IMG/VR virus record: IMGVR_UViG_3300032893_000027
Location: 1-64,000 of that record
Origin: a virus
Length of the DNA: 64,000 bases
Strand: one strand, 5' to 3'
Part shown: positions 1 through 64,000 of the stretch, one piece after another
Position numbering within the stretch: position 1 is the stretch's first letter
How the letters are laid out: the number at the start of each line of letters is the position of its first letter
Notes under the pieces: model-generated
Told to the model about the DNA's origin: nothing
The model's input: only the letters and a program-made list of their open reading frames with translations
Databases searched by the model: none
Translations under genes and position numbers: made by a program

Positions 1-1436
1 AAATCGGGGTGGAAACTCATGGGCAACATACCCTTTCGGCCACAGACTGGTTCATTGCGAACCTTGCAGACGGTTATCTGGGACTCGTTTGATCCTTCGA
101 TTCTGGCAACACAGACGCCCCAGTCGGCTTTGTTGGAGAAGTGGGCTGTGTCAGCAATATCGTAGAGATCAATACGTTCCGCAGATTTACTTTGAGCAGG
201 TCCCTTGGCGGGGTGAGCGACGACGATAACCAATACTTCATTTTCCATCGCAAATCGTTTGAGTTTACGAATAGCCCGGCTAGTATAATCGGTTACCGTT
301 TCGCCCTTATCGAGGGTATGGTCGATCTCATTCCAGGGATCTATGAGTAGAACGCGGATACCGTGACGGATTACCGCTGTCCTTGCCCGTTCAAGTAACC
401 ATTCAATATCATTAGCATCGTCCTCTTCTTCAGAGGACTTGGGCGCAATGAAACAGAAGTTGTTATTGATCCAATCGCCGGAATCTAGTTCCCCACCGGC
501 CATCTTGTAGGCGGCTTTAAGGGTTCCTGTGACGAAGGGATCGAGACGCATTTCATATGAAGCAATGGCGACTGGCCATCCATGATAATGTGCAAGTTGA
601 GCGACAAGCTGGTTCGCCCAAAGAGACTTTCCGTGATTTGATTTTCCGGTGATAACCATAAAACCGGGAACGTGTAGCAATAGAAGCTCATCGAGCCTGA
701 ACCAGCCAGAAGTAACTGGCCTAAGCTGAGGTTGAGGGGGTAAGTCGTAGTAGGTGTAGAGACCGCTGACCGGATAGGGCTTGGCATCAGCAATAAGACG
801 CATAGTGTCATTTTTGCCACATTTGACGAGAACGTCATTGGCGTCCTTACATCCATCTGGGTATGTGACAAATTTGCAACGGGCGCGTCCTAAGCGGCGT
901 ACCAGTTCTTCACCGAGGTTCTTTCCCGGTTCATCGTTATCGGTAGCGATGACGATGGATTTAACGACCTTCAGAGAGTCCCACGCTTTGAGCAGGTACG
1001 AGAAGCCGACGTCGTTCTCCGGGTCGATTGGACGTCTGGGAGCGCCTTTGTGGGGCGCTGGCGCCCCATTGGGGACCGATACCACGAACGGATAGCCCGC
1101 TTCGATGAACGACAGCGCGTCGATCTCGCCTTCGGTAATGACCAGCGGATTTGTGCCATCTTGAACAGAAGAATCGCTAATACAATCACAGTTCCAGAAT
1201 ACCTTTTCCCCTCCACCTGATTGATAGAAGGACTTATTTGGACCTCGGTATTTGATATTAACAACTTTATTGCAATGCACAAAGGGAAAAGCTAGGATTC
1301 GTCCTTCGAACGATGCCTCATGTTCGCCACTTGGAAGCAGCTTGGCGCTGTAAATCCTCCCAAGTCTTAGTGTTTCCTTTGAAATTCCTCGACTTTTGAA
1401 CCATTCTAAATGTTCCGGACTTATCAAGTCGTCCAT
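1..1436 (-). CDS. TOPRIM primase-helicase (T7 gp4/Twinkle-like), cut by the window edge
   Basis: This is the replicative primase-helicase that primes and unwinds DNA at the phage fork. The frame is open from an ATG at 1434-1436 to the left edge, so the C-terminus is missing. In order it shows a primase-type region (EWFKSRGISKETL), the TOPRIM motifs EGEIDAL and ATDNDEPGK, then a RecA-like helicase core with Walker A GKSNHGKS, Walker B RVLLIDPW and a VVAHPAK motif. The usual N-terminal zinc finger is absent from this frame. It lies in the overlapping upstream gene, one frame away. A weak GGGTGG ribosome site precedes the ATG. TOPRIM plus RecA fold makes the identity firm. Whether it is made alone or by frameshifting is open. 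Confidence 0.9.
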   Translation of the reverse strand, partial: MDDLISPEHLEWFKSRGISKETLRLGRIYSAKLLPSGEHEASFEGRILAFPFVHCNKVVNIKYRGPNKSFYQSGGGEKVFWNCDCISDSSVQDGTNPLVITEGEIDALSFIEAGYPFVVSVPNGAPAPHKGAPRRPIDPENDVGFSYLLKAWDSLKVVKSIVIATDNDEPGKNLGEELVRRLGRARCKFVTYPDGCKDANDVLVKCGKNDTMRLIADAKPYPVSGLYTYYDLPPQPQLRPVTSGWFRLDELLLLHVPGFMVITGKSNHGKSLWANQLVAQLAHYHGWPVAIASYEMRLDPFVTGTLKAAYKMAGGELDSGDWINNNFCFIAPKSSEEEDDANDIEWLLERARTAVIRHGIRVLLIDPWNEIDHTLDKGETVTDYTSRAIRKLKRFAMENEVLVIVVAHPAKGPAQSKSAERIDLYDIADTAHFSNKADWGVCVARIEGSNESQITVCKVRNEPVCGRKGMLPMSFHPD

Positions 1437-1629
1437 CTGTCCACCCGCAATGGTTGCAGAAAACACACCATCCGTGCTCATCAATCTTGACGGACAAGCA
1501 CTTTCTCGTTTTCTTCTTGCGAAGATGAGAACATTTAGGGCACAGAGTGTTCCAGTTCGATCTGGATTCTAGTTGAAATCTGGATTCTGGTTGAATCCCA
1601 AGTGCCCTGAGTTCATCTCGATAATCCAT
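1318..1629 (-). CDS. Primase zinc-finger protein, separate from the helicase
   Basis: This 103-residue protein carries the four-cysteine zinc ribbon of phage primases: CPKC, then about 20 residues later CVFCNHC followed by GW. In T7 gp4-like enzymes this module contacts the primer template and is fused to the TOPRIM-helicase. Here the reading frame continues past the finger into an out-of-frame version of the helicase N-terminus and stops at 1318, after overlapping the downstream gene by 119 bp. The ATG at 1629 is preferred over a TTG at 1659 because the usual primase N-terminal pattern starts there. The tail after residue 65 has no family resemblance and is probably by-product sequence. Confidence 0.7.
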   Translation of the reverse strand: MDYRDELRALGIQPESRFQLESRSNWNTLCPKCSHLRKKKTRKCLSVKIDEHGWCVFCNHCGWTDGRLDKSGTFRMVQKSRNFKGNTKTWEDLQRQAASKWRT

Positions 1630-1711
1630 TGATGATAACCTTGTCTTGAAGAAGTTCAATTCTTTTTGTTGTTCTTGAACATCTTATCTCAAGTCATTCT
1701 CGTTATCTAGA

Positions 1712-1755
1712 AACCGGTCAGGCTGAGGAGCTTCGCCCCTCAATCCTGACCGGTT
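1712..1755. repeat. Perfect 11-bp inverted repeat with inner stem
   Basis: The arms AACCGGTCAGG (1712-1722) and CCTGACCGGTT (1745-1755) are perfect complements. Inside them a second short stem (TGAGG/CCTCA) can form. The element sits just upstream of the leftward primase genes. It has no T-run on either side, so it is more likely a leader structure or protein site than an intrinsic terminator. Confidence 0.6.
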
Positions 1756-1814
1756 CCGTATAACAAGAATGCAAGTTCATTGCTTGGTTCCATAGAGTTA
1801 TCAACAACAAATCG

Positions 1815-1993
1815 TGATTGACTTGTACGAATCTAGATGTAGTGTTCCATATAGCACACAGTCCATCTGTAGTGTTGATGGCTCCGACCAGAGGTCGCAC
1901 TGGCACCCATCTTTGCTGACGCCGCTCATTCTCCCGGCGATTATCCAGCCAAACTTGTGATCAGGGCTCCCCAACGGGAGCCCTTCTTTTTTC
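1815..1993 (+). ncRNA. Candidate small structured RNA ending in an intrinsic terminator
   Basis: No convincing gene occupies 1660-2138. On the plus strand this stretch can fold into consecutive short stems: GATGG/CCATC (1877-1881 with 1907-1911) enclosing CGACC/GGTCG (1885-1897), then CGCCG/CGGCG (about 1921-1940), then a strong terminator at 1965-1993. A rightward terminator with no rightward gene before it suggests a short untranslated transcript. A possible -35 (TTGACT, near 1818) is present but the -10 is poor. A leftward 82-codon frame (GTG, 1801-2049) covers the same DNA but lacks a ribosome site. The RNA is an inference. Confidence 0.3.
1965..1993 (+). terminator. Intrinsic terminator
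   Basis: GGGCTCCC, loop CAAC, GGGAGCCC is followed by TTCTTTTTT. Stem, loop and U-tract all fit a rho-independent terminator read rightward. No rightward coding gene lies between it and the leftward primase gene start at 1629. Confidence 0.8.
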
Positions 1994-2041
1994 CACAATA
2001 TCACGCATTCGTTATCGAGGAACGTGTTGCGTATCCGCCCT

Positions 2042-2057
2042 TTATCCACAATTGTGG
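2042..2057. promoter_or_regulatory. Consensus DnaA box overlapping a 12-bp palindrome
   Basis: TTATCCACA at 2042-2050 is an exact DnaA box and runs into the palindrome CCACAATTGTGG (2046-2057). Near-matches occur at 1799 (TTATCAACA) and about 1990 (TTTTCCACA). The site lies in the noncoding gap between the leftward primase and the rightward genes. The phage also encodes a DnaA domain IV protein at 3773-4435. This could be an initiation site, but exact boxes also occur by chance inside genes (near 4758, 19628 and 22133), so support is modest. Confidence 0.35.
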
Positions 2058-2138
2058 TCGTGGGAAATCATTCCCAGCAACGGCCCACGTTTTCGTTCGC
2101 TACGAAAAGTCAGGGGCCATCAACTCGAAAGTAATAGC

Positions 2139-2507
2139 ATGACATCTTTCGGTAAGACCATAAAGAAGCTGCGTGAGATGGCGGATAAGTCTGGCTACAA
2201 AATCCAAGACGTATTCTCCGTTGTTGAGCAGTATGAAGCCGCCGTAGAAGAGGAGCAGCATGAGCGCCGCTCAACTTCAGAAGAACGTGAAGCTATTGTT
2301 AACGTTCTCGGCGAGCTTCACCAGTCAGGTAGGCTGTCACCAGATTTAGACCACAAGGATAGGGCGGCAATCCTAAAGGAAAATGGCATCCGCATTAATC
2401 AAGGCACGATGCATTGTGCTAAGATCCAATATGGACGCCTGTTGAGGTTAACCTACAATCCAAACCCTAGTCGCCAAAACGGCGCATCTACGTACAGGGC
2501 CGTCTGA
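2139..2507 (+). CDS. Hypothetical protein, 122 residues
   Basis: I do not recognise the family. The protein is charged and mostly helical by composition, with a Glu/Arg-rich stretch in the middle (VEEEQHERRSTSEER) and a basic, Asn-rich C-terminus. The ATG at 2139 is chosen because the frame upstream of it overlaps the DnaA-box region and reads as non-coding. The ribosome site is weak. A strong terminator follows 8 bp after the stop, so this gene appears to be the end of a short transcript. Confidence 0.6.
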   Translation: MTSFGKTIKKLREMADKSGYKIQDVFSVVEQYEAAVEEEQHERRSTSEEREAIVNVLGELHQSGRLSPDLDHKDRAAILKENGIRINQGTMHCAKIQYGRLLRLTYNPNPSRQNGASTYRAV

Positions 2508-2514
2508 CAACAAT

Positions 2515-2546
2515 AAGGAAGGGGGCATCGGCCCCCTTCCTCTTTT
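2515..2546 (+). terminator. Intrinsic terminator
   Basis: GGAAGGGGGC, loop ATCG, GCCCCCTTCC is followed by TCTTTT. This is a perfect 10-bp stem directly after the gene ending at 2507. It also lies only 12 bp before the start at 2559, so it may double as a leader hairpin for that gene. Confidence 0.85.
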
Positions 2547-2558
2547 GGGAGAGGCGAT

Positions 2559-3389
2559 ATGGACAAAAGCAACGCGGAAAGACTGAAGGCCCTTTGGAAG
2601 AGTGGACGAGATAAGTTCCAATCATTTTTTACGGTCCTAAACGAGGTTAGAGCCGAGATAGGTGATGACGAATTGGCGACATACTGTCGCAATGAACTGG
2701 CCATAAGTCTTTCAATCATTATGAAGGCTAAAGGCATTCTACGCGAAGTGGATGAAATGACGGTAAAAGAGGATTTTGCCGAGGTTGTTCGCGCCGAGAA
2801 AGAAAAGGCTGAAGCTGAGAAGAGAAAAAGACAGCTTGAAGCTATAGCTCACAGAGAAGAAGTTGCTAGGAAAAAGGCAGAGGCCGAAGAGGCTGAGCGT
2901 AAGGCCGCTGAGGAGAAGGTTGCAAAGAACAAAATCAAGTACGAAGAGAAAAAAAGACAGGACAGGCAGAAGAAGGCTGGCGCTGACAAGGACAAGAAGA
3001 CTGCCCAAACAAAAGGCGGAAGGCTTATCAAGGATATTGATGGCCTGAATATGAAAGGGATAGAGAATAGGCTAAGAACTGCACAGAAGATGTGTGAGGA
3101 TGGCATGTTTCAATGGAGAGAAGGTTCAATAGTTCGGGCCACTCTTCTTGCGGAAGCTCGTGCCAAGATTCCTTCAGACCCTCAGTTTGGAGCGTGGCTT
3201 GTTCAAAATGAACCTGAATTGTCACCAAATGACAGGAAGGCACTTATCAATCTCGGGAAATTGGAACACCAAGAACTGCGAGATGTATTCAATAATACAG
3301 AGAGGACAAGCTATCGTTACATATGGGAGGAATACAGCGGCGGCAGACAGGCAGTTTCAGGAATAAGGCTTGTCGATGAGGTAAGATAA
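2559..3389 (+). CDS. Coiled-coil protein with DUF3102-like ends
   Basis: The 276-residue protein has a short helical head, a long Lys/Glu/Ala coiled coil (about residues 75-165), and a C-terminal part with the pattern DPQFGAWLVQNEPELS followed by NDRKALINLG. That last pattern resembles DUF3102-type phage proteins, in which a helix-turn-helix-like element follows a GxWL motif. The start ATG has a good ribosome site (GGGAGAGG). A 17-bp perfect hairpin follows and separates it from the convergent RusA gene. The function is unknown. A DNA-binding regulator is possible. Confidence 0.65.
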   Translation: MDKSNAERLKALWKSGRDKFQSFFTVLNEVRAEIGDDELATYCRNELAISLSIIMKAKGILREVDEMTVKEDFAEVVRAEKEKAEAEKRKRQLEAIAHREEVARKKAEAEEAERKAAEEKVAKNKIKYEEKKRQDRQKKAGADKDKKTAQTKGGRLIKDIDGLNMKGIENRLRTAQKMCEDGMFQWREGSIVRATLLAEARAKIPSDPQFGAWLVQNEPELSPNDRKALINLGKLEHQELRDVFNNTERTSYRYIWEEYSGGRQAVSGIRLVDEVR

Positions 3390-3411
3390 TACAACATTAA
3401 ATAAATCAATA

Positions 3412-3451
3412 AGTTAACCTACTGGTGTCACGTAACACCAGTAGGTTAACT
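3412..3451. terminator. Perfect 17-bp hairpin between convergent genes
   Basis: AGTTAACCTACTGGTGT (3412-3428) and its exact complement (3435-3451) flank a 6-base loop. It lies between the rightward gene ending at 3389 and the leftward RusA gene ending at 3466. It probably terminates both transcripts, although neither side has a long T-run. Confidence 0.65.
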
Positions 3452-3465
3452 CCATTTCAACGATG

Positions 3466-3972
3466 TCAAACAGCCAATTCGCCAATCAGGCCAGCCAGTT
3501 CCGACAGGCCATCTTTTTTATCCCAAGAATAGAGATGCAGTACCGCCCCATAAGGGGCTCTGTCCTCTGTGGTCCAGCCTGCTGCACACCATTGCATTAG
3601 GCTATCATCCTCGACTAGCCCTATGCGTACAGCGTAATCAATCACTGCTTTCAGGTGGTTATCGCAATCCCGACGCCTTTTGTTAGGCGCGAACAACTCT
3701 ACTACAGCAACAAATGGCCCCCTCAATTGCTTGATGGGGCCTTTCTTCGATATCAAAACAATTTGATCGGCCTCAGCTATCCAATTTGTGTATGCTCGGC
3801 TCTTGTGAATCGTTCCATTCCTTCCTTTCCGCCAGATCGAGTTTACGGATGGTGGGAGCGGTAAGGGGGTACTTAGGGCAGCATGAAGCTGGGAACTCTG
3901 GGACTGGGATGGCGGCGACTCGTTGTTCGATGGATTGCAATCTGGATCTAAACTGTTCGTCTTCTTTAGCAA
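3466..3972 (-). CDS. rusA: RusA-like Holliday-junction resolvase
   Basis: RusA enzymes are small dimeric endonucleases that cut four-way junctions in recombination and replication intermediates. The family start LPLPPSVNSIW is present, followed by the acidic catalytic region RRRDCDNHLKAV...GLVEDDSL, whose aspartates bind metal. The 5' end is unclear. The frame is open to 4035 and overlaps the upstream DnaA-like gene. A TTG at 3972 after AAGG is given here, but the conserved domain begins only near 3865, so the true start may lie further in. It is the last gene of the leftward gcrA-dnaA-rusA cassette. Confidence 0.8.
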   Translation of the reverse strand: MLKKTNSLDPDCNPSNNESPPSQSQSSQLHAALSTPLPLPPSVNSIWRKGRNGTIHKSRAYTNWIAEADQIVLISKKGPIKQLRGPFVAVVELFAPNKRRRDCDNHLKAVIDYAVRIGLVEDDSLMQWCAAGWTTEDRAPYGAVLHLYSWDKKDGLSELAGLIGELAV

Positions 3973-4435
3973 TTTTCTCGACCTTGTGCTTGGAATGGAT
4001 AGCGGTAGTATGATCCATCCCAAATTGCCTCGCAATCCAAGGCAGAGACCATCGCTGTTGCTTTATTGCAACAGTTATGGCGACCTGACGCGGCCATACG
4101 ATATGCTGTTTGCGGGATTTTATTTTGAGATCGCTAAGAGTTACACCGAATTCTGAAGCTGCTTCTTGAATAACAGATGAGAAGTATGTGAGGGTTGAGG
4201 GAAGTCGATATTGTGGTGGCGTTGGTGTTGGAGGAAGTGATGCTGGTGCTGGCGGTGTTTCTATTGCATCTGGCTTTAATTCTATCAGTAACGGCTTTAG
4301 TGTTCTGGGTTCTAGATCGTCTTTTCGGCGCTTCAAGTTAATCTCGGTGTCTGGAACTGCATTCGGTGGGTTCGTGAGGCGTTCATGGACCTCGTTGTAA
4401 TGCTTGCGTAGGGCATCAGAACTGGTGAATTCCAT
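3773..4435 (-). CDS. DnaA domain IV-like DNA-binding protein
   Basis: The N-terminal half (about 100 residues) is proline-rich and probably disordered. The C-terminal half matches the DnaA double-stranded DNA-binding domain: a segment like VTLSDLKIKSRK, then WPRQVAITVAI, then the signature FGMDHTTAIHSKHKVE, which in DnaA contacts the DnaA box. No AAA+ ATPase domain is present, so it is not a full initiator. It could compete with host DnaA or mark the phage origin. The ATG overlaps the stop of the upstream GcrA gene (TAATG), so translation is probably coupled. Confidence 0.85.
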   Translation of the reverse strand: MEFTSSDALRKHYNEVHERLTNPPNAVPDTEINLKRRKDDLEPRTLKPLLIELKPDAIETPPAPASLPPTPTPPQYRLPSTLTYFSSVIQEAASEFGVTLSDLKIKSRKQHIVWPRQVAITVAIKQQRWSLPWIARQFGMDHTTAIHSKHKVEKIAKEDEQFRSRLQSIEQRVAAIPVPEFPASCCPKYPLTAPTIRKLDLAERKEWNDSQEPSIHKLDS

Positions 4436-4953
4436 TAGAGTTTCCCCATTACAGTAAATCTTTTGTGATGATAGGCACACCATGAGGACCGCCTCTTAAC
4501 GCCGAAACTACTTGTGGTCCACGTCCGATCCTCACCACAACATAAGGCATTTGCCAAGATGGAACTTTTACCAGTGGTTTCCTGTATGAAGATACCGTTT
4601 CCTTGATAACCTATGATGGCTCTGCAATTATTTTCGCCGGACTCAGACAAAAGTATAGCTTTGGAACCTGTGGGAACCTTCACGACTTCACGTCCTTTTG
4701 ATCCGTTGGTACTTGCTTTGGGTTTCGACTCTGGTAAGCGAGTCACGATTCGAACAAGTTGTGGATAAGTTTCTACCTTCTTCCTTAACTGCGGACTCAA
4801 CTTGAGACGGTGAACTTTACCAATTACTGCATTACGGCTAACGTTATAGCCAAGGGCCTTGAACTCTGCTGCAATCTCACTGGCGGTACGTCCGTTATTC
4901 CAGCGCTCCATCAGCATCGCGATATTGTCTTGGTCCCAAATAGTGGGGTGCAT
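4435..4953 (-). CDS. gcrA: GcrA-family cell-cycle regulator
   Basis: GcrA is an alphaproteobacterial sigma70 co-regulator that acts at promoters carrying GANTC methylation sites. The N-terminus is the expected helix-turn-helix: WDQDNIAMLMERW, then TASEIAAEF, then SRNAVIGKVHRL. The C-terminus keeps the Cys/His pattern of the family (NNCRAIIGYQGN, CGED, WCAYHHKRF). It is 172 residues long, close to host GcrA. It has a strong AAGGAG site and heads a leftward three-gene cassette. A phage copy could redirect host transcription or tie phage replication to the cell cycle. One GATTC lies in its own upstream region (4987), no more than expected by chance. Confidence 0.9.
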   Translation of the reverse strand: MHPTIWDQDNIAMLMERWNNGRTASEIAAEFKALGYNVSRNAVIGKVHRLKLSPQLRKKVETYPQLVRIVTRLPESKPKASTNGSKGREVVKVPTGSKAILLSESGENNCRAIIGYQGNGIFIQETTGKSSILANALCCGEDRTWTTSSFGVKRRSSWCAYHHKRFTVMGKL

Positions 4954-5139
4954 TCCAACTCTCCTTTTGTTTCCGATAGCTTAGCTGATTCGGTCATTCG
5001 GTGAAATTAATTTGACATTTTGTCCACAACATGCCTAACACAGTAGATAGGTGGCAACGACCACCACGTTCTCTCTCTTCTTCCCTCCTCTGGAGAGGGA
5101 AGAAGAGAGAGACAGACAACACCGCAAACAGGAGAAAGC
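4954..5139. promoter_or_regulatory. Divergent control region of gcrA and the early operon
   Basis: The 186-bp gap separates divergent genes. For rightward transcription there is TTGACA at 5012-5017 and a weak TAACAC about 18 bp later. A GANTC site is at 4987-4991. A strong hairpin (5070-5112) lies in the rightward leader. The leftward gcrA promoter must also lie here but I cannot point to its boxes. Confidence 0.45.
5070..5112 (+). repeat. Perfect 18-bp pyrimidine/purine hairpin in leader
   Basis: The arms 5070-5087 (TCTCTCTCTTCTTCCCTC) and 5095-5112 are perfect complements around a 7-base loop. The right arm ends 27 bases before the start codon at 5140. A related hairpin at 62575-62616 sits in the same position relative to another start. 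It may protect mRNA, serve as an RNase III site, or attenuate the transcript. Confidence 0.7.
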
Positions 5140-5895
5140 ATGAGTAAGCCATTTAAGATTGGGATTGACGTCGATAAGTCTAGCCTCGGTGAGGTGATGG
5201 AAGTGCTCGACTCCATTCCCGGAGTATTGTCAATCCATCTGGCGTTGGGTGCGGCCAAGCAGCAACAGCAGTTGCCGTCGCCAGCACCGGGATATGATCC
5301 TGTTCAGAAACGGATCGAGACGAAGCGACGGATTGCATCTGGAAGGATGCCTCCCATGAGGCAGGTTTTCCTGCAAGCCCTTGTCAACGGCCCGCTTCAT
5401 TACCAGAAGATCGGTAGTCTTTTGGCCAAGAAAGGCTTCTCTTTTGCCTCGGTCCATTCAGCGGTAACGAAAATGTCATCGGAGAAACTCATTGAACGGG
5501 TTTCTCCGGGAACTTATCGCTTGACGGCAAAAGGCCGTGCCTTATTGAATTCTGACAATGTGAACCGGACGTACACCAGAAGGGCAATCAACAATAAGAA
5601 GGGCGTCAGGGCTTTGGTTCTGGACTTCCTCTCCAATGGATCACAGTCGGTGGATGCTGTCAGAGACGTTATTAAGGGCGCTGGGTTTGCACACAGCAGC
5701 CTTTACAACACTGTGCATCGGATGCGAGAGGAGGATCTGATCCGAAGGAATGGCGAACTTTATGAAATTACTGCAAAAGGCCGGAAGGAAATGGGCGCAG
5801 AGGCTGAGGCATTTGAATCCGTGGAAGATCAGCCAGAAGTCACCATGATGCCACTTCGGTCATCCCTTATGAATGATATGGAACATGGAGAATAG
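5140..5895 (+). CDS. Double winged-helix regulator-like protein
   Basis: The 251-residue protein contains two copies of a winged-helix unit, about residues 75-140 and 155-220. Each has the layout of a helical start, SSLYNTVHRM-type recognition helix, an IxR turn, and a closing wing such as YRLTAKGRALL or YEITAKGRKEM. The repeat suggests internal duplication and binding to two adjacent DNA half-sites. It is the first gene after the early promoter region, has a good AGGAG site, and is followed 2 bp later by another DNA-binding candidate. A role as early regulator is an inference. Confidence 0.7.
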   Translation: MSKPFKIGIDVDKSSLGEVMEVLDSIPGVLSIHLALGAAKQQQQLPSPAPGYDPVQKRIETKRRIASGRMPPMRQVFLQALVNGPLHYQKIGSLLAKKGFSFASVHSAVTKMSSEKLIERVSPGTYRLTAKGRALLNSDNVNRTYTRRAINNKKGVRALVLDFLSNGSQSVDAVRDVIKGAGFAHSSLYNTVHRMREEDLIRRNGELYEITAKGRKEMGAEAEAFESVEDQPEVTMMPLRSSLMNDMEHGE

Positions 5896-5897
5896 CT

Positions 5898-6281
5898 TTG
5901 GCTGAAGTATATGTATACCGGACCTATCCTTTAACGACAAAGGATCAGGACCCAATCCTTGATGAGGTCGAATCAGTCCTCAAGAAGGAGAAGCTTGAGA
6001 AGAAGCCATCGACGGTTGCGAACTTAAGTGGTGTCAGCACCTCAACGCTCCGTAACTGGCTGATTTCTCGCACGACCCGCTGTCCTCGTTATTCAACGGT
6101 GGCAGCCGTCTTTGGAGCTATCGGCTATCAGCCGAAGTTTGAAAGGACGGGCCGCTTTGACCTTGAGTCGGAGCGCATTGATGCCAAGCGGTGGCAGGTC
6201 CGCCGCAAGGCAGCGAAGCTGGCGGCTCGTGGGTCGAAAGGCAAGAAATCAAACGGTAGTGGGCGGCATCTTTCCGCCTAA
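5898..6281 (+). CDS. Helix-turn-helix protein
   Basis: The 127-residue protein starts with TTG 2 bp after the upstream stop. Residues about 40-75 read as a Cro/C1-type helix-turn-helix (TVANLSGVSTSTLRNWL followed by PRYSTVAAVFGAIG). The C-terminus is strongly basic (RRKAAKLAARGSKGKK). It probably binds DNA and may act with the winged-helix protein encoded just before it. Confidence 0.7.
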   Translation: MAEVYVYRTYPLTTKDQDPILDEVESVLKKEKLEKKPSTVANLSGVSTSTLRNWLISRTTRCPRYSTVAAVFGAIGYQPKFERTGRFDLESERIDAKRWQVRRKAAKLAARGSKGKKSNGSGRHLSA

Positions 6282-6338
6282 GAGACCCGCTTGTCCAAGG
6301 TCCCGAACCGGCAAACTTCGCCTTGGATAGGACGCACC

Positions 6339-6461
6339 GTGTTAGCCGAGCGGTGGGTAATTCGGCGACTTATGGGCACGGATATGGCTGGGGTGCCCAC
6401 CGCCATCTATACCGCAGTTAAATATCCTAAAGGATGGCACATCAATAAGGGGGTATTATGA
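6339..6461 (+). CDS. Small protein, 40 residues
   Basis: A GTG-started frame preceded by an AGGA-type ribosome site fills most of the gap 6282-6457. Its TGA overlaps the next ATG as ATGA, the linkage used by most neighbours, which is the main reason to believe it. The peptide includes AERWVIRRLMG and KYPKGWH and has no recognised family. Confidence 0.45.
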   Translation: MLAERWVIRRLMGTDMAGVPTAIYTAVKYPKGWHINKGVL

Positions 6462-6700
6462 CCGACGAACTCACCGAGCGCGTAGCGCGGGCAATACACG
6501 ATAGCTTGAACGATCAATTGCCCTTTGACGATATGCTATTGCCAATTCGCGAGGAATTTTTAGCTGCTGCCCGCGCCGCCATTGAGGCGATGCATTCTGA
6601 CTTTCCCAAATGCAAACGCTGCGGCGCCCAAGGCGACGGCATTCTAGTCTGTGCGGGATGCTACGCGCCTGTTGAACAGCAACCGGAGCCGCCGAAATGA
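6458..6700 (+). CDS. Array gene 1: block A/B protein with zinc ribbon
   Basis: This 80-residue protein joins the TDELTERVARAI head and the ARAAIEA block to a C-terminal two-CxxC zinc ribbon (CKRCG...CAGC) and a PEPPK tail. The tail is the last part of the DUF551 module, while the WQPIETAP core is missing. Its stop overlaps the next start (ATGA). The function is unknown. Confidence 0.7.
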   Translation: MTDELTERVARAIHDSLNDQLPFDDMLLPIREEFLAAARAAIEAMHSDFPKCKRCGAQGDGILVCAGCYAPVEQQPEPPK

Positions 6701-6981
6701 CTGACGACCTCACCGAGCGCGTGGCGCGGGCGATTCATGGGGCTTTTGGAGACGGCTGGGAAGCAATGGCCCGCGCCGCCATTGAGGCGATACCCGGCTG
6801 GCAACCGATAGAGACGGCGCCACTAGAAGAATTGGGACTTTTGTGGGGGCCAGATGTCAGGAGTGTTAGCGCGATTGGGCACATCTATGAACACACCGAC
6901 GGCAGCCGTGACGCTAGCAGCGCGATGCTTCATGGTTTCAAAATAACGCATTGGCACGCGCTACCGGAACCACCGAAATGA
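6697..6981 (+). CDS. Array gene 2: complete block A + DUF551 protein
   Basis: This 94-residue protein is the most complete module of the array: TDDLTERVARAI, ARAAIEA, GWQPIETAP, then a variable centre and the closing HWHALPEPPK. The DUF551 pattern (WxPIETAP ... HWxPLPEPP) is common in phages and prophages of Proteobacteria and has no assigned function. Confidence 0.8.
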   Translation: MTDDLTERVARAIHGAFGDGWEAMARAAIEAIPGWQPIETAPLEELGLLWGPDVRSVSAIGHIYEHTDGSRDASSAMLHGFKITHWHALPEPPK

Positions 6982-7142
6982 CCGACGACCTTACCGAGCT
7001 TATAGAACGAGCGAAGCGCGCGCTGGATGCGATGACGCCAGAACAGCGGGAGGAAATGTACCGCAAGCAACGTGACGGCTGGGTCAGGGCAGAAATGCAA
7101 TGGGCCAAGGATTTCCGCGAAGGGAAGTGCAAATATGACTGA
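6978..7142 (+). CDS. Array gene 3: block A head with new C-terminus
   Basis: The 54-residue protein starts at the ATG overlapping the previous stop. It keeps the MTDDLTEL head and then runs into an unrelated, charged helix (MTPEQREEMYRKQRDGW). This is a clear example of the shared head joined to a different tail. Confidence 0.65.
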   Translation: MTDDLTELIERAKRALDAMTPEQREEMYRKQRDGWVRAEMQWAKDFREGKCKYD

Positions 7143-7200
7143 CGAACTCACCGAGCGCGTGGCGTGGGCGATTCTTAATCAGATGGGGGAAAAACCTTGA
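7135..7200 (+). CDS. Array gene 4: truncated block A peptide, 21 residues
   Basis: The head MTDELTERVAWAI is followed by only eight more residues before a TGA. It overlaps the previous gene by 8 bp and the following ATG by 1 bp. It may be translated, but looks like a remnant left by recombination within the array. Confidence 0.4.
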   Translation: MTDELTERVAWAILNQMGEKP

Positions 7201-7290
7201 TGGATTATCACCGAGATATTGCCCGCGCCGCCATTGAGGCCATCAATGAGGATCGGATCATCCTTCGGCGCAAATGGACATCCGTAACTT
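7200..7290 (+). pseudogene. Degenerate array module (block B remnant)
   Basis: An ATG overlapping the previous stop opens a frame with IARAAIEAINEDR, the block B signature. After that it loses resemblance and runs in the wrong frame through the next two genes. The expected WQPIETAP core and PEPPK end are missing. It reads as a module cut short by deletion. Confidence 0.4.
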
Positions 7291-7345
7291 CACCATCGAG
7301 AAACGCAACAAGGGGCCTAAGACCAAGAAGAAGGGAGGCAAATAA
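7274..7345 (+). CDS. Basic mini-protein, 23 residues
   Basis: ATG at 7274 opens a very basic peptide (MDIRNFTIEKR, then a Lys-rich KTKKKGGK end). Its TAA shares a base with the next ATG (TAATG). The tight coupling and clean composition suggest a real tiny gene, but length alone cannot prove it. Confidence 0.4.
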   Translation: MDIRNFTIEKRNKGPKTKKKGGK

Positions 7346-7650
7346 TGCCCGACATTTTGGAACAGCTAGACCGCGCATGGACCGAGGATTTCAAGGCCAA
7401 TCTGATGCACTTTTGCGACTTAGCCGCGCAGGAAATCCGTCGGACGAGAGCCGAAATTTTGCGCCTTGAAGAAGACCTCGACCGCATGGGCGAAATTTTG
7501 CACGCGACCGAGGCCGAGCGCGACCGACTCCGCGCCAAGCTGGCCCTGCGCGCCGAGCGCGACCCGCCCCCATCGACCGACGCCCCGCTAACAATGAGCC
7601 AACAAGATATTTCGGCGGCGCTTCGCCAGACACAGAGCGAGGAAAGATGA
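7345..7650 (+). CDS. Coiled-coil protein, 101 residues
   Basis: The centre (about residues 30-75) is an uninterrupted heptad-like helix rich in Arg, Glu and Leu (EIRRTRAEILRLEEDLDRM). The C-terminus is Pro/Ser-rich and then polar. It is embedded in the DUF551 array and linked to both neighbours by TAATG or ATGA overlaps. No family is recognised. Confidence 0.65.
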   Translation: MPDILEQLDRAWTEDFKANLMHFCDLAAQEIRRTRAEILRLEEDLDRMGEILHATEAERDRLRAKLALRAERDPPPSTDAPLTMSQQDISAALRQTQSEER

Positions 7651-7850
7651 GCGACGGCTGGCAACCGATAGAGACGGCGCCGAAGATTGAAGGTTATCGC
7701 ATTCTAGTTGCGCGCCCTTGTGCCACGATTGGAGCAAATATGGTGGGCGAGGATTATTGGACCGACAGGCTGCAAGGCGGATGCTGGGCTAAATCAACGC
7801 CAATGGCCCAGCCAACTCACTGGATGCCACTACCGGAGCCGCCGAAATGA
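7647..7850 (+). CDS. Array gene 5: DUF551 protein without block A
   Basis: This is a minimal DUF551 unit of 67 residues. It begins directly with SDGWQPIETAP and ends with THWMPLPEPPK, with an aromatic, glycine-rich centre. It shares block C DNA with the gene at 6697. The stop overlaps the next start. Confidence 0.75.
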   Translation: MSDGWQPIETAPKIEGYRILVARPCATIGANMVGEDYWTDRLQGGCWAKSTPMAQPTHWMPLPEPPK

Positions 7851-8149
7851 ACGATGCCGTGAGACTTCTGCGTCTGGCCTGTCAGCGCATGTTCGATGGC
7901 GAGGAAAGAGAACAGATCCGCGCCTTTCTCCATGGTTATGACCGCGAGGCCGCCCCACAGCTTGGCTGGCAATCGATTGAGACAGCGCCGGAAAAAGAAA
8001 TGTTTATCTATTTTCAAAAGCGCGAAGGCCATCGCATGGTTGGTCTGGCCTATCGCGCTAAGGACGGGGGTTGGCGTGACAGTGAAGGAAATTGGAGCGA
8101 GTGCTTAAACCCGACCCACTGGATGCCACTACCGGAACCACCGAAATGA
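7847..8149 (+). CDS. Array gene 6: DUF551 protein with a different head
   Basis: The 100-residue protein has its own N-terminus (MNDAVRLLRLACQRM), then a diverged WQSIETAP block and the closing THWMPLPEPPK. The centre carries an aromatic motif seen in other DUF551 proteins (AYRAKDGGWRDSEGNW). Confidence 0.75.
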   Translation: MNDAVRLLRLACQRMFDGEEREQIRAFLHGYDREAAPQLGWQSIETAPEKEMFIYFQKREGHRMVGLAYRAKDGGWRDSEGNWSECLNPTHWMPLPEPPK

Positions 8150-8376
8150 CCGATGAACTCACCGAGCGCGTGGCGCGGGCGATCCACAGATGCCGGAACG
8201 ATGACAGCCTAAAATTTGAGGATTTGCACAAACTTAGCCAAGAAGCGTTCCGAAATGAAGCCCGCGCCGCCATTGAGGCATACGAGGCCGCCCCACAGCC
8301 CGCGCCTGCTGTTGAGCGTTGGCTGGCTGATCCAGATGTAAAGGAAGCTCTCCACCGTGATCCCCAAAAACCATAA
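8146..8376 (+). CDS. Array gene 7: block A/B protein, 76 residues
   Basis: The head TDELTERVARAIH and an ARAAIEA block are followed by an Ala/Pro-rich linker and a short acidic end. The DUF551 core is absent. It closes the array and overlaps the next gene, which starts at a GTG inside its last codons. Confidence 0.7.
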   Translation: MTDELTERVARAIHRCRNDDSLKFEDLHKLSQEAFRNEARAAIEAYEAAPQPAPAVERWLADPDVKEALHRDPQKP

Positions 8377-9094
8377 TAATCCTCCAGAGATTCTGGAACT
8401 GGCAAGGGAGGTCACTCGCAATATCAGCGAGTGGTTTGCCGAGAACATTGGCGTTAGCAATGCGGATCAAGCCAAACAAGCCAAGCTTCAGATTGACAGA
8501 GCTAAGCTCTGCTTGAAAGATCTGGAAGATGAACGTGATGGTAAAGTAAGACCTCTCAATGAGAAGGTGCTGGCCATCAATGCTGACTATCGGGCGGTAA
8601 AGCGTCCGCTGGACACATTGTTGGGAGCCATGCTGTCTGATCTTAACAATTTCGTGAAGGCGGAGGAACAAAGACGTATTGATGCCGCAATTGAGGCGCA
8701 AAGGATTGCTGACGAGGCAGAACAAAAAGCCCGTGAGGCGGAACGAATCGAGAGGGAACTGCTTAGTAATGCCGCTCAGGGTGAGGTTGGGATTGATATT
8801 GCGGCAACAACTCTGGAGGCAGACCGTGCCTTTGCTGAGTTCGAAAAGGCTAAGCGGTCCGCAATCCGGGCTGAGGAAGGGCAAACGGTCATTATTCGGG
8901 GAGGGCTGGGGAAAGGGATCGGTCTCAGGGAAAAGGAGGTCTTGACCGTTGATGATCCCCTTGCGGCCATCACGGAAATGGGATTAACCGATAACGTTCA
9001 GCAGGCCATTATCACAGCGGCAAGAGCATACCGCAGGCTTAATAAGCGCCTTCCAAGTGGTATTTCAGCAACAATCGAAAGACGGGTTCAATGA
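8357..9094 (+). CDS. Coiled-coil phage protein next to SSB
   Basis: The 245-residue protein has a long helical, Ala/Glu/Arg-rich middle (about residues 95-140) and a compact C-terminal domain with DDPLAAITEMG and AYRRLNKRLPSG. I do not recognise the name. Proteins of this layout often precede single-strand annealing or SSB genes in phages, which fits the SSB that follows with a 4-bp overlap. The start is GTG at 8357. Confidence 0.65.
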   Translation: MIPKNHNNPPEILELAREVTRNISEWFAENIGVSNADQAKQAKLQIDRAKLCLKDLEDERDGKVRPLNEKVLAINADYRAVKRPLDTLLGAMLSDLNNFVKAEEQRRIDAAIEAQRIADEAEQKAREAERIERELLSNAAQGEVGIDIAATTLEADRAFAEFEKAKRSAIRAEEGQTVIIRGGLGKGIGLREKEVLTVDDPLAAITEMGLTDNVQQAIITAARAYRRLNKRLPSGISATIERRVQ

Positions 9095-9612
9095 GCGAAT
9101 CAATTACAGTTGAAAGGGTTTATCAGCCCCGCGAAGGCAAGAAGTATGGGTCGGTCAAGGATACCACCGGCAAGTTCTGGGATGTGTGGTATCAGAGCCT
9201 TCCGGACTTTACGGCTGGCGGTACCTATATCATCAATGAGGCTGCCTCTCGGGAGTATGATGGTAAGACCTATTGGACCATTAAGAAGTATCAAAAGGTT
9301 GTGAGTTCCAGCGCCCCCAAGACTAATGGGGCAGCGGCTCCATCACATACATTTGATGACAATACCCGGCGAATGGACATATTCATCTGCGGGGCAATGA
9401 ATAGTATCTTATCGAATCCGAACACGTCCACAGGTCCACTGGACTTGCGGCTTATGGACATTGTGGAGTTGCTTCAAACCTTTAAGCAGGCGTGGCTGGC
9501 TGTCTTTGGCCCCGCGCCGATCCCGGTCAAGAAGCCCGATCTGATCTCAACGACGACTGCTCCACCTCCTCAACACAATGAGGACATGAATGATGACCGG
9601 ATACCCTTCTAG
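9091..9612 (+). CDS. ssb: Single-stranded DNA-binding protein
   Basis: The N-terminal part is a beta-rich fold compatible with an OB-fold (KKYGSVKDTTGKFWDVW, then KTYWTIKKYQKV). A disordered Pro/Thr linker leads to the acidic tip MNDDRIPF, which matches the C-terminal peptide by which bacterial SSBs bind partner proteins. It coats single-stranded DNA at the replication fork. The helical segment at residues 90-135 is not part of a standard SSB. The identity rests mainly on the tail and context. Confidence 0.75.
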   Translation: MSESITVERVYQPREGKKYGSVKDTTGKFWDVWYQSLPDFTAGGTYIINEAASREYDGKTYWTIKKYQKVVSSSAPKTNGAAAPSHTFDDNTRRMDIFICGAMNSILSNPNTSTGPLDLRLMDIVELLQTFKQAWLAVFGPAPIPVKKPDLISTTTAPPPQHNEDMNDDRIPF

Positions 9613-9919
9613 GCCGTGGTCTGATGTTTTTGAAGAAGTTGGAAGCGATTGGGCGGATAAAGAGGCCGCCGCCCAATTGCTAGAAAATTGCCGCTCCGCT
9701 GTCATGGCGGAATGGTGTGCCGATCAGGGCGACATTCCGGTCAATAAAGCGGAACAGAAGGTCAAGGCATCGCCGGAGTGGAGAGATTATAATGAGAGAA
9801 TGGTCGAGGCGAGGCGCTTGGCTAATCGTGCCAAAATCAAAATGGAGAGCGTCAAGATGCGGTCCATGGAACAGCACGCTAAGGAGGCTAACTATCGTGC
9901 TGAAAGCCGTCTAGCATGA
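9590..9919 (+). CDS. Conserved small phage protein, 109 residues
   Basis: It begins inside the end of the SSB gene in another frame. Two in-frame ATGs are adjacent (9590 and 9593). The protein is helical, with AEWCADQGDIPVNKAEQKVKAS in the middle and a charged repeat-like end. I have a sense of this pattern beside phage recombination genes but cannot name it. Confidence 0.65.
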   Translation: MMTGYPSRPWSDVFEEVGSDWADKEAAAQLLENCRSAVMAEWCADQGDIPVNKAEQKVKASPEWRDYNERMVEARRLANRAKIKMESVKMRSMEQHAKEANYRAESRLA

Positions 9920-10212
9920 GTGAGACCCGCTGTCCCTATTGTAAGGGTGAAATTGCCCCCGGCTCTGAACTTATGTTCAAGCTGACGACGCGGCAGTTTA
10001 GGGTTTACAACGCTGTCATTAACAGCGGCCCAGAGGGGATTTCAGTCGAGGAACTTATCAAAGAGTGTTTACCGGGGAAGTCCAAGACCACTATCAGGAC
10101 TTGCGTCAAGGCGGTGAACGACCGAATCGGGCCGCTGGTTATTAGGTCAAGAGGAGGTCGATATCATTTGGGACGAGCACATTCGGAGGGCGAGAATGAG
10201 GGTGACGGGTGA
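9916..10212 (+). CDS. Zinc-ribbon winged-helix protein
   Basis: A short N-terminal CPYCKG motif is followed by a winged-helix-like domain (FKLTTRQFRVYNAVI, ISVEELIKECL, a recognition-like helix, then GRYHLGR). Only one CxxC is present, so the zinc site would need a second chain. It may be a small transcription regulator. It overlaps neighbours on both sides. Confidence 0.6.
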   Translation: MSETRCPYCKGEIAPGSELMFKLTTRQFRVYNAVINSGPEGISVEELIKECLPGKSKTTIRTCVKAVNDRIGPLVIRSRGGRYHLGRAHSEGENEGDG

Positions 10213-10303
10213 TATAGCCGAAATGCTGGCGTGGATCTATGCTATCATAGCTTTGGGTTTTTTAGCCTATGTGGTCACTGGAATATATAACTGGAACTGG
10301 TAG
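10196..10303 (+). CDS. Single-span membrane peptide, 35 residues
   Basis: A GGAGG site precedes the ATG at 10196 inside the end of the previous gene. The peptide is one hydrophobic segment (AWIYAIIALGFLAYVV) ending in YNWNW. The strong ribosome site supports translation. Its role is unknown. Confidence 0.55.
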   Translation: MRVTGDIAEMLAWIYAIIALGFLAYVVTGIYNWNW

Positions 10304-10311
10304 ACAGATGA

Positions 10312-10701
10312 ATGGCCTTTCAGTACTATTGGGACAACGGCTTGTCATCTAGCCATCACATTGATACTGAAGGTCTTTTAGACATGGGGAACCCTGCTAA
10401 CCTGCAAAAGCTAGTTCAGCGAGTTCAACGCGGTAATGGTCTGCTCGATAAGGCAACCGGCCATAGTGACAAGGCGGATGCCGTCATGAACAACTTCGAG
10501 CAAACCTTGGGTAGATTCGAGGCCCATTTCGGGACTATTGAGGAGCATGACAAGCAATTGTCGGCGATCCTCACTGAAATGGGGGGTAATGGAGGTCCCG
10601 CGCTGTCGGACATGTTTCAATCTAGTTCGGCGGTCGCATCAACTGCTACACCCGTGACAGGGCCGATAGAGCCTTCCACTGGCGATCCTAAGAAGCTTTA
10701 A
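10312..10701 (+). CDS. Hypothetical protein, 129 residues
   Basis: No family is recognised. The N-terminus is aromatic (AFQYYWDNG), the middle is a helix with spaced Glu, His and Phe (NNFEQTLGRFEAHFG), and the C-terminus is Ser/Thr/Pro-rich. An earlier ATG at 10308 is in another frame and gives no longer protein. Confidence 0.55.
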   Translation: MAFQYYWDNGLSSSHHIDTEGLLDMGNPANLQKLVQRVQRGNGLLDKATGHSDKADAVMNNFEQTLGRFEAHFGTIEEHDKQLSAILTEMGGNGGPALSDMFQSSSAVASTATPVTGPIEPSTGDPKKL

Positions 10702-10718
10702 CCAACTCGGAGATCCTT

Positions 10719-11144
10719 ATGTTCGTAGAATCTGGTTCCAAGCCGGAACGTGATATTCTATCACTCGACAGTCTGATTAGCTGGCTAGAGACGAAGCCGA
10801 GGGGTGGGACTTACAATTATCAATTGCCTTGTGGCTGCCTCCTTGCCCAGTATTTCCAAGAAATGACTGGTTGTAAGCATATGGGCGTGACGTGCGTTTC
10901 ATATGGCCCTATGAAGATTAACAGATGGATTGACGACGTGCCGGGCTCAATCAGGGGCGATCTTCCAGATGGTTGGGATCGGGTTGCAAGATCATACAAC
11001 GCAAACGACAAAGGTAATTGGACCTATGGCATGGCCCTACAGCGTGCCATGGCCCTTAGGGCTGAGATTGAGAAGCGAACTTCCGCGCCAAAGCCACTAT
11101 CAGCGGGTCGCCTCTTAGAGCGGCTTTTTTCCCTAGTAGCCTGA
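10719..11144 (+). CDS. Hypothetical protein overlapping the late operon end
   Basis: The 141-residue protein contains a CGC and a separate C, H-rich patch (LPCGCLLAQYF, GCKHMGV) and a WDRVAR motif. It is the last gene of the rightward early block. Its final 89 bp overlap, on the other strand, the end of the 1220-residue virion protein gene. No function is suggested by the sequence. Confidence 0.6.
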   Translation: MFVESGSKPERDILSLDSLISWLETKPRGGTYNYQLPCGCLLAQYFQEMTGCKHMGVTCVSYGPMKINRWIDDVPGSIRGDLPDGWDRVARSYNANDKGNWTYGMALQRAMALRAEIEKRTSAPKPLSAGRLLERLFSLVA

Positions 11145-14100
11145 CATAATGGTTAAACTCGTCCCTGTTCATCTCTTTGAACAGGGACTTCTTATCGTTG
11201 TCATCGAGTCTCTGGAACATGGAATCCATGCCCTTGCCGGGTTCCATCTTCTTGATCTGGTCGGTCTTGACGCCTAGTTCCCGAAGCTTGATGGCAGCCT
11301 TCTTCATACCCTCGTCATCGTGACGCTGCTTGGCGGCCATGTAGTCGGTTCGGGCATCAAACTTCTCTTGCCACTTAGCACCTGTCTCGAATGGCTTCTC
11401 AGAGGCAGCGACATGGTGGGCAAAGAGGTATTGAATCCGGTTCTCCATTGGAGACTTGGAGACATAACCCGGTGCTGGTCCAAAGCCCAACAGAGGCATG
11501 TAGACGTCTTGGTCGGTGATCTGCTTGGGAATATCGGTGGGACCATAGGGCTTGCCGCTCAGTTGCAAAGCACGCCGTGCCCCAACCACGGATATAGGAT
11601 AAGCCTGATCTCCGATCAGGTGTTTCCCTAACTGATAGGCTTGCTTATAGCCCGGAGCGGTTTCGTCAAACAGCTTGTTCCCGAAATAGTCCCGGTTATG
11701 GATCATTTCGGAAATGGGCTGAAACATCAGCTTGTTCCAGAACATCTCGCTGAGGCCAAACAGGGCGTTCTGTTGCTCCTGAATGTGCTTCATCGCCATG
11801 GGAACTTCGCGGGTATAGAAGGCGTTCGTTACCCGGCGAGGAGATCCGTCAGGGTTCAGACCGCCGATCCGAGGGAAGACATAATCCATGCCTTCCGCGT
11901 TCTCTCCGGTGAATGCCTTGTTGATTGCGGCATTAATGGCGAAGGCGCTCAAGGCATAGACGAACATATTCGTGGTCTTGTTCGTGACTTCACGAACAAG
12001 CTTCTGAGTTGGATTAGGATTGTCCATCAAGCGCCGAGCAATCGGTGCAAAGGTTCCACCCCCGAACTCCCGCATAAAACCGAGGTTCCATCCCAATGAT
12101 AAAAAAGATCCTATGGCGGCGTCCTTTAAGGTCCGGTTCCAGAAAAGCCCTCCGTAGAACATTTCTCCGAAACGATTATCTATTTGTTTACCTAAAGCCC
12201 GCAGGGCGACCCGCCTATTGGTGTCATCTTGTATCAAGTCCGGGCGCCGTCTTAGGAGGGCCGCCGCTTCCCTCTCGGCGGCGGCCATTTTCAGATTAGG
12301 AATCCAATGGTCAAACAGAGCATGCTGAAGTATTCCAACGCTACGAAAAATAGCACCGGCTGCTCCCGGTATAGCCTTGATATAGTTGTTATTAGCGATG
12401 GCATTGGTGAAGTCCCCCTTACCCCTGTGACGGAGTTCCTCTGATAGCTGGGCGCTGAGCCCCATTTCGTTGATGAGCTTAAGCCGGGCCTCGCCCTGCT
12501 TGGTCCGAGCTTCCCGAGGGGTTAGCCACTGATTGCGGATATCCTTGCCTCGATAGCCAGTGCCCACTGGAAGGGCCAGAAACGGGTCCATAACGCTTTG
12601 AAACACAGCCTCAGGTACAGCCGCGAAGCGACGAGCCAAGCCTTGCTGGCCCTTCCCAAAGGTTTCCCCGAGGGCACGGCTGAGGTTATTGACCTGAGCA
12701 ATGTGCATGACGTGGACAGGGTGGAACAAGGATAGGCCGAGCTTGAGAGGAACCCAGAGGTTCTTCAGCTTCATCCACCCCCTAAAGCCATCTCCAATCG
12801 CGTCAGTCCGGGACCAAAGACCTTTGGCCTCGACGCCGTTTTTCCAGATATCGGCAGCGTCCGGGGCAATCAGCCATTTCTCGCTATTAGGGGCCTTGAC
12901 CTCTTGCCAAGCATGGGTACCACCGACAAGGCTTGGCCGAGTCAGATAGGGCGCGGCCTTCTCGACAGGGGTGGCAACGCCAAGCTCCTGCATGTCTTGC
13001 AATAACTTGACCTTATTGGCCATATCATCGCCCGACATGAGACGATGGTTCACGAAGTCCATCAGGTTGTTAAACCGAGGCTCCAGTCCATTCGCCAATC
13101 CTAGTTGAATGGCGTCGTAAGTACGAGACTTCTGGAACCATTCCGGTCCCATCGTTTTAATCATATTATCGGTCGAGAAGATATTCTTGGCCCGATCCTC
13201 ATCCTTCCAAGCATGCGGAAAGTAATCAGAGAAATACGACGCCTTTGAGCCGAACTTCTTTTCGTATTCGTAGTTATTGTCTAGCCACTTGCGAATGTCA
13301 CTTCGCATCTGGTCAATCCAAGGACCATGCTTGGCCACCAAGTCTTGGGGTGTGTGCTGGCCGGTTTCGGCCGCATCAATGATCCGCAATTGGTCTGTAT
13401 CGAATGGAAGCTTGTTGAGCTTCTTCCACCATTGATAGCCTTGACGCTGAATGGCGTCACGATCTCTGGCCCGCTCAGAGACATACTTGGCTACCGCAAT
13501 ATCGGTTCGTGCCGCGCCTTCGGAGCGCTGCTCAGGAGCAATGTTCTGAAGGAACCATTCCTTAATTCGGCCGCCTTTTGGTGGCATAGGCGGAGGTGCC
13601 ATCGCCAAGAAGCTTTCCTCACGGAACTTCTCACGCTGGGTCCTCGCCTGTTCCTCCAAGGTTGCCTTCTTGGTTGGATCTGGTTCAGCCTCAGCCTGCT
13701 GTTCCAGCAGTTCAGCTTGTTGCTGATGCTGCTGAGCCCGTTGCGGAGCCAGATGAGTATCGACCTCATGTGCTGCCATCTCAGCCAGATCGTCCGCTCT
13801 GGACCGCTTCCGCATCACTTCTGCTGGACTCAGGTTCGGGTCCAATGCGTCCTGCCGAAGCTGATGGGCTTCAGCAAGTTTTGAATTCACGCTGGATTGA
13901 ACTTCGGCCGAGGTCGGCTTAGGTGTGGCTTGGGCCTCAGGTTCACCCCGGAGAACCATATGACCCACAGCAGGTACAGCCGTACCAACAGCCCCCTGTG
14001 CATAAGCCTGACCAAGACCTTCCGTAACCGGCTTTTCGTCAATTACATTCTTGGTCGCTTGCTCGGCCATACCAATGCCGGGCTGAACGCCGAAGGCTTG

Positions 14101-14718
14101 AAAAGCCAGATTCTTCAATGGTCCCTTAAAAAAGCGAAGAGGATAAGCACCCCATGACGCCCCGGAAAACGCGCCGGAAGCTGCCGTCTCCTCCACCGCT
14201 TTATCCCATGCCTTATTTGGGTCGGAAGGATTGGCTTTTAACTGCCGGGCGAAGGCTGGTCCGATTGTTTGAAACGCTGCCCCGGCCGCTGCTCCGCCTA
14301 TTCCGCCAATGGCCGTCCCAAGACCCGGCTCAACCAAAGAACCACCCCACCCACCCGCGATTCCCCCAGCAATAGTAGGACTCGATGCACCAGTCTGATA
14401 CGCCAGCTTCGGCAATCCCCGACCAAAGGGCTCCAGCACATCCCGCCACTCGAAAGGAGTTGCTTCTGGCTGTTCTTCGGTTTTTGCTTCTGTTGGGCGT
14501 TGTCCTTTCAGTACTTCTGCTGACTGACCGCTCTCAACAGCCGACTGTTTTAATCCATGCCATAGAGCGTCAAGCGGTCCCGGCATTGGCGCCGTCGTGT
14601 CAGGAGCCTCAGTCTTTACCGCAGCATTGGGACTGCCTGTAGGTTCATTCCAAACGATGTTGCTCTGAGGGGCTTGGGCCGGTTTCGGGTCGTCCCAAAC
14701 GATATCGTTGACACCCAT
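11056..14718 (-). CDS. Very large internal or ejection-type virion protein
   Basis: This 1220-residue protein is the last gene of the leftward virion operon. The N-terminus repeats an IVW-D/N-D/E-P motif and is Pro-rich. Residues about 113-150 form a glycine-zipper stretch (AGGIAGGWGGS, IGGIGGAAAGAAF) of the kind that inserts into membranes. Next come a Gln-rich coiled coil and a long helical body. Size, position and glycine zipper fit a protein ejected with DNA, like T7 gp16 or P22 gp16. Large phage polyvalent proteins look similar. I see no clear lysozyme or protease motif. Its 3' end overlaps the convergent early gene. Confidence 0.7.
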   Translation of the reverse strand: MGVNDIVWDDPKPAQAPQSNIVWNEPTGSPNAAVKTEAPDTTAPMPGPLDALWHGLKQSAVESGQSAEVLKGQRPTEAKTEEQPEATPFEWRDVLEPFGRGLPKLAYQTGASSPTIAGGIAGGWGGSLVEPGLGTAIGGIGGAAAGAAFQTIGPAFARQLKANPSDPNKAWDKAVEETAASGAFSGASWGAYPLRFFKGPLKNLAFQAFGVQPGIGMAEQATKNVIDEKPVTEGLGQAYAQGAVGTAVPAVGHMVLRGEPEAQATPKPTSAEVQSSVNSKLAEAHQLRQDALDPNLSPAEVMRKRSRADDLAEMAAHEVDTHLAPQRAQQHQQQAELLEQQAEAEPDPTKKATLEEQARTQREKFREESFLAMAPPPMPPKGGRIKEWFLQNIAPEQRSEGAARTDIAVAKYVSERARDRDAIQRQGYQWWKKLNKLPFDTDQLRIIDAAETGQHTPQDLVAKHGPWIDQMRSDIRKWLDNNYEYEKKFGSKASYFSDYFPHAWKDEDRAKNIFSTDNMIKTMGPEWFQKSRTYDAIQLGLANGLEPRFNNLMDFVNHRLMSGDDMANKVKLLQDMQELGVATPVEKAAPYLTRPSLVGGTHAWQEVKAPNSEKWLIAPDAADIWKNGVEAKGLWSRTDAIGDGFRGWMKLKNLWVPLKLGLSLFHPVHVMHIAQVNNLSRALGETFGKGQQGLARRFAAVPEAVFQSVMDPFLALPVGTGYRGKDIRNQWLTPREARTKQGEARLKLINEMGLSAQLSEELRHRGKGDFTNAIANNNYIKAIPGAAGAIFRSVGILQHALFDHWIPNLKMAAAEREAAALLRRRPDLIQDDTNRRVALRALGKQIDNRFGEMFYGGLFWNRTLKDAAIGSFLSLGWNLGFMREFGGGTFAPIARRLMDNPNPTQKLVREVTNKTTNMFVYALSAFAINAAINKAFTGENAEGMDYVFPRIGGLNPDGSPRRVTNAFYTREVPMAMKHIQEQQNALFGLSEMFWNKLMFQPISEMIHNRDYFGNKLFDETAPGYKQAYQLGKHLIGDQAYPISVVGARRALQLSGKPYGPTDIPKQITDQDVYMPLLGFGPAPGYVSKSPMENRIQYLFAHHVAASEKPFETGAKWQEKFDARTDYMAAKQRHDDEGMKKAAIKLRELGVKTDQIKKMEPGKGMDSMFQRLDDNDKKSLFKEMNRDEFNHYVRLLGKKAALRGDPLIVALARKFASQSQP
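11110..11130 (+). terminator. Probable intrinsic terminator inside a convergent overlap
   Basis: GCCTC, a 3-base loop, then GAGCGGC with one bulged base, followed by six T. It ends the rightward early transcript while still inside the coding parts of both convergent genes. Confidence 0.55.
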
Positions 14719-16925
14719 TATTGATACTCAATGGAACCATCAGAGTACTGAACGACATTTTTGCCGGTCGATTTATCAACCCCAGTTCTAACGACTGTCT
14801 TGGCCGGAGCTTCCGTTGGGGCGGCCGGAACACCGCCCGTCAATCCATAGTCTTGCCGTGCCCGCCTATGAGCCTCTGCCCAGATTTCATCGTTGCTGCG
14901 TGGCTGAGTCTTGCCAGTAATGTCAGCACTGACTCTTGCAGCTTCCTGTCTCGCCAACTGATTAAAGTAGTTGCGTGTCTGGACGGCCAAGGCACGTCTC
15001 GTCTTTAGGTCCATAGTGGCGTCGGAGGCACCCTCTTGATCGAGTTCCTTGTTCTTAAGTGCGAGGGACGCCCTCTGGTAAGGCGTCATCTTATTAAGTT
15101 CATCCAGATGCTCTTTTGCCTTCTGCTGGAGGGCTTTAGCTTTCTGGTTAAGTTCCTCGTCGCTGCGGCCTTCCTTACGCTGCTCCTGAAGGGTCTTGGT
15201 GCCAGTTAACAGGCCCTTGCCGATAGCTGAGCCCAATGGCCCCGGAGTTGAGGCAATCGTCGCGCCGATATTCATCAACGCCAATCCCCAATCTTTTCCA
15301 CCGAAGCCTTGGTTTCCGGTTGCATTCGGATAAGGCATCTGGTCTGATCCGTCTGTGGATATGTCAGACGCCCCTCCGGGGCCGACACCGGCACTGCTCC
15401 TTCGATGGGGTGGTGTCGGTCTCGGCCTTGGTAGCGGTACAGGGAAGGCAGCCCCCGATTCACCGGTCTCCATAGGTCCATAGCCAGTACCGGGAACGTG
15501 CCCTTCGGCACCCGCAGCACCCGCTGCATTGGCTGGCCCAATGAATGGGATGGAAGCTCCGGGGTCTGGCTTAGCTCCCGGTGCTGGAGGCGCATAGGAA
15601 TTAAACCTATTCCAGCCCCCTCTAATGGCATCTATAGGTCCTTGTAGGAATGATGCGACTGGTCCGGAACCAGATTCATCAGGCCCATAGGGCACATCCT
15701 CACCATCCGCAAACTTAGGATAGGCTGAGCCGCCCTGTTTGAGGAGTAAAGGCGCCACACTCGTTGCCAGCTTGGCTATGTCTCCAAAGTTGATTCCGCT
15801 ACTTTGTTGCTGCTGCTGTTGCTGGCCAGAGTTCGGGTTCGAGAACTGCATACCCCCAGTAAGGGGACCGGAGTGCCCTGCTCCCTCATGGAGAGGAATG
15901 TAAGGAACGATAGAATTGCCACCGCCCTCAACGCCGGGCCAAGACGGTTGGTTTGATCCTTCACCCTCAACCTCACCACCGTCTGCATACCCAATGCCAT
16001 AGTCAGCAGCGGTCAATCCGGGGAGGGGGTTGGCTGAGCTTCCACCATAAGCATCCGTGAAGGCATTGCCGCCACCATAAACCGGACTCCCGCCGCTGCC
16101 ACCGAGGGTGCCATAAAGGCCAGCGCCAGCCGTTCCTAGACCGACGATCTGGTTAAGCAGCGAAGGCGTCGGAGGCTGAGAGATCGTCTGACTAAACCCA
16201 TTGGTCGTACCCCCAAGGGCTGGTGCCAGTCCACCGGTTACACCCGCTAGATATTGTGCCGTCTGGAATGGATAGGCCAGTTGTGCCAGAATGTTTTGGT
16301 ACGGCGCATTCAACTGGGCCTGTTGCTGCTGTTGCTGCTGTAGGCCAGCCGCATTGGCGCCGCCGAGTGTCTGGCCACCGAGCCCTGCTAGTCCCGATGC
16401 CGCTCCGCTTTCGAGGGCTTTTTGCTGCTGGGCTGCTGACAAAGCGGATTGGTAAAGGTTGGCATATGTTTGCCCAGCAGCGAGCCCTTGCTGCTTAGCC
16501 ATGTCGGCTTGCCCCACAGCGATACGATCAGCCCCAATGCCGCCAGCAGACTGAACGAGATTAGCAGTATTTTGCGCATTCTGTGCCCCAAATATGTCTT
16601 GAAGGTTGGCTGTGACATTCGCAGCCATTGGATTGTAGTAATTAGCAACATCAGACGCCGAGATCGGCGCCGCACTCTGACCATACAACTGGCCAGCCTG
16701 TTGGTAATAGGGCTGGTTAACGAGACTCCCGTACTGCTGGAACACCTGCTGCTGAAGTGGACTAAATCCAGCAACCGGGGCAACCGGCATACTAAAAGGG
16801 GTCGCGGCGGCCTGTTGGGCGGCGGCCTCGGCCTGATTAGCCCCGGCCGCAATGGTAGGATTGGCAGAATAAGACTGCGTTTGCGCCTGATTCTGGACTG
16901 TTTGACTGCCCTTGCTACCGCCCAT
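14718..16925 (-). CDS. Ala/Gln-rich internal virion protein
   Basis: The 735-residue protein has an Ala/Gln-rich helical N-terminal half (YYNPMAANVTANLQDIF; runs of Gln near residues 200 and 370). A low-complexity Gly/Pro/Ser middle carries YADGGEVEGEG and KFADGEDVPYG, and the C-terminus has a coiled coil. ADGG motifs recur in the 1290-residue protein nearby. The composition and the place between other giant proteins suggest an ejection or internal core protein. The one-base overlap with the next gene (ATG inside TAATG-like context) indicates coupling. Confidence 0.65.
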   Translation of the reverse strand: MGGSKGSQTVQNQAQTQSYSANPTIAAGANQAEAAAQQAAATPFSMPVAPVAGFSPLQQQVFQQYGSLVNQPYYQQAGQLYGQSAAPISASDVANYYNPMAANVTANLQDIFGAQNAQNTANLVQSAGGIGADRIAVGQADMAKQQGLAAGQTYANLYQSALSAAQQQKALESGAASGLAGLGGQTLGGANAAGLQQQQQQQAQLNAPYQNILAQLAYPFQTAQYLAGVTGGLAPALGGTTNGFSQTISQPPTPSLLNQIVGLGTAGAGLYGTLGGSGGSPVYGGGNAFTDAYGGSSANPLPGLTAADYGIGYADGGEVEGEGSNQPSWPGVEGGGNSIVPYIPLHEGAGHSGPLTGGMQFSNPNSGQQQQQQQSSGINFGDIAKLATSVAPLLLKQGGSAYPKFADGEDVPYGPDESGSGPVASFLQGPIDAIRGGWNRFNSYAPPAPGAKPDPGASIPFIGPANAAGAAGAEGHVPGTGYGPMETGESGAAFPVPLPRPRPTPPHRRSSAGVGPGGASDISTDGSDQMPYPNATGNQGFGGKDWGLALMNIGATIASTPGPLGSAIGKGLLTGTKTLQEQRKEGRSDEELNQKAKALQQKAKEHLDELNKMTPYQRASLALKNKELDQEGASDATMDLKTRRALAVQTRNYFNQLARQEAARVSADITGKTQPRSNDEIWAEAHRRARQDYGLTGGVPAAPTEAPAKTVVRTGVDKSTGKNVVQYSDGSIEYQ

Positions 16926-16940
16926 TGTTCACGCTTTGCC

Positions 16941-17423
16941 TTAAGAGGAAGTTTCTACTGTACTACTATTAGGCTTATAGAAAAAGAATTCTCCCAGCTT
17001 GGGAAACTCTCTCTGGTACAGCCTACACTTGGCCTCGTTGCGGGCACTTTCAGAGAAGATACCCGTCATTAGAGGGAGTCCAGTCTCGTTAACCTGTTGC
17101 TTCATCCAGCGCATCAAAGCCTTGGCATGCTGTGACTTGCGGTGGTCTGGATGGACAAAAACCATGTATTCTTCGAGGTGAGGTCTCTCGGAGTACCAGA
17201 AAGTCCCGATAGACAGGAAGGCTAGGGCTTCTAGCTCTCCTTCCTCTGGGCCTATGACGCCGATAGCGCCCTCTTGGCCTGCCAAGGCACGCCGGACAAA
17301 GCCAGCGGCCTTCCGCATTGACAAGGGGAATACGGCATTCTCGCCATAGGACATTCGCATCAAGTACCAGACCTGCTCAAATTCAGAGGGACCAGCAAAT
17401 CTTACTTCAGAGGGTGAACTCAT
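16941..17423 (-). CDS. GNAT-family acetyltransferase
   Basis: GNAT enzymes move acetyl groups from acetyl-CoA to amines. The motif A region reads EEYMVFVHPDHRKSQHAKALM, with the HPDHR turn followed by the start of the helix that holds the CoA pyrophosphate. At 160 residues it is a single domain. It lies inside the virion operon between two giant proteins, so the substrate could be a virion protein or a host protein. Such a gene is common in phage tail regions but the target is unknown. Confidence 0.8.
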   Translation of the reverse strand: MSSPSEVRFAGPSEFEQVWYLMRMSYGENAVFPLSMRKAAGFVRRALAGQEGAIGVIGPEEGELEALAFLSIGTFWYSERPHLEEYMVFVHPDHRKSQHAKALMRWMKQQVNETGLPLMTGIFSESARNEAKCRLYQREFPKLGEFFFYKPNSSTVETSS

Positions 17424-17428
17424 TTGAT

Positions 17429-20400
17429 CTACTTCGGGGGTTTCAACTTCTTAAGGGTTTCGATATGATGTTTGCGAGTATTAATAACGAACTTATCCAA
17501 GGTCTTATGACCTTGTTTCATATCCCCGCCCCCAATAGCTTTTACCACATCTGGATGGATAATGAACTCTCCCCCAGCCGCGATGATCGGCACATGGTCC
17601 GTTTTACCCCCATCAGCTTTCTTTTCGGTCTTGCCATGCTCATACAAATCACAGCAATATTCGTTGGCTGGTTCCGGAAGTTCCGGCTTCCCGTGCCATT
17701 TCACGAATCCTTGATTACCGCAAGTGGTTGAACTGGCAAGGTATTTGCAGTTAGCACACATAGAACCACCCTTGGGGACCTTCATCCCAAGCTGGTGGTT
17801 AGCGGGCAGGACTGTTGCGGGTTCGACTTTGCCGCCACGGGCCTTTTGATGGGGAATAGGAACATGCGAAAAATGAAGCTGATGCGGGTATTGGAACGCC
17901 CGCCCATGTATATTCGGAGGGGGAAGACCGTAAGCCGAGTGCGTAAACATCTTCTTCAGGATCTCGCTGCCTGCCTTAGTATTGCCTTCACCAAGGGCGC
18001 TTGGAATGTCGGCAGGCAATACATACGATCCCGGTGGAACTCGCATCGGAATCTTGTCCGTTCGGCCCGGAATATGGGAGTCGATTAATCCACCCTTGGA
18101 GAAGTTGATGAACTCATGCTCCTGCGGATTCTCGTCAATCTGCGGGTGCTTGTGTTTCACTTTGCCTCCTGTGGCGTACTTCTGGTCGTTGTCACCGCCG
18201 CTTAGATACTGGTAGATACCAGCCCCAGCGGGCAGACCCGCAAAGCCTGCTAACGGGTGCCTCAAATGCATCTTCTTTGGGTCAAAGGCTGCCCTTGGGG
18301 CACGAAGGATCTCAGGATTAATAACAGCGTATTGAGTATGCTTTAAGCCATGAGATCCAACATCATGAACACCCTCAAGGGCGATCATGTCATATCCCTG
18401 CTTGCGAGCCTCTTCGATAATATCGTGAAAAAGAGTCTTGCTCCAAGTAGCACCGCCATCAGGATGTATCTGGTGCCCTAACTGCTTGGCAAGGGGGCCA
18501 TAATCTACCCGAGCAAATTTATGCTCTCTGGCAATATACGGATGGCCTAGAGGTCCATAACCATGAGCCGCAACTTCTGGATTGGGCGCGGCAAAGAAAG
18601 CCCTTTCCCACACCTTTTGGGAAGGGTCTATAATTTCGTGGGGATAGCCTCCGCCGGGAACCGGATTTTCAAACTCGCCACCTTTCCAAACATAATGTTT
18701 GGTGGCCCAGCCTTTCTTCTCAAGCTCTGCCGGTTTGTTCTTGCCCCAATCAATCTTATTAATCCACTCCTTGCCCTCAGTATGCCCCTCTGGCGGAGCA
18801 TATGATTTCCAAGACTTCGGCTCTAAGCTGGCCTTAATAGCATCCTCACGCATCTTTTTCTTTTGAGCATGAGGAAGATTCTGAGATGTAATAGGAACAT
18901 TGTATCCAGCCTGTCCGAGATGCTCGGACATAAGGCCCTTCATGTCATCAATGTTTTTCTCAGGGAAATAGCTGAGAACATTCTCGATCTGATGCGGCTT
19001 AATATTGTAATACGACATGCTCTTGAGAAACTTCTCGCTATCTAGTTTCCCAAGTTCCTTGGCCAGCAACTTAGCCTTTAATCCGAATGCAGTCATATTC
19101 GGATTGTCTCCGATATGATACTTGGACAAGGCCGCAATAATTTTACCGCTGTCTATCCCGCCAAATACCTTCTTTGGTAAGTTGTAAGTTTTATTGTATT
19201 CGAATTGGTCAAGCCATTGAGTATCCTTAGGATGGCTCGGAATATCCTTGTACCCACCAGAGTCAGGCCATTTGGAGGCAAGGGCCTTCGATAACGCCTG
19301 CTCAAATGGCGTTTCCTTACCCTTAGGTAAGCCAACAAGATCCCCATATTCTTCTGGTGTGTGACTGTAAAGCTCATCTTTCCAGCCCTCAGGCCCGGCT
19401 GGGGCATTCTTAAAGTATTCCTCTAGTTCCTTCTCCGACATTGGTTCGTGCTGAGGAGCATGCTCAACTCCATGCTCATCAAATGAGCCAAAGTCCGGAT
19501 CGTGGCCATACCCTGCACTCTCCCAGCCCTTAGCAGGTGGTTCACCACCGTGCTTCTCAGCCCAGTCCTTGAGATAGTTCTTTCTGGCAATTAGCTTATC
19601 GGCAAGCTTAGGATCGCCGTGAAAGTTATCCACAACTTGCCTGATCTTCTCATCAGGAATGTTGATTACTTTCTTAAGCGAATCAGCTACATGTTCATCT
19701 GACATGCCGCCAAACATGGCCGCAGCATCCGGTGCATGGACCTTTGGATCTAGCCCACGCATAGATTGGAGTTCGCCGACCTCATTGCCAAAGATCTTGC
19801 CTTTAGGCGCCCCCTTGGCGCGGTATTCCAATGCGCCGCCGAGGTCCAATGGTGTCACCTTGCCGTTGATGACACCGAGATTGTCACCGCCAGTACCTAC
19901 GACGTCGTGGTTAGCCAGCCATGCATGAACGCCAAAATCGTGCTGGGCCTCATACATCTCTTGATCGTCGAGTTGACTCGCATTATTCTTCTCAAGCTTC
20001 TCCATCCGGGTAATAATATGATTACCGGTTGGATCATGGTGGTACTTGAGGGTTGGAACGCCAGCTAGATCGTAGAGGGCTGCTGCCACGTTCTCATTGA
20101 CAACGTGAGCCGGGGTCTGCCCTTCCTTCATGTAGTACTTGACGCCGTTCTTATCCTGATAGACGCCACCCTTGTTGGAACCCATCTGCGGTCCAACCTG
20201 AGTCAGTTGGTCAGGATGAACGTAGCCTCCGAAGTTGGAGGGCTGATGCATCTCATCGACTGGCTTTAAGTCAGGCCCAGCACTCGGAGCCTTCGGTGGT
20301 TCTCCGAAGTGCTTCTTGTAGTAGGTATCAAATCCTTTCTGCTGCAAGGGAGACATATGGGATTTAAGCTGGTCGATTTGGCCTTCATGCAAGCCAGCGC

Positions 20401-21301
20401 TACCAGCAATGGCGGCTAGGTCCTTGTTGGTATATTGCTTGAGGTTCTTCTGGATCTCAGGGTTCGTCTCAGGCGAATTGTTCAGCGCCTGATCCATATG
20501 TTTGGCTATGTCGTCAAGCTTGCCAACACCCTCCTTGGTGAAAGCCTCCTTAACGGGCTTAAATGCGGGCAGGCCGAACATCCCGGCCTTGGCGACGTCA
20601 CCCATTAGGGTGTCCGGATTGGCCCAGCTTGCCACATCCACGGCTTGGCCTAGCCCCGGACCGGTCCTTTCAGCCGTCTTCTGGGCCGTCCCAAAGGCCG
20701 CATTGATCGGGGTCATGGCTGGCATAGCCGCCCCAAGGGCCTCCTGTCCGAGTCCTAAGCCCCAGCGGAGGGGGTTATAGGTCTGGAAGTTCTCCTGTGC
20801 CTGCTTATGGAACCCATATGCAGCCTCATCGCTTTCGCGTACAGCCTCCTTCCAGTCCTTGCCCAGATTGCGGAGTTTCTCTGGCAGCCTGCTGGGCTCA
20901 ACATGGGGCTCGGCCTGCTGCCCTGCTGGAGCGCCGGAGATTGGAACCTGAGGTGGGACATTAGGCGTCTTGAGGTCGTCATTGAGGGGCCATGGATCGA
21001 CGTCACCGCCGTCAGCAAAGCCCGCCGCCCTCAGGTCGAGATCCTTGTTCCCGAGGGCATCCCCCATCGGGCTAAAACCAACCTCGCCGCTATTCGGGTA
21101 ATACATGTTCATATGGAAAGGCGTCATGCTTTCCATTGGCTTCACGACAGGGCCTTCCGGGAAATACAGGCTATCGTTGAATGGAGTAAATGCCTCCATC
21201 CTCCGGTCTTCGATGTTCGGAGACTTGCGGAAGTCATCCCCGCCCTGTGCCTTCTTGGCATACTTCCGGGCGACGTGGAGGGCGAGTTCCTTCTTAGCCA
21301 T
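17429..21301 (-). CDS. Giant polyvalent-type virion protein with kinase-like and ART-like domains
   Basis: The 1290-residue protein shows several regions. (1) Residues about 374-580 resemble the HipA/PI3-kinase-like fold found in phage polyvalent proteins: GSNKGGVYQDKNGVKYYMK for nucleotide binding, NHDVVGTGGDN as a catalytic-loop equivalent, and LDLGG as a metal loop. (2) Residues about 865-1007 resemble ADP-ribosyltransferase domains of polyvalent proteins (RAFFAAPNPEVA, ARKQGYDMIALEGVHD, FDP). (3) A late GRTDKIPM...PPGSYVLPAD stretch follows. (4) A Cys-rich patch (CANCKYL...YCCDLY) is next. (5) The end, AAGGEFIIHP, belongs to known phage families. It is probably packaged and delivered to the host. 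Domain calls are by eye. Confidence 0.6.
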   Translation of the reverse strand: MAKKELALHVARKYAKKAQGGDDFRKSPNIEDRRMEAFTPFNDSLYFPEGPVVKPMESMTPFHMNMYYPNSGEVGFSPMGDALGNKDLDLRAAGFADGGDVDPWPLNDDLKTPNVPPQVPISGAPAGQQAEPHVEPSRLPEKLRNLGKDWKEAVRESDEAAYGFHKQAQENFQTYNPLRWGLGLGQEALGAAMPAMTPINAAFGTAQKTAERTGPGLGQAVDVASWANPDTLMGDVAKAGMFGLPAFKPVKEAFTKEGVGKLDDIAKHMDQALNNSPETNPEIQKNLKQYTNKDLAAIAGSAGLHEGQIDQLKSHMSPLQQKGFDTYYKKHFGEPPKAPSAGPDLKPVDEMHQPSNFGGYVHPDQLTQVGPQMGSNKGGVYQDKNGVKYYMKEGQTPAHVVNENVAAALYDLAGVPTLKYHHDPTGNHIITRMEKLEKNNASQLDDQEMYEAQHDFGVHAWLANHDVVGTGGDNLGVINGKVTPLDLGGALEYRAKGAPKGKIFGNEVGELQSMRGLDPKVHAPDAAAMFGGMSDEHVADSLKKVINIPDEKIRQVVDNFHGDPKLADKLIARKNYLKDWAEKHGGEPPAKGWESAGYGHDPDFGSFDEHGVEHAPQHEPMSEKELEEYFKNAPAGPEGWKDELYSHTPEEYGDLVGLPKGKETPFEQALSKALASKWPDSGGYKDIPSHPKDTQWLDQFEYNKTYNLPKKVFGGIDSGKIIAALSKYHIGDNPNMTAFGLKAKLLAKELGKLDSEKFLKSMSYYNIKPHQIENVLSYFPEKNIDDMKGLMSEHLGQAGYNVPITSQNLPHAQKKKMREDAIKASLEPKSWKSYAPPEGHTEGKEWINKIDWGKNKPAELEKKGWATKHYVWKGGEFENPVPGGGYPHEIIDPSQKVWERAFFAAPNPEVAAHGYGPLGHPYIAREHKFARVDYGPLAKQLGHQIHPDGGATWSKTLFHDIIEEARKQGYDMIALEGVHDVGSHGLKHTQYAVINPEILRAPRAAFDPKKMHLRHPLAGFAGLPAGAGIYQYLSGGDNDQKYATGGKVKHKHPQIDENPQEHEFINFSKGGLIDSHIPGRTDKIPMRVPPGSYVLPADIPSALGEGNTKAGSEILKKMFTHSAYGLPPPNIHGRAFQYPHQLHFSHVPIPHQKARGGKVEPATVLPANHQLGMKVPKGGSMCANCKYLASSTTCGNQGFVKWHGKPELPEPANEYCCDLYEHGKTEKKADGGKTDHVPIIAAGGEFIIHPDVVKAIGGGDMKQGHKTLDKFVINTRKHHIETLKKLKPPK

Positions 21302-21725
21302 GGATGATGAACTTCAACCCGAAGCCTCCCGAGGCGGGGCGCCATCCCAAATATGCCTCCAGCCAGCCATTCCAATAGGAAATGAACGGAGCCCATCCGT
21401 TGATGAGTGACCACTTAAAACCGGTTATATTACCGGGAACATCTCGCCAAGTTGTGGCAAGGACAGGATAAGATCCTGTCACCGTGTAAGTCTGTCCTTC
21501 AAAGCCAATAATATAACCGACAAAATTGGCACAAGGATTCCGAAACCACCACAGCAGATTACGGATGAACTGGTTGGATATATTCGGTAGATAAGGAAGC
21601 CCATTGTTGATTAAAGGCGCAGTCCATGTTGACTTGCTGCCGCCACACATCAGCCACCACAGGGGGTTTAGAAGCATCCCCCATGTCGGTATATCCTGCG
21701 GTGTGACAGTCACAGTCTCAATCAT
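21294..21725 (-). CDS. Trp-rich conserved phage protein (DUF7338-like)
   Basis: The 143-residue protein follows the pattern of a phage family with unknown role: NPLWWLMCGG near the start, then RNLLWWFRNPCANFVGYIIG, a short beta part, and GWRPASGGFGLKF at the end. Thirteen or so tryptophans suggest membrane or envelope contact. In this operon it lies between a tail fibre and the giant ejected proteins, so a lysis or penetration role is possible but unproven. Confidence 0.6.
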   Translation of the reverse strand: MIETVTVTPQDIPTWGMLLNPLWWLMCGGSKSTWTAPLINNGLPYLPNISNQFIRNLLWWFRNPCANFVGYIIGFEGQTYTVTGSYPVLATTWRDVPGNITGFKWSLINGWAPFISYWNGWLEAYLGWRPASGGFGLKFIIHG

Positions 21726-22648
21726 TAGCCAGCCCGTATCATCATCAAGCCGCCGATATAGGATGGCTGGAGGTTGGTAATTGCTGTATTGGCGCTTCCG
21801 GGATTGACGGTGATGCCGGTGACGGCCGAGTTGGTGGTAACCCCCGTATTGGTGATCGTGAAAAATGCGGACGCCGCAACGGAAGCCTCACCATTAACTG
21901 TACCGTTATTACTAATGGTGTGAGTATGGCCGGGATCGGTGATTGGGATGCTTGCAGGCAAGTTGCTTGATCCGAGAGTGTTGGACTGAGCGCCGCCAAT
22001 ACCGCCGACATTAGGAGTGTTAAAGCCAGTCGCCGCCGTAGAAATCAATCCAGCACCCTGATCGAGGGCGGCGCGGACCCTACCTTTTGAATTCGGAAGC
22101 GTCGTGCCACCCAAGACATTGACAAGCTGTGGATAAGTAGCAGACGAAAAGGTGGTGCCGTCACAATTTAAGTAAGGAGGCACAGTGCAGCCCGAAATCC
22201 AATTAGGGACAGATGACCCCGCGTAATCCCAATACGACCCAATGCGGTCCAGTCCCGTGTATCTGATGTTGGTGCCGTCATTGGTTACAAATATCGTTTC
22301 ATTGGGAACAGCACAGACGACTTGTCCACCAGCTACAGTCGTGGCCAGCGTAATGGTAAAGGCGCTACTGCCTGTGCAGGTATGATAGATCTCGTAGTTC
22401 TTCTTGAAAGAAGTTGGGAAGGTGATAGTCACACTTCCCGTCAACGTCGAGTTAAAGATGATCTGCCTGCTCTGGAACTGGCCTGCATTCAGGATGACGT
22501 TGGAGTTATTTAATCCGATAGTAGTGATGTTGCCGACAACAAGATCAATCAACGTCGTGTTGTTGTTGACGGGGGTATCCCACGTTCCGGTATCGTCACC
22601 ACGGGCCGGTTCTTCAAGCTGGATGTTTGGCGTAAAGGTAGAGACCAT
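21725..22648 (-). CDS. Tail collar domain fibre protein
   Basis: The N-terminus is typical of short fibre proteins (PNIQLEEPARGDDTGTWD). The C-terminal half has a phage tail-collar layout: PPYLNCDGTTFSSATYPQL, LPNSKGRVRA, PGHTHTI with paired histidines, and the closing NLQPSYIGGLMMIRAG. Collar-domain trimers bind receptors or hold fibres. The 307-residue size fits. It is probably the receptor-facing fibre or its attachment part. Confidence 0.85.
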   Translation of the reverse strand: MVSTFTPNIQLEEPARGDDTGTWDTPVNNNTTLIDLVVGNITTIGLNNSNVILNAGQFQSRQIIFNSTLTGSVTITFPTSFKKNYEIYHTCTGSSAFTITLATTVAGGQVVCAVPNETIFVTNDGTNIRYTGLDRIGSYWDYAGSSVPNWISGCTVPPYLNCDGTTFSSATYPQLVNVLGGTTLPNSKGRVRAALDQGAGLISTAATGFNTPNVGGIGGAQSNTLGSSNLPASIPITDPGHTHTISNNGTVNGEASVAASAFFTITNTGVTTNSAVTGITVNPGSANTAITNLQPSYIGGLMMIRAG

Positions 22649-22655
22649 CTTTCAC

Positions 22656-22883
22656 CTACTGCGGATAGATTGGAGTCTTGCCGGTGAACCCGGAACTGGT
22701 CGTCACAAGCATGAAGTAAGATGCGGTAGACGATTGAAAGACAATCGTTCCGTTGGTAGCAGGCGCAGATGTTGATGTAGATGTAATCTGCGGAAAGATG
22801 GTCCCGATTTTGGTCGTGAGGTTATTGATGGCCGCCACGCCATCCCTAAGAGAGGACCAGATGCTGTCAAAGCCGATTGCCAT
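22656..22883 (-). CDS. Small tail-associated protein
   Basis: The 75-residue Ser/Thr-rich beta-type protein (GTIVFQSSTASYFMLVTTSSG) sits between the collar fibre and the nozzle protein and touches both. The first 25 residues look helical. It may be a fibre adaptor. No family is recognised. Confidence 0.6.
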   Translation of the reverse strand: MAIGFDSIWSSLRDGVAAINNLTTKIGTIFPQITSTSTSAPATNGTIVFQSSTASYFMLVTTSSGFTGKTPIYPQ

Positions 22884-24961
22884 TAGCGTCTCCCCGACGC
22901 GGCAAAGCGGAATCGTATCCGGCCAAGCCGCCAGAATTCACTATTCGCATTGCTCTGCACAAGAACGGACATGAGACGATTTCTTATCCGAACATTAATG
23001 TATTCAGTGGCTTGAGTGACGGTATAGGGTCCGTAGACCGTAGGCGTATCCCCCGGATAATTTACCCCATAGAAGGTAATATTAATAGATGCATTCTGGG
23101 AACCCGACTTGAGGCCCCAGATGAAGTCAGGGATCACGAGGTCAATAAAGGGGATATCCTCACCCTCGGTAATGGCCCAATAGCCGCTCTGAAAGGTGGG
23201 GAGGCCCGTCCCGGTAATGGAGGTACCCTCCTCATGCTGGTAGATTTGCCCAGTGGAATCGGCCCCAATGGGGTTGCCGACGATGGACACGTCTGTCCAA
23301 GCTGTCCGGTTTAATGTTCCATAATCCCATTCATATTCATTGCCAATGATGCGAACCTTGGCGTAGCTGTCGTTTTCCCCAGTCGACATGGCGGAGGGGT
23401 AGAACCATGCAATTTCATTGAAAATTGAGTTAACGGCCACCCTGATTTTGGCGACATAGGCGGGATTGGTGGAGATGTTTTGGAAGACTTGATCCCAGAT
23501 CGGGCACGGCATTGGCGCAACACCGTTAGCCCCAAGGGTAAAGAAGTTATTATTGGCCATCCAAAAGGGGTTTCCCCCTAAAATTCCGCAAGCGTGAGAG
23601 CTAATCCAACCACAACCAGAACCAATGCGAGTAAAGTTAAAAATAACAGTACCGCCAACATAGTTCATATTCCAGACGTCGATGTCGGTTGAGATCAGGG
23701 CAAACGAGGGGCATTGTATTCCACCTACGATGTAGGACCCTGTGGGGATATGGAATGAACCAGCCGTGGTCTGGTTGGAGACCGTCCAATTGGTGTAGTC
23801 GCCCTGATTCGACCAGCGGACGATCAGAGGGTCCTGAACCCCGGATGCCTGACAGGACCGCCACAGCACCAGAATCTGTTGCGGCATTGCTACAAAAAGA
23901 CCACCATTAAAGAATGGAGCTTGATTCACTACTTGAGCATTGGTGAATCCAAAATCAGGAGCCCATGCATAGACAGGCCCATCTTTAGGACATCCGAGAA
24001 TGATTTCGCCCCAATTGTCTTGGGTCCAGTCCGTAGTGGTAATGGGGGTTCCCCCAACGACCGAAATACCGCCCGTGGTGCCCCCGAAGCCTGTCGTAGT
24101 GCCACCACTCCCGCCAAAGGCCCCACCACCAAAACCCAAGCCGGAAGCGGGAGCACCCTGCGTCACGTAATACACAAGCTGGGCGAGGCTCGAATTCATG
24201 GTCGCGGTAGCCGTGGTGCTGGCTTGAACCGATAAATTGATCGTAAAATTGGTTGAGTCGATTATAGAGGCAACCTGATACTTGCCTTGAATGATCGACG
24301 GGATACTAGTTCCGACTGTGGTTGGTGCGATAAACTGTTCAAAAAGGCCCGGTATCACCGAGTAGCCATTGAATGGCATAGTGACGGTCACAGTTTGAGA
24401 TCCTGACGAGATCGCAAACTTGGGCAGAATGCCGCTGGATGCTACCGAGAAAGATGAATTGACTGCCGCCGTAATCGTGTAAGAACCGGTTGAGAGTACG
24501 GTCGTAATGGGGTAGGCACCATTCAGCAGGATGCTGCCGACCGAGACCGGGGTATTAAAGAAGACTGTATTGTTCTTGGAGGCATTGGCGTTGGCATCAA
24601 CGACGGTCACGACGTTGCTGCTGGCCGTCACCGAGAAATTTGGCGTTGGATTCGTCGTCGTGGTCTGCGGCGTAATGACCTGATTGGTGATAGTGCTGTT
24701 ACTACTATTAACGGTCAGGGCATTCCAACTTTGGGTGGCTGCGGCCCCTAGATGTTGGACACCATTAATATCTTGCCACGGATGTAGATCGCGGATGGTC
24801 GAGTTAATAGTAAATCCGGCCCAGTTAGCCCACCCACCATAGGTCTCGATCAGCCCATCCCGATAGCGGATAAGCTGTGACGCCGAGACCCCCGCCTCGT
24901 TGAGAGACAGGGTTTTAACGGTATCAACACCCGGACGTAATGTAACAGCAGCCCAAGGCAT
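22883..24961 (-). CDS. Tail nozzle / DNA-stabilisation protein (P22 gp10 or T7 gp12 type)
   Basis: The 692-residue protein starts like known short-tail nozzle proteins (LRPGVDTVKTLSLNEAGVS, then IRYRDGLIETYGGW). The body is beta-rich, with propeller-like repeats such as DPLIVRWSNQGDYTNW and IWDQVFQNI. A Gly/Thr linker near residue 285 breaks it in two. It ends in an Arg-rich strand (WRLGRIRFRFAASGRR). In P22 and T7 this component closes the tail channel. It follows the adaptor genes, as expected for a podovirus. Confidence 0.8.
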   Translation of the reverse strand: MPWAAVTLRPGVDTVKTLSLNEAGVSASQLIRYRDGLIETYGGWANWAGFTINSTIRDLHPWQDINGVQHLGAAATQSWNALTVNSSNSTITNQVITPQTTTTNPTPNFSVTASSNVVTVVDANANASKNNTVFFNTPVSVGSILLNGAYPITTVLSTGSYTITAAVNSSFSVASSGILPKFAISSGSQTVTVTMPFNGYSVIPGLFEQFIAPTTVGTSIPSIIQGKYQVASIIDSTNFTINLSVQASTTATATMNSSLAQLVYYVTQGAPASGLGFGGGAFGGSGGTTTGFGGTTGGISVVGGTPITTTDWTQDNWGEIILGCPKDGPVYAWAPDFGFTNAQVVNQAPFFNGGLFVAMPQQILVLWRSCQASGVQDPLIVRWSNQGDYTNWTVSNQTTAGSFHIPTGSYIVGGIQCPSFALISTDIDVWNMNYVGGTVIFNFTRIGSGCGWISSHACGILGGNPFWMANNNFFTLGANGVAPMPCPIWDQVFQNISTNPAYVAKIRVAVNSIFNEIAWFYPSAMSTGENDSYAKVRIIGNEYEWDYGTLNRTAWTDVSIVGNPIGADSTGQIYQHEEGTSITGTGLPTFQSGYWAITEGEDIPFIDLVIPDFIWGLKSGSQNASINITFYGVNYPGDTPTVYGPYTVTQATEYINVRIRNRLMSVLVQSNANSEFWRLGRIRFRFAASGRR

Positions 24962-24962
24962 C

Positions 24963-25676
24963 TTACATCCTCGGCGGCGAAGCTATGGGATTGGGCGTCA
25001 TAGGCGTCCAACCCTGACTCTGGTACCGCTTGCGAAGCTCCTCAGCGTTGGCAGAAGCAAACAGAAGTTTGTATTGCGATTCCCAAGACCCCGGCATCTG
25101 TGGGTCATCTGCCTGAGCGCCATAGTTCCGCATATAACCAGCCGCGAACACCATTGATGCCGCGATAAATAAATCGGGCAGGTTCTGCGTCAGGAAGGTT
25201 GATGAATTGCTTGTAGATAGAGGAGTTGGTCGTATTGTTCCAACAACTTCAACAGTATAGGATTGATCTGGTGCAGGCCCCACAATGTAAGTGGTATTAT
25301 TAAGAGGAGCACAATACAAAGGGACGCCAGTTGCTGTGGATGTAGGCCACGCAAAGTCAAGGAATTCCTTAGTAGTAGGCGTAAGTGGATTACGAGTCGC
25401 GTTAGAAGATCCAGCGCCATCCGGGGTCCAGACGTTGATTTGTTCAACAACAACAAATGACCCTTGATCTGTCGGCAAAGTAAAGCTCCTGATCGCCGAT
25501 GATAGACTCACAGTCGAATCAGAGATACGGGTCGCTTGCAGATCCAACTCACGATAAATCCGTTGTTCGGCATAGTCGATCATGCCCGGAAGCATCGTGT
25601 TGAAATTGGTATCTGCTGTCGATGTGACCATCAGATTGGTGATTTGACTGACGTAGCTGCCGTAATTAAGACTCAC
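24963..25676 (-). CDS. Head-tail adaptor protein (gp11/gp4-like)
   Basis: The 237-residue protein matches the short-tail adaptor pattern: DYAEQRIYRELDLQATR near the start, a beta middle, VGTIRPTPLS, then a helical end with LPDLFIAASMVFAAGYMRNYG and ASANAEELRKRYQ. Such proteins form the dodecameric ring under the portal. It is next to the nozzle gene, as in P22 and T7. Confidence 0.8.
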   Translation of the reverse strand: MSLNYGSYVSQITNLMVTSTADTNFNTMLPGMIDYAEQRIYRELDLQATRISDSTVSLSSAIRSFTLPTDQGSFVVVEQINVWTPDGAGSSNATRNPLTPTTKEFLDFAWPTSTATGVPLYCAPLNNTTYIVGPAPDQSYTVEVVGTIRPTPLSTSNSSTFLTQNLPDLFIAASMVFAAGYMRNYGAQADDPQMPGSWESQYKLLFASANAEELRKRYQSQGWTPMTPNPIASPPRM

Positions 25677-26478
25677 CTTGGCCTCCGATTTCGCCTACAG
25701 AGAATTGGACCTGAGCGACTGCGACATAATGGGAGCCATCGCCTAAGAAGGCAACCCTATGGAATTGAGCCAGCGAGTTCGTCATTGTGGAAGTAATGGT
25801 GACGCCAATTGACTCGCCTGCTGTGCCAGCCGTAGTGCCGCTCGCTATCGTCGTCCACGCCCCGTAGGCTGGGGTATCAACTGGGGAATATTGAATCACG
25901 TAGGTGGTTGCTGAGGGCAGGAAGCTTCTATCTATCGGCGCATAAATGCTGACCGAGCTTAATGTATGGGTAATAACCGGAGGCTTTAGGCTGGAAGGCA
26001 TAGACAGGTTGGAGACGTTGCCCTGCCAGTTAATACCGACGTAGCTGCCGTAGCTGGAGTTAATGGTCGAAGTTAGGTCGGTGGCACTTTGCCACGATTG
26101 CTTGTTGATAACACCGTCGAAGGGGGCGTTAATTCCAGCGGCTCCGACCATGCTGCCAATGCGGTTGCCGTACTGTGGCTGAAAAAAGTTTGCAGAAACT
26201 CCCTGAGCCGACAAGGGGGCGTCGTCAAGGACGTACTTTTCCGAGCGTGGGTTGAGGACGGGAATTGGATCAGGCGGAATGACAAAGGTTTTAATGTTCG
26301 GTTGGGGTTTATCCAAGCACGGCGGACAGACAAAGATTCTCAGATTCTGAAGCCGAGGTCCAGTCCATTCGTACTGCCACTTCAACATGTTCAATTGCCA
26401 AATCTGGCCGCAGCGGTCACAGACCGCCTTGGCCCTCGGATTGGCAGGATCGACTTGATAGTGGCTACGAGGTCGCAT
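25666..26478 (-). CDS. Zinc-finger structural protein of the neck region
   Basis: The first 50 residues hold a four-Cys zinc site (CDRCG ... CPPC) with WQYEWTGPRLQNLR between the pairs, followed by DPIPVLNPRSEKY. This head recurs in phages of Alphaproteobacteria as I recall. The C-terminal half is a beta domain of the galactose-binding or fibronectin kind. Its start is inside the adaptor gene end. It may join the adaptor to surface fibres. Confidence 0.65.
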   Translation of the reverse strand: MRPRSHYQVDPANPRAKAVCDRCGQIWQLNMLKWQYEWTGPRLQNLRIFVCPPCLDKPQPNIKTFVIPPDPIPVLNPRSEKYVLDDAPLSAQGVSANFFQPQYGNRIGSMVGAAGINAPFDGVINKQSWQSATDLTSTINSSYGSYVGINWQGNVSNLSMPSSLKPPVITHTLSSVSIYAPIDRSFLPSATTYVIQYSPVDTPAYGAWTTIASGTTAGTAGESIGVTITSTMTNSLAQFHRVAFLGDGSHYVAVAQVQFSVGEIGGQGES

Positions 26479-27191
26479 TAGTCAAAGTAACTCAGCAGGC
26501 CCGGCGCAATATACATCGGGACGTTTTCCACGTTCTGACGAGCCGCTATTTGCCACGCTTCTTCGGCGTCCATCTTCCGCTTATCTTCAAGATCAGGTGC
26601 ATAAACACGAGCCAAGCGGTGGGCAAGACCAGCGGCCATAGCATCGAGCCAGAGATAGGGTACCTCCATGTTCGTGCCATTCGCCGCCAGAGCATCCTGT
26701 ACTTGGCGAACCCGATAGTAATACAGCGTATAAGGGCCATTGCCGTCAGGGACCGGATAGAGGGTGATCGTGGGTGAGATTTGCCGATTGAACCAGTACT
26801 GAGTCGGTTGGGCTTGCACCAGCTTATTGGGCAGCGCAGCATACTCAGTCTGGCTAATTGGGAAGATCAGACGGTCCGTCTGCGTCGTATTGACGCCGGG
26901 GGTCGTCCGGATGAAGGCATTGGTAATCATGACGGTTTCAGCCGGAACCGAATAGGTGGCCGTACCTTGGGTCAAAGGAACCGCTTGAAGATCAACATCC
27001 CAAAGATTAGGCTGGAGGTTTGAGAATTTGACCTGCAACAGGTTCAACTCAATGATCGCCTGCTGAAGGTGGGACTGAAGGATCTCAGTAGGGCGTACCC
27101 GGATGCGTTGAAAGGCCGTGATGATGAGATCACCAGCCGAAGGCGCAAAGTTATAGGTTCCGGAATAGTTCTGGCTGGTGGTGAAGACCAT
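26478..27191 (-). CDS. Tail accessory / adaptor protein
   Basis: The 237-residue protein has the layout of P22 gp4-like tail factors: a helical start (AFQRIRVRPTEI, AIIELNLLQVKFSNLQPNLW), an interrupted beta domain, and a closing helix ending in RLARVYAPDLEDKRKMDAEE. It is the first of three neck genes in operon order. Confidence is limited because the fold is common. Confidence 0.7.
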   Translation of the reverse strand: MVFTTSQNYSGTYNFAPSAGDLIITAFQRIRVRPTEILQSHLQQAIIELNLLQVKFSNLQPNLWDVDLQAVPLTQGTATYSVPAETVMITNAFIRTTPGVNTTQTDRLIFPISQTEYAALPNKLVQAQPTQYWFNRQISPTITLYPVPDGNGPYTLYYYRVRQVQDALAANGTNMEVPYLWLDAMAAGLAHRLARVYAPDLEDKRKMDAEEAWQIAARQNVENVPMYIAPGLLSYFD

Positions 27192-27505
27192 TAGTTTGAC
27201 TTTCTCTGAATGATCCTAAGATATCCTATAGCAACCTGTACAGAACTAGGGGCCGTCGTTAACCACGTAGCAAGCCCAAGAGACGCTGAAGTAGAAGACC
27301 AAGTTCCGGTATAAAAGCTCCCATTAAGCGCCAGACTAACGGTGTCCACCTGCGTAGCATTAGAGGTATTAGTATAAGTTACCGTCATCCCCGGAGACGA
27401 TGGCACGGCCAATTGTCCATTGACGTCGAAGAACTCTATCACAAAATTGGCTGAGTTCCCCTGTTCAATGTTGAACGGTCCACTTTGCGCCGTTAGAACG
27501 GTCAT
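27191..27505 (-). CDS. Small beta-sandwich virion protein
   Basis: The 104-residue protein is Ser/Thr-rich with alternating hydrophobics (SANFVIEFFDVNGQLAVP, VDTVSLALNGSFYTGTW) typical of an Ig-like or head-decoration domain. It overlaps both neighbours by one base. No named family. Confidence 0.6.
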   Translation of the reverse strand: MTVLTAQSGPFNIEQGNSANFVIEFFDVNGQLAVPSSPGMTVTYTNTSNATQVDTVSLALNGSFYTGTWSSTSASLGLATWLTTAPSSVQVAIGYLRIIQRKSN

Positions 27506-28155
27506 TATACTTCCCTCACCGAAGTTGGGCTAAATCCACCCACTTCCGTAATAGAAACCCTAGCGGTTACAGCCGGTTGAGACTGTATCACATTTATAGC
27601 AAATATGGCGGAATCTGAATCTATCTCCTTTGTGATAAAGAAACCACGAATGAAGTCTTGGGCAGATTTGAAGAAATCGGGGTGTGTATAGGGCGGAAGC
27701 CCCCTCTTAAACCGAACTGGTTCCGAAAGCGGGCTATACCATCCCTGCAAGAAGATATTTGCGCTGGGGATGAACTTGGTATCTTGGGTCGCAAATGGGT
27801 GATATTGGGCACGGAGTCCCGGTTTGATTCGGACTGGTTCAGATAACCAGTTATAATATGCGAAGGAGACAACCGGCTTAATAGACCCATAAGCAAGGAC
27901 GGGCTGCTGGGTGACAGATAATCCCGGCTTAGCCAGAACGCTCGGGATTGACCAAGCCTGATGCCATTTGTCTTCAAGGACAATGGGCTTAAGAAAGTCT
28001 GTCGTGACATTGGAAGGCTGAAGATAGACAGCCAGCCCTTGTTTAAAGCGGACTGGTTCCGACCAAGGAAAGTGCCATTTATCTTCAGAGATTACCTCGC
28101 CGCCAACGAAGACCGGCTGGGTAATGACTTGATATTGAATGTATGAATAGGGCAC
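27505..28155 (-). CDS. Trp-repeat virion protein (short paralogue)
   Basis: The 216-residue protein contains about four copies of an approximately 45-residue unit with the core D-K-W-H-x-x-W-S-x-P-V-R-x-K-x-G-L. It ends with EIDSDSAIFAINVI and a VSITEVGG motif. Both parts recur in the 845-residue protein at 31792-34329. Duplication within the operon is clear. The repeat is probably structural, possibly a spike or a decoration strand. Confidence 0.7.
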   Translation of the reverse strand: MPYSYIQYQVITQPVFVGGEVISEDKWHFPWSEPVRFKQGLAVYLQPSNVTTDFLKPIVLEDKWHQAWSIPSVLAKPGLSVTQQPVLAYGSIKPVVSFAYYNWLSEPVRIKPGLRAQYHPFATQDTKFIPSANIFLQGWYSPLSEPVRFKRGLPPYTHPDFFKSAQDFIRGFFITKEIDSDSAIFAINVIQSQPAVTARVSITEVGGFSPTSVREV

Positions 28156-28156
28156 A

Positions 28157-29137
28157 TTAATACCCTATCACAACAACTTTAGAAGGCTGATTTTCCCAGA
28201 AAGGAGTTCCAGAGAAGAAAAGGGGGATATAGGTCGCGATAACAATGCCTTGCCTGCCAGAGCCAGCGCTTTGACCCGTTGGGGCGCCCCCACCGCCGCC
28301 ACCATAGAGGCCGCCGGATGCGCCGTTAGAAGTGCCAATTACCCCGCCGCCACCGCCACCACCCGCACCAGCCTTGGGGCCTGCCGTGGAAGTCCACTCC
28401 TGTCCGGGATTGCCAGCACCAGCCGAGCCGCCGCCAGCGCCGCCCGTTCCGGCATCACCGCTGCCACCCGAGCCGCCTGTCAGCGGACAAGCCACGCCTC
28501 CTGTGCCGGGGTTGCCGTTGCCATTCTTACCGGCCGCACCACCCCCGCCGCCGCCGCAGCCGTTGGACGCGGCACTGGAACCCGAGCCGCCGTTATGGGT
28601 TGTGGTACCAATCAGACCCGATGAACCAGTACCAGCCGCAACCGTGCCAGAAGTCGCAAACCATGTCGTGCCGCCAGCCGCAGCGATCTGGTAGGAGAAC
28701 GTCACACCGAGAACAATGTTGTTCTTGAGTGCGTAACCACCGCCCGAGCCACCCGCTCCGCCCGATACACAAGTCCCGACCGCGCCGTTTCCGCCGCCAC
28801 CGATGACTTCAACGGTGTTGTTGTTGTTGTCCCAGCCCGGAAGCGCGGTCGCCGTAGTACCTGACGTACCGCTTGTGAAGAAAACGACTGTAGAACACGG
28901 AATAAGATCCCTTAAATGCCAATGACCATCATCCTTGGTTCGAACTTCCACATAGCTTTGCAGCATGTGATGCCCGAATGAAACCGATGACTTAACATGC
29001 CATAAAGAGAGAACAACGGCGCCAACTGCCACCGTCGAGATAAGTGTTCTCTTAAGACGCTTGCGCTTTCCAAGCCGGAAAGGATCGGATTGTTTTTTAA
29101 CCCTGATTCCGTATCTCTTAAAGAACCAGTCAGACAT
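28157..29137 (-). CDS. Glycine-rich fibre protein with N-terminal membrane helix
   Basis: The first 60 residues contain a basic stretch (KRKRLKR) and a hydrophobic helix (LISTVAVGAVVLSLW). The rest is a glycine-rich domain (GGGGGAAGKNG, GAGGGGGGGVIG) closing with GRQGIVIATYIP, the end seen in phage glycine-rich tail domains that form polyglycine-II bundles. Such bundles tip fibres and bind receptors. A membrane anchor is unusual for a virion protein and may mean membrane insertion on infection. Confidence 0.65.
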   Translation of the reverse strand: MSDWFFKRYGIRVKKQSDPFRLGKRKRLKRTLISTVAVGAVVLSLWHVKSSVSFGHHMLQSYVEVRTKDDGHWHLRDLIPCSTVVFFTSGTSGTTATALPGWDNNNNTVEVIGGGGNGAVGTCVSGGAGGSGGGYALKNNIVLGVTFSYQIAAAGGTTWFATSGTVAAGTGSSGLIGTTTHNGGSGSSAASNGCGGGGGGAAGKNGNGNPGTGGVACPLTGGSGGSGDAGTGGAGGGSAGAGNPGQEWTSTAGPKAGAGGGGGGGVIGTSNGASGGLYGGGGGGAPTGQSAGSGRQGIVIATYIPLFFSGTPFWENQPSKVVVIGY

Positions 29138-29141
29138 GTGA

Positions 29142-29423
29142 CTACTTCTCTAAGATATTAAATATAGTCGCTCCATCAGTGATAGACTCAAATCCATGAG
29201 GCTCTCCGGGAATCCATTTAATGATCGTTCCTCCGGGGATGGCTTCTATAATAGTGCCTTCATATTTTCCCAAAAGTTTAATCTTTCCATGCATCAGGAC
29301 CGTAATGTGATTATCATGTTCTGTGTGGGTATGAATTGGAAATACATCACCAACCTTTTCAAAGGTGTAGACGGCCCCCCACATAGAATCATTTACCATA
29401 ATTGATCTTACATTTACGGTCAT
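29142..29423 (-). CDS. Cupin-domain protein
   Basis: The 93-residue single cupin shows the metal motif HTHTEHDNHITVLMHGKIKL and the second histidine motif PGEPHGFES. Cupins of this size are sugar isomerases, dioxygenases or binding proteins. It is located in the virion operon. Given the sugar operon elsewhere, a sugar-binding or epimerase role is a possibility but cannot be read from the sequence. Confidence 0.75.
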   Translation of the reverse strand: MTVNVRSIMVNDSMWGAVYTFEKVGDVFPIHTHTEHDNHITVLMHGKIKLLGKYEGTIIEAIPGGTIIKWIPGEPHGFESITDGATIFNILEK

Positions 29424-29698
29424 AGCATAACCGGCCCTGCGGAAGATGCGCTAGTCGTTGCCGGTGATATACCGATGCCTGTAGATCGCGGCACAATCGG
29501 CAAGATAATATCATCCGCCGCTCCGTCATAAGGCATATTTAAATTAACAAAAATAGCCTGAGAGGATGGGATTTGAAGCAGCTTATATCCCGCCGGAATA
29601 GGGCAGGATAAGCTGTCAACCATTATTAAGTTTTCAACAAATCCGGAACTGATTGCGGTTGCTGAATTGAGTTTGATAAGAGCCGCCGCGAAGGCCAT
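29420..29698 (-). CDS. Hypothetical virion-operon protein, 92 residues
   Basis: A mostly beta protein with a short helical start. IPAGYKLLQIPSSQAIFVN and a Ser/Ala-rich end are the only notable features. It overlaps the cupin gene by 4 bp (ATGA). I do not recognise it. Confidence 0.55.
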   Translation of the reverse strand: MAFAAALIKLNSATAISSGFVENLIMVDSLSCPIPAGYKLLQIPSSQAIFVNLNMPYDGAADDIILPIVPRSTGIGISPATTSASSAGPVML

Positions 29699-29700
29699 AT

Positions 29701-29970
29701 CTAGATCCCATAAGAACGCAGCGCCCTATCTCGTGCCTCCCAGCGTTCCAACTTCTTCTCGAATGGAACACATGGCCCATTGCAGCAAGGACCGCAAATA
29801 TCCTTATCGCAGAGAGTGCAATGCCCCCCGAGATCTTCCGGAGAGCATTTGGGGAAAATGTGAACTACGCTATTGCAATGACTGCAAGTGAAGGTACGGA
29901 CCTCAAGGCGAGTTCCGTACTCATCAAAGGAATAGGCGTATCCACCATCTCGGAGATACTTGCCAAACAC
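29701..29970 (-). CDS. Zinc-ribbon protein, conserved in phages
   Basis: The 89-residue protein has two metal sites: CSHCN near residue 29, then HCTLCDKDICGPC and a further GPC. The stretch PEDLGGHCTLCDKDICGPC matches a small phage family I have seen beside alphaproteobacterial structural genes. The end is a charged helix (FEKKLERWEARDRAL). Its job is not known. Confidence 0.7.
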   Translation of the reverse strand: MFGKYLRDGGYAYSFDEYGTRLEVRTFTCSHCNSVVHIFPKCSPEDLGGHCTLCDKDICGPCCNGPCVPFEKKLERWEARDRALRSYGI

Positions 29971-29972
29971 GA

Positions 29973-30515
29973 TTACTGCTCTTGGAAAAGAACCGTCATC
30001 GTGGCGGTACCGGTATAAGAACCAGACCGGACCTGACAGAGCAATGCGCCACCGGCCGAAGCCGAAGAAACTGCCGGATAGACAATCTCAGAGCCCGGTG
30101 CCGCCACCCAGCGATACGAAGCACGCTGGTTGACACCAACATACCAAGGCTGCTGTTGCTGAGTCGCAAACAGTGCCGAGGAGGTTGCCGAGGCGTTGAC
30201 TGTGACAAAGGCTGAGAAGCCTGCGTCAGCGCCGTCTAAAGCAAACAAGCTAGAGCCAGAAGAGATTGAACCAACCCAAGCAGGGGAGGAGTTGGCGGTT
30301 GCACGTTGCACAGCCCACTCAACGAAGTTGTCCGCTGGAGTACCGTTGGTGCCGACCAGAAGGTCGTAAACCTTGCCGCGCCGAAGACCAGTATAGGTCG
30401 GGGCGTTGACAAAGGAACCAGTGCTCGCCGCGATAACGACAAGCGGAGTATAAGTCGTCGCCACCGCATTTTGAGTCGCGATGTTAGTGGAATTTACAAC
30501 ACCGTAGTTTGCCAC
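29973..30515 (-). CDS. Beta-rich virion protein, 180 residues
   Basis: Ala/Ser/Thr-rich with regular strands (YTPLVVIAASTGSFVN, RKVYDLLVG-like, VVAAPGSEIVYPAVS). It resembles head-decoration or tail-tube-like beta sandwiches in phages. The first strand is preceded by a clear ATG and small gap. No named family is assigned. Confidence 0.6.
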   Translation of the reverse strand: MANYGVVNSTNIATQNAVATTYTPLVVIAASTGSFVNAPTYTGLRRGKVYDLLVGTNGTPADNFVEWAVQRATANSSPAWVGSISSGSSLFALDGADAGFSAFVTVNASATSSALFATQQQQPWYVGVNQRASYRWVAAPGSEIVYPAVSSASAGGALLCQVRSGSYTGTATMTVLFQEQ

Positions 30516-30527
30516 CTGTTAGCCCCC

Positions 30528-31406
30528 TTAAGGAATGCTATTGTTTTGGACCCCGCCAAAGATTGCCTCAAAGTAGTCGAGGTCCTCTAGCGCCCCTTCG
30601 AGATAGGTCTTCTGAGTCTGAGCACTATTCAACTGATGCGTCAGGTCATTAACCCTCTGTTTGAGTTCGACCTTGCGAGATAGGATCTTACGCCCGAATT
30701 GCGTAACTTCCGAAAACCCGTAAAGCCCCGGTGGCTGCATAATATCCGACTCATAGGGAGCCATCATCTTTATGCCCCTGCGCTTAGCCTCCATGAAGAA
30801 GAAATAAGCGCCCGGTCGTTGGAGAATATACTCGTCTCGGGAAGCCATGTCTATCCCGAAAAGAGCGATCTCCTTCGCCCCCTTCATCATAGCAAATGCC
30901 ATCATCCAAGCAAAGGATGAAGTGAAGAAGTAGGGACCGAATTCTGCCACCAATTCCTTATAAGGTAAAGGGGTGGCATTAGGAACAAGTGACTGATCCT
31001 GCATGTAAATCGGGAAGGTTTGTTGCCTCAGCCACTGGATATAGGGCTCCCCATAATGCCGGTTCTCGGGCCATAGCAGGTTGCCATGGATCTCAAACCA
31101 TGCATCAGCCCGAGGAATTACCCCCATATTACCGGGGGAGCAGGACCAGATGGTCCAGCTAGGGTCATTGTAGGGGGCCAACATACGAGAGGATGGGGCC
31201 GTCCCGATACAGGCCACCTTGAGATAGGGGGCCGGTTCGGCTGGGGACTCTGGCTTAATTTCCTCGGCCACCTTCTGCTGGATATAGTCCGGCTTCCAGC
31301 CCCCCTCACCGAGGGGTTCATGTTCTGCGACAACATGGAGTGGGGCGTCGATAGCGATCTTTCCTTCTTTGGCGGTGTCATTAAAAGTCTTGGTAAGCTT
31401 AGGCAT
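30528..31406 (-). CDS. Putative glycosyltransferase-like protein (GT42/DUF115-type fold)
   Basis: After a 60-residue linker comes a Rossmann-like start (VACIGTAPSSRMLAPYNDPSW), then a region with FFTSSFAWMMAFAMMKGAKEI and ALFGIDM, then QRPGAYFF and PPGLYGF. The layout GTxPS ... TSSxAxxxAxAxxxGxKEIxLxGID parallels GT42 sialyltransferases and DUF115-type proteins, which use the first motif for the sugar nucleotide. The protein family is widespread in phages and unnamed. With a nonulosonic-acid operon in the same window, transfer of that sugar to a virion part is an attractive idea. The C-terminus is a coiled coil. Confidence 0.5.
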   Translation of the reverse strand: MPKLTKTFNDTAKEGKIAIDAPLHVVAEHEPLGEGGWKPDYIQQKVAEEIKPESPAEPAPYLKVACIGTAPSSRMLAPYNDPSWTIWSCSPGNMGVIPRADAWFEIHGNLLWPENRHYGEPYIQWLRQQTFPIYMQDQSLVPNATPLPYKELVAEFGPYFFTSSFAWMMAFAMMKGAKEIALFGIDMASRDEYILQRPGAYFFFMEAKRRGIKMMAPYESDIMQPPGLYGFSEVTQFGRKILSRKVELKQRVNDLTHQLNSAQTQKTYLEGALEDLDYFEAIFGGVQNNSIP

Positions 31407-31792
31407 TACGATCCTGTTATTTGGGCGGTCAGCAATTGTACGGCCTGACCCGTTTGAATCAGGGTATTGTTGAGACCGTTTGAAATGGTGATATCTGCCC
31501 CTGACAACGGAATGCCGACAGTCAAGCCAGATACGACAATATTGCCACTAAAGTCCTCTATGACTGCGGTGGTTACGGTGCCAGTCCCGGCGGCTGCCGA
31601 GTCTGTCAATGGAGTATTAAAGGTTAATACACCTCCAGATGCTGATCCAGAGGGGGTCTGTAAAGTAATTGTGGATACTGGGGTACCACCGGCCAAAAGA
31701 ATAAGTTTTCCGGCGCCGCCACCTCCGTCAATGGTGGAAACGACCCCTTGGAGGCGGGCATTTATACAAGTTGTAGAATATACGGGGGGCAT
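31406..31792 (-). CDS. Beta-rich virion protein, 128 residues
   Basis: A Gly/Thr/Ser-rich protein (GGGGAGKLILLAGGTPV, GSASGGVLTFNTP). It starts right where the large Trp-repeat gene ends and finishes at the glycosyltransferase-like gene start, so all three may be co-translated. The pattern fits a small decoration or fibre-base protein. Confidence 0.55.
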   Translation of the reverse strand: MPPVYSTTCINARLQGVVSTIDGGGGAGKLILLAGGTPVSTITLQTPSGSASGGVLTFNTPLTDSAAAGTGTVTTAVIEDFSGNIVVSGLTVGIPLSGADITISNGLNNTLIQTGQAVQLLTAQITGS

Positions 31793-34329
31793 TAGGAGGT
31801 CAGCCTTCCGATTTCAAAGATGGATACAATAGCCTTTGCCGCCGGAACCGTCGTAACCGGGACGACAGACGGCGTTATATTAATAGCAAATATAGCTCTG
31901 TCTGTATCAATCTCAGTCGTTGCCATTCTAGCAACCACGGTTTGTAGGGCAATGGTCCCCGGATAGAAGGCCGCAACCGATTGTAGCTCCGTCCTGATCC
32001 CACGACGGTAGGTCGGACCAGACAAGCCTTGGAACCAAGCCAGCGGGGGCGAGACGTTGATCTGCTGGAGGAAGGCTAGATTAGGCTGTGCTGCGGCTTG
32101 CAGACTGATCTTGGCCCTTGGGACCTCAGCGAAGGGCTCAAACCATGATAGTGACGGGGCCGCAGGCTGGACAGGAACAAACCCAACACTGGCCTGCTCA
32201 GCCGCTAATAGACCCGGCTTGGGTTTTGGAACTTCCGCAAACGGTTCAAACCATGAATCTGGATTCGGAACATAGACGGCTGGGTCAAGGGCAAGGAACT
32301 GTTGACCACCTGCCTGAAGACCGAGCTTAGCCTTGGGGACTTCGGCATAAGACTGCCACCAGCCGTCCAGCTTAGCTGGGAATACGGCAGGATCGAAGGC
32401 AAGGAACTGCTGGCTGGCGGCCTGAAGCGCCAGCTTGGCCTTCGGCACCTCAGCAAACGGTTGATACCAGCCAATGGTATCGGTTGCCCGATCCCTAACC
32501 CAAGCCAGATTGGACTGATCTTCGACCCGCAGACCAAGTTTGGTCCGAACCGGTTCCGACCAAGCCTGATGCCATCTGTCCTCAGTAACCGTCTCCGGGA
32601 ACTGTTGCGACTCGGACTGGGCAATAAACTGCTGGTACTGAGGTCCAAGACCCGGCTTCTGCCTGACCGGATCAGTCCACGCATAGTGCCATTTATCCTC
32701 GAAGATGTTCTCTCCGGTAAATGGCTGGGGATCAAAGAACGGTTCGGGCTGCTGGCAGGCCGCCAGATTGCGGGTTCTGACCGGTTCAGACCATGCCTGA
32801 TGCCATTTATCTTCCGATACGATCTCAGGGAATTGCTGAGATTCTGATTGTGCAATGAACTGCTGAGATGCTCCATCCCAACGGCGCCGCGTTGGGTCAA
32901 GCCAAGCAATGAACCAACTGTCAGCGTTTACCTGAGTGGTTACGACTGGCGTGAAAGCCGTGGTTGATTGCAGCGCAACATTGGTCAGACGGCGCGTAGG
33001 TTCAGATAGCGGCTGAAACCAACGGAACTCTCTTGCCGTCTCTAGCGGTGAATATGGTTCTGGTTGAGCTAGTTGAGGCCCAAGACCGGGCTTGACCCTA
33101 ACTGGATCAGACCACGGTTCGTGCCAGCGGTCCTCGGTAACAGTTTCTGGGAACTGTTGCGACTCCGAGAAGAACTCATACTGAGTGGCATAGTTAAAAT
33201 TCTTTGTTCGATAGGGGTCAACCCAAGAGACAAACCAGCTATCTGCAAAGATATTGGCGGTGGTAACGACTGGGGTGAATGCTGTCGTGGATTGTAGAGC
33301 GGCATTAATAAACCGCCGAACAGGGTCCACCCACGGTTGGAACCAACGGTATTCTCGTGCAGTCTCAAACGGCGTGTAGGGTTCAGGCTGAGCCCACGGC
33401 GGACCTATGCCAACCCTGCGGGTTGGATCAAGCCATTGTCGCCACCAGCTATCCAGCTTGGCTGGGATCGGCGGGGAGCCAAAAGCAGTAAATGGCCCTT
33501 GCTTGGCCCCTATATCTGGCTTGGTTCTGACTGGCTCAGAGAGAGGTTGATACCAGCGATACTCCCTTGCCGTTTCTTGGATCGGATCAGTCTTGGCCTG
33601 ATACTGGATGGTCTGATTGACCAGCAGCGCCGTATCTACGCTATACTCAATAGCGGAACTGGCAGCACCGCCCGATGGGGAAATCTCGATGCCAAGAGAT
33701 ACAACCGTATCCGCAACGGCTAAGTTCCAAGTAAAGGTATAGGGAGACGATACTGGGTTTTGTGCATACTGACCGTCAGTGGTGATCTGTGTGCCTTCGG
33801 CCTGTCTGTACCAAAGGGTATCACTACGCGAATTAAGCACCGTAGTCCCGGATTCGCACATCACACCGAGGGCATAATTGGTGCCGGGATTGCTTAGCGT
33901 AATGGCAACTGTGGCCGTACTCGTACCAGCCCCGCCTGCGGTCTGATCATTTGAGTTAAAATTGGTAAATGCAGCAGCATCCGACGTCTGGTTGACGCCG
34001 GTAAATGAGATAGCATTGACGGTATAGCGGGAGGCCGTTGTCCAGCTTACGCTAAGAGTTTTGTTGCCGGGAGTTGGGGCACGTAGACCAAATAATAGTA
34101 GATCACCGGCAAAGGCGTTGGTAATACGCCCCAACTGGGTCATCGTCTGGTTGGTACCTCCACTATCCCAGACCACACTAAAGCCAGTGGAGGATGTGCC
34201 GTTGAGGTTAACGGCAACGATCAGCGCGGCATTGGCACCCGATCCAACCGTGATTCCGGAATAGGTAAAGCTCGAAACCGAAACGGTTCCTGAGGCCGCT
34301 GCGCCTACTGCGTCTAAGACAACTGCCAT
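31792..34329 (-). CDS. Trp-repeat virion protein (long paralogue, ~15 repeats)
   Basis: The 845-residue protein has an N-terminal beta-sandwich (about residues 1-215, SFTYSGITVGSGANAA). It then has roughly 15 repeats of 36-40 residues with the core W-x-x-x-W/F-x-E/D-P-x-R/K (for example EDRWHEPWSDPVR, DSWFVSWVDPYR, GWYQPFAEVPKAK). The last part repeats the EIDTDRAIFAINI end seen in the gene at 27505. Repeats fall into two subtypes (D-P-x-R and E-V-P-K). It probably forms a long spike or fibre shaft. I know no named repeat family that fits. Confidence 0.7.
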   Translation of the reverse strand: MAVVLDAVGAAASGTVSVSSFTYSGITVGSGANAALIVAVNLNGTSSTGFSVVWDSGGTNQTMTQLGRITNAFAGDLLLFGLRAPTPGNKTLSVSWTTASRYTVNAISFTGVNQTSDAAAFTNFNSNDQTAGGAGTSTATVAITLSNPGTNYALGVMCESGTTVLNSRSDTLWYRQAEGTQITTDGQYAQNPVSSPYTFTWNLAVADTVVSLGIEISPSGGAASSAIEYSVDTALLVNQTIQYQAKTDPIQETAREYRWYQPLSEPVRTKPDIGAKQGPFTAFGSPPIPAKLDSWWRQWLDPTRRVGIGPPWAQPEPYTPFETAREYRWFQPWVDPVRRFINAALQSTTAFTPVVTTANIFADSWFVSWVDPYRTKNFNYATQYEFFSESQQFPETVTEDRWHEPWSDPVRVKPGLGPQLAQPEPYSPLETAREFRWFQPLSEPTRRLTNVALQSTTAFTPVVTTQVNADSWFIAWLDPTRRRWDGASQQFIAQSESQQFPEIVSEDKWHQAWSEPVRTRNLAACQQPEPFFDPQPFTGENIFEDKWHYAWTDPVRQKPGLGPQYQQFIAQSESQQFPETVTEDRWHQAWSEPVRTKLGLRVEDQSNLAWVRDRATDTIGWYQPFAEVPKAKLALQAASQQFLAFDPAVFPAKLDGWWQSYAEVPKAKLGLQAGGQQFLALDPAVYVPNPDSWFEPFAEVPKPKPGLLAAEQASVGFVPVQPAAPSLSWFEPFAEVPRAKISLQAAAQPNLAFLQQINVSPPLAWFQGLSGPTYRRGIRTELQSVAAFYPGTIALQTVVARMATTEIDTDRAIFAINITPSVVPVTTVPAAKAIVSIFEIGRLTS

Positions 34330-34330
34330 C

Positions 34331-34582
34331 CTAATACCCCACTATATTTCGCTTGAAATACAGTCCAAGGGTATGGACAGGAACAACGACAGCGGTAGAG
34401 GCTATCGTGGTGATTGGCGTTGGGTAATAGGCTATGAACTGCTGCAATGCAGCATTAAGAAAGAACTTCTTAATGTTAGGTTCAGACCACGGCTCATGCC
34501 AGCGGTCTTCGGTAACGGTTTCCGGAAACTGACTTGAAGTTAATACCGGTTCGACTTTACCGGGATATAATGTCCTAGTCAT
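34331..34582 (-). CDS. Single-repeat Trp protein, 83 residues
   Basis: It carries one clear unit (TVTEDRWHEPWSEP) followed by an AALQQFIAYYP segment, both also found in the 845-residue protein. The closing VHTLGLYFKRNIVGY is new. It may be a duplicated fragment or a cap subunit. Identity to the long paralogue over the repeat shows recent duplication. Confidence 0.6.
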   Translation of the reverse strand: MTRTLYPGKVEPVLTSSQFPETVTEDRWHEPWSEPNIKKFFLNAALQQFIAYYPTPITTIASTAVVVPVHTLGLYFKRNIVGY

Positions 34583-35447
34583 GGCGGATCATTTCCCGTA
34601 CCGAATGGGAACTCGGCATTCGGAAATGACTGTCGTCCATGGTTAACCATGTAAATGGCGATGCGGATACGCCAACTAGTGATGCAAAAATGTCATCCTC
34701 TGGATACCAGAGAAGGCAGTACGGATCGTTATGAAGCTGAAGAGCTTCATCTGCGAGTAGCAATCTTTGCCAAATGCCGCCATAAAACGGCATCGCCTGA
34801 GAAGAGGAGGCTTGGAAAGCATCATTCAACATCCAAATTTGATCGCCAACCGCAGCCGTGCCCATACTCGGGGCCGCGCTTGTTGTCAAAAGCCTACCGC
34901 CGTCATGCCAGATATTGACGGCAGATGCATTGGTGACGTTGGCAAATGCAATGCTGTGAAACTTACCAGCCGTCGGCGTAGCGGTTCCAAAAGCCGTGGT
35001 ACTGCTGCCAGTAACACCAAGTGTCGTGGTGCTGCTTCCAGGATATTGAAAACACCAACGTCGTGTCCCGCCGCTTGTTAAAATTCCAAAAAAAGGAGTA
35101 TTTCCTTCTGCGCAAGTACCTTTTAAAAAATAACCAACAGAGCAAGACAAAAGACCGCTTGGTGCAAAAGTAAGGTCTTTGTCTACGGTGTACTTTTGGT
35201 TAAGCGTACCAGTAGTAGTTGTTCCACCAAGTGCTTTGCCAAACGGACTATTTAATACGCTTGGTTTGGTTGAATTCCCGACAAACGACTTTTTGCCCTT
35301 AACAAGGTCTACGCCGCATGATCCATCACCCGGATCATAATGATAAAACTTAAGGTTAGCCGAAAGAGGATGTAGCCAATTAATGCTTGGAATGCTATTA
35401 AAGGGCTTTGCTTGCTTATTGGCCCGCCACGGAACGGAAAGCTGCAC
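34575..35447 (-). CDS. LamG/concanavalin-like virion protein
   Basis: The 290-residue protein reads as a jelly-roll of the LamG type: LKFYHYDPGDGSCGVDLVKGKK, then TFAPSGLLSCSVGYFLKG, then FHSIAFANVTNASAVNIWHDG, with the end SHFRMPSSHSVREM. Such domains in phages bind surface glycans. It is likely a fibre or baseplate-surface protein. Confidence 0.65.
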   Translation of the reverse strand: MQLSVPWRANKQAKPFNSIPSINWLHPLSANLKFYHYDPGDGSCGVDLVKGKKSFVGNSTKPSVLNSPFGKALGGTTTTGTLNQKYTVDKDLTFAPSGLLSCSVGYFLKGTCAEGNTPFFGILTSGGTRRWCFQYPGSSTTTLGVTGSSTTAFGTATPTAGKFHSIAFANVTNASAVNIWHDGGRLLTTSAAPSMGTAAVGDQIWMLNDAFQASSSQAMPFYGGIWQRLLLADEALQLHNDPYCLLWYPEDDIFASLVGVSASPFTWLTMDDSHFRMPSSHSVREMIRHD

Positions 35448-35459
35448 ATGAGCCTCCCG

Positions 35460-35948
35460 TTAGTATTGGACCGCGACGGGTCCTAGTTTGATAGAGGTGT
35501 AGGCCGTGCCAGACGATGGGAAGGCGGTCCCGGCATTGTTCTGTACTTCAATCTGAACCGGAGACCAAGGCATCTTAACAAGACCGTTGCCATAGACCAC
35601 GTTGCCATTGGCATAAGCTATTGTGGATAGCGGTATGGTAAAGTCAGGCGAACGAGCCGGAGGAGTGGCCGAGGAGGGGGTTGTCTCAAAGGTAGTGCCG
35701 CCGTCAGGACTCCTCAGGAACCAACCAGCAATATAACCACCGGCTACGGGAGTAATAGACCCCCCCCATATCACGGCAACTTCACCCCAGATAGCCTGAC
35801 CGAAACTTCCCGATGAGGTGAAAGTCGTAGTGCCTTTGGCAGTCAAGCTGCTACCGAGACTGACGATCTCGGTGGACATAAGGGTGGTAACCGCAGAGAA
35901 ATAGCCTGCCGTAGAACCGCCTGTGGCTTCTAAGAAATTGGTTGCCAT
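35460..35948 (-). CDS. Virion structural protein, 162 residues
   Basis: A beta-rich protein (TTFTSSGSFGQAIWGEVAVI, YIAGWFLRSPDGGTTFE, AYTSIKLGPVAVQY). The pattern of a surface-exposed jelly-roll with a short Thr-rich head matches hypothetical phage proteins that precede fibre genes. I cannot name it. Confidence 0.6.
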   Translation of the reverse strand: MATNFLEATGGSTAGYFSAVTTLMSTEIVSLGSSLTAKGTTTFTSSGSFGQAIWGEVAVIWGGSITPVAGGYIAGWFLRSPDGGTTFETTPSSATPPARSPDFTIPLSTIAYANGNVVYGNGLVKMPWSPVQIEVQNNAGTAFPSSGTAYTSIKLGPVAVQY

Positions 35949-35957
35949 GCGGCGATC

Positions 35958-36134
35958 CTACTTTGTAACGGTCAGCGCATCAATATATACCTGAACCAGT
36001 TTACCATTGGATGAGACAATAGCATAGGTTCGTCCGGCCGCTTGGCCATTTGGCAACGGCACGGCAACAGGAACGAATCCAACCACCGTCCCCGTTTGTG
36101 TTGATTTACCGTTGAACCAAGAGACGTTTACCAT
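35958..36134 (-). CDS. Small beta protein, 58 residues
   Basis: The gap between neighbouring genes holds this frame. It starts at an ATG that overlaps the end of the upstream gene by 7 bp and stops just before the next start. Sequence such as GTVVGFVPVAVPLPNGQ and LVQVYIDAL fits a beta hairpin protein. Filling the gap exactly, with coupled ends, supports it. Confidence 0.6.
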   Translation of the reverse strand: MVNVSWFNGKSTQTGTVVGFVPVAVPLPNGQAAGRTYAIVSSNGKLVQVYIDALTVTK

Positions 36135-36463
36135 GACCTTGAGATTGCAATACCGGTAAAGGTAGAGGTCACTTGGCTGTCAATATTGGCATCCGTACAC
36201 TGGCCACCGGGGAAGGTGGGGTCTGCCAAACAGGCCAGTCTATTGATGGAACTAGCCAGAATCACCTGAGCTAGCATCTGACCGGGTACCGTCCCATTGA
36301 ACAAGGCTCCCGCTAAAGCCAGCCTCTGGGTATGGCTCGTGACCGAGCTTGACTCATTAGAGACAGCGATGGCAGCAACACGGTACCTCAGGTAACAGCG
36401 TTGCTGAAACTGATCGCTTTCATAAGCCTGCCGAAGGATTTCATTGTCTGAGGTATCACTCAC
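36128..36463 (-). CDS. Head-proximal protein, 111 residues
   Basis: A helical protein (NEILRQAYESDQFQQRCYLRYRVAAIAV, then QRLALAGALFNG). It sits between capsid-region and tail genes and may be a head-completion or adaptor factor. No family motif is certain. Confidence 0.55.
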   Translation of the reverse strand: MSDTSDNEILRQAYESDQFQQRCYLRYRVAAIAVSNESSSVTSHTQRLALAGALFNGTVPGQMLAQVILASSINRLACLADPTFPGGQCTDANIDSQVTSTFTGIAISRSW

Positions 36464-36862
36464 TTACCAGCCCTCACCTTGGATGACTTTCATTACAAGA
36501 GGACCAGCCGTAAGAGCCGTGCTATTGAGCCTCACGGCAGCAATAGGACTGAGCAGACTGACAGTCAAACCTGCGGCTGGGTCAAGATTGCTGGAGGCAA
36601 AGAGCGAACCTGAACTGGTGTTAACGCTGGTATCAGCCCAAGCACTGCTGAGGTTCTGCCAATAGGCCAGTGAAGTCCCGCCGACAAGGTTCACATCGTC
36701 CAGAGTATACTGGATATTATAAAAGATAGACGAACCAGAGTTCGTAGCCGTCACAACCACGGTCGTCGGACTTCCGCCGCGCCAATCCAAGGCACAGACA
36801 GTAGAGGCCCCCGGTGTTGAGGAGTTGGCCGTACAGGAAAGGCTGGTCGTAAAATATGTCAT
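36464..36862 (-). CDS. Beta-sandwich decoration-like protein (paralogue)
   Basis: The 132-residue protein aligns by eye with the protein at 37423-37758: a Ser/Thr start, TTVVVTATNSGSS against TTVVLTVGTAGST, then YTLDDVNLVGG against SLDDPTILGG, then LLSPIAAVRLNSTA against LSPVAQVRINSTA. Both are single beta domains next to the capsid genes, consistent with minor decoration proteins that arose by duplication. Confidence 0.7.
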   Translation of the reverse strand: MTYFTTSLSCTANSSTPGASTVCALDWRGGSPTTVVVTATNSGSSIFYNIQYTLDDVNLVGGTSLAYWQNLSSAWADTSVNTSSGSLFASSNLDPAAGLTVSLLSPIAAVRLNSTALTAGPLVMKVIQGEGW

Positions 36863-36871
36863 TAGTACAGC

Positions 36872-37030
36872 CTACTTCGGACGGAACTTGGCGAACGTCA
36901 GGGCTAGACGTGCCCTCCGGCCGACAGTGCCGGAGGAGTTCTTGTGCTTCTCAGCGAAGGCATGGGTGGACATTCCAGCCCGGTGGGCAGCTTGCCGCAA
37001 AGCGCCCTTGTGCTTCACGGCGTGCTGCAT
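36872..37030 (-). CDS. Small basic protein with Lys/Arg/His-rich helix
   Basis: A 52-residue frame fills the gap 36863-37074. It reads MQHAVKHKGALRQAAHRAG, then a HAFAEKH segment, and ends with LTFAKFRPK. This kind of short basic protein, often with an SSGGGVG stretch before it, is familiar in phage capsid regions. The frame is open upstream of the ATG, so a non-ATG start is possible. No ribosome site is obvious. Confidence 0.55.
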   Translation of the reverse strand: MQHAVKHKGALRQAAHRAGMSTHAFAEKHKNSSGTVGRRARLALTFAKFRPK

Positions 37031-37074
37031 CCAGTGACCGACCCCACCGCCGGATGAGTAACCGTCAGGGCCGG

Positions 37075-37410
37075 TTATTTTGGGCTGCCAGTCCCGTGAA
37101 CACCCTTGGGCAGATGTGCCTTGGGACCCTCAGCCGGGTTGCCGCCATTGCCAGTATGGGCCGCAGACCAAGGAGAGCCCTTCATATCGGCGCCTTCATG
37201 GATCTTGCTGGCCTTCACCGAGCCACCACGAGCCTTCTTGTCGAGGCGATGCTTGCCCTTCTTGCCAGAAGCCTTGCCCCCACGCTTCATCTCGTGGGCT
37301 TCCTTCATGACCTTGGAGCCCTGTGCGTTATACTCTGGCTTGTCAGAGTCACGCTTCGGAGTAACGCCGCCGCCCTTGGCGTGCTTCTGGACGTTATGAC
37401 GATGAGCCAT
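37075..37410 (-). CDS. Lys/Gly-rich disordered basic protein
   Basis: The 111-residue protein is highly basic (KRGGKASGKKGKHRLDKKARGG) and shares GGGVTPK and the ARGG pattern with the protein at 42147-42842. Such small proteins with G-G-x-V-x-P-K modules are frequent in phage capsid blocks. They may bind DNA or be virion decorations. Confidence 0.6.
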   Translation of the reverse strand: MAHRHNVQKHAKGGGVTPKRDSDKPEYNAQGSKVMKEAHEMKRGGKASGKKGKHRLDKKARGGSVKASKIHEGADMKGSPWSAAHTGNGGNPAEGPKAHLPKGVHGTGSPK

Positions 37411-37422
37411 TTAGTTAACCTC

Positions 37423-37758
37423 TTAGTTCGAGATCGACTGAAGCGCCTTCAACGTGAAGGTGTTCGCCGTGTTGTTGGCCGTCGAGTTGATACGAACCTG
37501 AGCAACCGGCGACAGGACCGTATAGACAAGACCGTTCGAGATGTTGGACGACAACATCGCAGCACCAGAACTCAGAAGCGCCCAAGTCGCCGTTGGACCA
37601 CCCAGAATCGTCGGGTCGTCCAGCGACACATCCAATTGGACCGCTCCTGTCGAACCAGCCGTACCCACCGTCAGAACAACCGTGGTGGATTTGGCCAGAG
37701 GGTTCAGCACGAGAGCGGCAGTACCGGCCGAAGATGCAAGCGTAGTATATTGTGCCAT
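37423..37758 (-). CDS. Beta-sandwich decoration-like protein
   Basis: This 111-residue paralogue of the 36464-36862 protein carries YTTLASSAGTAALVLN, TTVVLTVGTAG, SLDDPTILGG and LSPVAQVRINSTA. The clean beta pattern fits a capsid-surface domain of Ig or BACON type. It starts just downstream of the major capsid gene pair in operon order. Confidence 0.7.
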   Translation of the reverse strand: MAQYTTLASSAGTAALVLNPLAKSTTVVLTVGTAGSTGAVQLDVSLDDPTILGGPTATWALLSSGAAMLSSNISNGLVYTVLSPVAQVRINSTANNTANTFTLKALQSISN

Positions 37759-37761
37759 TGG

Positions 37762-37914
37762 TTAGTAACCTCCTGCCGCTAGTGCCCAGTTGAGGTCGTT
37801 AACATTCTCGGTGGCGCCGGAAGTAGCAACCTGAGCAACCGTAGGATTGATCGCAAAAGGAGTACTTACGCTCGTCAAGGGAATCGACATCAACAGATTA
37901 AATATGCGCTCCAC
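37762..37914 (-). CDS. Small protein, 50 residues
   Basis: GTG at 37912-37914 follows a very strong site (AAGGAGG with six bases between), which decides this start over the longer open frame. The product (VERIFNLLMSIPLTSVSTPF ...) is polar with a hydrophobic N-terminus. It lies directly after the major capsid gene and may be a decoration or assembly factor. Confidence 0.6.
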   Translation of the reverse strand: MERIFNLLMSIPLTSVSTPFAINPTVAQVATSGATENVNDLNWALAAGGY

Positions 37915-37925
37915 AACGCCCCTCC

Positions 37926-38849
37926 TTAGCTCAACGGGAACGTGCCCCAAATGGCACGCCAGTCGTAGTAGGTGGGAACATAACGCTGATAGCCCTTAAC
38001 AAGCAAGTTGTCAGTGGTGAACTCCACAGACATGTCCATTTCGAACGGCTTGCGGTTAAAGAAGATCAGGCCGTCATGATTGGTCAGGATGAACCACGCG
38101 TAGCTCGACGTCAGATAGTCGAACACCATGTAGCCTTCCTTGAGCGAATCATTCATGCCCAAGATCGCGTTAACGTCGTTGGTCGTGGTGCCCGGACGAA
38201 GCTCAGACCTGAACAGGCGCAGAGCAATGGGCTCCAAGTTCGGGGGGATAATAACCTTACGCCCACGAGCATGGATTTTCAGACCAGCGTTGTCACGCCA
38301 GTTGGATCGGATCGTAATGAGAGCATTCAGAAGAGTGGTCTCATTCAGATCAACGTCAGGAGACGGCTGGTTGGCAATCGACCCATAGGGCGGGTCAATC
38401 GGGTGGCCAGTCGAGTTAATCAGCGACACACCGTCACCACCAACCGCCGCGTTATAGGTCGTTGCGGTATTGAGGACGTTGGCAGCATAGATTTCCTCGG
38501 TCTCCTTGAACGATTCCATCAAACCGTCATTGGAGGGGCCGAACTCTGCCTTGTAGAGGTTGTCATCAATGGCCTTGCGAGTAATCGCGTAGCCAAGGCC
38601 AATCTCGAAGTGCTCTGCGTTGTAGACAAAGCGCTGACCAGCAGAGTTGTCGAAGGAGGTCGGGGCGCCTTCCTGCTTTAGCTGAGCATAGCCCAGATAA
38701 CGCATTGCGGCCCGACGTTCCAAGGCCATCTCGGAATTGGTCTGCCTGAAGATCTGCGGCCACTGCCGCTCGATCATGGCATACTTTCCGGAGATACCCC
38801 AAAGGCCCGGAAGGAGTAGATCTCGGATTTGTGAGAGTGCTACGGGCAT
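37926..38849 (-). CDS. Major capsid protein
   Basis: The 307-residue protein is the best capsid candidate: a charged helical N-terminal arm (RQWPQIFRQTNSEMALERR), then FVYNAEHFEIGLGYAITRKAI, the body with RSNWRDNAGLKIHARGRK and VIIPPNLEPIALRLFRSE, and a closing aromatic strand. Proteins with this KxTxAxxDxxYxxxxx-like layout are annotated as HK97-fold major heads in related phages. It follows the decoration-like gene with a 12-bp gap. Confidence 0.75.
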   Translation of the reverse strand: MPVALSQIRDLLLPGLWGISGKYAMIERQWPQIFRQTNSEMALERRAAMRYLGYAQLKQEGAPTSFDNSAGQRFVYNAEHFEIGLGYAITRKAIDDNLYKAEFGPSNDGLMESFKETEEIYAANVLNTATTYNAAVGGDGVSLINSTGHPIDPPYGSIANQPSPDVDLNETTLLNALITIRSNWRDNAGLKIHARGRKVIIPPNLEPIALRLFRSELRPGTTTNDVNAILGMNDSLKEGYMVFDYLTSSYAWFILTNHDGLIFFNRKPFEMDMSVEFTTDNLLVKGYQRYVPTYYDWRAIWGTFPLS

Positions 38850-38861
38850 CTATTCTACTCC

Positions 38862-39503
38862 TTAGGTGGTCTCAGCGGTCAGAGACCGGCGGAGCGAGTT
38901 GTTGAACGACACGACCATGATCGAACCCGCCGTGGTACCATCTGCACCGTTGACTCCGGGCGGAAGGTAGTTCGAGGACGTTTCCACAATCCTGAACGGA
39001 TAGCTGGAGTTCGCCGATACGGCGCTCGACAGGATGGCAATGTTGGAAATGCCCGTCGTGGTATTGCCACCGGACTGGGAGGAGCCAGTCTGACCGGACG
39101 TAAAGCCGATATTCCACCCGGTAACCGAAGTTCCCAGCACAGCGGACGTGGTGCTCTGTACCAAGAACAGATTGTCCTCACCCTCAATAACATAAGCGTT
39201 ACAAGGAGAAGACGATGTGCCAAGGTTGCCGGGGAAGTAGCTGGACCACACCACACGACCAACGGCAGCGCTGTAGTACTCGCAGCCGTTAAAGATGCCG
39301 AGGATCGGGTTGCCAGTTGTCACACCAGACGCCGGAAGAGTGATGTATCCGGGAATGGCCGTAGACAGCATCACCACGTCACCAGTGAAGTACGTATTGG
39401 TGTCGCTAGATGCGAGATAGCGGCGGGTTAGGCCGTAGGTAGGGGCGTTACCTTCGAGGGTGCCGAACTGGCGAAACCCAAACGGTGAAAAGGTGTTGGC
39501 CAT
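38862..39503 (-). CDS. Capsid decoration/cement-type protein
   Basis: The 213-residue protein matches a familiar phage pattern: MANTFSPFGFRQFGTLEG, then PTYGLTRRYLASSDTN, YFTGDVVMLS, GCEYYSAAVGRVVWSSYFPG, and a Gly/Ser-rich end. It precedes the capsid gene in operon order. Other phages with this pattern label it structural. Decoration of the head surface is likely. Its start is preceded by an AGGAGG-type site inside a long structured leader. Confidence 0.7.
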   Translation of the reverse strand: MANTFSPFGFRQFGTLEGNAPTYGLTRRYLASSDTNTYFTGDVVMLSTAIPGYITLPASGVTTGNPILGIFNGCEYYSAAVGRVVWSSYFPGNLGTSSSPCNAYVIEGEDNLFLVQSTTSAVLGTSVTGWNIGFTSGQTGSSQSGGNTTTGISNIAILSSAVSANSSYPFRIVETSSNYLPPGVNGADGTTAGSIMVVSFNNSLRRSLTAETT

Positions 39504-39654
39504 AAATTAAGCCTCCACAAACGTCATAGTGGACTCCAATCGGCCTTCACTCTGAGCGCCAGAGCTATTCCGGGTGAAGCCACCACAGCGCGTGGAGGCT
39601 AGAATGGTGCGGGTGGGTCATGCCGAGTGAAGGCGAACAACCCACCCACTTTTC
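39504..39654 (-). promoter_or_regulatory. Structured 5' leader with interlocked inverted repeats
   Basis: This 151-base untranslated leader precedes the decoration gene, in an operon where most genes touch or overlap. Three perfect complementary pairs are present: GCCTTCACTC (39543-39552) with GAGTGAAGGC (39625-39634); AGCCTCCAC (39510-39518) with GTGGAGGCT (39592-39600); GGGTGGGT (39611-39618) with ACCCACCC (39640-39647). The first two cross each other, as in a pseudoknot. In the transcript the GTGGAGGCT segment at 39518-39510 contains the ribosome site of the decoration gene. Confidence 0.6.
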
Positions 39655-40182
39655 TTACTCGGGGATGTTAATCCTCTCGTAAGACTTTCGAATCTTATTG
39701 GACCTTAATGCAGATTCGTGGCGGCTGTCAAGTGAGGTATTAATTTCCCCGCCCGTAAGTGCTTGCTCCTTAATGGCAACCTGCTCCAAAGCAGCCCTAC
39801 GATCTCGGTTCTTGGCCCGGATACTAAGCTCCAATGGCCTTGCCATCAGGCACGAACCATCCAGCCTGATCTCTCCTTTGGCCCCTTTAGGAGTGAAAAC
39901 CCCATCAAAGCGGCCATCAAAGTCTTCAGGGTGAACTGGAGTCCAGCCCGTCTTCTCGGCTGAAGCCCGCCATTCGGCGAAGGGTTTACCCAGAACGGTA
40001 TCTGTAACCCAACGCATATCCATCCCCTCTGGGATCATATGCTGCGGTACATGCATCTTATCCGGATGGTCTTCCACCATATCCGGATCAATATCATCCC
40101 AGTTCTGACGGGCCTTCATGGTCCATCGGGAATCAGGACGCTTCTCTTCCCGATCAATACCGGGGTTACTCTTGGCTTTCAT
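39655..40182 (-). CDS. Capsid-region protein, 175 residues
   Basis: The protein has a charged start (KSNPGIDREEKRPDSRW), then a compact centre with MRWVTDTVLGKPFAEWRASAE and GWTPVHPEDFDGRFDGVFTP, then a helical Arg/Glu-rich end. I recognise this as a capsid-neighbour family of alphaproteobacterial phages, but not its role. It may be a prohead assembly factor. It starts one base after the scaffold stop. Confidence 0.6.
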   Translation of the reverse strand: MKAKSNPGIDREEKRPDSRWTMKARQNWDDIDPDMVEDHPDKMHVPQHMIPEGMDMRWVTDTVLGKPFAEWRASAEKTGWTPVHPEDFDGRFDGVFTPKGAKGEIRLDGSCLMARPLELSIRAKNRDRRAALEQVAIKEQALTGGEINTSLDSRHESALRSNKIRKSYERINIPE

Positions 40183-41138
40183 TACGGTTGACCTCCATAG
40201 TTACCAAGCTTCTTCTCTTCCCGCAGCTTCATAAGCTGCACGGCATAATCAGCCTCAGAGACGCCAGCAATCTTTGCGGCCTCCTTCTGGGCTGCGGTGA
40301 GGGTAATACGGCCGGTATCTCGCTGGCCACTGGCCTTGGGCACCTCCCGAGACGGAGGGGCGCTGTAAGCGATCTTCCGAGTCTGGGTAGGCTTTTCCTC
40401 TTCGCTCACTTCCAACTCCTCGTCATCCTCAGGCTCCAGACTACCACGCATTCCAAGCCTTTCCTCCATCCTTTCGAAGTAGGGCTGCGAATAGGGCTGG
40501 AGGCCCTCGGCTACCACCTTCCAGTGAAGATACTGAATCTCAGCGTTCTTTTCTGGATTGTGGAGATACTCTGGATGTTCCCGCAGCCACGTCTTGGCCA
40601 GTGGAGGAAGTGCGGTACTATCAAGGGCATCTTGCTGTTGAGGCTTAGGTTCGTACTTCGGACGCTCCTTGATTTCACGCTCGATAGCTTCCTTGCCCTG
40701 TTCCAGCGTCAGGATCTTAGTCTCAGCCCGCGCCAAGCGGCGATAAGCCTCAGCCTGAGCCTTGCCATCCCCAAGCTGGGTGGCCATCTCAATGTCCCTT
40801 TGGGCCGTCTCAGCCTCGCCCTGAGCGGCAGCAAGGGCCGCACTGAGCGTCTCCTGCTGGCTTGTCATGGACCGTTCTTGAAGCTTATTGACTTCAAGAT
40901 CGCGTTCCTGAGCCTGCTTGATGGCGTCAAGCTTGGCCTGACGCTCCTGCTCTATCTGGGTGCGATAGGTCTCATTGGCTTTTCTGAGGGTTTCGAGTTC
41001 GGCTTTAAGTGAAGCCGCTGGATCTTCTTGAGCCTCAACCTTCTCGGTATTGGTCTCTAGAGGTTCGCCCTCAACAGGGTCTCTTTCAACCACTTGGGCT
41101 GCGGCCTGACGGCCTCGAATAGGTCTCAATTTAGGCAT
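40182..41138 (-). CDS. Scaffolding protein
   Basis: The 318-residue protein has the expected form of a capsid scaffold: Pro/Glu-rich ends and a long helical, Glu/Gln/Arg-rich middle with coiled-coil heptads (ETLRKANETYRTQIEQERQ), an acidic stretch (EPEDDEELEVSEEEK) and a compact basic C-terminus (VSEADYAVQLMKLREEKK) that would bind the coat protein. The place just before the capsid genes fits exactly. Confidence 0.8.
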   Translation of the reverse strand: MPKLRPIRGRQAAAQVVERDPVEGEPLETNTEKVEAQEDPAASLKAELETLRKANETYRTQIEQERQAKLDAIKQAQERDLEVNKLQERSMTSQQETLSAALAAAQGEAETAQRDIEMATQLGDGKAQAEAYRRLARAETKILTLEQGKEAIEREIKERPKYEPKPQQQDALDSTALPPLAKTWLREHPEYLHNPEKNAEIQYLHWKVVAEGLQPYSQPYFERMEERLGMRGSLEPEDDEELEVSEEEKPTQTRKIAYSAPPSREVPKASGQRDTGRITLTAAQKEAAKIAGVSEADYAVQLMKLREEKKLGNYGGQP

Positions 41139-41140
41139 TC

Positions 41141-41572
41141 TTAATCCTTATCAATAATCGCAGGGTCCTTGACCTTCATGCGGATCGAGGAGTCCCTCAC
41201 CAAACGGCAGGGCCAATCCCCGACCGTCAACTGCCACGCATCACCAATCTTGAATACCACCCACTCGTTAATGTCGGCGGCTTGACCATTAAAGGAGAAC
41301 TCCCCATCATCTCGGAAAGCATCCTTCCCCATCTTCAGAACAAGACCGGTCTTGCCTTGCCATACATCCTCTTCGAGCGTATTCCCCGTGAGAATGATTC
41401 CACCCTTGGTCTTGGCCGGTCGAATATAGGTGGCGATCAAGACCATGTTATACATCACGTCGATTCCGGAGAGGTCCCCCACCTTGGCCCGAATCGCCGC
41501 CTTGCGCTCGGCAAGCTCAGGTATCTGGCTAACCTCTTCAATTGCTTTACGATTTAGTTTTACATGGCTCAT
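41141..41572 (-). CDS. GroES-like co-chaperonin
   Basis: The 143-residue protein matches the GroES/Cpn10 layout: a beta barrel with IATYIRPAKTKGGIILTGNT, an interrupted mobile-loop region, then VLKMGKDAFRD, and NEWVVFKIGDAWQL at the place of the roof loop. Phage co-chaperonins such as T4 gp31 widen the host chaperonin cage for the capsid protein. Its position just before scaffold and capsid genes supports that. The mobile loop is longer than in host GroES. Confidence 0.8.
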   Translation of the reverse strand: MSHVKLNRKAIEEVSQIPELAERKAAIRAKVGDLSGIDVMYNMVLIATYIRPAKTKGGIILTGNTLEEDVWQGKTGLVLKMGKDAFRDDGEFSFNGQAADINEWVVFKIGDAWQLTVGDWPCRLVRDSSIRMKVKDPAIIDKD

Positions 41573-41754
41573 TGATCTTCTCTTTCTAAGTCTTCACAGA
41601 GGGCGAGAGCCCCCCTTAACCCTTCAATCTGTCCTACACAATGCCAATACCGGTTGAAGTTATCATATCCTGTGGACAGGGCTTCCTTGCGCTTCTCGAT
41701 CTCCGCTTCAACTAATACCTCTAAGCGGGAATGAAATCTCGACTTGACGATCAT
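41569..41754 (-). CDS. Small helical protein, 61 residues
   Basis: A charged helical peptide (RLEVLVEAEIEKRKEALSTG) ending in a GQIEGLRGALALCEDLE pattern common in small phage proteins placed near head genes. It overlaps the GroES-like gene by 4 bp. The role is unknown. Confidence 0.55.
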   Translation of the reverse strand: MIVKSRFHSRLEVLVEAEIEKRKEALSTGYDNFNRYWHCVGQIEGLRGALALCEDLEREDQ

Positions 41755-41757
41755 GGC

Positions 41758-41925
41758 TTATTTTTTCTTCTTGGATTGTCCGCTTTCGGACAGCGCAATG
41801 GCAACGGCCTGCTTGCGAGACTTCACCAACGGACCCGTCTTGGAGCCGCTATGAAGCTGTCCGTTTTTGAATTTGTGCATCTCAGTATGAACTATTTCTT
41901 TCTTACTCTGACCTTTAATCGGCAT
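41758..41925 (-). CDS. DUF6496-like small basic protein, 55 residues
   Basis: A frame fills the gap 41755-41924 exactly. It contains MHKFKNGQLHSGSKTGPLV followed by KSRKQAVAIALSES, the pattern of a small phage family (DUF6496). It ends in a run of lysines and is very basic. In other phages the gene is also found beside portal or head genes. The role is unknown. Confidence 0.75.
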   Translation of the reverse strand: MPIKGQSKKEIVHTEMHKFKNGQLHSGSKTGPLVKSRKQAVAIALSESGQSKKKK

Positions 41926-42146
41926 TAGATTTCTCTTTTATCAGTTGGAACACAAACGACCTCAGCCTTACCGGCGGGTCGATATGTACTCATAAACTGT
42001 TCTGCTTTATCAGCACACTCTTCGTAAGAATATAATTGTGGAAAAGTAAACGTCACCGGTCGGGTCGGATGGATCTTCTTGGTGCTATAAGGGCTGATGA
42101 CGGCCAGCCAAGCCGTCACCACGATCTGAAAGAACGTCGAGGCCAA
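41925..42146 (-). CDS. Signal-anchor small protein, 73 residues
   Basis: Starting from TTG at 42146 after an AGG site, the protein opens with a hydrophobic stretch (FFQIVVTAWLAVISPY) that could act as a signal or membrane anchor. It continues with two Cys about 32 residues apart. It may be exported and form a disulphide. No family is recognised. Confidence 0.5.
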   Translation of the reverse strand: MASTFFQIVVTAWLAVISPYSTKKIHPTRPVTFTFPQLYSYEECADKAEQFMSTYRPAGKAEVVCVPTDKREI

Positions 42147-42842
42147 TTACCTGTCGCCTCTATGCTTCTTATAATACTTATACTGGGCCAAGGTGCCGCT
42201 GCCGCTATTCTGGCCGCCAGTCTTGGCATTCAGAATCGAGACCGGACCACCCCGAGCATAGCGAGTGTTCTCGGAGGTGCGCTTACTCCACTTGGCAAGG
42301 TTCTCTGGATTGGCAATCCCGCTAATATACTTTCCGTCCTTCTTCACAGCCCCACCTCGTTTCATTCCGCCGGGACCACCCATCGGCGGCTTACCCATCG
42401 GAGGACCCCCTAAGCCCGGCATACCTCCAGCCATAGGCGAAGGGGGCGGCGCCATTGGCGCCTTGGGCGGCATAAGTGGCGGGGGACTACCCGCCATTGG
42501 TCCCGCTGGGGGAGGTCCACCGGGACCACCACTCGGGGCGACCACTATGTTAATCTTCGTGTGGTGGCCCTTACCGCCCTTCTTTACTTTACCACCACGG
42601 GCGTATTTGTCCATACGTTTCATGGACTTACCGCCACAAGCCATTTTGGCTTCTTTCGTAATCTTGCTATGCTTGCCTTCGTATTGAGGGCCATGATGCT
42701 TAGACGTCTTGGGAGTCACGCCACCGCCAGTAGCATAAGTGGCCGTCTCACCCTTCTTCTGGTGCTCATGACCAAACAGCTTGTGGACCCTATCAGTACT
42801 GAAGGGATGCGACTTGCCAACATGCTTATAGGGATGCGCCAT
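42147..42842 (-). CDS. Lys/Gly/Pro-rich basic virion-region protein
   Basis: The 231-residue protein starts at the ATG one base after the previous stop. It has a His-rich head (AHPYKHVGKSHPF), a GGGVTPK unit, basic Gly-Lys repeats (ARGGKVKKGGKGHH), a long Pro/Gly/Met low-complexity centre, and a basic end with ARGGPVSIL. It is a longer relative of the 37075-37410 protein. Disordered and cationic, it may bind DNA or the capsid. Confidence 0.6.
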   Translation of the reverse strand: MAHPYKHVGKSHPFSTDRVHKLFGHEHQKKGETATYATGGGVTPKTSKHHGPQYEGKHSKITKEAKMACGGKSMKRMDKYARGGKVKKGGKGHHTKINIVVAPSGGPGGPPPAGPMAGSPPPLMPPKAPMAPPPSPMAGGMPGLGGPPMGKPPMGGPGGMKRGGAVKKDGKYISGIANPENLAKWSKRTSENTRYARGGPVSILNAKTGGQNSGSGTLAQYKYYKKHRGDR

Positions 42843-42843
42843 C

Positions 42844-43062
42844 TTACTTCTTTCCAGCTTGACTACCGGCAGGCTTACCGGCAGGGATGGGACCAATGCT
42901 CTCCCGTGCCGGGAGGGTTAGGGGATCAAGATCTTGGTTCTGGTAATAGGCCATATCAGCAGCCTTATCACCCGGCCATTTATAATGGTCGGCATGACCA
43001 ACAATCTTTTGCATCTTGGTAAACCGAGATTTCTTAACGTCGCCGTGATGATGATGTGCCAT
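42844..43062 (-). CDS. His-rich small protein after portal, 72 residues
   Basis: It begins MAHHHHGDVKKSRF, resembling the head of the neighbouring basic protein, and has a central helix (ADHYKWPGDKAADMAYYQNQD) and a Pro/Gly/Lys end. It starts at the last base of the portal gene, so is probably translated with it. No assigned function. Confidence 0.55.
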   Translation of the reverse strand: MAHHHHGDVKKSRFTKMQKIVGHADHYKWPGDKAADMAYYQNQDLDPLTLPARESIGPIPAGKPAGSQAGKK

Positions 43063-45773
43063 TAGTCCTCGTCCCTCTTGGGTTTCTTTGTAACAGCTTT
43101 CTTACTAGCTGTCACCTTGGCCTGAGCCAGCTTCTTGCTGGTAGAAAGTTCTACCTTATGTTTTTCTTTCTTCATTTGCATTTCTTGATCGTTATGATCT
43201 AGCTGCTGCTCATGAGCCTCATCTTCTCTTTCAGTTTTCGCCTCTTCAGACGGACCATGCGCTTTCGCAGCAGCGTCTCCCATTTTCTTGGCCGCCTCAA
43301 GTTCGACCTGATGCCGTTCCCTCTGGTGCTGCATCTCTTGGGCATGCTGCGCCGCCTCCCGCGCTAACTGAGAGCGGTGCTTCTGGTTCTCCATCTGAAT
43401 CTGTTGGTTGCCTTTCTGCTGCTCTAGGGCAAACTGCCCCTTCTGCTTCATGGCTTCCGTATACAGATTCGCTTGGTTTTCCTGATGCTTGGCATGGACA
43501 TCATGAGCCCGAGCCAGCATGTCCATCTGCATCTCTTGCTGCTTGGATGCCTGATCCATCTGCATCTTGTGATGAGCCTGAACCAGATCCGTTTGGGCCT
43601 GCTGCGTGTGTATAATACGCTCACCCTCCAGCTTCTTGTCCTGAAGCAGAAGTTTCATCTGCTCAATCTTCTCACGGCTGACCCGCTCCTGCGCCGCATC
43701 CTGTATCTTCATGGCTTCGCTGGCGGCCTTGATCTTCGTCTCAAGCAACTGAATCTCAGCCTGCTTTTCTGCCTGCATTGACTTCTGCTGTATCGCCACC
43801 ATGCGTGGATCAGGAGCAGGAGTAGCAGGAGCCTGACGAAACAATCCTTGCGGATTAATGTCCGCAATTTGCATGACATGCATATCCACCCCAACCGGAT
43901 CGTAAAGATCTGGGTTAGCCTTCTGAAGCTCCTTGATAGCCATAGCCTTGGCCATGCGGTGCAGACTGGTTGGGTTGTTGGGATCGGCCACCGGAACAAT
44001 GTGATAGTCATTAAGTGCTTGAAGGAACTGGTCTTTCTCCCACTTCTTGAAGCCTTTGCAATGCCGGATGAACGCACCGGGATCTTCCCGGAGACGTTCG
44101 ACTAGGAGTTCAAATTCCTTCGCCTGCGAGGCATGGAGACGCTTGTGAGCCGAATCCATGACCTTGGTCGCTTGTTCGATGAGTGCAAGAGTAGTTCCAA
44201 CAGGAGCGTCCTGTTTGCCTTCGCCGACGTTGATGTTTGCTGTCTGTCCAAGCTTTCGTCCAATTTCCTCCAGATGTTGGATGAAGGCCGTAAAGGACGG
44301 ACCCGTCTCTTTGTACGGCAGCGGCATGACCGATTTGCGGATATCATCCTGTGATCCGATTTCAAGTCCAACACCCCCACCCGGAGGCACCCGGAACTGG
44401 TTAGAGAGTTGCCGACCAATCCCCTTTGCATACAAGAAGCCGGGGAAGTTCGCGAACATCCCGTTGTCGAGTTGGAGTCGGGTCGATGCTGTTAATGCAA
44501 TCGTTATATTACCGAGAAGGTGGACATAGCCAAGCCCATAAAAGCCCAATCCACGGACCATTGGGAATTGCACAAAGTATTCTTTGGCGCGGCAGTCCTT
44601 GTCGTCCTTCTTCCAGTTCCTTCTAATGTCAAGAATCTGGCGAGAACCCTTTTCAATTGTGACACGATAGGGAAGGGGTAACCCTTTGCCCTTGAACTTC
44701 TCAGGGGCGAATTCATCGAGGTCTAACTCTGTGTAGATTTCGTAGACTTCATAGTCGCGGTCTTCAGGTTTCTGCGCATTCGGATTGAAGCCTGCAACTT
44801 CATTTTTCTTTTTATCAACCGCCGTTTGAGGGAACTGGACGGGAGCCGCGAGGTCCACATCACGGTAAACCTCTTCGATCTGCATCCGCTTCAGGACCGA
44901 CTTGCGCATCCTGATACGATGGGTGATACGGCCACAGTTCTGGAGATCGGTGGCCGAGTCCGATACGATTAGATCTTCTGCATCAACGCTCTCTGAAACA
45001 GCCTTACGCTTTAGTGGACAGTTAAAAACTTTCTTAAATCCGTCACCACCGAAACCAACATAGAACAACATGCGGTCAGTATCGGCCACATAGTTGGTCC
45101 CGGTTAATAGATAATGGTTGAGTCCCTGTTCCAGCGCTTGAGCGAGTTCGTCGCTACTGGCTGCAAGTTGAGGGGGAGGAAGGGTGGGATATGGATTGTC
45201 GGGGTCCGCCGCATTGGGCGATGCAAGGACATACCTCGGCACAATCGGTGAGTCATTCCGGACCTTAACCGGACCTGCCGCAGGTAATAGCTCCGCTCGG
45301 GCCGTGGCTTGGAATGACACTGTGGCGTCAAGCAGGAGGGGGTGCCGCACCGTGGACATACCCTCCAAGGGGGCAGACGATCCACCAAGGTCGGTACGAG
45401 GCTTTTCAAGCTTGAGCCCAAGTAATTCAATACCGAGAGCCCTTGTTTCCATCCACTCATTCCGCGACAATATGTCGCGCTCGACACCAGCCAGAAGTTC
45501 CGAAGCAATCTTACCGAGTTCATCCTCGGATATTTCAAGGGCAAGGTTGGCTTCGAAACTGGTATCCCGCTTAACAGTGGTATGAGCACGAATAGCTTCC
45601 GGGTTCGTATCAAAAGTCGTGGTTCCATCAGCATTGTCGATGCGAAGCATCCCATGCTCGACGGTTATGTTCACTGTTTCTTCTTTTGACGGACTCTCGA
45701 CCAGCCGCAGTCTGGGCCGGTCTGGGGTCGGATAGGGGTCCGACAATCCCATGCTATTCGATTTTCGAGCCAT
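43062..45773 (-). CDS. Portal protein (P22-like) with long C-terminal barrel
   Basis: The dodecameric portal is the DNA gateway and packaging-motor base. The 903-residue protein matches large podovirus portals: RHPLLLDATVSFQATARAEL in the stem region, LDNGMFANFPGFLYAKG, and VGTTLALIEQATKVMDSAHKRLH. The last 300 residues are an almost pure Gln/Lys/Glu coiled coil, as in P22 where the C-terminus forms a long internal tube. It follows the terminase gene with a 7-bp gap, as expected for packaging genes. Confidence 0.85.
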   Translation of the reverse strand: MARKSNSMGLSDPYPTPDRPRLRLVESPSKEETVNITVEHGMLRIDNADGTTTFDTNPEAIRAHTTVKRDTSFEANLALEISEDELGKIASELLAGVERDILSRNEWMETRALGIELLGLKLEKPRTDLGGSSAPLEGMSTVRHPLLLDATVSFQATARAELLPAAGPVKVRNDSPIVPRYVLASPNAADPDNPYPTLPPPQLAASSDELAQALEQGLNHYLLTGTNYVADTDRMLFYVGFGGDGFKKVFNCPLKRKAVSESVDAEDLIVSDSATDLQNCGRITHRIRMRKSVLKRMQIEEVYRDVDLAAPVQFPQTAVDKKKNEVAGFNPNAQKPEDRDYEVYEIYTELDLDEFAPEKFKGKGLPLPYRVTIEKGSRQILDIRRNWKKDDKDCRAKEYFVQFPMVRGLGFYGLGYVHLLGNITIALTASTRLQLDNGMFANFPGFLYAKGIGRQLSNQFRVPPGGGVGLEIGSQDDIRKSVMPLPYKETGPSFTAFIQHLEEIGRKLGQTANINVGEGKQDAPVGTTLALIEQATKVMDSAHKRLHASQAKEFELLVERLREDPGAFIRHCKGFKKWEKDQFLQALNDYHIVPVADPNNPTSLHRMAKAMAIKELQKANPDLYDPVGVDMHVMQIADINPQGLFRQAPATPAPDPRMVAIQQKSMQAEKQAEIQLLETKIKAASEAMKIQDAAQERVSREKIEQMKLLLQDKKLEGERIIHTQQAQTDLVQAHHKMQMDQASKQQEMQMDMLARAHDVHAKHQENQANLYTEAMKQKGQFALEQQKGNQQIQMENQKHRSQLAREAAQHAQEMQHQRERHQVELEAAKKMGDAAAKAHGPSEEAKTEREDEAHEQQLDHNDQEMQMKKEKHKVELSTSKKLAQAKVTASKKAVTKKPKRDED

Positions 45774-45780
45774 ATATTAG

Positions 45781-47475
45781 TTACGACCAGTATAGAGGCT
45801 GGGACAAGTTCCGACGATCATATGCCATTTCGTCATCTGATGCCACTCTATACTCTTCCTTACGTAGGGCAAAGCCCATATCTCTCAACCACCTAAGCGC
45901 TTGAGAGGTACTGTCTACCAGATCGTCATGGCTACCTTTGGGGAAGATACCGCACTGGCGAATCACCTTATCGGCCCAACTTCTATCCGGCGCATAGACC
46001 ATTCCGTCCCGGAACAAATGTTCAATCGAGTTCACCCGTGCCCACTTGTCGCCATACTTCTTGGGGTCGACTTGTTCCACCGACAGCCTTCCGGTTCCCC
46101 GGAGCAGCCGACTGAGTTCCTGCCCGACTGACTGGCCGCTGCCCTTGGCCTCGATTAACAATCTATCCACAGGGAATGTGGGCCATGTCGCCCCCTCCTG
46201 AGGGATACAGGTATCCATCACCTTCTGTAACAAGTCCGTGAATTGGAGCCGCTCCTCCCATGCATAGAGCAACATGATCTTGGGGTGGTCAATCATGGGC
46301 TTATTTTCGATAAACAGCTTGTGGCGACCCCTGAGGTCCGGAACCGGTTCTATTAGTTCCGATTCTTCCCGCCATATCCCCCATACCGTGAGGGCCGAGG
46401 GATCGTTCTCATCCTTCTCCGTAAAGGCCGGGTCCAAGGAAGCTACGACGAATTCGAATGGCGGAAGCCTTGGCATCTTATCCGTGTCCCAAAGCTGCCA
46501 ATATTCCTCCTTAATAATGGCACCACCACGAGGAACCGGATACTGCTGATACTGACCAGCCCACGCATACGGACCCTTATCTCGTTCCATATTCACGCAA
46601 ACTTGATCAGTGAACCGCTCGGGCCATGCTAGTTCTCCGTCCTCTTCTCTGGGGTCCTCCCAGATATTCTCGACCTCTTGAATCTCTCCAGTCTCCGGGT
46701 TAGCGAGTTCCTCTGTTCCTAAGACCGTAACACAATGACGGGCAGGATCATGCCGCATCGGTATCATAAGGTGGGTGTAACCCATCTCACGAGAGACGGC
46801 GACACCGGATACGTCGTCCTCGTGAAGTCTTTGTTGAATAATAACAATTGCGGATTCTTGGGGGTTATTGAGACGGTCTGGAACGACTTCCGTAAACCAC
46901 ATGTTCGTTGTGTATCGAACCTGTTCCGACTCCATCTCCATTGTGTTGTTGGGGTCGTCAATGATGAACCTGTCGCCGCGTTCACCCACCCCGATACCAC
47001 TAACGGAGGTAGCGAGCTTCCAACCAGTCTTGTCGTTGGCGAACTTGATTTTGGTAAATTGTTCGTTACTAATGTGGAACCGATTTCCCCACAGCTTTTG
47101 ATACCGGTCGCTAATGACAATGTTGCGACAACGCATATTATCGCGTTCCGTCAAGTGATTCGAGTAAGAAGCGCAAACATATCTGGTCCACGGCATATTT
47201 CGGGGACCCCACTCCCACGCTGGCCAGAACACGTCAGTCATTAACGACTTCGTGAAGCCGGGTGGAACATTGATGAGGAGACGTTTGATATGGCCGTGGG
47301 TGACAGCTTCGAGGTGCTCCGCAATGGCTTCTATAGCCCAACCTCTTATAAAGGGGATAGCGGGCTCGACTACGGGCCAAACATACTCGGCAAATTCTAT
47401 AAGTCTGCTTTCGGCGCGAACCTTCTCCATACGCTTTGCGATTTCGGCGGCAGCCTTAAGGACAATAGTGTGCAT
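45781..47475 (-). CDS. terL: Terminase large subunit
   Basis: This ATPase-nuclease packages the genome. The N-terminal ATPase shows a Walker A-like loop (NVPPGFTKS, about residues 69-77), the adenine-side NLTERDNMR-type helix, and Walker B FIIDDPNN. The C-terminal RNase H-like nuclease has SLDPAFTEKDENDPSALTV, LLIEAKGSGQSVGQEL and KGSHDDLVDSTSQAL, with Asp residues for metal binding. At 564 residues it has normal length. It is the first gene of the leftward virion operon. No small-subunit gene is obvious beside it. Confidence 0.93.
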   Translation of the reverse strand: MHTIVLKAAAEIAKRMEKVRAESRLIEFAEYVWPVVEPAIPFIRGWAIEAIAEHLEAVTHGHIKRLLINVPPGFTKSLMTDVFWPAWEWGPRNMPWTRYVCASYSNHLTERDNMRCRNIVISDRYQKLWGNRFHISNEQFTKIKFANDKTGWKLATSVSGIGVGERGDRFIIDDPNNTMEMESEQVRYTTNMWFTEVVPDRLNNPQESAIVIIQQRLHEDDVSGVAVSREMGYTHLMIPMRHDPARHCVTVLGTEELANPETGEIQEVENIWEDPREEDGELAWPERFTDQVCVNMERDKGPYAWAGQYQQYPVPRGGAIIKEEYWQLWDTDKMPRLPPFEFVVASLDPAFTEKDENDPSALTVWGIWREESELIEPVPDLRGRHKLFIENKPMIDHPKIMLLYAWEERLQFTDLLQKVMDTCIPQEGATWPTFPVDRLLIEAKGSGQSVGQELSRLLRGTGRLSVEQVDPKKYGDKWARVNSIEHLFRDGMVYAPDRSWADKVIRQCGIFPKGSHDDLVDSTSQALRWLRDMGFALRKEEYRVASDDEMAYDRRNLSQPLYWS

Positions 47476-47506
47476 ATAACCCTCGTAACGAAGAATTGAG
47501 AGTAAA

Positions 47507-47719
47507 ATGAAACTAGAACAATTACAACAGCTTGAATCTCAAATGATGGAGGAGGTCGTCAAGCGCAGGAAGCTTGGCGGCTATAGCACAGAGGCAGAGG
47601 GTCTTCTGCTGGTCTGTGAGCATCTTTTAAAACTAGAACAACATCTCCGAAACGAAGCCGAGATGGTGGAGGTGATGAGTGCCGTTACCCCTAAAAACAA
47701 AAAGGCTAGATCTGCATAA
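47507..47719 (+). CDS. Short coiled-coil protein, 70 residues
   Basis: A helical peptide of heptad type (LEQLQQLESQMMEEVVKRRK, then LLVCEHLLKLEQHLRN) with a basic end. It diverges from the terminase gene with only 31 bp between, so both promoters must overlap coding sequence or be very compact. Its 3' end overlaps the acetyltransferase start by 41 bp in another frame. It could be a small terminase factor, but I see no DNA-binding domain. Confidence 0.55.
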   Translation: MKLEQLQQLESQMMEEVVKRRKLGGYSTEAEGLLLVCEHLLKLEQHLRNEAEMVEVMSAVTPKNKKARSA

Positions 47720-48197
47720 CCTCGTATACGAGGAAGAGACCCTACGGACCATTGTGGGCTGGTTGAATCATCCGGACGTTGTTCGGTTTTCCGAGCAACG
47801 CCACCGAACCCACAATATCCAAAGCCAAGTTAACTACTTCAATTCTATCGTTCATGGCAATCGCTATGTCGGGATTTATCTCGGCAAGCTTTTGATTGGG
47901 ACGATGACGGCCACATTCGACAAGCCCAACTCTATTGCCAACATCGGCATCATGCTTGGCGAGAAAAGCCAATGGGGTCATGGCTATGGGCAGGAAGCTT
48001 GGTCAAGTTTTTGTGATGAATTATTCCGGGAAGGGGTGCGAAAAATAGAAGCGGGCTGCATGTCCATCAACTATAGGATGATGGGTATCTGCCAGCACTA
48101 CGGGATGGTCGAAGAAGGCCGCCAAGATAAACACTTTGTTTTTGGCGAGGGGTTCACTGATCTGGTCCATTGGGGAAAGTTTAATGAGCCAAGCTGA
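47679..48197 (+). CDS. GNAT acetyltransferase, PseH-like by context
   Basis: The 172-residue RimJ/RimL-type enzyme has DLHNLVYEEETLRTIVGWLN, RYVGIYLGKLLIGTM and a motif A-like LGEKSQWGHGYGQEAWS for CoA. In pseudaminic acid synthesis PseH N-acetylates the 4-amino group of the intermediate made by PseC. The strong GGAGG site decides the GTG start. Overlap with the next gene (14 bp) shows operon linkage. The substrate is inferred only from neighbours. O-acetylation of another sugar is possible. Confidence 0.7.
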   Translation: MPLPLKTKRLDLHNLVYEEETLRTIVGWLNHPDVVRFSEQRHRTHNIQSQVNYFNSIVHGNRYVGIYLGKLLIGTMTATFDKPNSIANIGIMLGEKSQWGHGYGQEAWSSFCDELFREGVRKIEAGCMSINYRMMGICQHYGMVEEGRQDKHFVFGEGFTDLVHWGKFNEPS

Positions 48198-48786
48198 AGT
48201 CTTTCTAGCAGGAGAAGGAGACCGCTATCATGAACGAAACCGCAATGCAGAACTTAACGCAAGCGTTGTTAACGCCATACTTAGCATTGGCTTCCGGCCA
48301 AATGCTATTCTTGAGATTGGCTGTGGAGATGGCCGATACCTTCACGAACTCTATCAATACTATGGAGGACGATGCGTTGGGGTCGATCCTTCCTCGGACG
48401 CCATCGCCGAAGGCAAACTCAAATATCCGGAAATTGAACTCATATGCACGGACGCGAAGGGAATAACGGATCGGTCGAGTTTCGACCTTATCGTCTTCGG
48501 GTTCTGTCTCTATCTAATGGATAGACAAGATCTGTTCTATCTTGTCTACCAATTCGACTGGCACCTTAAAGACGGTGGTTACCTCGCTATCCACGACTTC
48601 GATCCTGAGTATCCTCAGGTCTCGACCTACAAGCACAGGAAGGGAATCTACTCCTACAAGATGGATTACCCTTCTCTGTGGCTGGCTAATCCCGGCTACA
48701 GGAAGATTACAAAGGCCAAGACCGGTGAGGGCACTGCTATCACCATCCTCCAAAAACATGGCTGGGGTTCCCTATGCGAGTCCTGA
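48184..48786 (+). CDS. SAM-dependent methylase of pseudaminic-acid-associated type
   Basis: The 200-residue protein begins AEVFLAGEGDRYHERNRN, the pattern of methylases found in pseudaminic acid clusters. It has the SAM motif ILEIGCGDGRYLHEL with an acidic partner (VGVDPSSD) and a YLAIHDFDPEYPQ region. It could methylate a hydroxyl or amine of the finished sugar. ATG at 48184 lies inside the previous gene; a longer frame upstream lacks family similarity. Confidence 0.75.
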   Translation: MSQAEVFLAGEGDRYHERNRNAELNASVVNAILSIGFRPNAILEIGCGDGRYLHELYQYYGGRCVGVDPSSDAIAEGKLKYPEIELICTDAKGITDRSSFDLIVFGFCLYLMDRQDLFYLVYQFDWHLKDGGYLAIHDFDPEYPQVSTYKHRKGIYSYKMDYPSLWLANPGYRKITKAKTGEGTAITILQKHGWGSLCES

Positions 48787-49379
48787 TCCTATCCGGTTCC
48801 CCAGACCTCATCGAAGATACGGTCGTAGCCAGTGGCTGCGACCCCGTTGTCAGAATGCCTGATCTGGAAGTCTCTGACTGGCCCAAGAACGTCGATTGGG
48901 TTATCTCCTTTGGCTATCGCAAGATCGTGCCAGCCGCCGTACTCAAGAAGTTTGAAGGACGAGTCATCAACCTTCATAACTCCTTGTTGCCTTTCAACAA
49001 AGGCGCCCATCCGAACTTCTGGTCGTGGTGGGACAAGACCCCCAAGGGCGTCTCGATCCACAAGATGACAGACTCTCTCGACGGCGGACAGGTTCTTTGC
49101 CGCCACATTGTGGCCGAGTTCGATTTCAGGCCCACCAAGACATTGAAGTCCACCTATGACGATCTGATGGTGGCCGCCAGCGGTTTATTCAAACGGAACT
49201 GGATTCGCATCCTCTCTAACGACATTGTTCCCCCAGCCGCCTACGAACATGTTGGAACCTATCATCGCGTCAAAGATCTCGATCCGTTCTTTCGGTTGCT
49301 GCCACGGGGCTGGGATACCGATGTGACCCACGTTGAAGACATGGGCGACCTGTACCGAGGCGTCAATGGCAAAGCCTAG
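48774..49379 (+). CDS. Sugar N-formyltransferase (Fmt/ArnA-like)
   Basis: The 201-residue enzyme shows the fold of N10-formyltetrahydrofolate formyltransferases: DWVISFGYRKIVP, then RVINLHNSLLPFNKGAHP, then VSIHKMTDSLDGGQVL. The catalytic triad can be read as N66, H68 and D103. Short Fmt-like enzymes like this formylate amino sugars in nonulosonic acid and O-antigen pathways. A tRNA formyltransferase would have a C-terminal OB domain, which is missing. It overlaps both neighbours by 13-14 bp. Confidence 0.85.
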   Translation: MRVLILSGSPDLIEDTVVASGCDPVVRMPDLEVSDWPKNVDWVISFGYRKIVPAAVLKKFEGRVINLHNSLLPFNKGAHPNFWSWWDKTPKGVSIHKMTDSLDGGQVLCRHIVAEFDFRPTKTLKSTYDDLMVAASGLFKRNWIRILSNDIVPPAAYEHVGTYHRVKDLDPFFRLLPRGWDTDVTHVEDMGDLYRGVNGKA

Positions 49380-50229
49380 TGTCGGTATTCTCGGAATGGG
49401 CAGCATTGGCACGAGGCATGCCAAGAACTTCATGAGCCTTGGGTGCCCTGTACGTGGCTATGATCCAGCGACTCATACTGGCGATTATCGCAATTCGATC
49501 CTTGGAGGATCAGATGTTGTTGTCATCGCTACGCCAACAATAAGGCATTACGAAGACATAATTGATTGTTCCAACCACAAGAAGCCTATGCTTGTGGAGA
49601 AGCCGATCTGCGAGACAAGTTTCGTCCGTAAGGAACTTATGCCTTACGTCAAGATGGTAGGATATAACCTACGGTTTCATTCCTGCGTTCGAAAGACTCG
49701 TGACTGGTTGGGCGCTGGTCTGATTGGCAAGCCATTATGGGCGAGGTTCACCTGTGGCCAATACAACGATAAGCCTGCGTATCTTCGTGATGGCGTACTC
49801 CTTAATTGGAGCCATGAACTTGACCTTGCTCTTTATCTTCTTGGAATGGCCCGTGTCATGGGGGCGCATCTGCACCTTAACCCTGAAGATCTGGCTGACG
49901 TTCTACTTCGCCATGACAATAATGGCTGTTATAGCACTGTTCATCTCGATTACCTCGCTCGCCCTGAGCGTCGTGGCTTTGTAATCGTCGGGGAACGGGG
50001 AACTATAGATTCAGATTTAGTCTCTCGGAGAGCCACCCTGATCGACAACAATGGTGGCGTAGTCCATCAGCACTTCGGTCGGGATACCTTTGACAGCAAT
50101 TATATTACAGAAGCGGAAGCCTTCTTGGAGCGACTCGATGGCAAAGAGACCATCGGCTGCACCGCTGAGGAAGCCCTTCAGGTGGTAGAAATCGTTGAGG
50201 AAGCAAAGGGTTGCCACCGCTATGAATAA
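49366..50229 (+). CDS. Gfo/Idh/MocA-family oxidoreductase
   Basis: The 287-residue protein starts with the Rossmann motif VGILGMGSIGTRHAKNF and has VVVIATPTIRHYEDI and LVEKPICET, where the EKP lysine is catalytic in this family, then MVGYNLRFHSC. A C-terminal beta sheet and an end with AEAFLERLDGKE complete it. Such dehydrogenases act on sugar-ring hydroxyls. They also occur in nonulosonic acid clusters. ATG 49366 is after GAGG and is chosen over the upstream M. Confidence 0.85.
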   Translation: MAKPSVGILGMGSIGTRHAKNFMSLGCPVRGYDPATHTGDYRNSILGGSDVVVIATPTIRHYEDIIDCSNHKKPMLVEKPICETSFVRKELMPYVKMVGYNLRFHSCVRKTRDWLGAGLIGKPLWARFTCGQYNDKPAYLRDGVLLNWSHELDLALYLLGMARVMGAHLHLNPEDLADVLLRHDNNGCYSTVHLDYLARPERRGFVIVGERGTIDSDLVSRRATLIDNNGGVVHQHFGRDTFDSNYITEAEAFLERLDGKETIGCTAEEALQVVEIVEEAKGCHRYE

Positions 50230-52288
50230 GCTAAGGACAATTGCCATTGCCCAAGCCCGTATGGGTTCAACCCGGCTTCCCGGAAAGGTGATGTTTTACC
50301 TCAAAGGCAAACCGGTACTGAAGTGGACCTATGATGCCTTGAAAAGGGCACAGGGTGTTGACGAAGTTGTGATAGCCACGTCGACACTTCCGGCCGACGA
50401 TGTGATTGCAAAGTTCTGTGCAGTGAGTAACATGAACTGCTACCGGGGTTCTGAGAGCGACGTCTTAGAGCGCTATTACCAATGTGCCTTAGCCTATGGG
50501 GCACAGATCGTCCTGCGGTTGACTTGCGACTGCCCATTTTTGGATAGCAACGTGGTGTCGGAAGTGATCCGACTCCGTGATGCTAAGGATGTTGCGTATG
50601 CCTCTAATATTGACCCTCCCACTTATCCTGATGGCTTGGACGTTGAGTGCTTCACTTTCGATTCTCTCTTTGCTGCATATAAAGAGGCTGTTCGTCCTTC
50701 TGACCGTGATTGCGTTACTCAATTCATTACTCGCAATCGTGACCGGTTCCCTGCTGCAAATCTTACCTGTCCCCTCCCCGGCCTACAGAATGAACGCTGG
50801 GTCCTCGATACAAGAGAGGACCTCGACTTTTGCGGAAACGTCGCCGAAGTCCTTGAGAGCGATCCCTCATATGATGGGCAGCCAACCTATCTCAAGATAT
50901 TAAAGGTCCTTGATATCTTTCCCAATTTCCGCGACCTTAACAAGGCGGGAATTAGGAATGAACGGTTCTTTGACGCCATCCACACCGAAGCGCTCCCTGA
51001 TCGGTCGTTTAAACGGTCTCAAGACTGGTTTAAGACTGCGACTCGACGTATCCCGATTGGCGCTCAAACTTTTAGCAAGAGCTACCTTCAGTTCCCTCCG
51101 GGGAATAGTCCGCTATACCTTACGCACGGTGATGGCGCTCGTGTGTTCGATCTTGACGGTAATGATTACGTTGATCTGGTTAACGCCATTCTGCCTGTTG
51201 TCCTTGGCTATCGTGATCCTGATGTGGATCAGGCCGTCCGCGACCAGCTAGACAACGGCATCAGCTTCAGCCTTTCCTCCAAGCTGGAATATGAACTGGC
51301 CGAGAACCTCTGCCAGATCATTCCCTCTGCCGAGATGGTCAAGTTCGGCAAGGGCGGCACTGACGTCACCACCGCAGCAATCCGGGCAGCAAGAGCCTAT
51401 ACCAAACGTCAGGACGTGGTTCTGACCGGTTATCATGGCTGGGCCGATTGGTCCATGTGTACGACCGACCGGAACCGTGGCATCCCCAAAGGGATCGGAT
51501 CTTATAGCATGCGGCTGCCTTACGGCGATGCCGAGCGGATGCATGACTATCTCCTTGAAAACCATAGGACTATTGCTGCTGTTATCTGTGAACCGGAGGG
51601 TGACGCCGAGTACCTACGTTATTTACGTACCATCTGTTCCAAGTATGGAATCGTTCTAATCTTTGACGAGGTGATTACCGGGTTCCGCTGGGCTATGGGC
51701 GGGGCTCAGAAATTTTATAACGTAACTCCCGATCTTTCCACATTTGGAAAGGCCATGGCGAATGGGATGCCCCTCAGCGCTGTGGTGGGAAGAGAAGAGG
51801 TGATGAAGGTTTTTGCGCCGCCGGAGAACATTTTTTATTCCGGAACCATGTTCGGGGAAACCCTTTCTCTGGCGGCCTCCCTTGCGACCATCAAGAAGAT
51901 GCAGCGGGAGAATGTGATCCAGCACCTCTGGAGGGTAGGGGCCGAGATTGACCTCCACCTCCAGAACCTGAGGGATAAGTACGGCCTCAATGAAGTTGTG
52001 AATATCAGTTCAGAGTTTCCAAAAAAGATTGTGACATTCAACGACATAGGTAACACGACCTCCAACCAGCTTCGCACCCTATTCATGCAATGCATGATCC
52101 AGAATGGGGTGCTGATTATCGGGTCCAACAACGTGTCATGGTCGATCCGTGAACCACAGTTGAAGCGCATTTTCTCCGCATATGAGGAGACGTTTTCCAC
52201 AATTAAATGCGCCATTGATAATGACAGTGTGAAGGATCTGATAGATGAAGAGTGCGCTATCGTGAGTCCGTTGCGGAAGGTTTATTAA
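50222..52288 (+). CDS. SpsF-like cytidylyltransferase fused to GSA-type aminotransferase
   Basis: A 688-residue two-enzyme fusion. Residues about 1-245 are a nucleotidyltransferase of SpsF type: IAIAQARMGSTRLPGKVM, VVIATSTLPADD, LRLTCDCPFLDSN. It probably activates a sugar with CTP. Residues about 270-660 are a class III PLP enzyme like glutamate-1-semialdehyde aminomutase: VFDLDGNDYVDLVNAI, FDEVITGFRW and the PLP lysine in FGKAMANG (K510). The two halves are often separate neighbouring genes in bacterial nonulosonic-acid loci. The start is ATG 50222 inside the previous gene; a longer frame from 50195 adds only a short unrelated peptide. Confidence 0.85.
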   Translation: MNKLRTIAIAQARMGSTRLPGKVMFYLKGKPVLKWTYDALKRAQGVDEVVIATSTLPADDVIAKFCAVSNMNCYRGSESDVLERYYQCALAYGAQIVLRLTCDCPFLDSNVVSEVIRLRDAKDVAYASNIDPPTYPDGLDVECFTFDSLFAAYKEAVRPSDRDCVTQFITRNRDRFPAANLTCPLPGLQNERWVLDTREDLDFCGNVAEVLESDPSYDGQPTYLKILKVLDIFPNFRDLNKAGIRNERFFDAIHTEALPDRSFKRSQDWFKTATRRIPIGAQTFSKSYLQFPPGNSPLYLTHGDGARVFDLDGNDYVDLVNAILPVVLGYRDPDVDQAVRDQLDNGISFSLSSKLEYELAENLCQIIPSAEMVKFGKGGTDVTTAAIRAARAYTKRQDVVLTGYHGWADWSMCTTDRNRGIPKGIGSYSMRLPYGDAERMHDYLLENHRTIAAVICEPEGDAEYLRYLRTICSKYGIVLIFDEVITGFRWAMGGAQKFYNVTPDLSTFGKAMANGMPLSAVVGREEVMKVFAPPENIFYSGTMFGETLSLAASLATIKKMQRENVIQHLWRVGAEIDLHLQNLRDKYGLNEVVNISSEFPKKIVTFNDIGNTTSNQLRTLFMQCMIQNGVLIIGSNNVSWSIREPQLKRIFSAYEETFSTIKCAIDNDSVKDLIDEECAIVSPLRKVY

Positions 52289-52296
52289 GAGGCAAT

Positions 52297-53211
52297 ATGA
52301 AATCGGTACTAATAACGGGCGGCTCAGGCAGCTTTGGGCAGGCATTCACACGGCACTTACTAACCACAGATGCCGAACGCATTGTGATTTACAGCAGAGG
52401 CGAACATGCCCAAGAGCAGATGGCCCGCAGTTTTGGGAATGGTCGTGTCCGTTATTTTATTGGCGACGTTAGGGACAAAGATCGCCTTTCTATGGCTATG
52501 CGGGGTATTGACACTGTGGTTCATGCTGCGGCGTTAAAAGTCGTCCCTATCGCCGAATACAACCCAACAGAATGTGTCTCCACTAATATAGGCGGGGCCG
52601 AAAATGTGGTTCTCGCAGCCATCACTATCGGCGTTAAAAAAGTCATAGCGCTCTCCACCGACAAGGCTGTTAATCCGATCAATCTCTACGGCGCCACGAA
52701 ACTCTGTGCCGAAAAAATATTCATTGCTGCGAATAACTTGGCGGCTGGTAAGACTTTGTTCAGCGTCGTCCGCTATGGCAATGTGGTTGGGAGTCAAGGT
52801 TCCGTCCTTCCTCTCTTCAAGACGATTGCAGCCGAAGGTGGCTCGTTACCGATTACGGATACCAGAATGACCAGATTCTGGATCAAAATGGAAGAGGCTA
52901 TCGCCCTCGTTAACCTTGCTCACGGAAAAATGAGTGGAAGAGAGATATTTGTTCCCAAGATTCCGTCGATGAATATTGTAGACTTGGCCGAATCAATCAC
53001 GCCGCGTTGGCACACATCCGGAATTCGTCCGGGTGAAAAGCTTCACGAAGTCCTGATTAGCGAGGATGAGCGCCCCTATACCGTGGATCGCGGGGGTTAT
53101 TTCACCATCTGCCCGACCGGCCGAGCGTCCAGAGGAGGTGCCGCCTACGCTTCCAACACCAATGACCAGTTCCTAACCCGCCAACAATTGAAGGCCATGG
53201 TTGATGCCTAA
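52297..53211 (+). CDS. pseB: PseB-like UDP-GlcNAc 4,6-dehydratase/epimerase
   Basis: PseB carries out the first step to pseudaminic acid. The protein has the NAD(P) motif ITGGSGSFG (residues 6-14), YFIGDVRDKDRL, VVHAAALKVVPIAEYNP, STDKAVNPINLYGATK (residues 120-135, catalytic D/K and YxxxK), VVRYGNVVGSQGSVLP and ITDTRMTRFWI. All match PseB/FlaA1-type inverting dehydratases over their whole length (304 residues). The AGAGG site and ATG 52297 decide the start. It is the best-conserved member of the operon. Confidence 0.92.
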   Translation: MKSVLITGGSGSFGQAFTRHLLTTDAERIVIYSRGEHAQEQMARSFGNGRVRYFIGDVRDKDRLSMAMRGIDTVVHAAALKVVPIAEYNPTECVSTNIGGAENVVLAAITIGVKKVIALSTDKAVNPINLYGATKLCAEKIFIAANNLAAGKTLFSVVRYGNVVGSQGSVLPLFKTIAAEGGSLPITDTRMTRFWIKMEEAIALVNLAHGKMSGREIFVPKIPSMNIVDLAESITPRWHTSGIRPGEKLHEVLISEDERPYTVDRGGYFTICPTGRASRGGAAYASNTNDQFLTRQQLKAMVDA

Positions 53212-53386
53212 GAAAAGCCCAACGGAACTCATCAAGCATATCACCAAGGCCCGAGCAAGGAATAACGTCCTATGGATGCAGCTACTAAAATTAGCGGTGG
53301 AGACGTCGCCAAGAAAGGCAAAATACATTCTGGCCAAGATCAATTGGAACGACCGGCAAATAAGCGGGTGGCTGAAAAGGCTGTAA
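53204..53386 (+). CDS. Small basic helical protein in the sugar operon, 60 residues
   Basis: The frame begins inside the end of the PseB gene and ends inside the start of the aminotransferase gene. It encodes a basic helical peptide (PTELIKHITKARARNNVLWM, then LAVETSPRKAKYIL, then INWNDRQISGWLKRL). A similar short pattern of paired helices with NNxxWM recurs, as I recall, in surface-sugar loci. The tight fit between two enzymes argues that it is translated. The role is unknown. Confidence 0.6.
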   Translation: MPKKSPTELIKHITKARARNNVLWMQLLKLAVETSPRKAKYILAKINWNDRQISGWLKRL

Positions 53387-54513
53387 GGCTCGGACCCCTA
53401 CCCAGATACTACACCATCGGCAAGATTGAAAAGCGCCATTCCTACAACGCCTTGAAGAACTCCTTGTCCGGCTATATCGGCGGGAACAGGAAGGCTGGCT
53501 ATTGGTGTGAACGGCTCAGCGCCGAATGGTCGGCTGCTTTCAACATCCGCTATTCCATTCCCTGCAATTCCGCGACCTCAGGGCTTCTGGCGGCCTGCAT
53601 GGCAGCCGGAATCAAGGCTGGCGATGAGGTCTGGGTCTCAGATTATACCATGTCGGCGTCGGCGACCTGTGCCCTGATCTTGGGAGCTAAGGTCACGCTT
53701 CTCGACGTTGATGACCACTTCTGCCTGCTATGGCACCAAGCTGGGGGCTCGCCTGTGCCCAATCAGTGGCCCAAGGCTATCATCGTGACTAATCTGTTCG
53801 GCTGCCCGGCAGATCTCCATTACCTGAGGAAGCTTTGTGATATCAACCACATCATCCTCATCGAAGATAATGCGCAGGCACCATTTGCGACCCTCAATGG
53901 TAAATATACGGGTACCATCGGGCACATCGGTGTATTTAGTCTTAATGTTCATAAGCATCTCCAGACCGGCGAGGGTGGGGTCATCGTCACCGACGACCCT
54001 CAACTCGCTCACAAGATTGATTGTGCCATCAATCACGGAGAATTGATGGGCAGCGACCCGCATCTGGGGCTCAATCTACGAATGACGGAACCAATCGCGG
54101 GCATTGCGTGTGCCCAACTTCAGCGTGGTCATCAGCTTGTGCAGGGCCGGATTCGCCTTGCGGAGGAGATCACGTCGATGTTTGAACACATTGATTGCAT
54201 TCATACGCCACGACTTCGCCCGGATAGTCAACACGTCTACTATATGTGGGCTGGTCAAATTCTCGGGAGCGATGCGGGGATTCGGCGCAAGCGCTTTATC
54301 GAAGCGGTGCAGGCGCGTGGTGTGCCGTTTCGGGAGGGGTATTCCCGGCCGTTGCATCGGATTCTGGGGATCGGTCACGATAGTTCCTTTCCAAATACCG
54401 TTTACCTTGAGGACCGCAGCCTGTTCACATTCGAGATATGCGCCTACGATCCCAAGACCCAGCATCTAGCTGCAATGCGGCAGATCATTGATGATGAATC
54501 GAAAAGATTGTGA
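53368..54513 (+). CDS. PseC-like DegT/DnrJ/EryC1 aminotransferase
   Basis: PLP-dependent sugar aminotransferases of this family add the amino group to the 4-keto sugar made by PseB. Motifs are IPCNSATSGLLAACMAAGI, GDEVWVSDYTMSASA, IEDNAQAPF, and FSLNVHKHLQTGEGG with K197 as the PLP lysine. Sequence is divergent from typical PseC, so substrate is inferred from neighbours. The GTG at 53368 gives the normal N-terminus; the ATG at 53272 would add 32 residues overlapping the small gene. Confidence 0.85.
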   Translation: MAEKAVRLGPLPRYYTIGKIEKRHSYNALKNSLSGYIGGNRKAGYWCERLSAEWSAAFNIRYSIPCNSATSGLLAACMAAGIKAGDEVWVSDYTMSASATCALILGAKVTLLDVDDHFCLLWHQAGGSPVPNQWPKAIIVTNLFGCPADLHYLRKLCDINHIILIEDNAQAPFATLNGKYTGTIGHIGVFSLNVHKHLQTGEGGVIVTDDPQLAHKIDCAINHGELMGSDPHLGLNLRMTEPIAGIACAQLQRGHQLVQGRIRLAEEITSMFEHIDCIHTPRLRPDSQHVYYMWAGQILGSDAGIRRKRFIEAVQARGVPFREGYSRPLHRILGIGHDSSFPNTVYLEDRSLFTFEICAYDPKTQHLAAMRQIIDDESKRL

Positions 54514-55523
54514 CCATGAGGATAGCCGACAGGGACATTGACAACTTTTTGAAGCCCTACGTCATTTGTGAGTGTAGTTGTAATCACGACGGCGACCTCG
54601 CCACGGCTTTGGCATTGATTGAGGCCGCGAAATGGGCTGGCGCGGATGCCGTCAAGTTCCAAGCCTATACGCCGGATACGATCACGCTGGATTGTAATAA
54701 GCCCGACTTCATTATTCAGGATGGGCTGTGGAAGGGGAGAACCCTTTATGAACTCTACAAAAAGACGTACACGCCGTTCGAATGGTTCCCGAAGATCTTC
54801 AAGCAGGCCAAGAAAGTCGGAATTACTGCCTTCGCTTCTGTATTCGACCTATCATCCGTTGACATGCTTGACCGACTTGGTTGCCCCGCTTTCAAAATCG
54901 CATCCATGGAAATCACGGATACTCCTCTTATTGCTTACGCAACTCGAAGAGGAAAACCCACAATCATTTCAACGGGCATGGCAAGTCGTGAAGAAATCCG
55001 TTCAGCTTATGAGGCGTGTGGAGGAAAACCTGTAGCCTTCCTGCATTGCACCTCTGAGTATCCTCAGACGGTGGAATGGTCCTCGCTTCAAAGTATCGTG
55101 AAGCTCAGGGAATTGTTACCCGGTGTTCCCATCGGGGTGTCGGATCATACGCCCGGTAATCTGGTAGTTCCGGTCGGTGGAACCGCTATGGGGGTGGCCA
55201 TTATCGAGAAGCACATGAAGCCGGAGGGCCTGTCGGATACCGAGGACAAGGAGTTCAGCCTCGATCCTGAATCCTTCAAGAGCATGGTCAAGCTGGTTCA
55301 GATGACCCATGAGGCGCTTCAGATCAGGGAACAATTGTCCAATCCAACCCGACAATTGAGGCGTTCGCTCTATGCGGTCGCTGATATCGAGAAGGGCGAG
55401 ACCTTTACTGAGGCTAATGTGAGAAGCATCCGGCCCGGCTTTGGCCTCGCACCCAAGCATCTGCCCCGCCTGCTGGGAAAGAAAGCCAGCCACAATTACC
55501 GCAGAGGAGACCGGATCACATGA
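54510..55523 (+). CDS. pseI: PseI-like pseudaminic acid synthase
   Basis: Condenses the 6-deoxy amino sugar with phosphoenolpyruvate to make the nine-carbon acid. The protein has a NeuB-type TIM barrel start (VICECSCNHDGDL), then VKFQAYTPDTITLD, PDFIIQDGLWKGRTLYELY and TPFEWF, a set that marks PseI rather than sialic or legionaminic synthases. Next come IASMEITDTPLIAYA and GVSDHTPGN, and the C-terminal SAF domain (RRSLYAVADIEKGETF). Length 337 is normal. Start is GTG 54510 or ATG 54516; the first overlaps the upstream stop as GTGA. Confidence 0.93.
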   Translation: MTMRIADRDIDNFLKPYVICECSCNHDGDLATALALIEAAKWAGADAVKFQAYTPDTITLDCNKPDFIIQDGLWKGRTLYELYKKTYTPFEWFPKIFKQAKKVGITAFASVFDLSSVDMLDRLGCPAFKIASMEITDTPLIAYATRRGKPTIISTGMASREEIRSAYEACGGKPVAFLHCTSEYPQTVEWSSLQSIVKLRELLPGVPIGVSDHTPGNLVVPVGGTAMGVAIIEKHMKPEGLSDTEDKEFSLDPESFKSMVKLVQMTHEALQIREQLSNPTRQLRRSLYAVADIEKGETFTEANVRSIRPGFGLAPKHLPRLLGKKASHNYRRGDRIT

Positions 55524-55975
55524 GTATTGTCAATGATTTCAAAGCCATCAACGACAATGTTAAGAAGTTGAATGAGCAAGAACCAGAGTTGATGAACGGA
55601 TATGATAGAACGAATTATTCACCGCCGATCAACCTGCCGCCAAGCCACGGGGCACCGGATGGATCTTTACATTGTTCGGCTGGAAAGGATGGGCTGAATG
55701 TTTGGTGGGTCGCCGACTCGAATGTTCTAGGCGGATGGCGATTGGCGACCGAAAAAGAACTCGGAATCTCTCCCACCCATCCGGCAGTCCAAGGCCAGAT
55801 CATCATCGACCCCGGTCATAACCACCAAAACCCGAATGCCCAACAAGCCAATGCTGCCCAGCAGGCCATCCTTGGAACTGATGTAGGAGGTAGATTGGGC
55901 TTCAGGATCCCACCGGGATATACACGTTATTGGGTCGTGAAAAGCAATCGACTTTGGCGGAAGGTTGGGGTGTGA
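55520..55975 (+). CDS. Hypothetical protein, 151 residues, coupled to pseI
   Basis: The ATG overlaps the pseI stop (ATGA), so it belongs to the sugar operon. The N-terminus is helical, the middle carries GSLHCSAGKDGLNVWWVAD and a PGHNHQNPNAQQANAAQQ segment, and the end is RYWVVKSNRLWRKVGV. I do not recognise a family. A link to use of the sugar is possible from position only. Confidence 0.6.
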   Translation: MSIVNDFKAINDNVKKLNEQEPELMNGYDRTNYSPPINLPPSHGAPDGSLHCSAGKDGLNVWWVADSNVLGGWRLATEKELGISPTHPAVQGQIIIDPGHNHQNPNAQQANAAQQAILGTDVGGRLGFRIPPGYTRYWVVKSNRLWRKVGV

Positions 55976-56175
55976 AGCATCATCCCAAGCCGAGGTATGA
56001 TGCCTCATGGGATGAGGATCACGAATGCTGGGTGGTGCCGTGGACTTGTCTGGTGGGGTGCAAGTGCTGGATGAGGGTATCCGGCCCCCAGAAGGGGAGC
56101 TGCATTCATGGCGGCCCCTACATGGGCTATACGCCGTGTGGGAAGTGCTGTGAGCCTGACCGAACAACTAATTAG
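55972..56175 (+). CDS. Cys-rich small protein, 67 residues
   Basis: The GTG start overlaps the previous stop. The protein has seven Cys in three clusters (CLVGCKCW, GSCIHGG, PCGKCC), suggesting a metal-binding or disulphide-knotted fold. A further WDEDHECWVV lies near the start. No family is recognised. Confidence 0.6.
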   Translation: MKHHPKPRYDASWDEDHECWVVPWTCLVGCKCWMRVSGPQKGSCIHGGPYMGYTPCGKCCEPDRTTN

Positions 56176-56248
56176 AGTGGAGATCTATGTGGCTCTCGCA
56201 TTTGTGATCGCATTCCTGACGGTCCTTTACGATATCTTCAACTCATGA
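56150..56248 (+). CDS. Single-span membrane peptide, 32 residues
   Basis: GTG at 56150 lies inside the previous gene; the TGA overlaps the next ATG (ATGA). The peptide has a polar head (SLTEQLIR) and a hydrophobic helix (YVALAFVIAFLTVLYDIF). Chained overlaps support translation. Confidence 0.5.
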   Translation: MSLTEQLIRVEIYVALAFVIAFLTVLYDIFNS

Positions 56249-56442
56249 AGATGGAACAACTCAGTTGTGCGACCTGCCGGTTCTGCCACGAATTGGACTC
56301 AGAATCGTTCATATGTCGCCGTTATCCACCGAGGATCTATGAGTTCCAAGGCAAGGTTTTGACACTTTATCCACCCATTAACGATATCAGGACATGGTGG
56401 TGTGGGGAGCATAAGACTAATTTCAAGAGCGGAGCCAACTGA
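56245..56442 (+). CDS. Zinc-ribbon protein, 65 residues
   Basis: It carries CATCRFCH and, about 14 residues on, CRRYPP, then TWWCGEHK. This C-x-x-C ... C-R-R-x-P-P ... W-C-G-E layout is a known small phage pattern of unknown role. Linked by overlap to both neighbours. Confidence 0.7.
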   Translation: MKMEQLSCATCRFCHELDSESFICRRYPPRIYEFQGKVLTLYPPINDIRTWWCGEHKTNFKSGAN

Positions 56443-56663
56443 TGCAGAATACGAAGCAGGCCATTAAAGACGTCCTTTTCGTCCTTAGCGACAGGACCAA
56501 GGCAATGGATGCAAGGAACTATCCAGACTGGTTCCAAAAGGCCGTAGACGAGGGGGGCTACGCTAAATCGTGGACCATACTCCTGCAAGCCTGCCTCGAA
56601 GAGATCAAGATGCATCAAGATCTCAATGGACGGCTTTACAAGCAACTCTATCCCTCGGGCTAA
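56442..56663 (+). CDS. Hypothetical small protein, 73 residues
   Basis: A helical protein (TKQAIKDVLFVLSDRTKAMD, then WTILLQACLEEIKMHQDL). It starts at the last base of the previous gene. No family is recognised. Confidence 0.55.
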   Translation: MQNTKQAIKDVLFVLSDRTKAMDARNYPDWFQKAVDEGGYAKSWTILLQACLEEIKMHQDLNGRLYKQLYPSG

Positions 56664-56665
56664 CC

Positions 56666-56926
56666 ATGAGCGAGATGCTTAAGCGAGTGGCGATAGCGAT
56701 TGCTGCTAGTCGTGGGTCTGGTTCATGGAAGGCATACGAGATAGAGGCGCTCGCCGCTGTTGCGGCCCTACGGAACCCGACCCGAGAGGTGAAGCTAGCC
56801 GCGAACAAGGTTCCCATCAAACGCAGCCTCTTGAGTGAGGATGAAACCTATTATGTGACCGGATATGAGGCCGAAGATATCTGGCATGCCATGATTGATG
56901 GGATAATTGATGAGATACTCAAATGA
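56666..56926 (+). CDS. Hypothetical small protein, 86 residues
   Basis: The N-terminus reads MLKRVAIAIAASRGSGSW and then AYEIEALAAVAALRNPT, similar in spirit to the block A/B modules of the early array but without close identity. The end is acidic (EAEDIWHAMIDGIIDEI). ATG 56666 is chosen over a longer frame that overlaps the previous gene. Linked to the next gene by ATGA. Confidence 0.55.
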   Translation: MSEMLKRVAIAIAASRGSGSWKAYEIEALAAVAALRNPTREVKLAANKVPIKRSLLSEDETYYVTGYEAEDIWHAMIDGIIDEILK

Positions 56927-57072
56927 CACTGTTCTTTATTGGCCTCTATTTCGGGATCGGGATGGGTTCCGTAACCGTCATCTGTATCGACATTCCGAGC
57001 CCTTCCTTCTGGAAGGTATTATTGTCCATGATGTTCTGGCCGATGTTCTTTTTCCTGCCTGATCCAGAGTGA
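56923..57072 (+). CDS. Two-span membrane peptide, 49 residues
   Basis: ATG overlaps the previous stop. Two hydrophobic segments (FFIGLYFGIGMGSVTVICI and VLLSMMFWPMFFFL) flank a short polar turn (DIPSPSF). It could be a small membrane protein or holin-like peptide. The second span is rich in Met and Phe. Confidence 0.55.
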   Translation: MTLFFIGLYFGIGMGSVTVICIDIPSPSFWKVLLSMMFWPMFFFLPDPE

Positions 57073-57078
57073 GTAAGT

Positions 57079-57306
57079 ATGATTGACATATATGATTCAG
57101 AGTTCGATGAGAAGATCCGCATCACTCAGAAGAAGGATTGGATCTACGTCCATTATTCAAAGCGGGTGGGGGGTGGCTTCATCAAGATGAAGCGAGACCT
57201 CTGGCGTCAGGTCGCCCACACTGTGATAGGCATCACAGATAAGGATTGGCCCATAATCGGAGAAAGAAAGAAATCAGCCCCGGTTAGTGAGGGATCTCTG
57301 CGATGA
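57079..57306 (+). CDS. Hypothetical small protein, 75 residues
   Basis: Acidic head (DIYDSEFDEKIRI) then a basic aromatic part (KKDWIYVHYSKRVGGG) and a Trp-containing end. No family is recognised. It overlaps the next mini-gene (ATGA). Confidence 0.5.
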   Translation: MIDIYDSEFDEKIRITQKKDWIYVHYSKRVGGGFIKMKRDLWRQVAHTVIGITDKDWPIIGERKKSAPVSEGSLR

Positions 57307-57407
57307 TCTGGCTTTATCATCACTACAGCGGGGGCCATTTCGTTTGCTATGGCGATATCAGAACACCGTCATGGTCGCGCTGGCTTATTCCGGGGACTGA
57401 TACCTGA
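57303..57407 (+). CDS. Mini-protein, 34 residues
   Basis: ATG overlaps the previous stop. The peptide is aromatic and His-rich (IWLYHHYSGGHFVCYGD). The overlap and the clean end before a 76-bp gap support it. That gap (57408-57483) holds only weak inverted repeats. Confidence 0.4.
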   Translation: MIWLYHHYSGGHFVCYGDIRTPSWSRWLIPGTDT

Positions 57408-57483
57408 TTTACAACCTATGAGTTGTATAAACCCCGTGTTTGGGGACACTTTAGCCCATCACTACAACCGGCAGTAGGTAAAG

Positions 57484-57714
57484 ATGAGTAACGATAACAC
57501 CATTACGATCACGGAACTGTTGATGAAGACGGCTACGATCTTCGGTAAGATCGACCACATACAGGACAACAAGGGAACAAAACTGTTCCGGGGGGCCTCT
57601 GTTGAACATCTGTTGAACGAGGCCATTCATGAGATCGAGAGCTATCGGAGCATTATCAAGTCCTTCTCGGATGCTGCTAAGATATTGGATAATCAAAGGA
57701 AACTGCCGACATGA
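57484..57714 (+). CDS. Hypothetical helical protein, 76 residues
   Basis: Mostly helical (TITELLMKTATIFGKIDHIQ, then HLLNEAIHEIESYRSIIKSF). No recognised family. Linked to the next gene by a 4-bp overlap. Confidence 0.55.
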   Translation: MSNDNTITITELLMKTATIFGKIDHIQDNKGTKLFRGASVEHLLNEAIHEIESYRSIIKSFSDAAKILDNQRKLPT

Positions 57715-57896
57715 CAGGCAAAGAGATCGAATCATTGGGTGAGTTGGTCGAGAGATCCAAGTCCATTACCCTGACAATGCCGAGTGGTCAGACGGTGACG
57801 ATGGGACCAGATAGACAGAAGCTGGTCGTCAACGCCCTCTATCTGGCAGCCTACGCCCAATACAAGGTGGATAACGATGAGCGAACAGTTCAATGA
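57711..57896 (+). CDS. Hypothetical small protein, 61 residues
   Basis: Short protein with GELVERSKSITLTMPSGQTV and a helical end (KLVVNALYLAAYAQY). It overlaps neighbours on both sides. No family is recognised. Confidence 0.5.
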   Translation: MTGKEIESLGELVERSKSITLTMPSGQTVTMGPDRQKLVVNALYLAAYAQYKVDNDERTVQ

Positions 57897-58068
57897 CAAA
57901 CACCTATTGTGGTGGGTGATCAAGGCCATAGCCCACCACCCACTGGATGTATCCTTCGCAGACCTAAAGGATGACGAACTATGGATAGACATAGAAGCGC
58001 CTGATTGGGTCATGCCCGCCATATTTGAAAAGATCAAGATCATGGAGGACGAAGGTGGACTTGATTGA
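57877..58068 (+). CDS. Hypothetical small protein, 63 residues
   Basis: Trp-rich, acidic protein (LLWWVIKAIAHHP, DDELWIDIEAPDW). It overlaps the previous gene by 20 bp and the next by 14 bp. Unknown. Confidence 0.5.
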   Translation: MSEQFNDKHLLWWVIKAIAHHPLDVSFADLKDDELWIDIEAPDWVMPAIFEKIKIMEDEGGLD

Positions 58069-58237
58069 CCGACTCGAACAGATGGCCTCTTGGATTGACA
58101 CAGGAGTCACTCCAGAGGGTTTTAGTGAAGATGAGTATCTCCCTAGCCTAGATATCACAAGTCTCCTCAGAGAGGCTGCAAACGAGATTAAGAGGCTACG
58201 TGAAGAATTAAGGGTGGATGGGGGGTTCTATTCCTGA
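58055..58237 (+). CDS. Hypothetical small protein, 60 residues
   Basis: GTG at 58055 after GGAGG-like bases. The protein has RLEQMASWIDTGVTPEGF and an end LLREAANEIKRLREEL, a pattern common to small phage helical proteins. Its stop shares a base with the next start. Confidence 0.55.
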   Translation: MDLIDRLEQMASWIDTGVTPEGFSEDEYLPSLDITSLLREAANEIKRLREELRVDGGFYS

Positions 58238-58656
58238 TGAAGACTTGTTCCCGCTGTAAGGAACCTAAATCGCTGAAGGAGTTCCATCGACATTCGATTT
58301 ATGGAACTCAATCCTATTGCAAGCCATGCGATAACAAAAAGAAGAACGAATTTAACGCAAAGAACCCGGAAAAGAGGTTCCGAGTAAAGCGACGGAACTG
58401 GCTCAAGGACAAGTACGGCATAACGCCGGAAGAACACAAAGGTCTCCTTGAGGCTCAGGGATTCAAATGCGCCATATGCAAAAGCGACAATCCGAGGCGA
58501 AAGTCTAATTGGCTTGTGGACCATTGCCATAAGACTGGCCGTATACGCGGTTTATTGTGCCACCACTGTAATCTGGCCCTTGGACATGTAGGCGATTCAA
58601 CGGCCATCCTAACAGCAATGATTCAATACATAGAACAAAACAAGAACATTGCCTAG
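58237..58656 (+). CDS. Recombination endonuclease VII (T4 gp49-like)
   Basis: The 139-residue protein has an N-terminal zinc ribbon (CSRCKEPKSL ... YCKPC) and a C-terminal HNH/endonuclease VII domain: LLEAQGFKCAICKSDNP, WLVDHCHKTGRIRGLLC and CHHCNLALGHVGDS. Such enzymes cut branched DNA or mismatches, and help packaging by clearing junctions. The phage then has two candidate junction resolvases (also RusA). It ends before a 436-bp noncoding region. Confidence 0.85.
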   Translation: MKTCSRCKEPKSLKEFHRHSIYGTQSYCKPCDNKKKNEFNAKNPEKRFRVKRRNWLKDKYGITPEEHKGLLEAQGFKCAICKSDNPRRKSNWLVDHCHKTGRIRGLLCHHCNLALGHVGDSTAILTAMIQYIEQNKNIA

Positions 58657-59092
58657 AATTTTTGTTCAGAACTTTCTGAGAACATTCCTTAAAATTTTGG
58701 TTTGCAATTCACGGGACAGGGAAAATTTTAGGAACCGCCCCCACCCGCCCGTGGAAGGTTGGGCGGGCGTAGGACCGGACCCAGTCGGGCGCGGGCGAAA
58801 AGTTAAATCCCATCAGGGGCTTATGGAAATATTCCATAATGGACGTTATGCGAATTGTGTTCTGAGTTCAGTTGTTCGTTGAAACGAACATCAAGTGACC
58901 CAGCCCCACCCACCCCCGGGGGCAGGGGGACAGGGGATATATCATATCCCATACCCCACAGCTTACCCCACAGTATGCGCCCATGTCCGCATGGATGATA
59001 TCATCTCAATGATATCATTGGAACAGATAGTGAACATTATGGGAATGAATGATGAACATTGCCTCGTGCCAGCCTGTGTACGCGGGCGCGTC
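58657..59092. promoter_or_regulatory. Noncoding control region with several palindromes
   Basis: No convincing gene is seen in these 436 bp. Symmetric sites include ATGGAA-ATA-TTCCAT (58823-58837), GTTCGTT-GA-AACGAAC (58874-58889), GGGATAT-ATC-ATATCCC (58934-58950), GATGATATCATC (58994-59005) and CAATGATATCATTG (59007-59020). The last two share a TGATATCA core and are centred 14 bp apart, like two adjacent operators. A GC-rich stem (CCCGCCC/GGGCGGG near 58750-58775) and AT-rich runs near 58660-58730 are also present. A 35-codon frame at 58991 overlaps the last two palindromes. Confidence 0.5.
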
Positions 59093-59611
59093 TTATAACA
59101 ACAACCCCAGCTTACGAGCAAAGACCAGTGGGTCTTTCGCCCCTTTGCGAGAATTGCAAAGCTCACAAGTGAGTTGCAGATTGTGACGGGCATTGCTGCC
59201 GCCTAATGCCAAAGGCATGATGTGATCAACATGATACCGTTGGTTCAAATCAACCCGACAATAGGCGCATTTGCCTAGTTGCAGGCGGAATATGTCCGCT
59301 ATGTCAGTGTCCGTATGAGCCCCGTTGCTGCCCTTTAACCGGGCTTTACGCTTGCGATTACGGGCTATGGCCGCAGGTTTATTGCGCTCATAGGCCAGCC
59401 TGTTTAGCCGACGCTGCTTCTCTCTATTGGAGATAAGCCAAGCCCGATTCCATGCCGGTTTGTTGGGATGACTACGATGCCGATCTCGAATGCACTCTGT
59501 GCATCCCTTGGAAATATACCGTTCAGCAATATGGCCATTGGAGCAGGGCTTTCCGGTAAAATACCGGACCAAACCCAACGCTTTGGCCTCAGATCGCCTG
59601 ATCACGCGCAT
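59093..59611 (-). CDS. HNH endonuclease, lone leftward gene
   Basis: The 172-residue protein has an N-terminal zinc-like part (GKPCSNGHIAERYI ... CTECIRDR), a basic helical linker, and an HNH domain: CAYCRVDLNQRYHVDHIMPLALGGSN, then LQLTCELCNSRKG. It points against all surrounding genes and is bordered by hairpins, which fits a mobile (homing-type) nuclease gene. It could also act in DNA packaging, but HNH packaging nucleases lie next to the terminase, unlike this one. Confidence 0.85.
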   Translation of the reverse strand: MRVIRRSEAKALGLVRYFTGKPCSNGHIAERYISKGCTECIRDRHRSHPNKPAWNRAWLISNREKQRRLNRLAYERNKPAAIARNRKRKARLKGSNGAHTDTDIADIFRLQLGKCAYCRVDLNQRYHVDHIMPLALGGSNARHNLQLTCELCNSRKGAKDPLVFARKLGLLL

Positions 59612-59645
59612 CTAAATCACTTCCTCAATGAAGACTCTTTCTTTC

Positions 59646-59672
59646 GAAAGCCCCTCATTTATGAGGGCTTTC
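59646..59672. repeat. Bulged hairpin between HNH and ArdC-like genes
   Basis: GAAAGCCCCTCAT (59646-59658) pairs with ATGAGGGCTTTC (59661-59672) with one bulged base. Flanking CTTTCTT and AAGAAAG extend it. There is no T-run, so it is more likely a structural or junction element than a strong terminator. Confidence 0.5.
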
Positions 59673-59722
59673 TCAAGAAAGAAGTCCTCATCAGCAACCC
59701 GGCAACGAAAGGACCGCCGAAC

Positions 59723-60166
59723 ATGACCAACACCATCACGATCTCGAAGGAAGACTTCGCTAAGCTCGTTGCCGAAGCTGTTGCGGCTGAATTGGCTGCA
59801 TCTAAGGGCAAGGCTGTGAAGGCAGCTATTGCTGGCAAGTCGGAGCGTTCGATGAAGAACGAAATCCTCTGTGTCAGAGCCTTCAAGAAGGCTGGCTTTG
59901 GTGACGTCAAGCCTCATGTCGATGTCATGACTTACAATCGTTGGGTTGCTGCTGGCCGTAAAGTCAAGCCCGGTGAACATGGCATTCGAGTTAAGAACCT
60001 TCGGCTGTTCCACATCAAGCAGACCGAAGCGATCTCGGCCGAGGAAAAGGCGAAGCTGCTTGCCGATCAACAAGCGGCTATCGCCAAGTACGAAGCCAAG
60101 AAGGCTGGCGCAATAGCCCTCAATGGTATCGACAAGGGACAGCCGGTTGCGGCTTATCCCGCCTAA
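59723..60166 (+). CDS. ArdC N-terminal-like protein
   Basis: The 147-residue protein has an Ala/Lys-rich helical head (LVAEAVAAELAASKGKAV) and a core with VMTYNRWVAAGRKVKPGEHG followed by LRLFHIKQTE. The pattern xTYNxWxxxGRxVKxGExG matches the start of ArdC-type antirestriction proteins, which bind single-stranded DNA. The protease domain of full ArdC is missing. It may protect entering DNA or cooperate in replication. The start ATG is preceded by AAAGGA. Confidence 0.6.
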   Translation: MTNTITISKEDFAKLVAEAVAAELAASKGKAVKAAIAGKSERSMKNEILCVRAFKKAGFGDVKPHVDVMTYNRWVAAGRKVKPGEHGIRVKNLRLFHIKQTEAISAEEKAKLLADQQAAIAKYEAKKAGAIALNGIDKGQPVAAYPA

Positions 60167-60183
60167 CGGCAACAAACCAGTGA

Positions 60184-60206
60184 TGGGCGGACTAAACATC
60201 CGCCCA
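60184..60206 (+). terminator. Hairpin, possible terminator
   Basis: TGGGCGGA (60184-60191), a 7-base loop, then TCCGCCCA (60199-60206). It follows the ArdC-like gene by 17 bp. The T-tract is short (ACTTTAC), so termination may be partial. Confidence 0.45.
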
Positions 60207-60242
60207 CTTTACTCCCATCGCATTGATTTTGAAAGGAAAATC

Positions 60243-60365
60243 ATGAGAAACGCTATCGCAATTACGCTGCTAGTTTTTATCGGCTTTGTACTTGGCTACG
60301 CCAGCCACCCCAAGCCGTTATTCGCCAGCTATGACGAAGCTGCCCGCTGGTGCGATTTCGAATAG
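60243..60365 (+). CDS. Signal-anchor peptide, 40 residues
   Basis: A short protein with a hydrophobic helix right after the start (NAIAITLLVFIGFVLGYAS), then a polar tail with one Cys. It may be exported or anchored. Ribosome site AAAGGAAAA is present. Confidence 0.55.
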   Translation: MRNAIAITLLVFIGFVLGYASHPKPLFASYDEAARWCDFE

Positions 60366-60376
60366 GAGGATTGAGC

Positions 60377-60559
60377 ATGTATCAGGTCATTTTCCAAGTC
60401 TACAGCGGCGATAAATGGCTGGACTATTGCCGTGAGCCAAGTCCGCATAAGCAACATCTTAACCCCACAAACCAGTGGGCGAAGGATAATTGCGACGTGC
60501 TGGGGCGGAATCACGCCAAGCCATTCCGCTTTATCCTCGAATACTGGAAGGAGGACTAA
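60377..60559 (+). CDS. Hypothetical small protein, 60 residues
   Basis: An AGGAGG site precedes ATG 60377. The protein is aromatic (YQVIFQVYSGDKWLDY ... RFILEYWKED). No family is recognised. Confidence 0.55.
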   Translation: MYQVIFQVYSGDKWLDYCREPSPHKQHLNPTNQWAKDNCDVLGRNHAKPFRFILEYWKED

Positions 60560-60742
60560 ATGACCATTGTCTTACGCCCATACTATGGCCAATGGGCTAT
60601 TTACGCTGATGGACAATATGCTGGCTTGATCAAAGGCCAGCCGCAGGAATGTGTTGCAACTTTGCATCGGGTTTATCCCGAAGCGACTCAAATTGCCGTT
60701 ATGGCCGGGCTTACAGCCCCTCAGTGGGAGAACAGAGCGTGA
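60560..60742 (+). CDS. Hypothetical small protein, 60 residues
   Basis: It starts at the base after the previous stop. YYGQWAIYADGQYAGLIKG at the start is the only distinct feature. Linked to the next gene by a GTGA overlap. Confidence 0.5.
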   Translation: MTIVLRPYYGQWAIYADGQYAGLIKGQPQECVATLHRVYPEATQIAVMAGLTAPQWENRA

Positions 60743-60999
60743 AGATCATCAATACTTACCACACTTATCCAGACCTTGATGAAGCCGGTGTCGCCTTCCT
60801 TACCGTTCTAACCGAAGGCGATATTGGCGATTATGCCGTTTACTCAGGAATCGTCGGTTTCACTTGGGACTATGCAGGCGATTATGAGTTTGAACGCAAC
60901 ATTGCGGCGCAACGAGTCGCTAAAAGTGGCCAGAAAGAGCCATACGAACGCGCCGTGACCTTCTTCCCTTACCTCAAGAGAGAAAGTTATCGCCAATGA
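60739..60999 (+). CDS. Hypothetical small protein, 86 residues
   Basis: GTG start overlaps the previous TGA. Aromatic and acidic (TYHTYPDLDEAGVAFLTVL, FTWDYAGDYEFERN) with a basic end. No family is recognised. Confidence 0.5.
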   Translation: MKIINTYHTYPDLDEAGVAFLTVLTEGDIGDYAVYSGIVGFTWDYAGDYEFERNIAAQRVAKSGQKEPYERAVTFFPYLKRESYRQ

Positions 61000-61088
61000 A
61001 AGACATCGCCATCGGTTTCATCTTGGGAGCAGCCCTGTTTGGGCTGTTCCTTTCATCGCTTGTTATCAAGATAGACCAATTCAACTAG
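60996..61088 (+). CDS. Single-span membrane peptide, 30 residues
   Basis: ATG overlaps the previous stop. Almost all of it is one membrane helix (IAIGFILGAALFGLFLSSLV) followed by a short polar tail. Confidence 0.45.
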   Translation: MKDIAIGFILGAALFGLFLSSLVIKIDQFN

Positions 61089-61106
61089 CAAAATCAGGGA
61101 GATGTT

Positions 61107-61457
61107 ATGAGCCTAGTCATGGTCCACTACCTGCACCCGAAATGCACCCAAGATCACGTCGGACTGATTCCATATATGCTGGATTCAGCCGATCCAACGC
61201 CAGCCAAAGACCAATTCGACCGCAATTATCAGCATGGCGGCGGTTGGCGAAATCAAAAAGGTTTTACTTTGCTGGACGGCAATGTCCTGCAATATGGCGA
61301 GGAATATGACCCGGACGATCATGAAACTGATCCGCCGCTGAAACCCATTGCCGAAATCGTGATGCCCGGACGCGAAGAACGCATCTTTGTGTACGATTAT
61401 GGCTATGTTGCCATAATTCAGCCAGACCAATCTTTTGAAGTCTGCCGAATGGATTAA
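61107..61457 (+). CDS. Hypothetical protein, 116 residues
   Basis: Acidic protein with HYLHPKCTQDHVGLIP at the start, GGGWRNQKGFTLLDGN in the middle, and beta-type end (RIFVYDYGYVAIIQPDQSF). No family is recognised. A GGGAG site precedes the ATG. Confidence 0.55.
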   Translation: MSLVMVHYLHPKCTQDHVGLIPYMLDSADPTPAKDQFDRNYQHGGGWRNQKGFTLLDGNVLQYGEEYDPDDHETDPPLKPIAEIVMPGREERIFVYDYGYVAIIQPDQSFEVCRMD

Positions 61458-61469
61458 GGGGAATAAAAC

Positions 61470-61892
61470 ATGAACAAAGAACGTCTGTTGAAACTGGCCG
61501 ATCTGTTAGAAGCCGATGCCAAGAACCCCAAGGGAGTTAAATTCGATCTCTCTGAGTGGGGCGAGGCTGTTGATCCCAAAACGCCCGTTAATTGCGGAAC
61601 ATCCGCTTGTGCGGTTGGACTCGCTTGCATTTCCGGTGCTTTCAAGAAAGAAGGCTTGGGTTATGAGGTAGTGGAAGGCAAAGAATGGGATGATCTAGAT
61701 AAGCCATCAGCTATTTATACCATAAATCCCACCTACAAAAAAATGTCTGGATGGGATGCCGTCGCAAAATTCTTCGGTATCGGTTACGCCGATGCTGAAT
61801 ATCTATTCAGTTCTTACGAGTACAACAGTATTCCAAAAGGGGCAAAGGGTGAACGTACCGTAGCCAAGCGTATCAGGGAGTTTTGTAAATGA
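61470..61892 (+). CDS. Conserved phage protein, 140 residues
   Basis: The pattern RLLKLADLLEADAKNPKGV, then NCGTSACAVGLACISG, then SGWDAVAKFFGIGYADAEY is one I have seen in many unrelated phages and plasmids without an assigned function. The CGTSACAVG stretch may be a metal or redox site. Linked by ATGA to the next gene. Confidence 0.65.
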   Translation: MNKERLLKLADLLEADAKNPKGVKFDLSEWGEAVDPKTPVNCGTSACAVGLACISGAFKKEGLGYEVVEGKEWDDLDKPSAIYTINPTYKKMSGWDAVAKFFGIGYADAEYLFSSYEYNSIPKGAKGERTVAKRIREFCK

Positions 61893-62059
61893 CGACCTAT
61901 AACGTCCACGCCCAAATCGTCCCCGGCAATAAAGCCAGCGACGTTTACTATACCGTAGAAGCCTCCTCAAAGGAAGAGGCTTGGGACAAAGCCAGATCGA
62001 ATTATAAGAAGTCTGGAATGATCTATCGCGTTGTTTCCTTTGAAGAAAAAGAAAAGTAA
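61889..62059 (+). CDS. Small protein before terminator, 56 residues
   Basis: A beta-alpha protein (TTYNVHAQIVPGNKASDVYY, then SSKEEAWDKARSNYK) with a Lys-rich end. The start overlaps the previous stop; a strong terminator follows 26 bp after its stop, so it ends a transcript. Confidence 0.6.
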   Translation: MTTYNVHAQIVPGNKASDVYYTVEASSKEEAWDKARSNYKKSGMIYRVVSFEEKEK

Positions 62060-62084
62060 TACCACAAGAAAAGCAGGTAATACC

Positions 62085-62110
62085 AAAAGGCTCCCTTCGG
62101 GGAGCTTTTT
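62085..62110 (+). terminator. Intrinsic terminator
   Basis: GCTCCC, loop TTCG, GGGAGC, then TTTTT, with an A-run upstream that pairs with the T-run. This is a clear rho-independent terminator after the gene ending at 62059. Confidence 0.85.
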
Positions 62111-62146
62111 GTCGTTTGTGGGCTAATCCACGCAAAAGGAGCCAAT

Positions 62147-62563
62147 ATGACTCAATTCCTAAGCAATGAACGTAGTGAGAACCTGAAGAAGGAACTCATG
62201 GAACTTGGTATGCCAGAGAATCTGGCGAATGAGGTATCAACTTATAGTGATGACTTCGACTTTTTGGACGACAAGCTTGCCCGCCACACCAGCGGCTCGC
62301 TCAAATGGGCGAGATTAATGGTTGATGCCGTCATTGAGGATAATGCCGAGGAAAGACAGGAGTTCGCAGTCTACATCAAGGCCGAAATGGCGATCCGCTC
62401 AGCCTATCGTCAGGAAGCAATGGAACGTGGCATCTTCAAGAACTTCACCCGATGGGCCAAATCCGCTGAAGATGCGATTCCAACGCTCAGGGAACATACC
62501 AGACGCATTGAAGCCTATAAGCTCAATCTAACGGACAAGAACCAAGGCACCAATCTGCACTAA
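62147..62563 (+). CDS. Hypothetical protein, 138 residues
   Basis: Helical, charged protein (NLKKELMELGMPENLANEVS, then WARLMVDAVIEDNAEERQE, then FTRWAKSAEDAIPTLREH). AAAAGGAG precedes the start. No family is recognised. A strong hairpin follows it. Confidence 0.55.
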   Translation: MTQFLSNERSENLKKELMELGMPENLANEVSTYSDDFDFLDDKLARHTSGSLKWARLMVDAVIEDNAEERQEFAVYIKAEMAIRSAYRQEAMERGIFKNFTRWAKSAEDAIPTLREHTRRIEAYKLNLTDKNQGTNLH

Positions 62564-62574
62564 TAGGCCGACCA

Positions 62575-62616
62575 ACGTCTCTTCTTCCTCCTCTCTTCGA
62601 GAGGAAGAAGAGACGT
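62575..62616 (+). repeat. Pyrimidine/purine hairpin related to the one at 5070
   Basis: ACGTCTCTTCTTCCTC (62575-62590) pairs perfectly with 62601-62616 across a 10-base loop. It lies 22 bases before the start at 62639. Composition and position copy the early-operon hairpin, which suggests a shared element used in front of selected genes. Confidence 0.65.
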
Positions 62617-62638
62617 CCTCCAATCACGGAGATTTGAT

Positions 62639-62857
62639 ATGGCTAATAGGCAGGGACCGCCATCAGACGAAATCGTTGAATTCATTGCGGAAACAATCGC
62701 AGAGATGATGAGCCAAATGAATTGTGATCCGCTTGACCGCATGGTGGATATCACCGAGGATACGCCAGAGACAATCCCACTAACAGCCCGCATCGAGGAA
62801 CGCTATACCGCCCTCCATGCGGTTTACTATGAACAAACAATAACTGAGAGGGAATGA
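62639..62857 (+). CDS. Hypothetical small protein, 72 residues
   Basis: Acidic helical protein (SDEIVEFIAETIAEMMSQMN). It follows the hairpin leader. No family is recognised. Confidence 0.5.
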   Translation: MANRQGPPSDEIVEFIAETIAEMMSQMNCDPLDRMVDITEDTPETIPLTARIEERYTALHAVYYEQTITERE

Positions 62858-63100
62858 ATGGCAACTTATCGTGTTGTGAATGAACTAGGCCATATTGAGG
62901 CCGAGTTTCCAGTGTACTCTATGGCCAAAGCAGAGGCTGATCGCTGTCATACACGCGGACAGCGCTCAGGACATTACCGCGTTGAGGAAGTGAATATAGT
63001 CTACCACACCGCTGAAAAGCTTCATTCCGATACATTTGGGAAACTGGGCTATGACAATGTTCGCGGAGAAGTCTATCCAGTAGGAGAAAAGCCACAATGA
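62858..63100 (+). CDS. Hypothetical small protein, 80 residues
   Basis: A small alpha/beta protein (TYRVVNELGHIEAEFPVYSM, then AEADRCHTRGQRSGHYR). It starts at the base after the previous stop. The pattern resembles short phage beta-alpha-beta proteins but is unnamed. Confidence 0.5.
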   Translation: MATYRVVNELGHIEAEFPVYSMAKAEADRCHTRGQRSGHYRVEEVNIVYHTAEKLHSDTFGKLGYDNVRGEVYPVGEKPQ

Positions 63101-63357
63101 CTGACAGAAAACTGACCGAGATCGAGATTTGGACTGAAACGCTGGAACTCGTTAACTACTTCAAGGAAAGGAACATCCCGCAACGGGAAGCCTGCTGTGT
63201 CATGAGTGCCGCACTGGCTGGCATCTTGGCCACTAAATTTATGGAGGAGGACTATCAGACGATGGTTGATAAGTTTGGCGCCATGACGCTTGGTTTCATC
63301 AAGGAGGGCAATCAAGCCAATAGGGAACGAAAAATTAAGGAAGGAATGAAGCACTAA
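63097..63357 (+). CDS. Hypothetical small protein, 86 residues
   Basis: Helical protein (EIWTETLELVNYFKERNIPQ, then CCVMSAALAGILATKFM). Linked at both ends by overlaps (ATGA, TAATG). No family is recognised. Confidence 0.5.
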   Translation: MTDRKLTEIEIWTETLELVNYFKERNIPQREACCVMSAALAGILATKFMEEDYQTMVDKFGAMTLGFIKEGNQANRERKIKEGMKH

Positions 63358-63674
63358 TGTGGATATGTCTAAACGACGGATTCTATTCAATAGTTCAAGA
63401 TCATGACAATCCAAACTTGGTTTGGGTGAGATCAAGACATCGTGATCATTTGGCTAAACTATTCCCTTATCGTATTGAAATACAGGAACATGAGGATCGA
63501 GATTATCGTTATCGGACCCTAGTCGAGAAAGGTGATGTGGCTGATATTATTTCTCACCGTGTTAACTTAATCAATTACGGCAACTTCAAAGCCTCGGTTA
63601 AGGACAAGCAACTGCATGATCTTTATAGCGATTTCTGGACGATGCACCGGCTTTATCAAGAGGAGAACGAATGA
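63357..63674 (+). CDS. Hypothetical protein, 105 residues
   Basis: Charged alpha/beta protein (WICLNDGFYSIVQDHDNP, then RIEIQEHEDRDYRYR). The ATG shares a base with the previous TAA. No family is recognised. Confidence 0.5.
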   Translation: MWICLNDGFYSIVQDHDNPNLVWVRSRHRDHLAKLFPYRIEIQEHEDRDYRYRTLVEKGDVADIISHRVNLINYGNFKASVKDKQLHDLYSDFWTMHRLYQEENE

Positions 63675-63883
63675 TAGATAGCGTCACCAACATCATCTAC
63701 ATCAGAGAAGGGGAGCGGTTTGTAGCTCCCCTTGAAGTTTTTCAGGCCATTAACAAGCTTGCCAATAAGAAAGGGCTCAAATCCTACGTTATGGGCAAGC
63801 TAGACAATGAAACCATCTCATTCAGGATCATCGAAGATGACGGACAAGTACATTTTGGACGGCCGCGTTCCGTTAAAGTGTAA
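63671..63883 (+). CDS. Hypothetical small protein, 70 residues
   Basis: A small protein (NIIYIREGERFVAPLEVFQA, then SYVMGKLDNETISFRI). Its 3' end overlaps the next gene by 47 bp in another frame. No family is recognised. Confidence 0.5.
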   Translation: MIDSVTNIIYIREGERFVAPLEVFQAINKLANKKGLKSYVMGKLDNETISFRIIEDDGQVHFGRPRSVKV

Positions 63884-64000
63884 TAACCTAACGGAATGGG
63901 CTCGCTGGTTTACGGAGGAAGATCGCCACGTTGCGAATGATTGGATCAATGGCGTTCATGTCAGCACCGTTTTCTTAGGGATAGATCATTCCTTCCCCTG
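63837..64000 (+). CDS. Conserved phage protein, cut by the right edge
   Basis: The frame starts at ATG 63837 inside the previous gene and runs off the edge. It opens with KYILDGRVPLKCNNLTEWA, then RWFTEEDRHVANDWI, then VSTVFLGIDHSF. The pattern of WARWFE followed by VSTVFLGLDH is a strongly conserved small phage protein of unknown function. The strong similarity settles the frame despite the truncation. Confidence 0.8.
   Translation, partial: MTDKYILDGRVPLKCNNLTEWARWFTEEDRHVANDWINGVHVSTVFLGIDHSFP

Follow-up and report, generated by a model that had tools for sequence, protein, structure and literature searches.

Gene content of the locus

The window, i.e., the whole stretch of 64,000 nt analyzed here, comprises positions 1 to 64,000 of the IMG/VR virus record IMGVR_UViG_3300032893_000027 and carries at 47,679-55,523 a cassette of eight overlapping rightward genes, neighbors being joined by stop/start overlaps or short gaps. 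The ORFs of the consecutive, pseudaminic-like operon proposed in the initial annotation were recovered, with gene names backed by Pfam and NCBIfam profile searches (NCBIfam calls judged against the model cut-offs), and its location beside a head-tail block was confirmed, as the terminase and portal genes directly adjoin the cassette and the head-tail genes run on from there.

30528..31406, minus strand: GTx, 292 aa, putative CMP-nonulosonate glycosyltransferase with GT42/Maf-like fold (AF2 model, Foldseek, VIA, co-occurrence)
37926..38849, minus strand: major capsid protein (PHROG 371; 76-86% identity across the clade)
43062..45773, minus strand: SU10-like portal protein (PHROG 1216; SU10-type portal in the contig)
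45781..47475, minus strand: terminase large subunit (terL), divergent neighbor of the cassette (PHROG 38, E 1.5e-77)
47507..47719, plus strand: orf0, 70 aa, small conserved first gene (tblastn matches directly upstream of terL in 13 related contigs; no Pfam match)
47679..48197, plus strand: GNAT N-acetyltransferase in the PseH position (PF13302, E 6.9e-12)
48184..48786, plus strand: SAM methyltransferase (ATG at 48184, ORF open from 48136; PF13649, E 9.5e-14)
48774..49379, plus strand: formyltransferase, variable tailoring gene (PF00551, Formyl_trans_N, E 9.7e-17)
49366..50229, plus strand: Gfo/Idh/MocA oxidoreductase (GFO_IDH_MocA; PF22725, PF01408)
50222..52288, plus strand: CTaMut, 697 aa, cytidylyltransferase-aminomutase fusion of a SpsF/PseF-like cytidylyltransferase (PF02348, CTP_transf_3) and a class III (GSA-type) aminotransferase (PF00202, Aminotran_3)
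52297..53211, plus strand: PseB, UDP-GlcNAc 4,6-dehydratase (inverting; TIGR03589 above cut-off; nearest solved structure 2gn4, E 2e-97)
53272..54513, plus strand: DegT aminotransferase in the PseC position (PF01041, E 1.8e-52)
54510..55523, plus strand: PseI, pseudaminic acid synthase family (TIGR03586 above cut-off; PDB 8h2c, pseudaminic acid synthase, E 2.2e-79)
55520..55975, plus strand: orf9, start overlapping the PseI stop (no family match)

PseB scored 409.7 bits against TIGR03589 (cut-off 407.75) and PseI 379 bits against TIGR03586 (cut-off 340.25), which places the latter in the PseI family and not with unrelated synthases; the PseI of four out of four other phages examined likewise exceeded this cut-off, and a second PseB type found in some relatives scored below that of TIGR03589. 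Of the PseB-, PseC- and PseI-like enzymes initially annotated, the first and third are therefore well founded, whereas the "PseC" gene is PseC-like by position only, because it reached 137.5 bits against a cut-off of 423.5; it also missed the LegC cut-off, and its best PDB matches are other sugar aminotransferases, with perosamine synthetase on top. The GNAT protein matched no PseH model in NCBIfam and is not a member of that family, and the methyltransferase matched the Pse-associated methylase model TIGR03587 only weakly (22.1 bits, far under the cut-off). The formyltransferase is kept in some related phages, while others carry a second methyltransferase instead. For the PseF step, Pfam detected the CTP_transf_3 domain in the fusion (the NCBIfam matches listed were the best 25 of 76), and the PLP-motif residue K519 of the fusion enzyme is invariant across 16 phages.

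PseG (TIGR03590) was found in none of the 12 near-complete phages examined, but in all five bacterial genomes having the fusion gene. The pseudaminic set described initially as almost complete is thus lacking PseG. Together, the profile matches support the view that this phage operon is directed at a nonulosonic sugar of pseudaminic-like type; the cassette is Pse-like, but with PseG missing and the aminotransferase below the PseC cut-off it is not a complete canonical CMP-pseudaminic pathway.

Conservation of the cassette in a phage clade

Among loci that extend 1.5 kb or more upstream of terL, the cassette was present in 47 out of 47 in-clade loci and in none of 31 loci of the sister lineage used as outgroup, and this conservation in dozens of related phages excludes chance. 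The clade consists of mid-sized (~75 kb), mostly integrase-less soil phages in which the cassette is core, and the earlier remark about sugar cassettes in some large phages understates the case. The phage fusion enzymes are monophyletic (support 100) and lie beside Hyphomicrobiales sequences, the cassette genes are under purifying selection (low pN/pS versus L004), and cophylogeny with the portal gave rho 0.53-0.72 for CTaMut, Gfo and PseC. Furthermore, the only genes common to four diverged phages were mostly virion genes, the cassette and GTx. In these sequence comparisons the cassette is a core, vertically inherited gene set of the clade and not a stray acquisition. The pathway is retained in the clade no less firmly than the capsid genes, which implies a benefit that is both strong and constant.

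GTx, a candidate glycosyltransferase in the virion block

GTx was picked out by motif reading and folding alone. Its gene lies in the virion block (in 53 loci, the distance to the capsid gene is 1.7-8 kb) and was found in 14 of 15 cassette-bearing phages versus none of six cassette-less relatives; within the main clade this co-occurrence counts as a single event, because both were gained on one branch. Two or more unrelated phages also combine GTx with PseI/PseB: in L403, PseI, PseB, portal and GTx are consecutive, overlapping genes, and in prophage G209, SpsF-PseI-PseB lies upstream of virion genes and GTx.

AF2 models of two GTx proteins (46% identical; pLDDT 79 and 84) are both predicted to adopt the GT42/Maf fold in the catalytic domain, the match covering GTx residues 60-225. 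For the GTx of the window, the only PDB matches at E<=1e-3 in Foldseek were CstII sialyltransferases (E 2.8e-6), and for the second protein 16 of 16 such matches were GT42 sialyltransferases. In a second structural comparison (VIA), Maf ranked first by Z for both models (Z 11.3, followed by CstII with Z 11.1, for the GTx of the window), while the superfold also matched thiamine pyrophosphokinase (TPK, Z 10.0-10.7) and MptE-like HPPK (Z 9.4-10.3), and TM-scores against CstII were only 0.4-0.5. At the sequence level, none of five GTx members matched Pfam (e.g., PF06002, PF01973), a GTx profile reached the sialyltransferase 9c08 in the PDB only at E 1.3, and the close matches in a search of viral structures were all unnamed phage proteins. 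Residues H107, S163, D186 and Y193 are invariant in the GTx comparison, and no hydrophobic stretch was found in the sequence, so the protein should be soluble like Maf. Overall, the models make GTx look like a putative phage CMP-NulO (nonulosonic acid) glycosyltransferase with a predicted GT42/Maf fold.

Proposed glycosylation of virion proteins and alternative readings

Nonulosonic acids are sugars that control surface recognition in bacteria and animals, and Maf and FlmG are known to glycosylate flagellin in the cytoplasm. In our view the locus most likely encodes the phage's own NulO glycosylation system, with virion proteins as its targets, and on balance this reading is a probable one. 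During infection, the phage can provide the enzymes for the early and central steps of a pseudaminic-type NulO pathway, with families assigned from sequence and substrates deduced from the families. PseB would produce a 4-keto-6-deoxy UDP-sugar, which the DegT enzyme would aminate and the GNAT, formyl- and methyltransferases would tailor; the UDP-sugar hydrolase (PseG) step may come from the host or another route, PseI would condense hexose and PEP, and CMP-NulO would be formed by the cytidylyltransferase domain of the fusion. An extra-amino NulO may result from oxidation of a hydroxyl by Gfo/Idh and its re-amination by the class III aminotransferase part of the fusion. The soluble GT42/Maf-like GTx, as its predicted structure suggests, could then use CMP-NulO as donor and attach the sugar to Ser/Thr residues in a structural protein of the phage, by analogy with Maf and FlmG acting on flagellin, and the resulting coat may mask the particle, mimic the host or tune adsorption to alphaproteobacterial hosts. 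The fuller proposal, that a widespread soil-phage clade performs nearly self-sufficient virion "sialylation", with its own NulO synthesis minus PseG, a new Pfam-less CMP-NulO transferase family modifying structural proteins and probably an extra-amino NulO, is put forward tentatively, at a little under an even chance.

Concerning the product only, and compatible with glycosylation of virion proteins, the sugar might instead be canonical di-N-acyl pseudaminic acid, with the Gfo and aminotransferase parts serving another sugar. PseB and PseI, each passing its equivalog cut-off, speak for this, but no other part of the cassette is as constant as Gfo and CTaMut or follows the phage tree as closely, the DegT aminotransferase is not PseC, and neither PseH nor PseG was found, so that we regard a canonical product as possible but the less probable outcome.

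Alternatively, GTx or host transferases could add the NulO to host flagella, capsule or O-antigen in the course of infection, thereby blocking superinfection or the sticking of progeny to debris. This role has been proposed for cyanophage LPS clusters (PMC7824862), bacterial relatives of the fusion gene lie within complete bacterial Pse clusters, and the lack of PseG implies that host enzymes are needed. However, no tyrosine integrase was found in 12 of 14 near-complete clade members, making lysogenic conversion unlikely for most of them, and GTx is soluble and sits within the virion block, immediately following the portal gene in L403. Moreover, when the remaining ORFs of two full genomes, the window phage and G024, were scanned with Pfam, no other glycosyltransferase, polymerase or flippase appeared among the families listed (25 of 30 for the window phage). 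The position of the GT42/Maf-like GTx and its co-occurrence with the cassette favor the phage's own protein decoration over host-surface remodelling, which we judge the less likely of the two.

Improbable, too, is that GTx is a related-fold enzyme (MptE/HPPK or pyrophosphokinase-like), the cassette only feeding or altering Pse glycosylation by the host; despite the TPK and HPPK Z-scores, Foldseek discriminates in favor of GT42, and a pterin or thiamine role would not explain why GTx accompanies NulO genes in several groups of phages. That the junction is an assembly chimera or host contamination, as would apply to a bacterial contig wrongly joined to phage sequence, can practically be dismissed, since the independent contig L003 matches at 99.98% identity across 12.8 kb spanning terL and the cassette junction, and the same junction occurs in every clade locus tested.

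Searching phage isolates with nucleotides 1-25,000 of the window gave no match, and in phage records PseI had only three weak matches (50,697 records) and the fusion protein only partial aminotransferase matches, indicating that no isolate carries the cassette. A major capsid protein search of 397 Hyphomicrobiales genomes retrieved no cassette-bearing prophage, only a cassette-less relative. The open-access literature searched gave no description of a phage nonulosonic-acid operon, nor of phages sugar-coating their own proteins with a sialic-acid-like sugar.

Compared with the CMP-pseudaminic pathway (PseB-C-H-G-I-F; FlmA/FlmB/FlmH/FlmD/NeuB/FlmC in Caulobacter, RkpL-Q in Sinorhizobium; PMC7591256), the cassette shares PseB and PseI family members, a cytidylyltransferase domain, and an aminotransferase and a GNAT in the expected positions. 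It differs in lacking PseG, in an aminotransferase and GNAT outside the PseC/PseH families, in the additional Gfo/Idh, class III aminotransferase, formyl- and methyltransferases, and in being core to a phage clade. GTx resembles Maf (5mu5) and the GT42 enzyme CstII (1ro7/1ro8) in predicted fold (60-225), solubility and co-occurrence with a NulO pathway, but is a single 292-aa domain with a C-terminal helix, outside Pfam and encoded in a virion block. Cyanophages such as P-SSM2 and S-SSM7 also carry LPS/sugar clusters (PMC3037559, PMC7824862); these are sporadic and lie in very large genomes, whereas the soil-phage cassette is fixed in a ~75-kb clade, NulO-specific and accompanied by a GT42/Maf-like candidate transferase.

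With this linked gene, self-glycosylation of phage particles with sialic-acid-like sugars becomes directly testable and, if true, would add a family of compact and soluble NulO transferases to those known. It could also explain pseI-like genes in viromes: viral pseI is counted as a core auxiliary gene in a marine virome (listed in the review PMC6359870), there as a single gene read as motility augmentation and not as an operon containing a transferase candidate.

Composition and authenticity of the sugar operon

The run of consecutive rightward sugar genes described in the initial annotation is real and comprises eight genes with family matches, located in the window, which covers positions 1-64,000 of an IMG/VR virus record with a full length of 75,366 bp.

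47,679-55,523, + strand: eight-gene operon, its genes overlapping or separated by short gaps

The operon encodes a GNAT acetyltransferase, a SAM methyltransferase, a formyltransferase, a Gfo/Idh/MocA enzyme, the 697-aa cytidylyltransferase/class III aminotransferase fusion (CTaMut), PseB, a DegT aminotransferase and PseI. As claimed, it adjoins the head-tail genes: terL is divergent, starting 31 bases ahead of the first small gene, and beyond it follow portal and then capsid genes. The proposed PseB-like and PseI-like identities stand, both proteins being above their respective NCBIfam equivalog cut-offs, whereas the DegT aminotransferase falls below that for PseC; together with the absence of PseG from 12 near-complete phages, this leaves the supposedly almost complete pseudaminic acid (Pse) set only partly borne out. 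PseG was found in 5/5 bacterial genomes that carry the fusion gene. Many bacterial Pse clusters contain this fusion gene, in most cases close to PseB, PseG and PseI. A Legionella O-antigen cluster is reported to have an unfused cytidylyltransferase and aminotransferase pair beside PseG (PMC3694923). By analogy with other dehydrogenase/aminotransferase pairs, the Gfo enzyme and the class III aminotransferase may add an amino group to the nonulosonic acid (NulO). The cassette as a whole very likely serves NulO synthesis.

An assembly artefact, i.e., a bacterial contig wrongly joined to phage sequence, is ruled out, as the terL-operon junction recurs in a second contig (IMGVR_UViG_3300032897_000023, 99.98% identical to the window over 44,510-57,321). 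A more distant contig (L004, TerL 83%) carries the GNAT, methyltransferase, formyltransferase and Gfo genes at 59-78% identity before it ends. Because the non-synonymous proportions between window and L004 (0.14-0.27) are far lower than the synonymous ones (0.66-0.78, saturated), the sequence comparison indicates purifying selection on the cassette genes, comparable to that on terL and portal.

Conservation across a phage clade

The cassette is core to a phage clade. Cassette genes were present in 47/47 clade terL loci vs 0/31 sister-lineage loci (TerL <=49%); only loci whose upstream sequence extended to 1.5 kb or more were counted, and some contigs contribute more than once. Contigs with TerL of ~55-83% carry the cassette at the same site, its gene order unchanged apart from a few exceptions. 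CTaMut was found in every near-complete clade member tested, and PseI is missing in one phage alone (G033) and divergent in two (G035 and G038). Most clade members have either the formyltransferase or a second methyltransferase, so the tailoring genes differ between phages and the backbone genes remain constant.

Phage CTaMut sequences form a single clade (support 100) with Hyphomicrobiaceae, Hyphomicrobiales and Bradyrhizobiaceae sequences as neighbours, and CTaMut, Gfo and PseC distances follow portal distances (Mantel rho 0.53-0.72, p 0.001). This correlation is weak for PseB and PseI (0.19 and 0.37), and two PseB types occur at one position, suggesting repeated replacement: a canonical and a shorter one of ~283 aa, with 45-51% identity (loci L020, L089, L091, L017 and L019 vs window), the tested member of the shorter type scoring below the PseB cut-off. 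On both grounds, PseB and PseI were probably swapped.

GTx as a candidate NulO transferase

The families listed by Pfam scans of two genomes included no glycosyltransferase. The virion block encodes the following protein, here termed GTx.

30,528-31,406, - strand: GTx, conserved virion-block protein with a motif like CMP-sugar transferases

GTx is 52-76% identical in 24 relatives, has no hydrophobic segments and yielded an AF2 model with pLDDT 79 (core above 90). Foldseek matched this model at E<=1e-3 solely to CstII sialyltransferase structures, and a second-look aligner ranked Magnetospirillum Maf first (Z 11.3, 152 residues, 2.9 A) next to CstII (Z 11.1); thiamine pyrophosphokinase and HPPK scored slightly lower. 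For the model of a second GTx (46% identity), all 16 matches at E<=1e-3 were GT42 and Maf was again top by Z; similarity between the catalytic domain of Maf and CstII is already known (PMC11339370). GTx is probably a NulO transferase.

GTx occurs in 14/15 near-complete cassette phages vs 0/6 cassette-less relatives (Fisher p 1.3e-4, the lineages not being independent), and the sequence of the sole exception (G011) stops just past the capsid gene. Four diverged phages have mainly virion genes, cassette and GTx in common with the window. The linkage is independently supported by phages outside the main clade. In an unrelated phage (L403, IMGVR_UViG_3300032893_002216, 3566-8711), SpsF-like, PseI, PseB, portal and GTx genes form an uninterrupted row in which neighbours overlap. 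Another, distinct prophage in a Hyphomicrobiales genome (G209:C2, loci L412 and L408) has SpsF-like, PseI and PseB genes upstream of both its virion genes and a GTx of 31% identity. In G445 (84.7 kb) GTx directly follows a portal-like gene, with NeuB/PseI elsewhere. A prophage in G206 has a weak GTx homologue close to NeuC and NeuD, both possibly host genes. The G209:C2 prophage also carries a pair read as PseA/HisF-type upstream of its virion genes. Microcystis phage Mvi-Yong1342-1 (L407), without NeuB, encodes a 28%-identical GTx homologue adjoining terminase genes (6902-7705), whose label as type 11 methyltransferase is probably wrong.

GTx and the NulO cassette are best explained by phage protein glycosylation, in analogy to Maf and FlmG, which glycosylate flagellin (PMC7591256, PMC11339370). 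The phage would modify proteins with GTx, a soluble protein resembling CMP-NulO transferases, whose gene sits among the virion genes and is passed on together with the cassette. As acceptors we lean slightly towards virion proteins as the likeliest; host surface targets are possible. Phage-borne sugar genes have precedents in the LPS clusters of cyanophages (PMC3037559, PMC7824862) and in lone viral pseI genes (reviewed in PMC6359870), the latter one gene compared with an operon here. For phages, the open-access literature searched describes no NulO operon that is both fixed and accompanied by a candidate transferase.

Host and lifestyle

Most cassette phages are probably virulent, since just 2/14 near-complete ones have a tyrosine integrase. 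The window phage contig encodes a GcrA domain, typical of Alphaproteobacteria, and a cassette-less relative (MCP 64%, TerL 45%) is integrated, with an integrase, beside tRNA-Arg in a Hyphomicrobiales genome; from both we infer a host in Hyphomicrobiales or nearby.

About 47-98.8 kb of G178:C6 (loci L321-L326): cassette-less prophage

The GcrA-like and DnaA C-terminal domain proteins of the window phage contig suggest interference with alphaproteobacterial cell-cycle control. A second GNAT acetyltransferase is encoded in the virion gene block (16941-17423, - strand), with 41-50% identity in three phages (G004, G006 and G024) and 37% in the cassette-less prophage.
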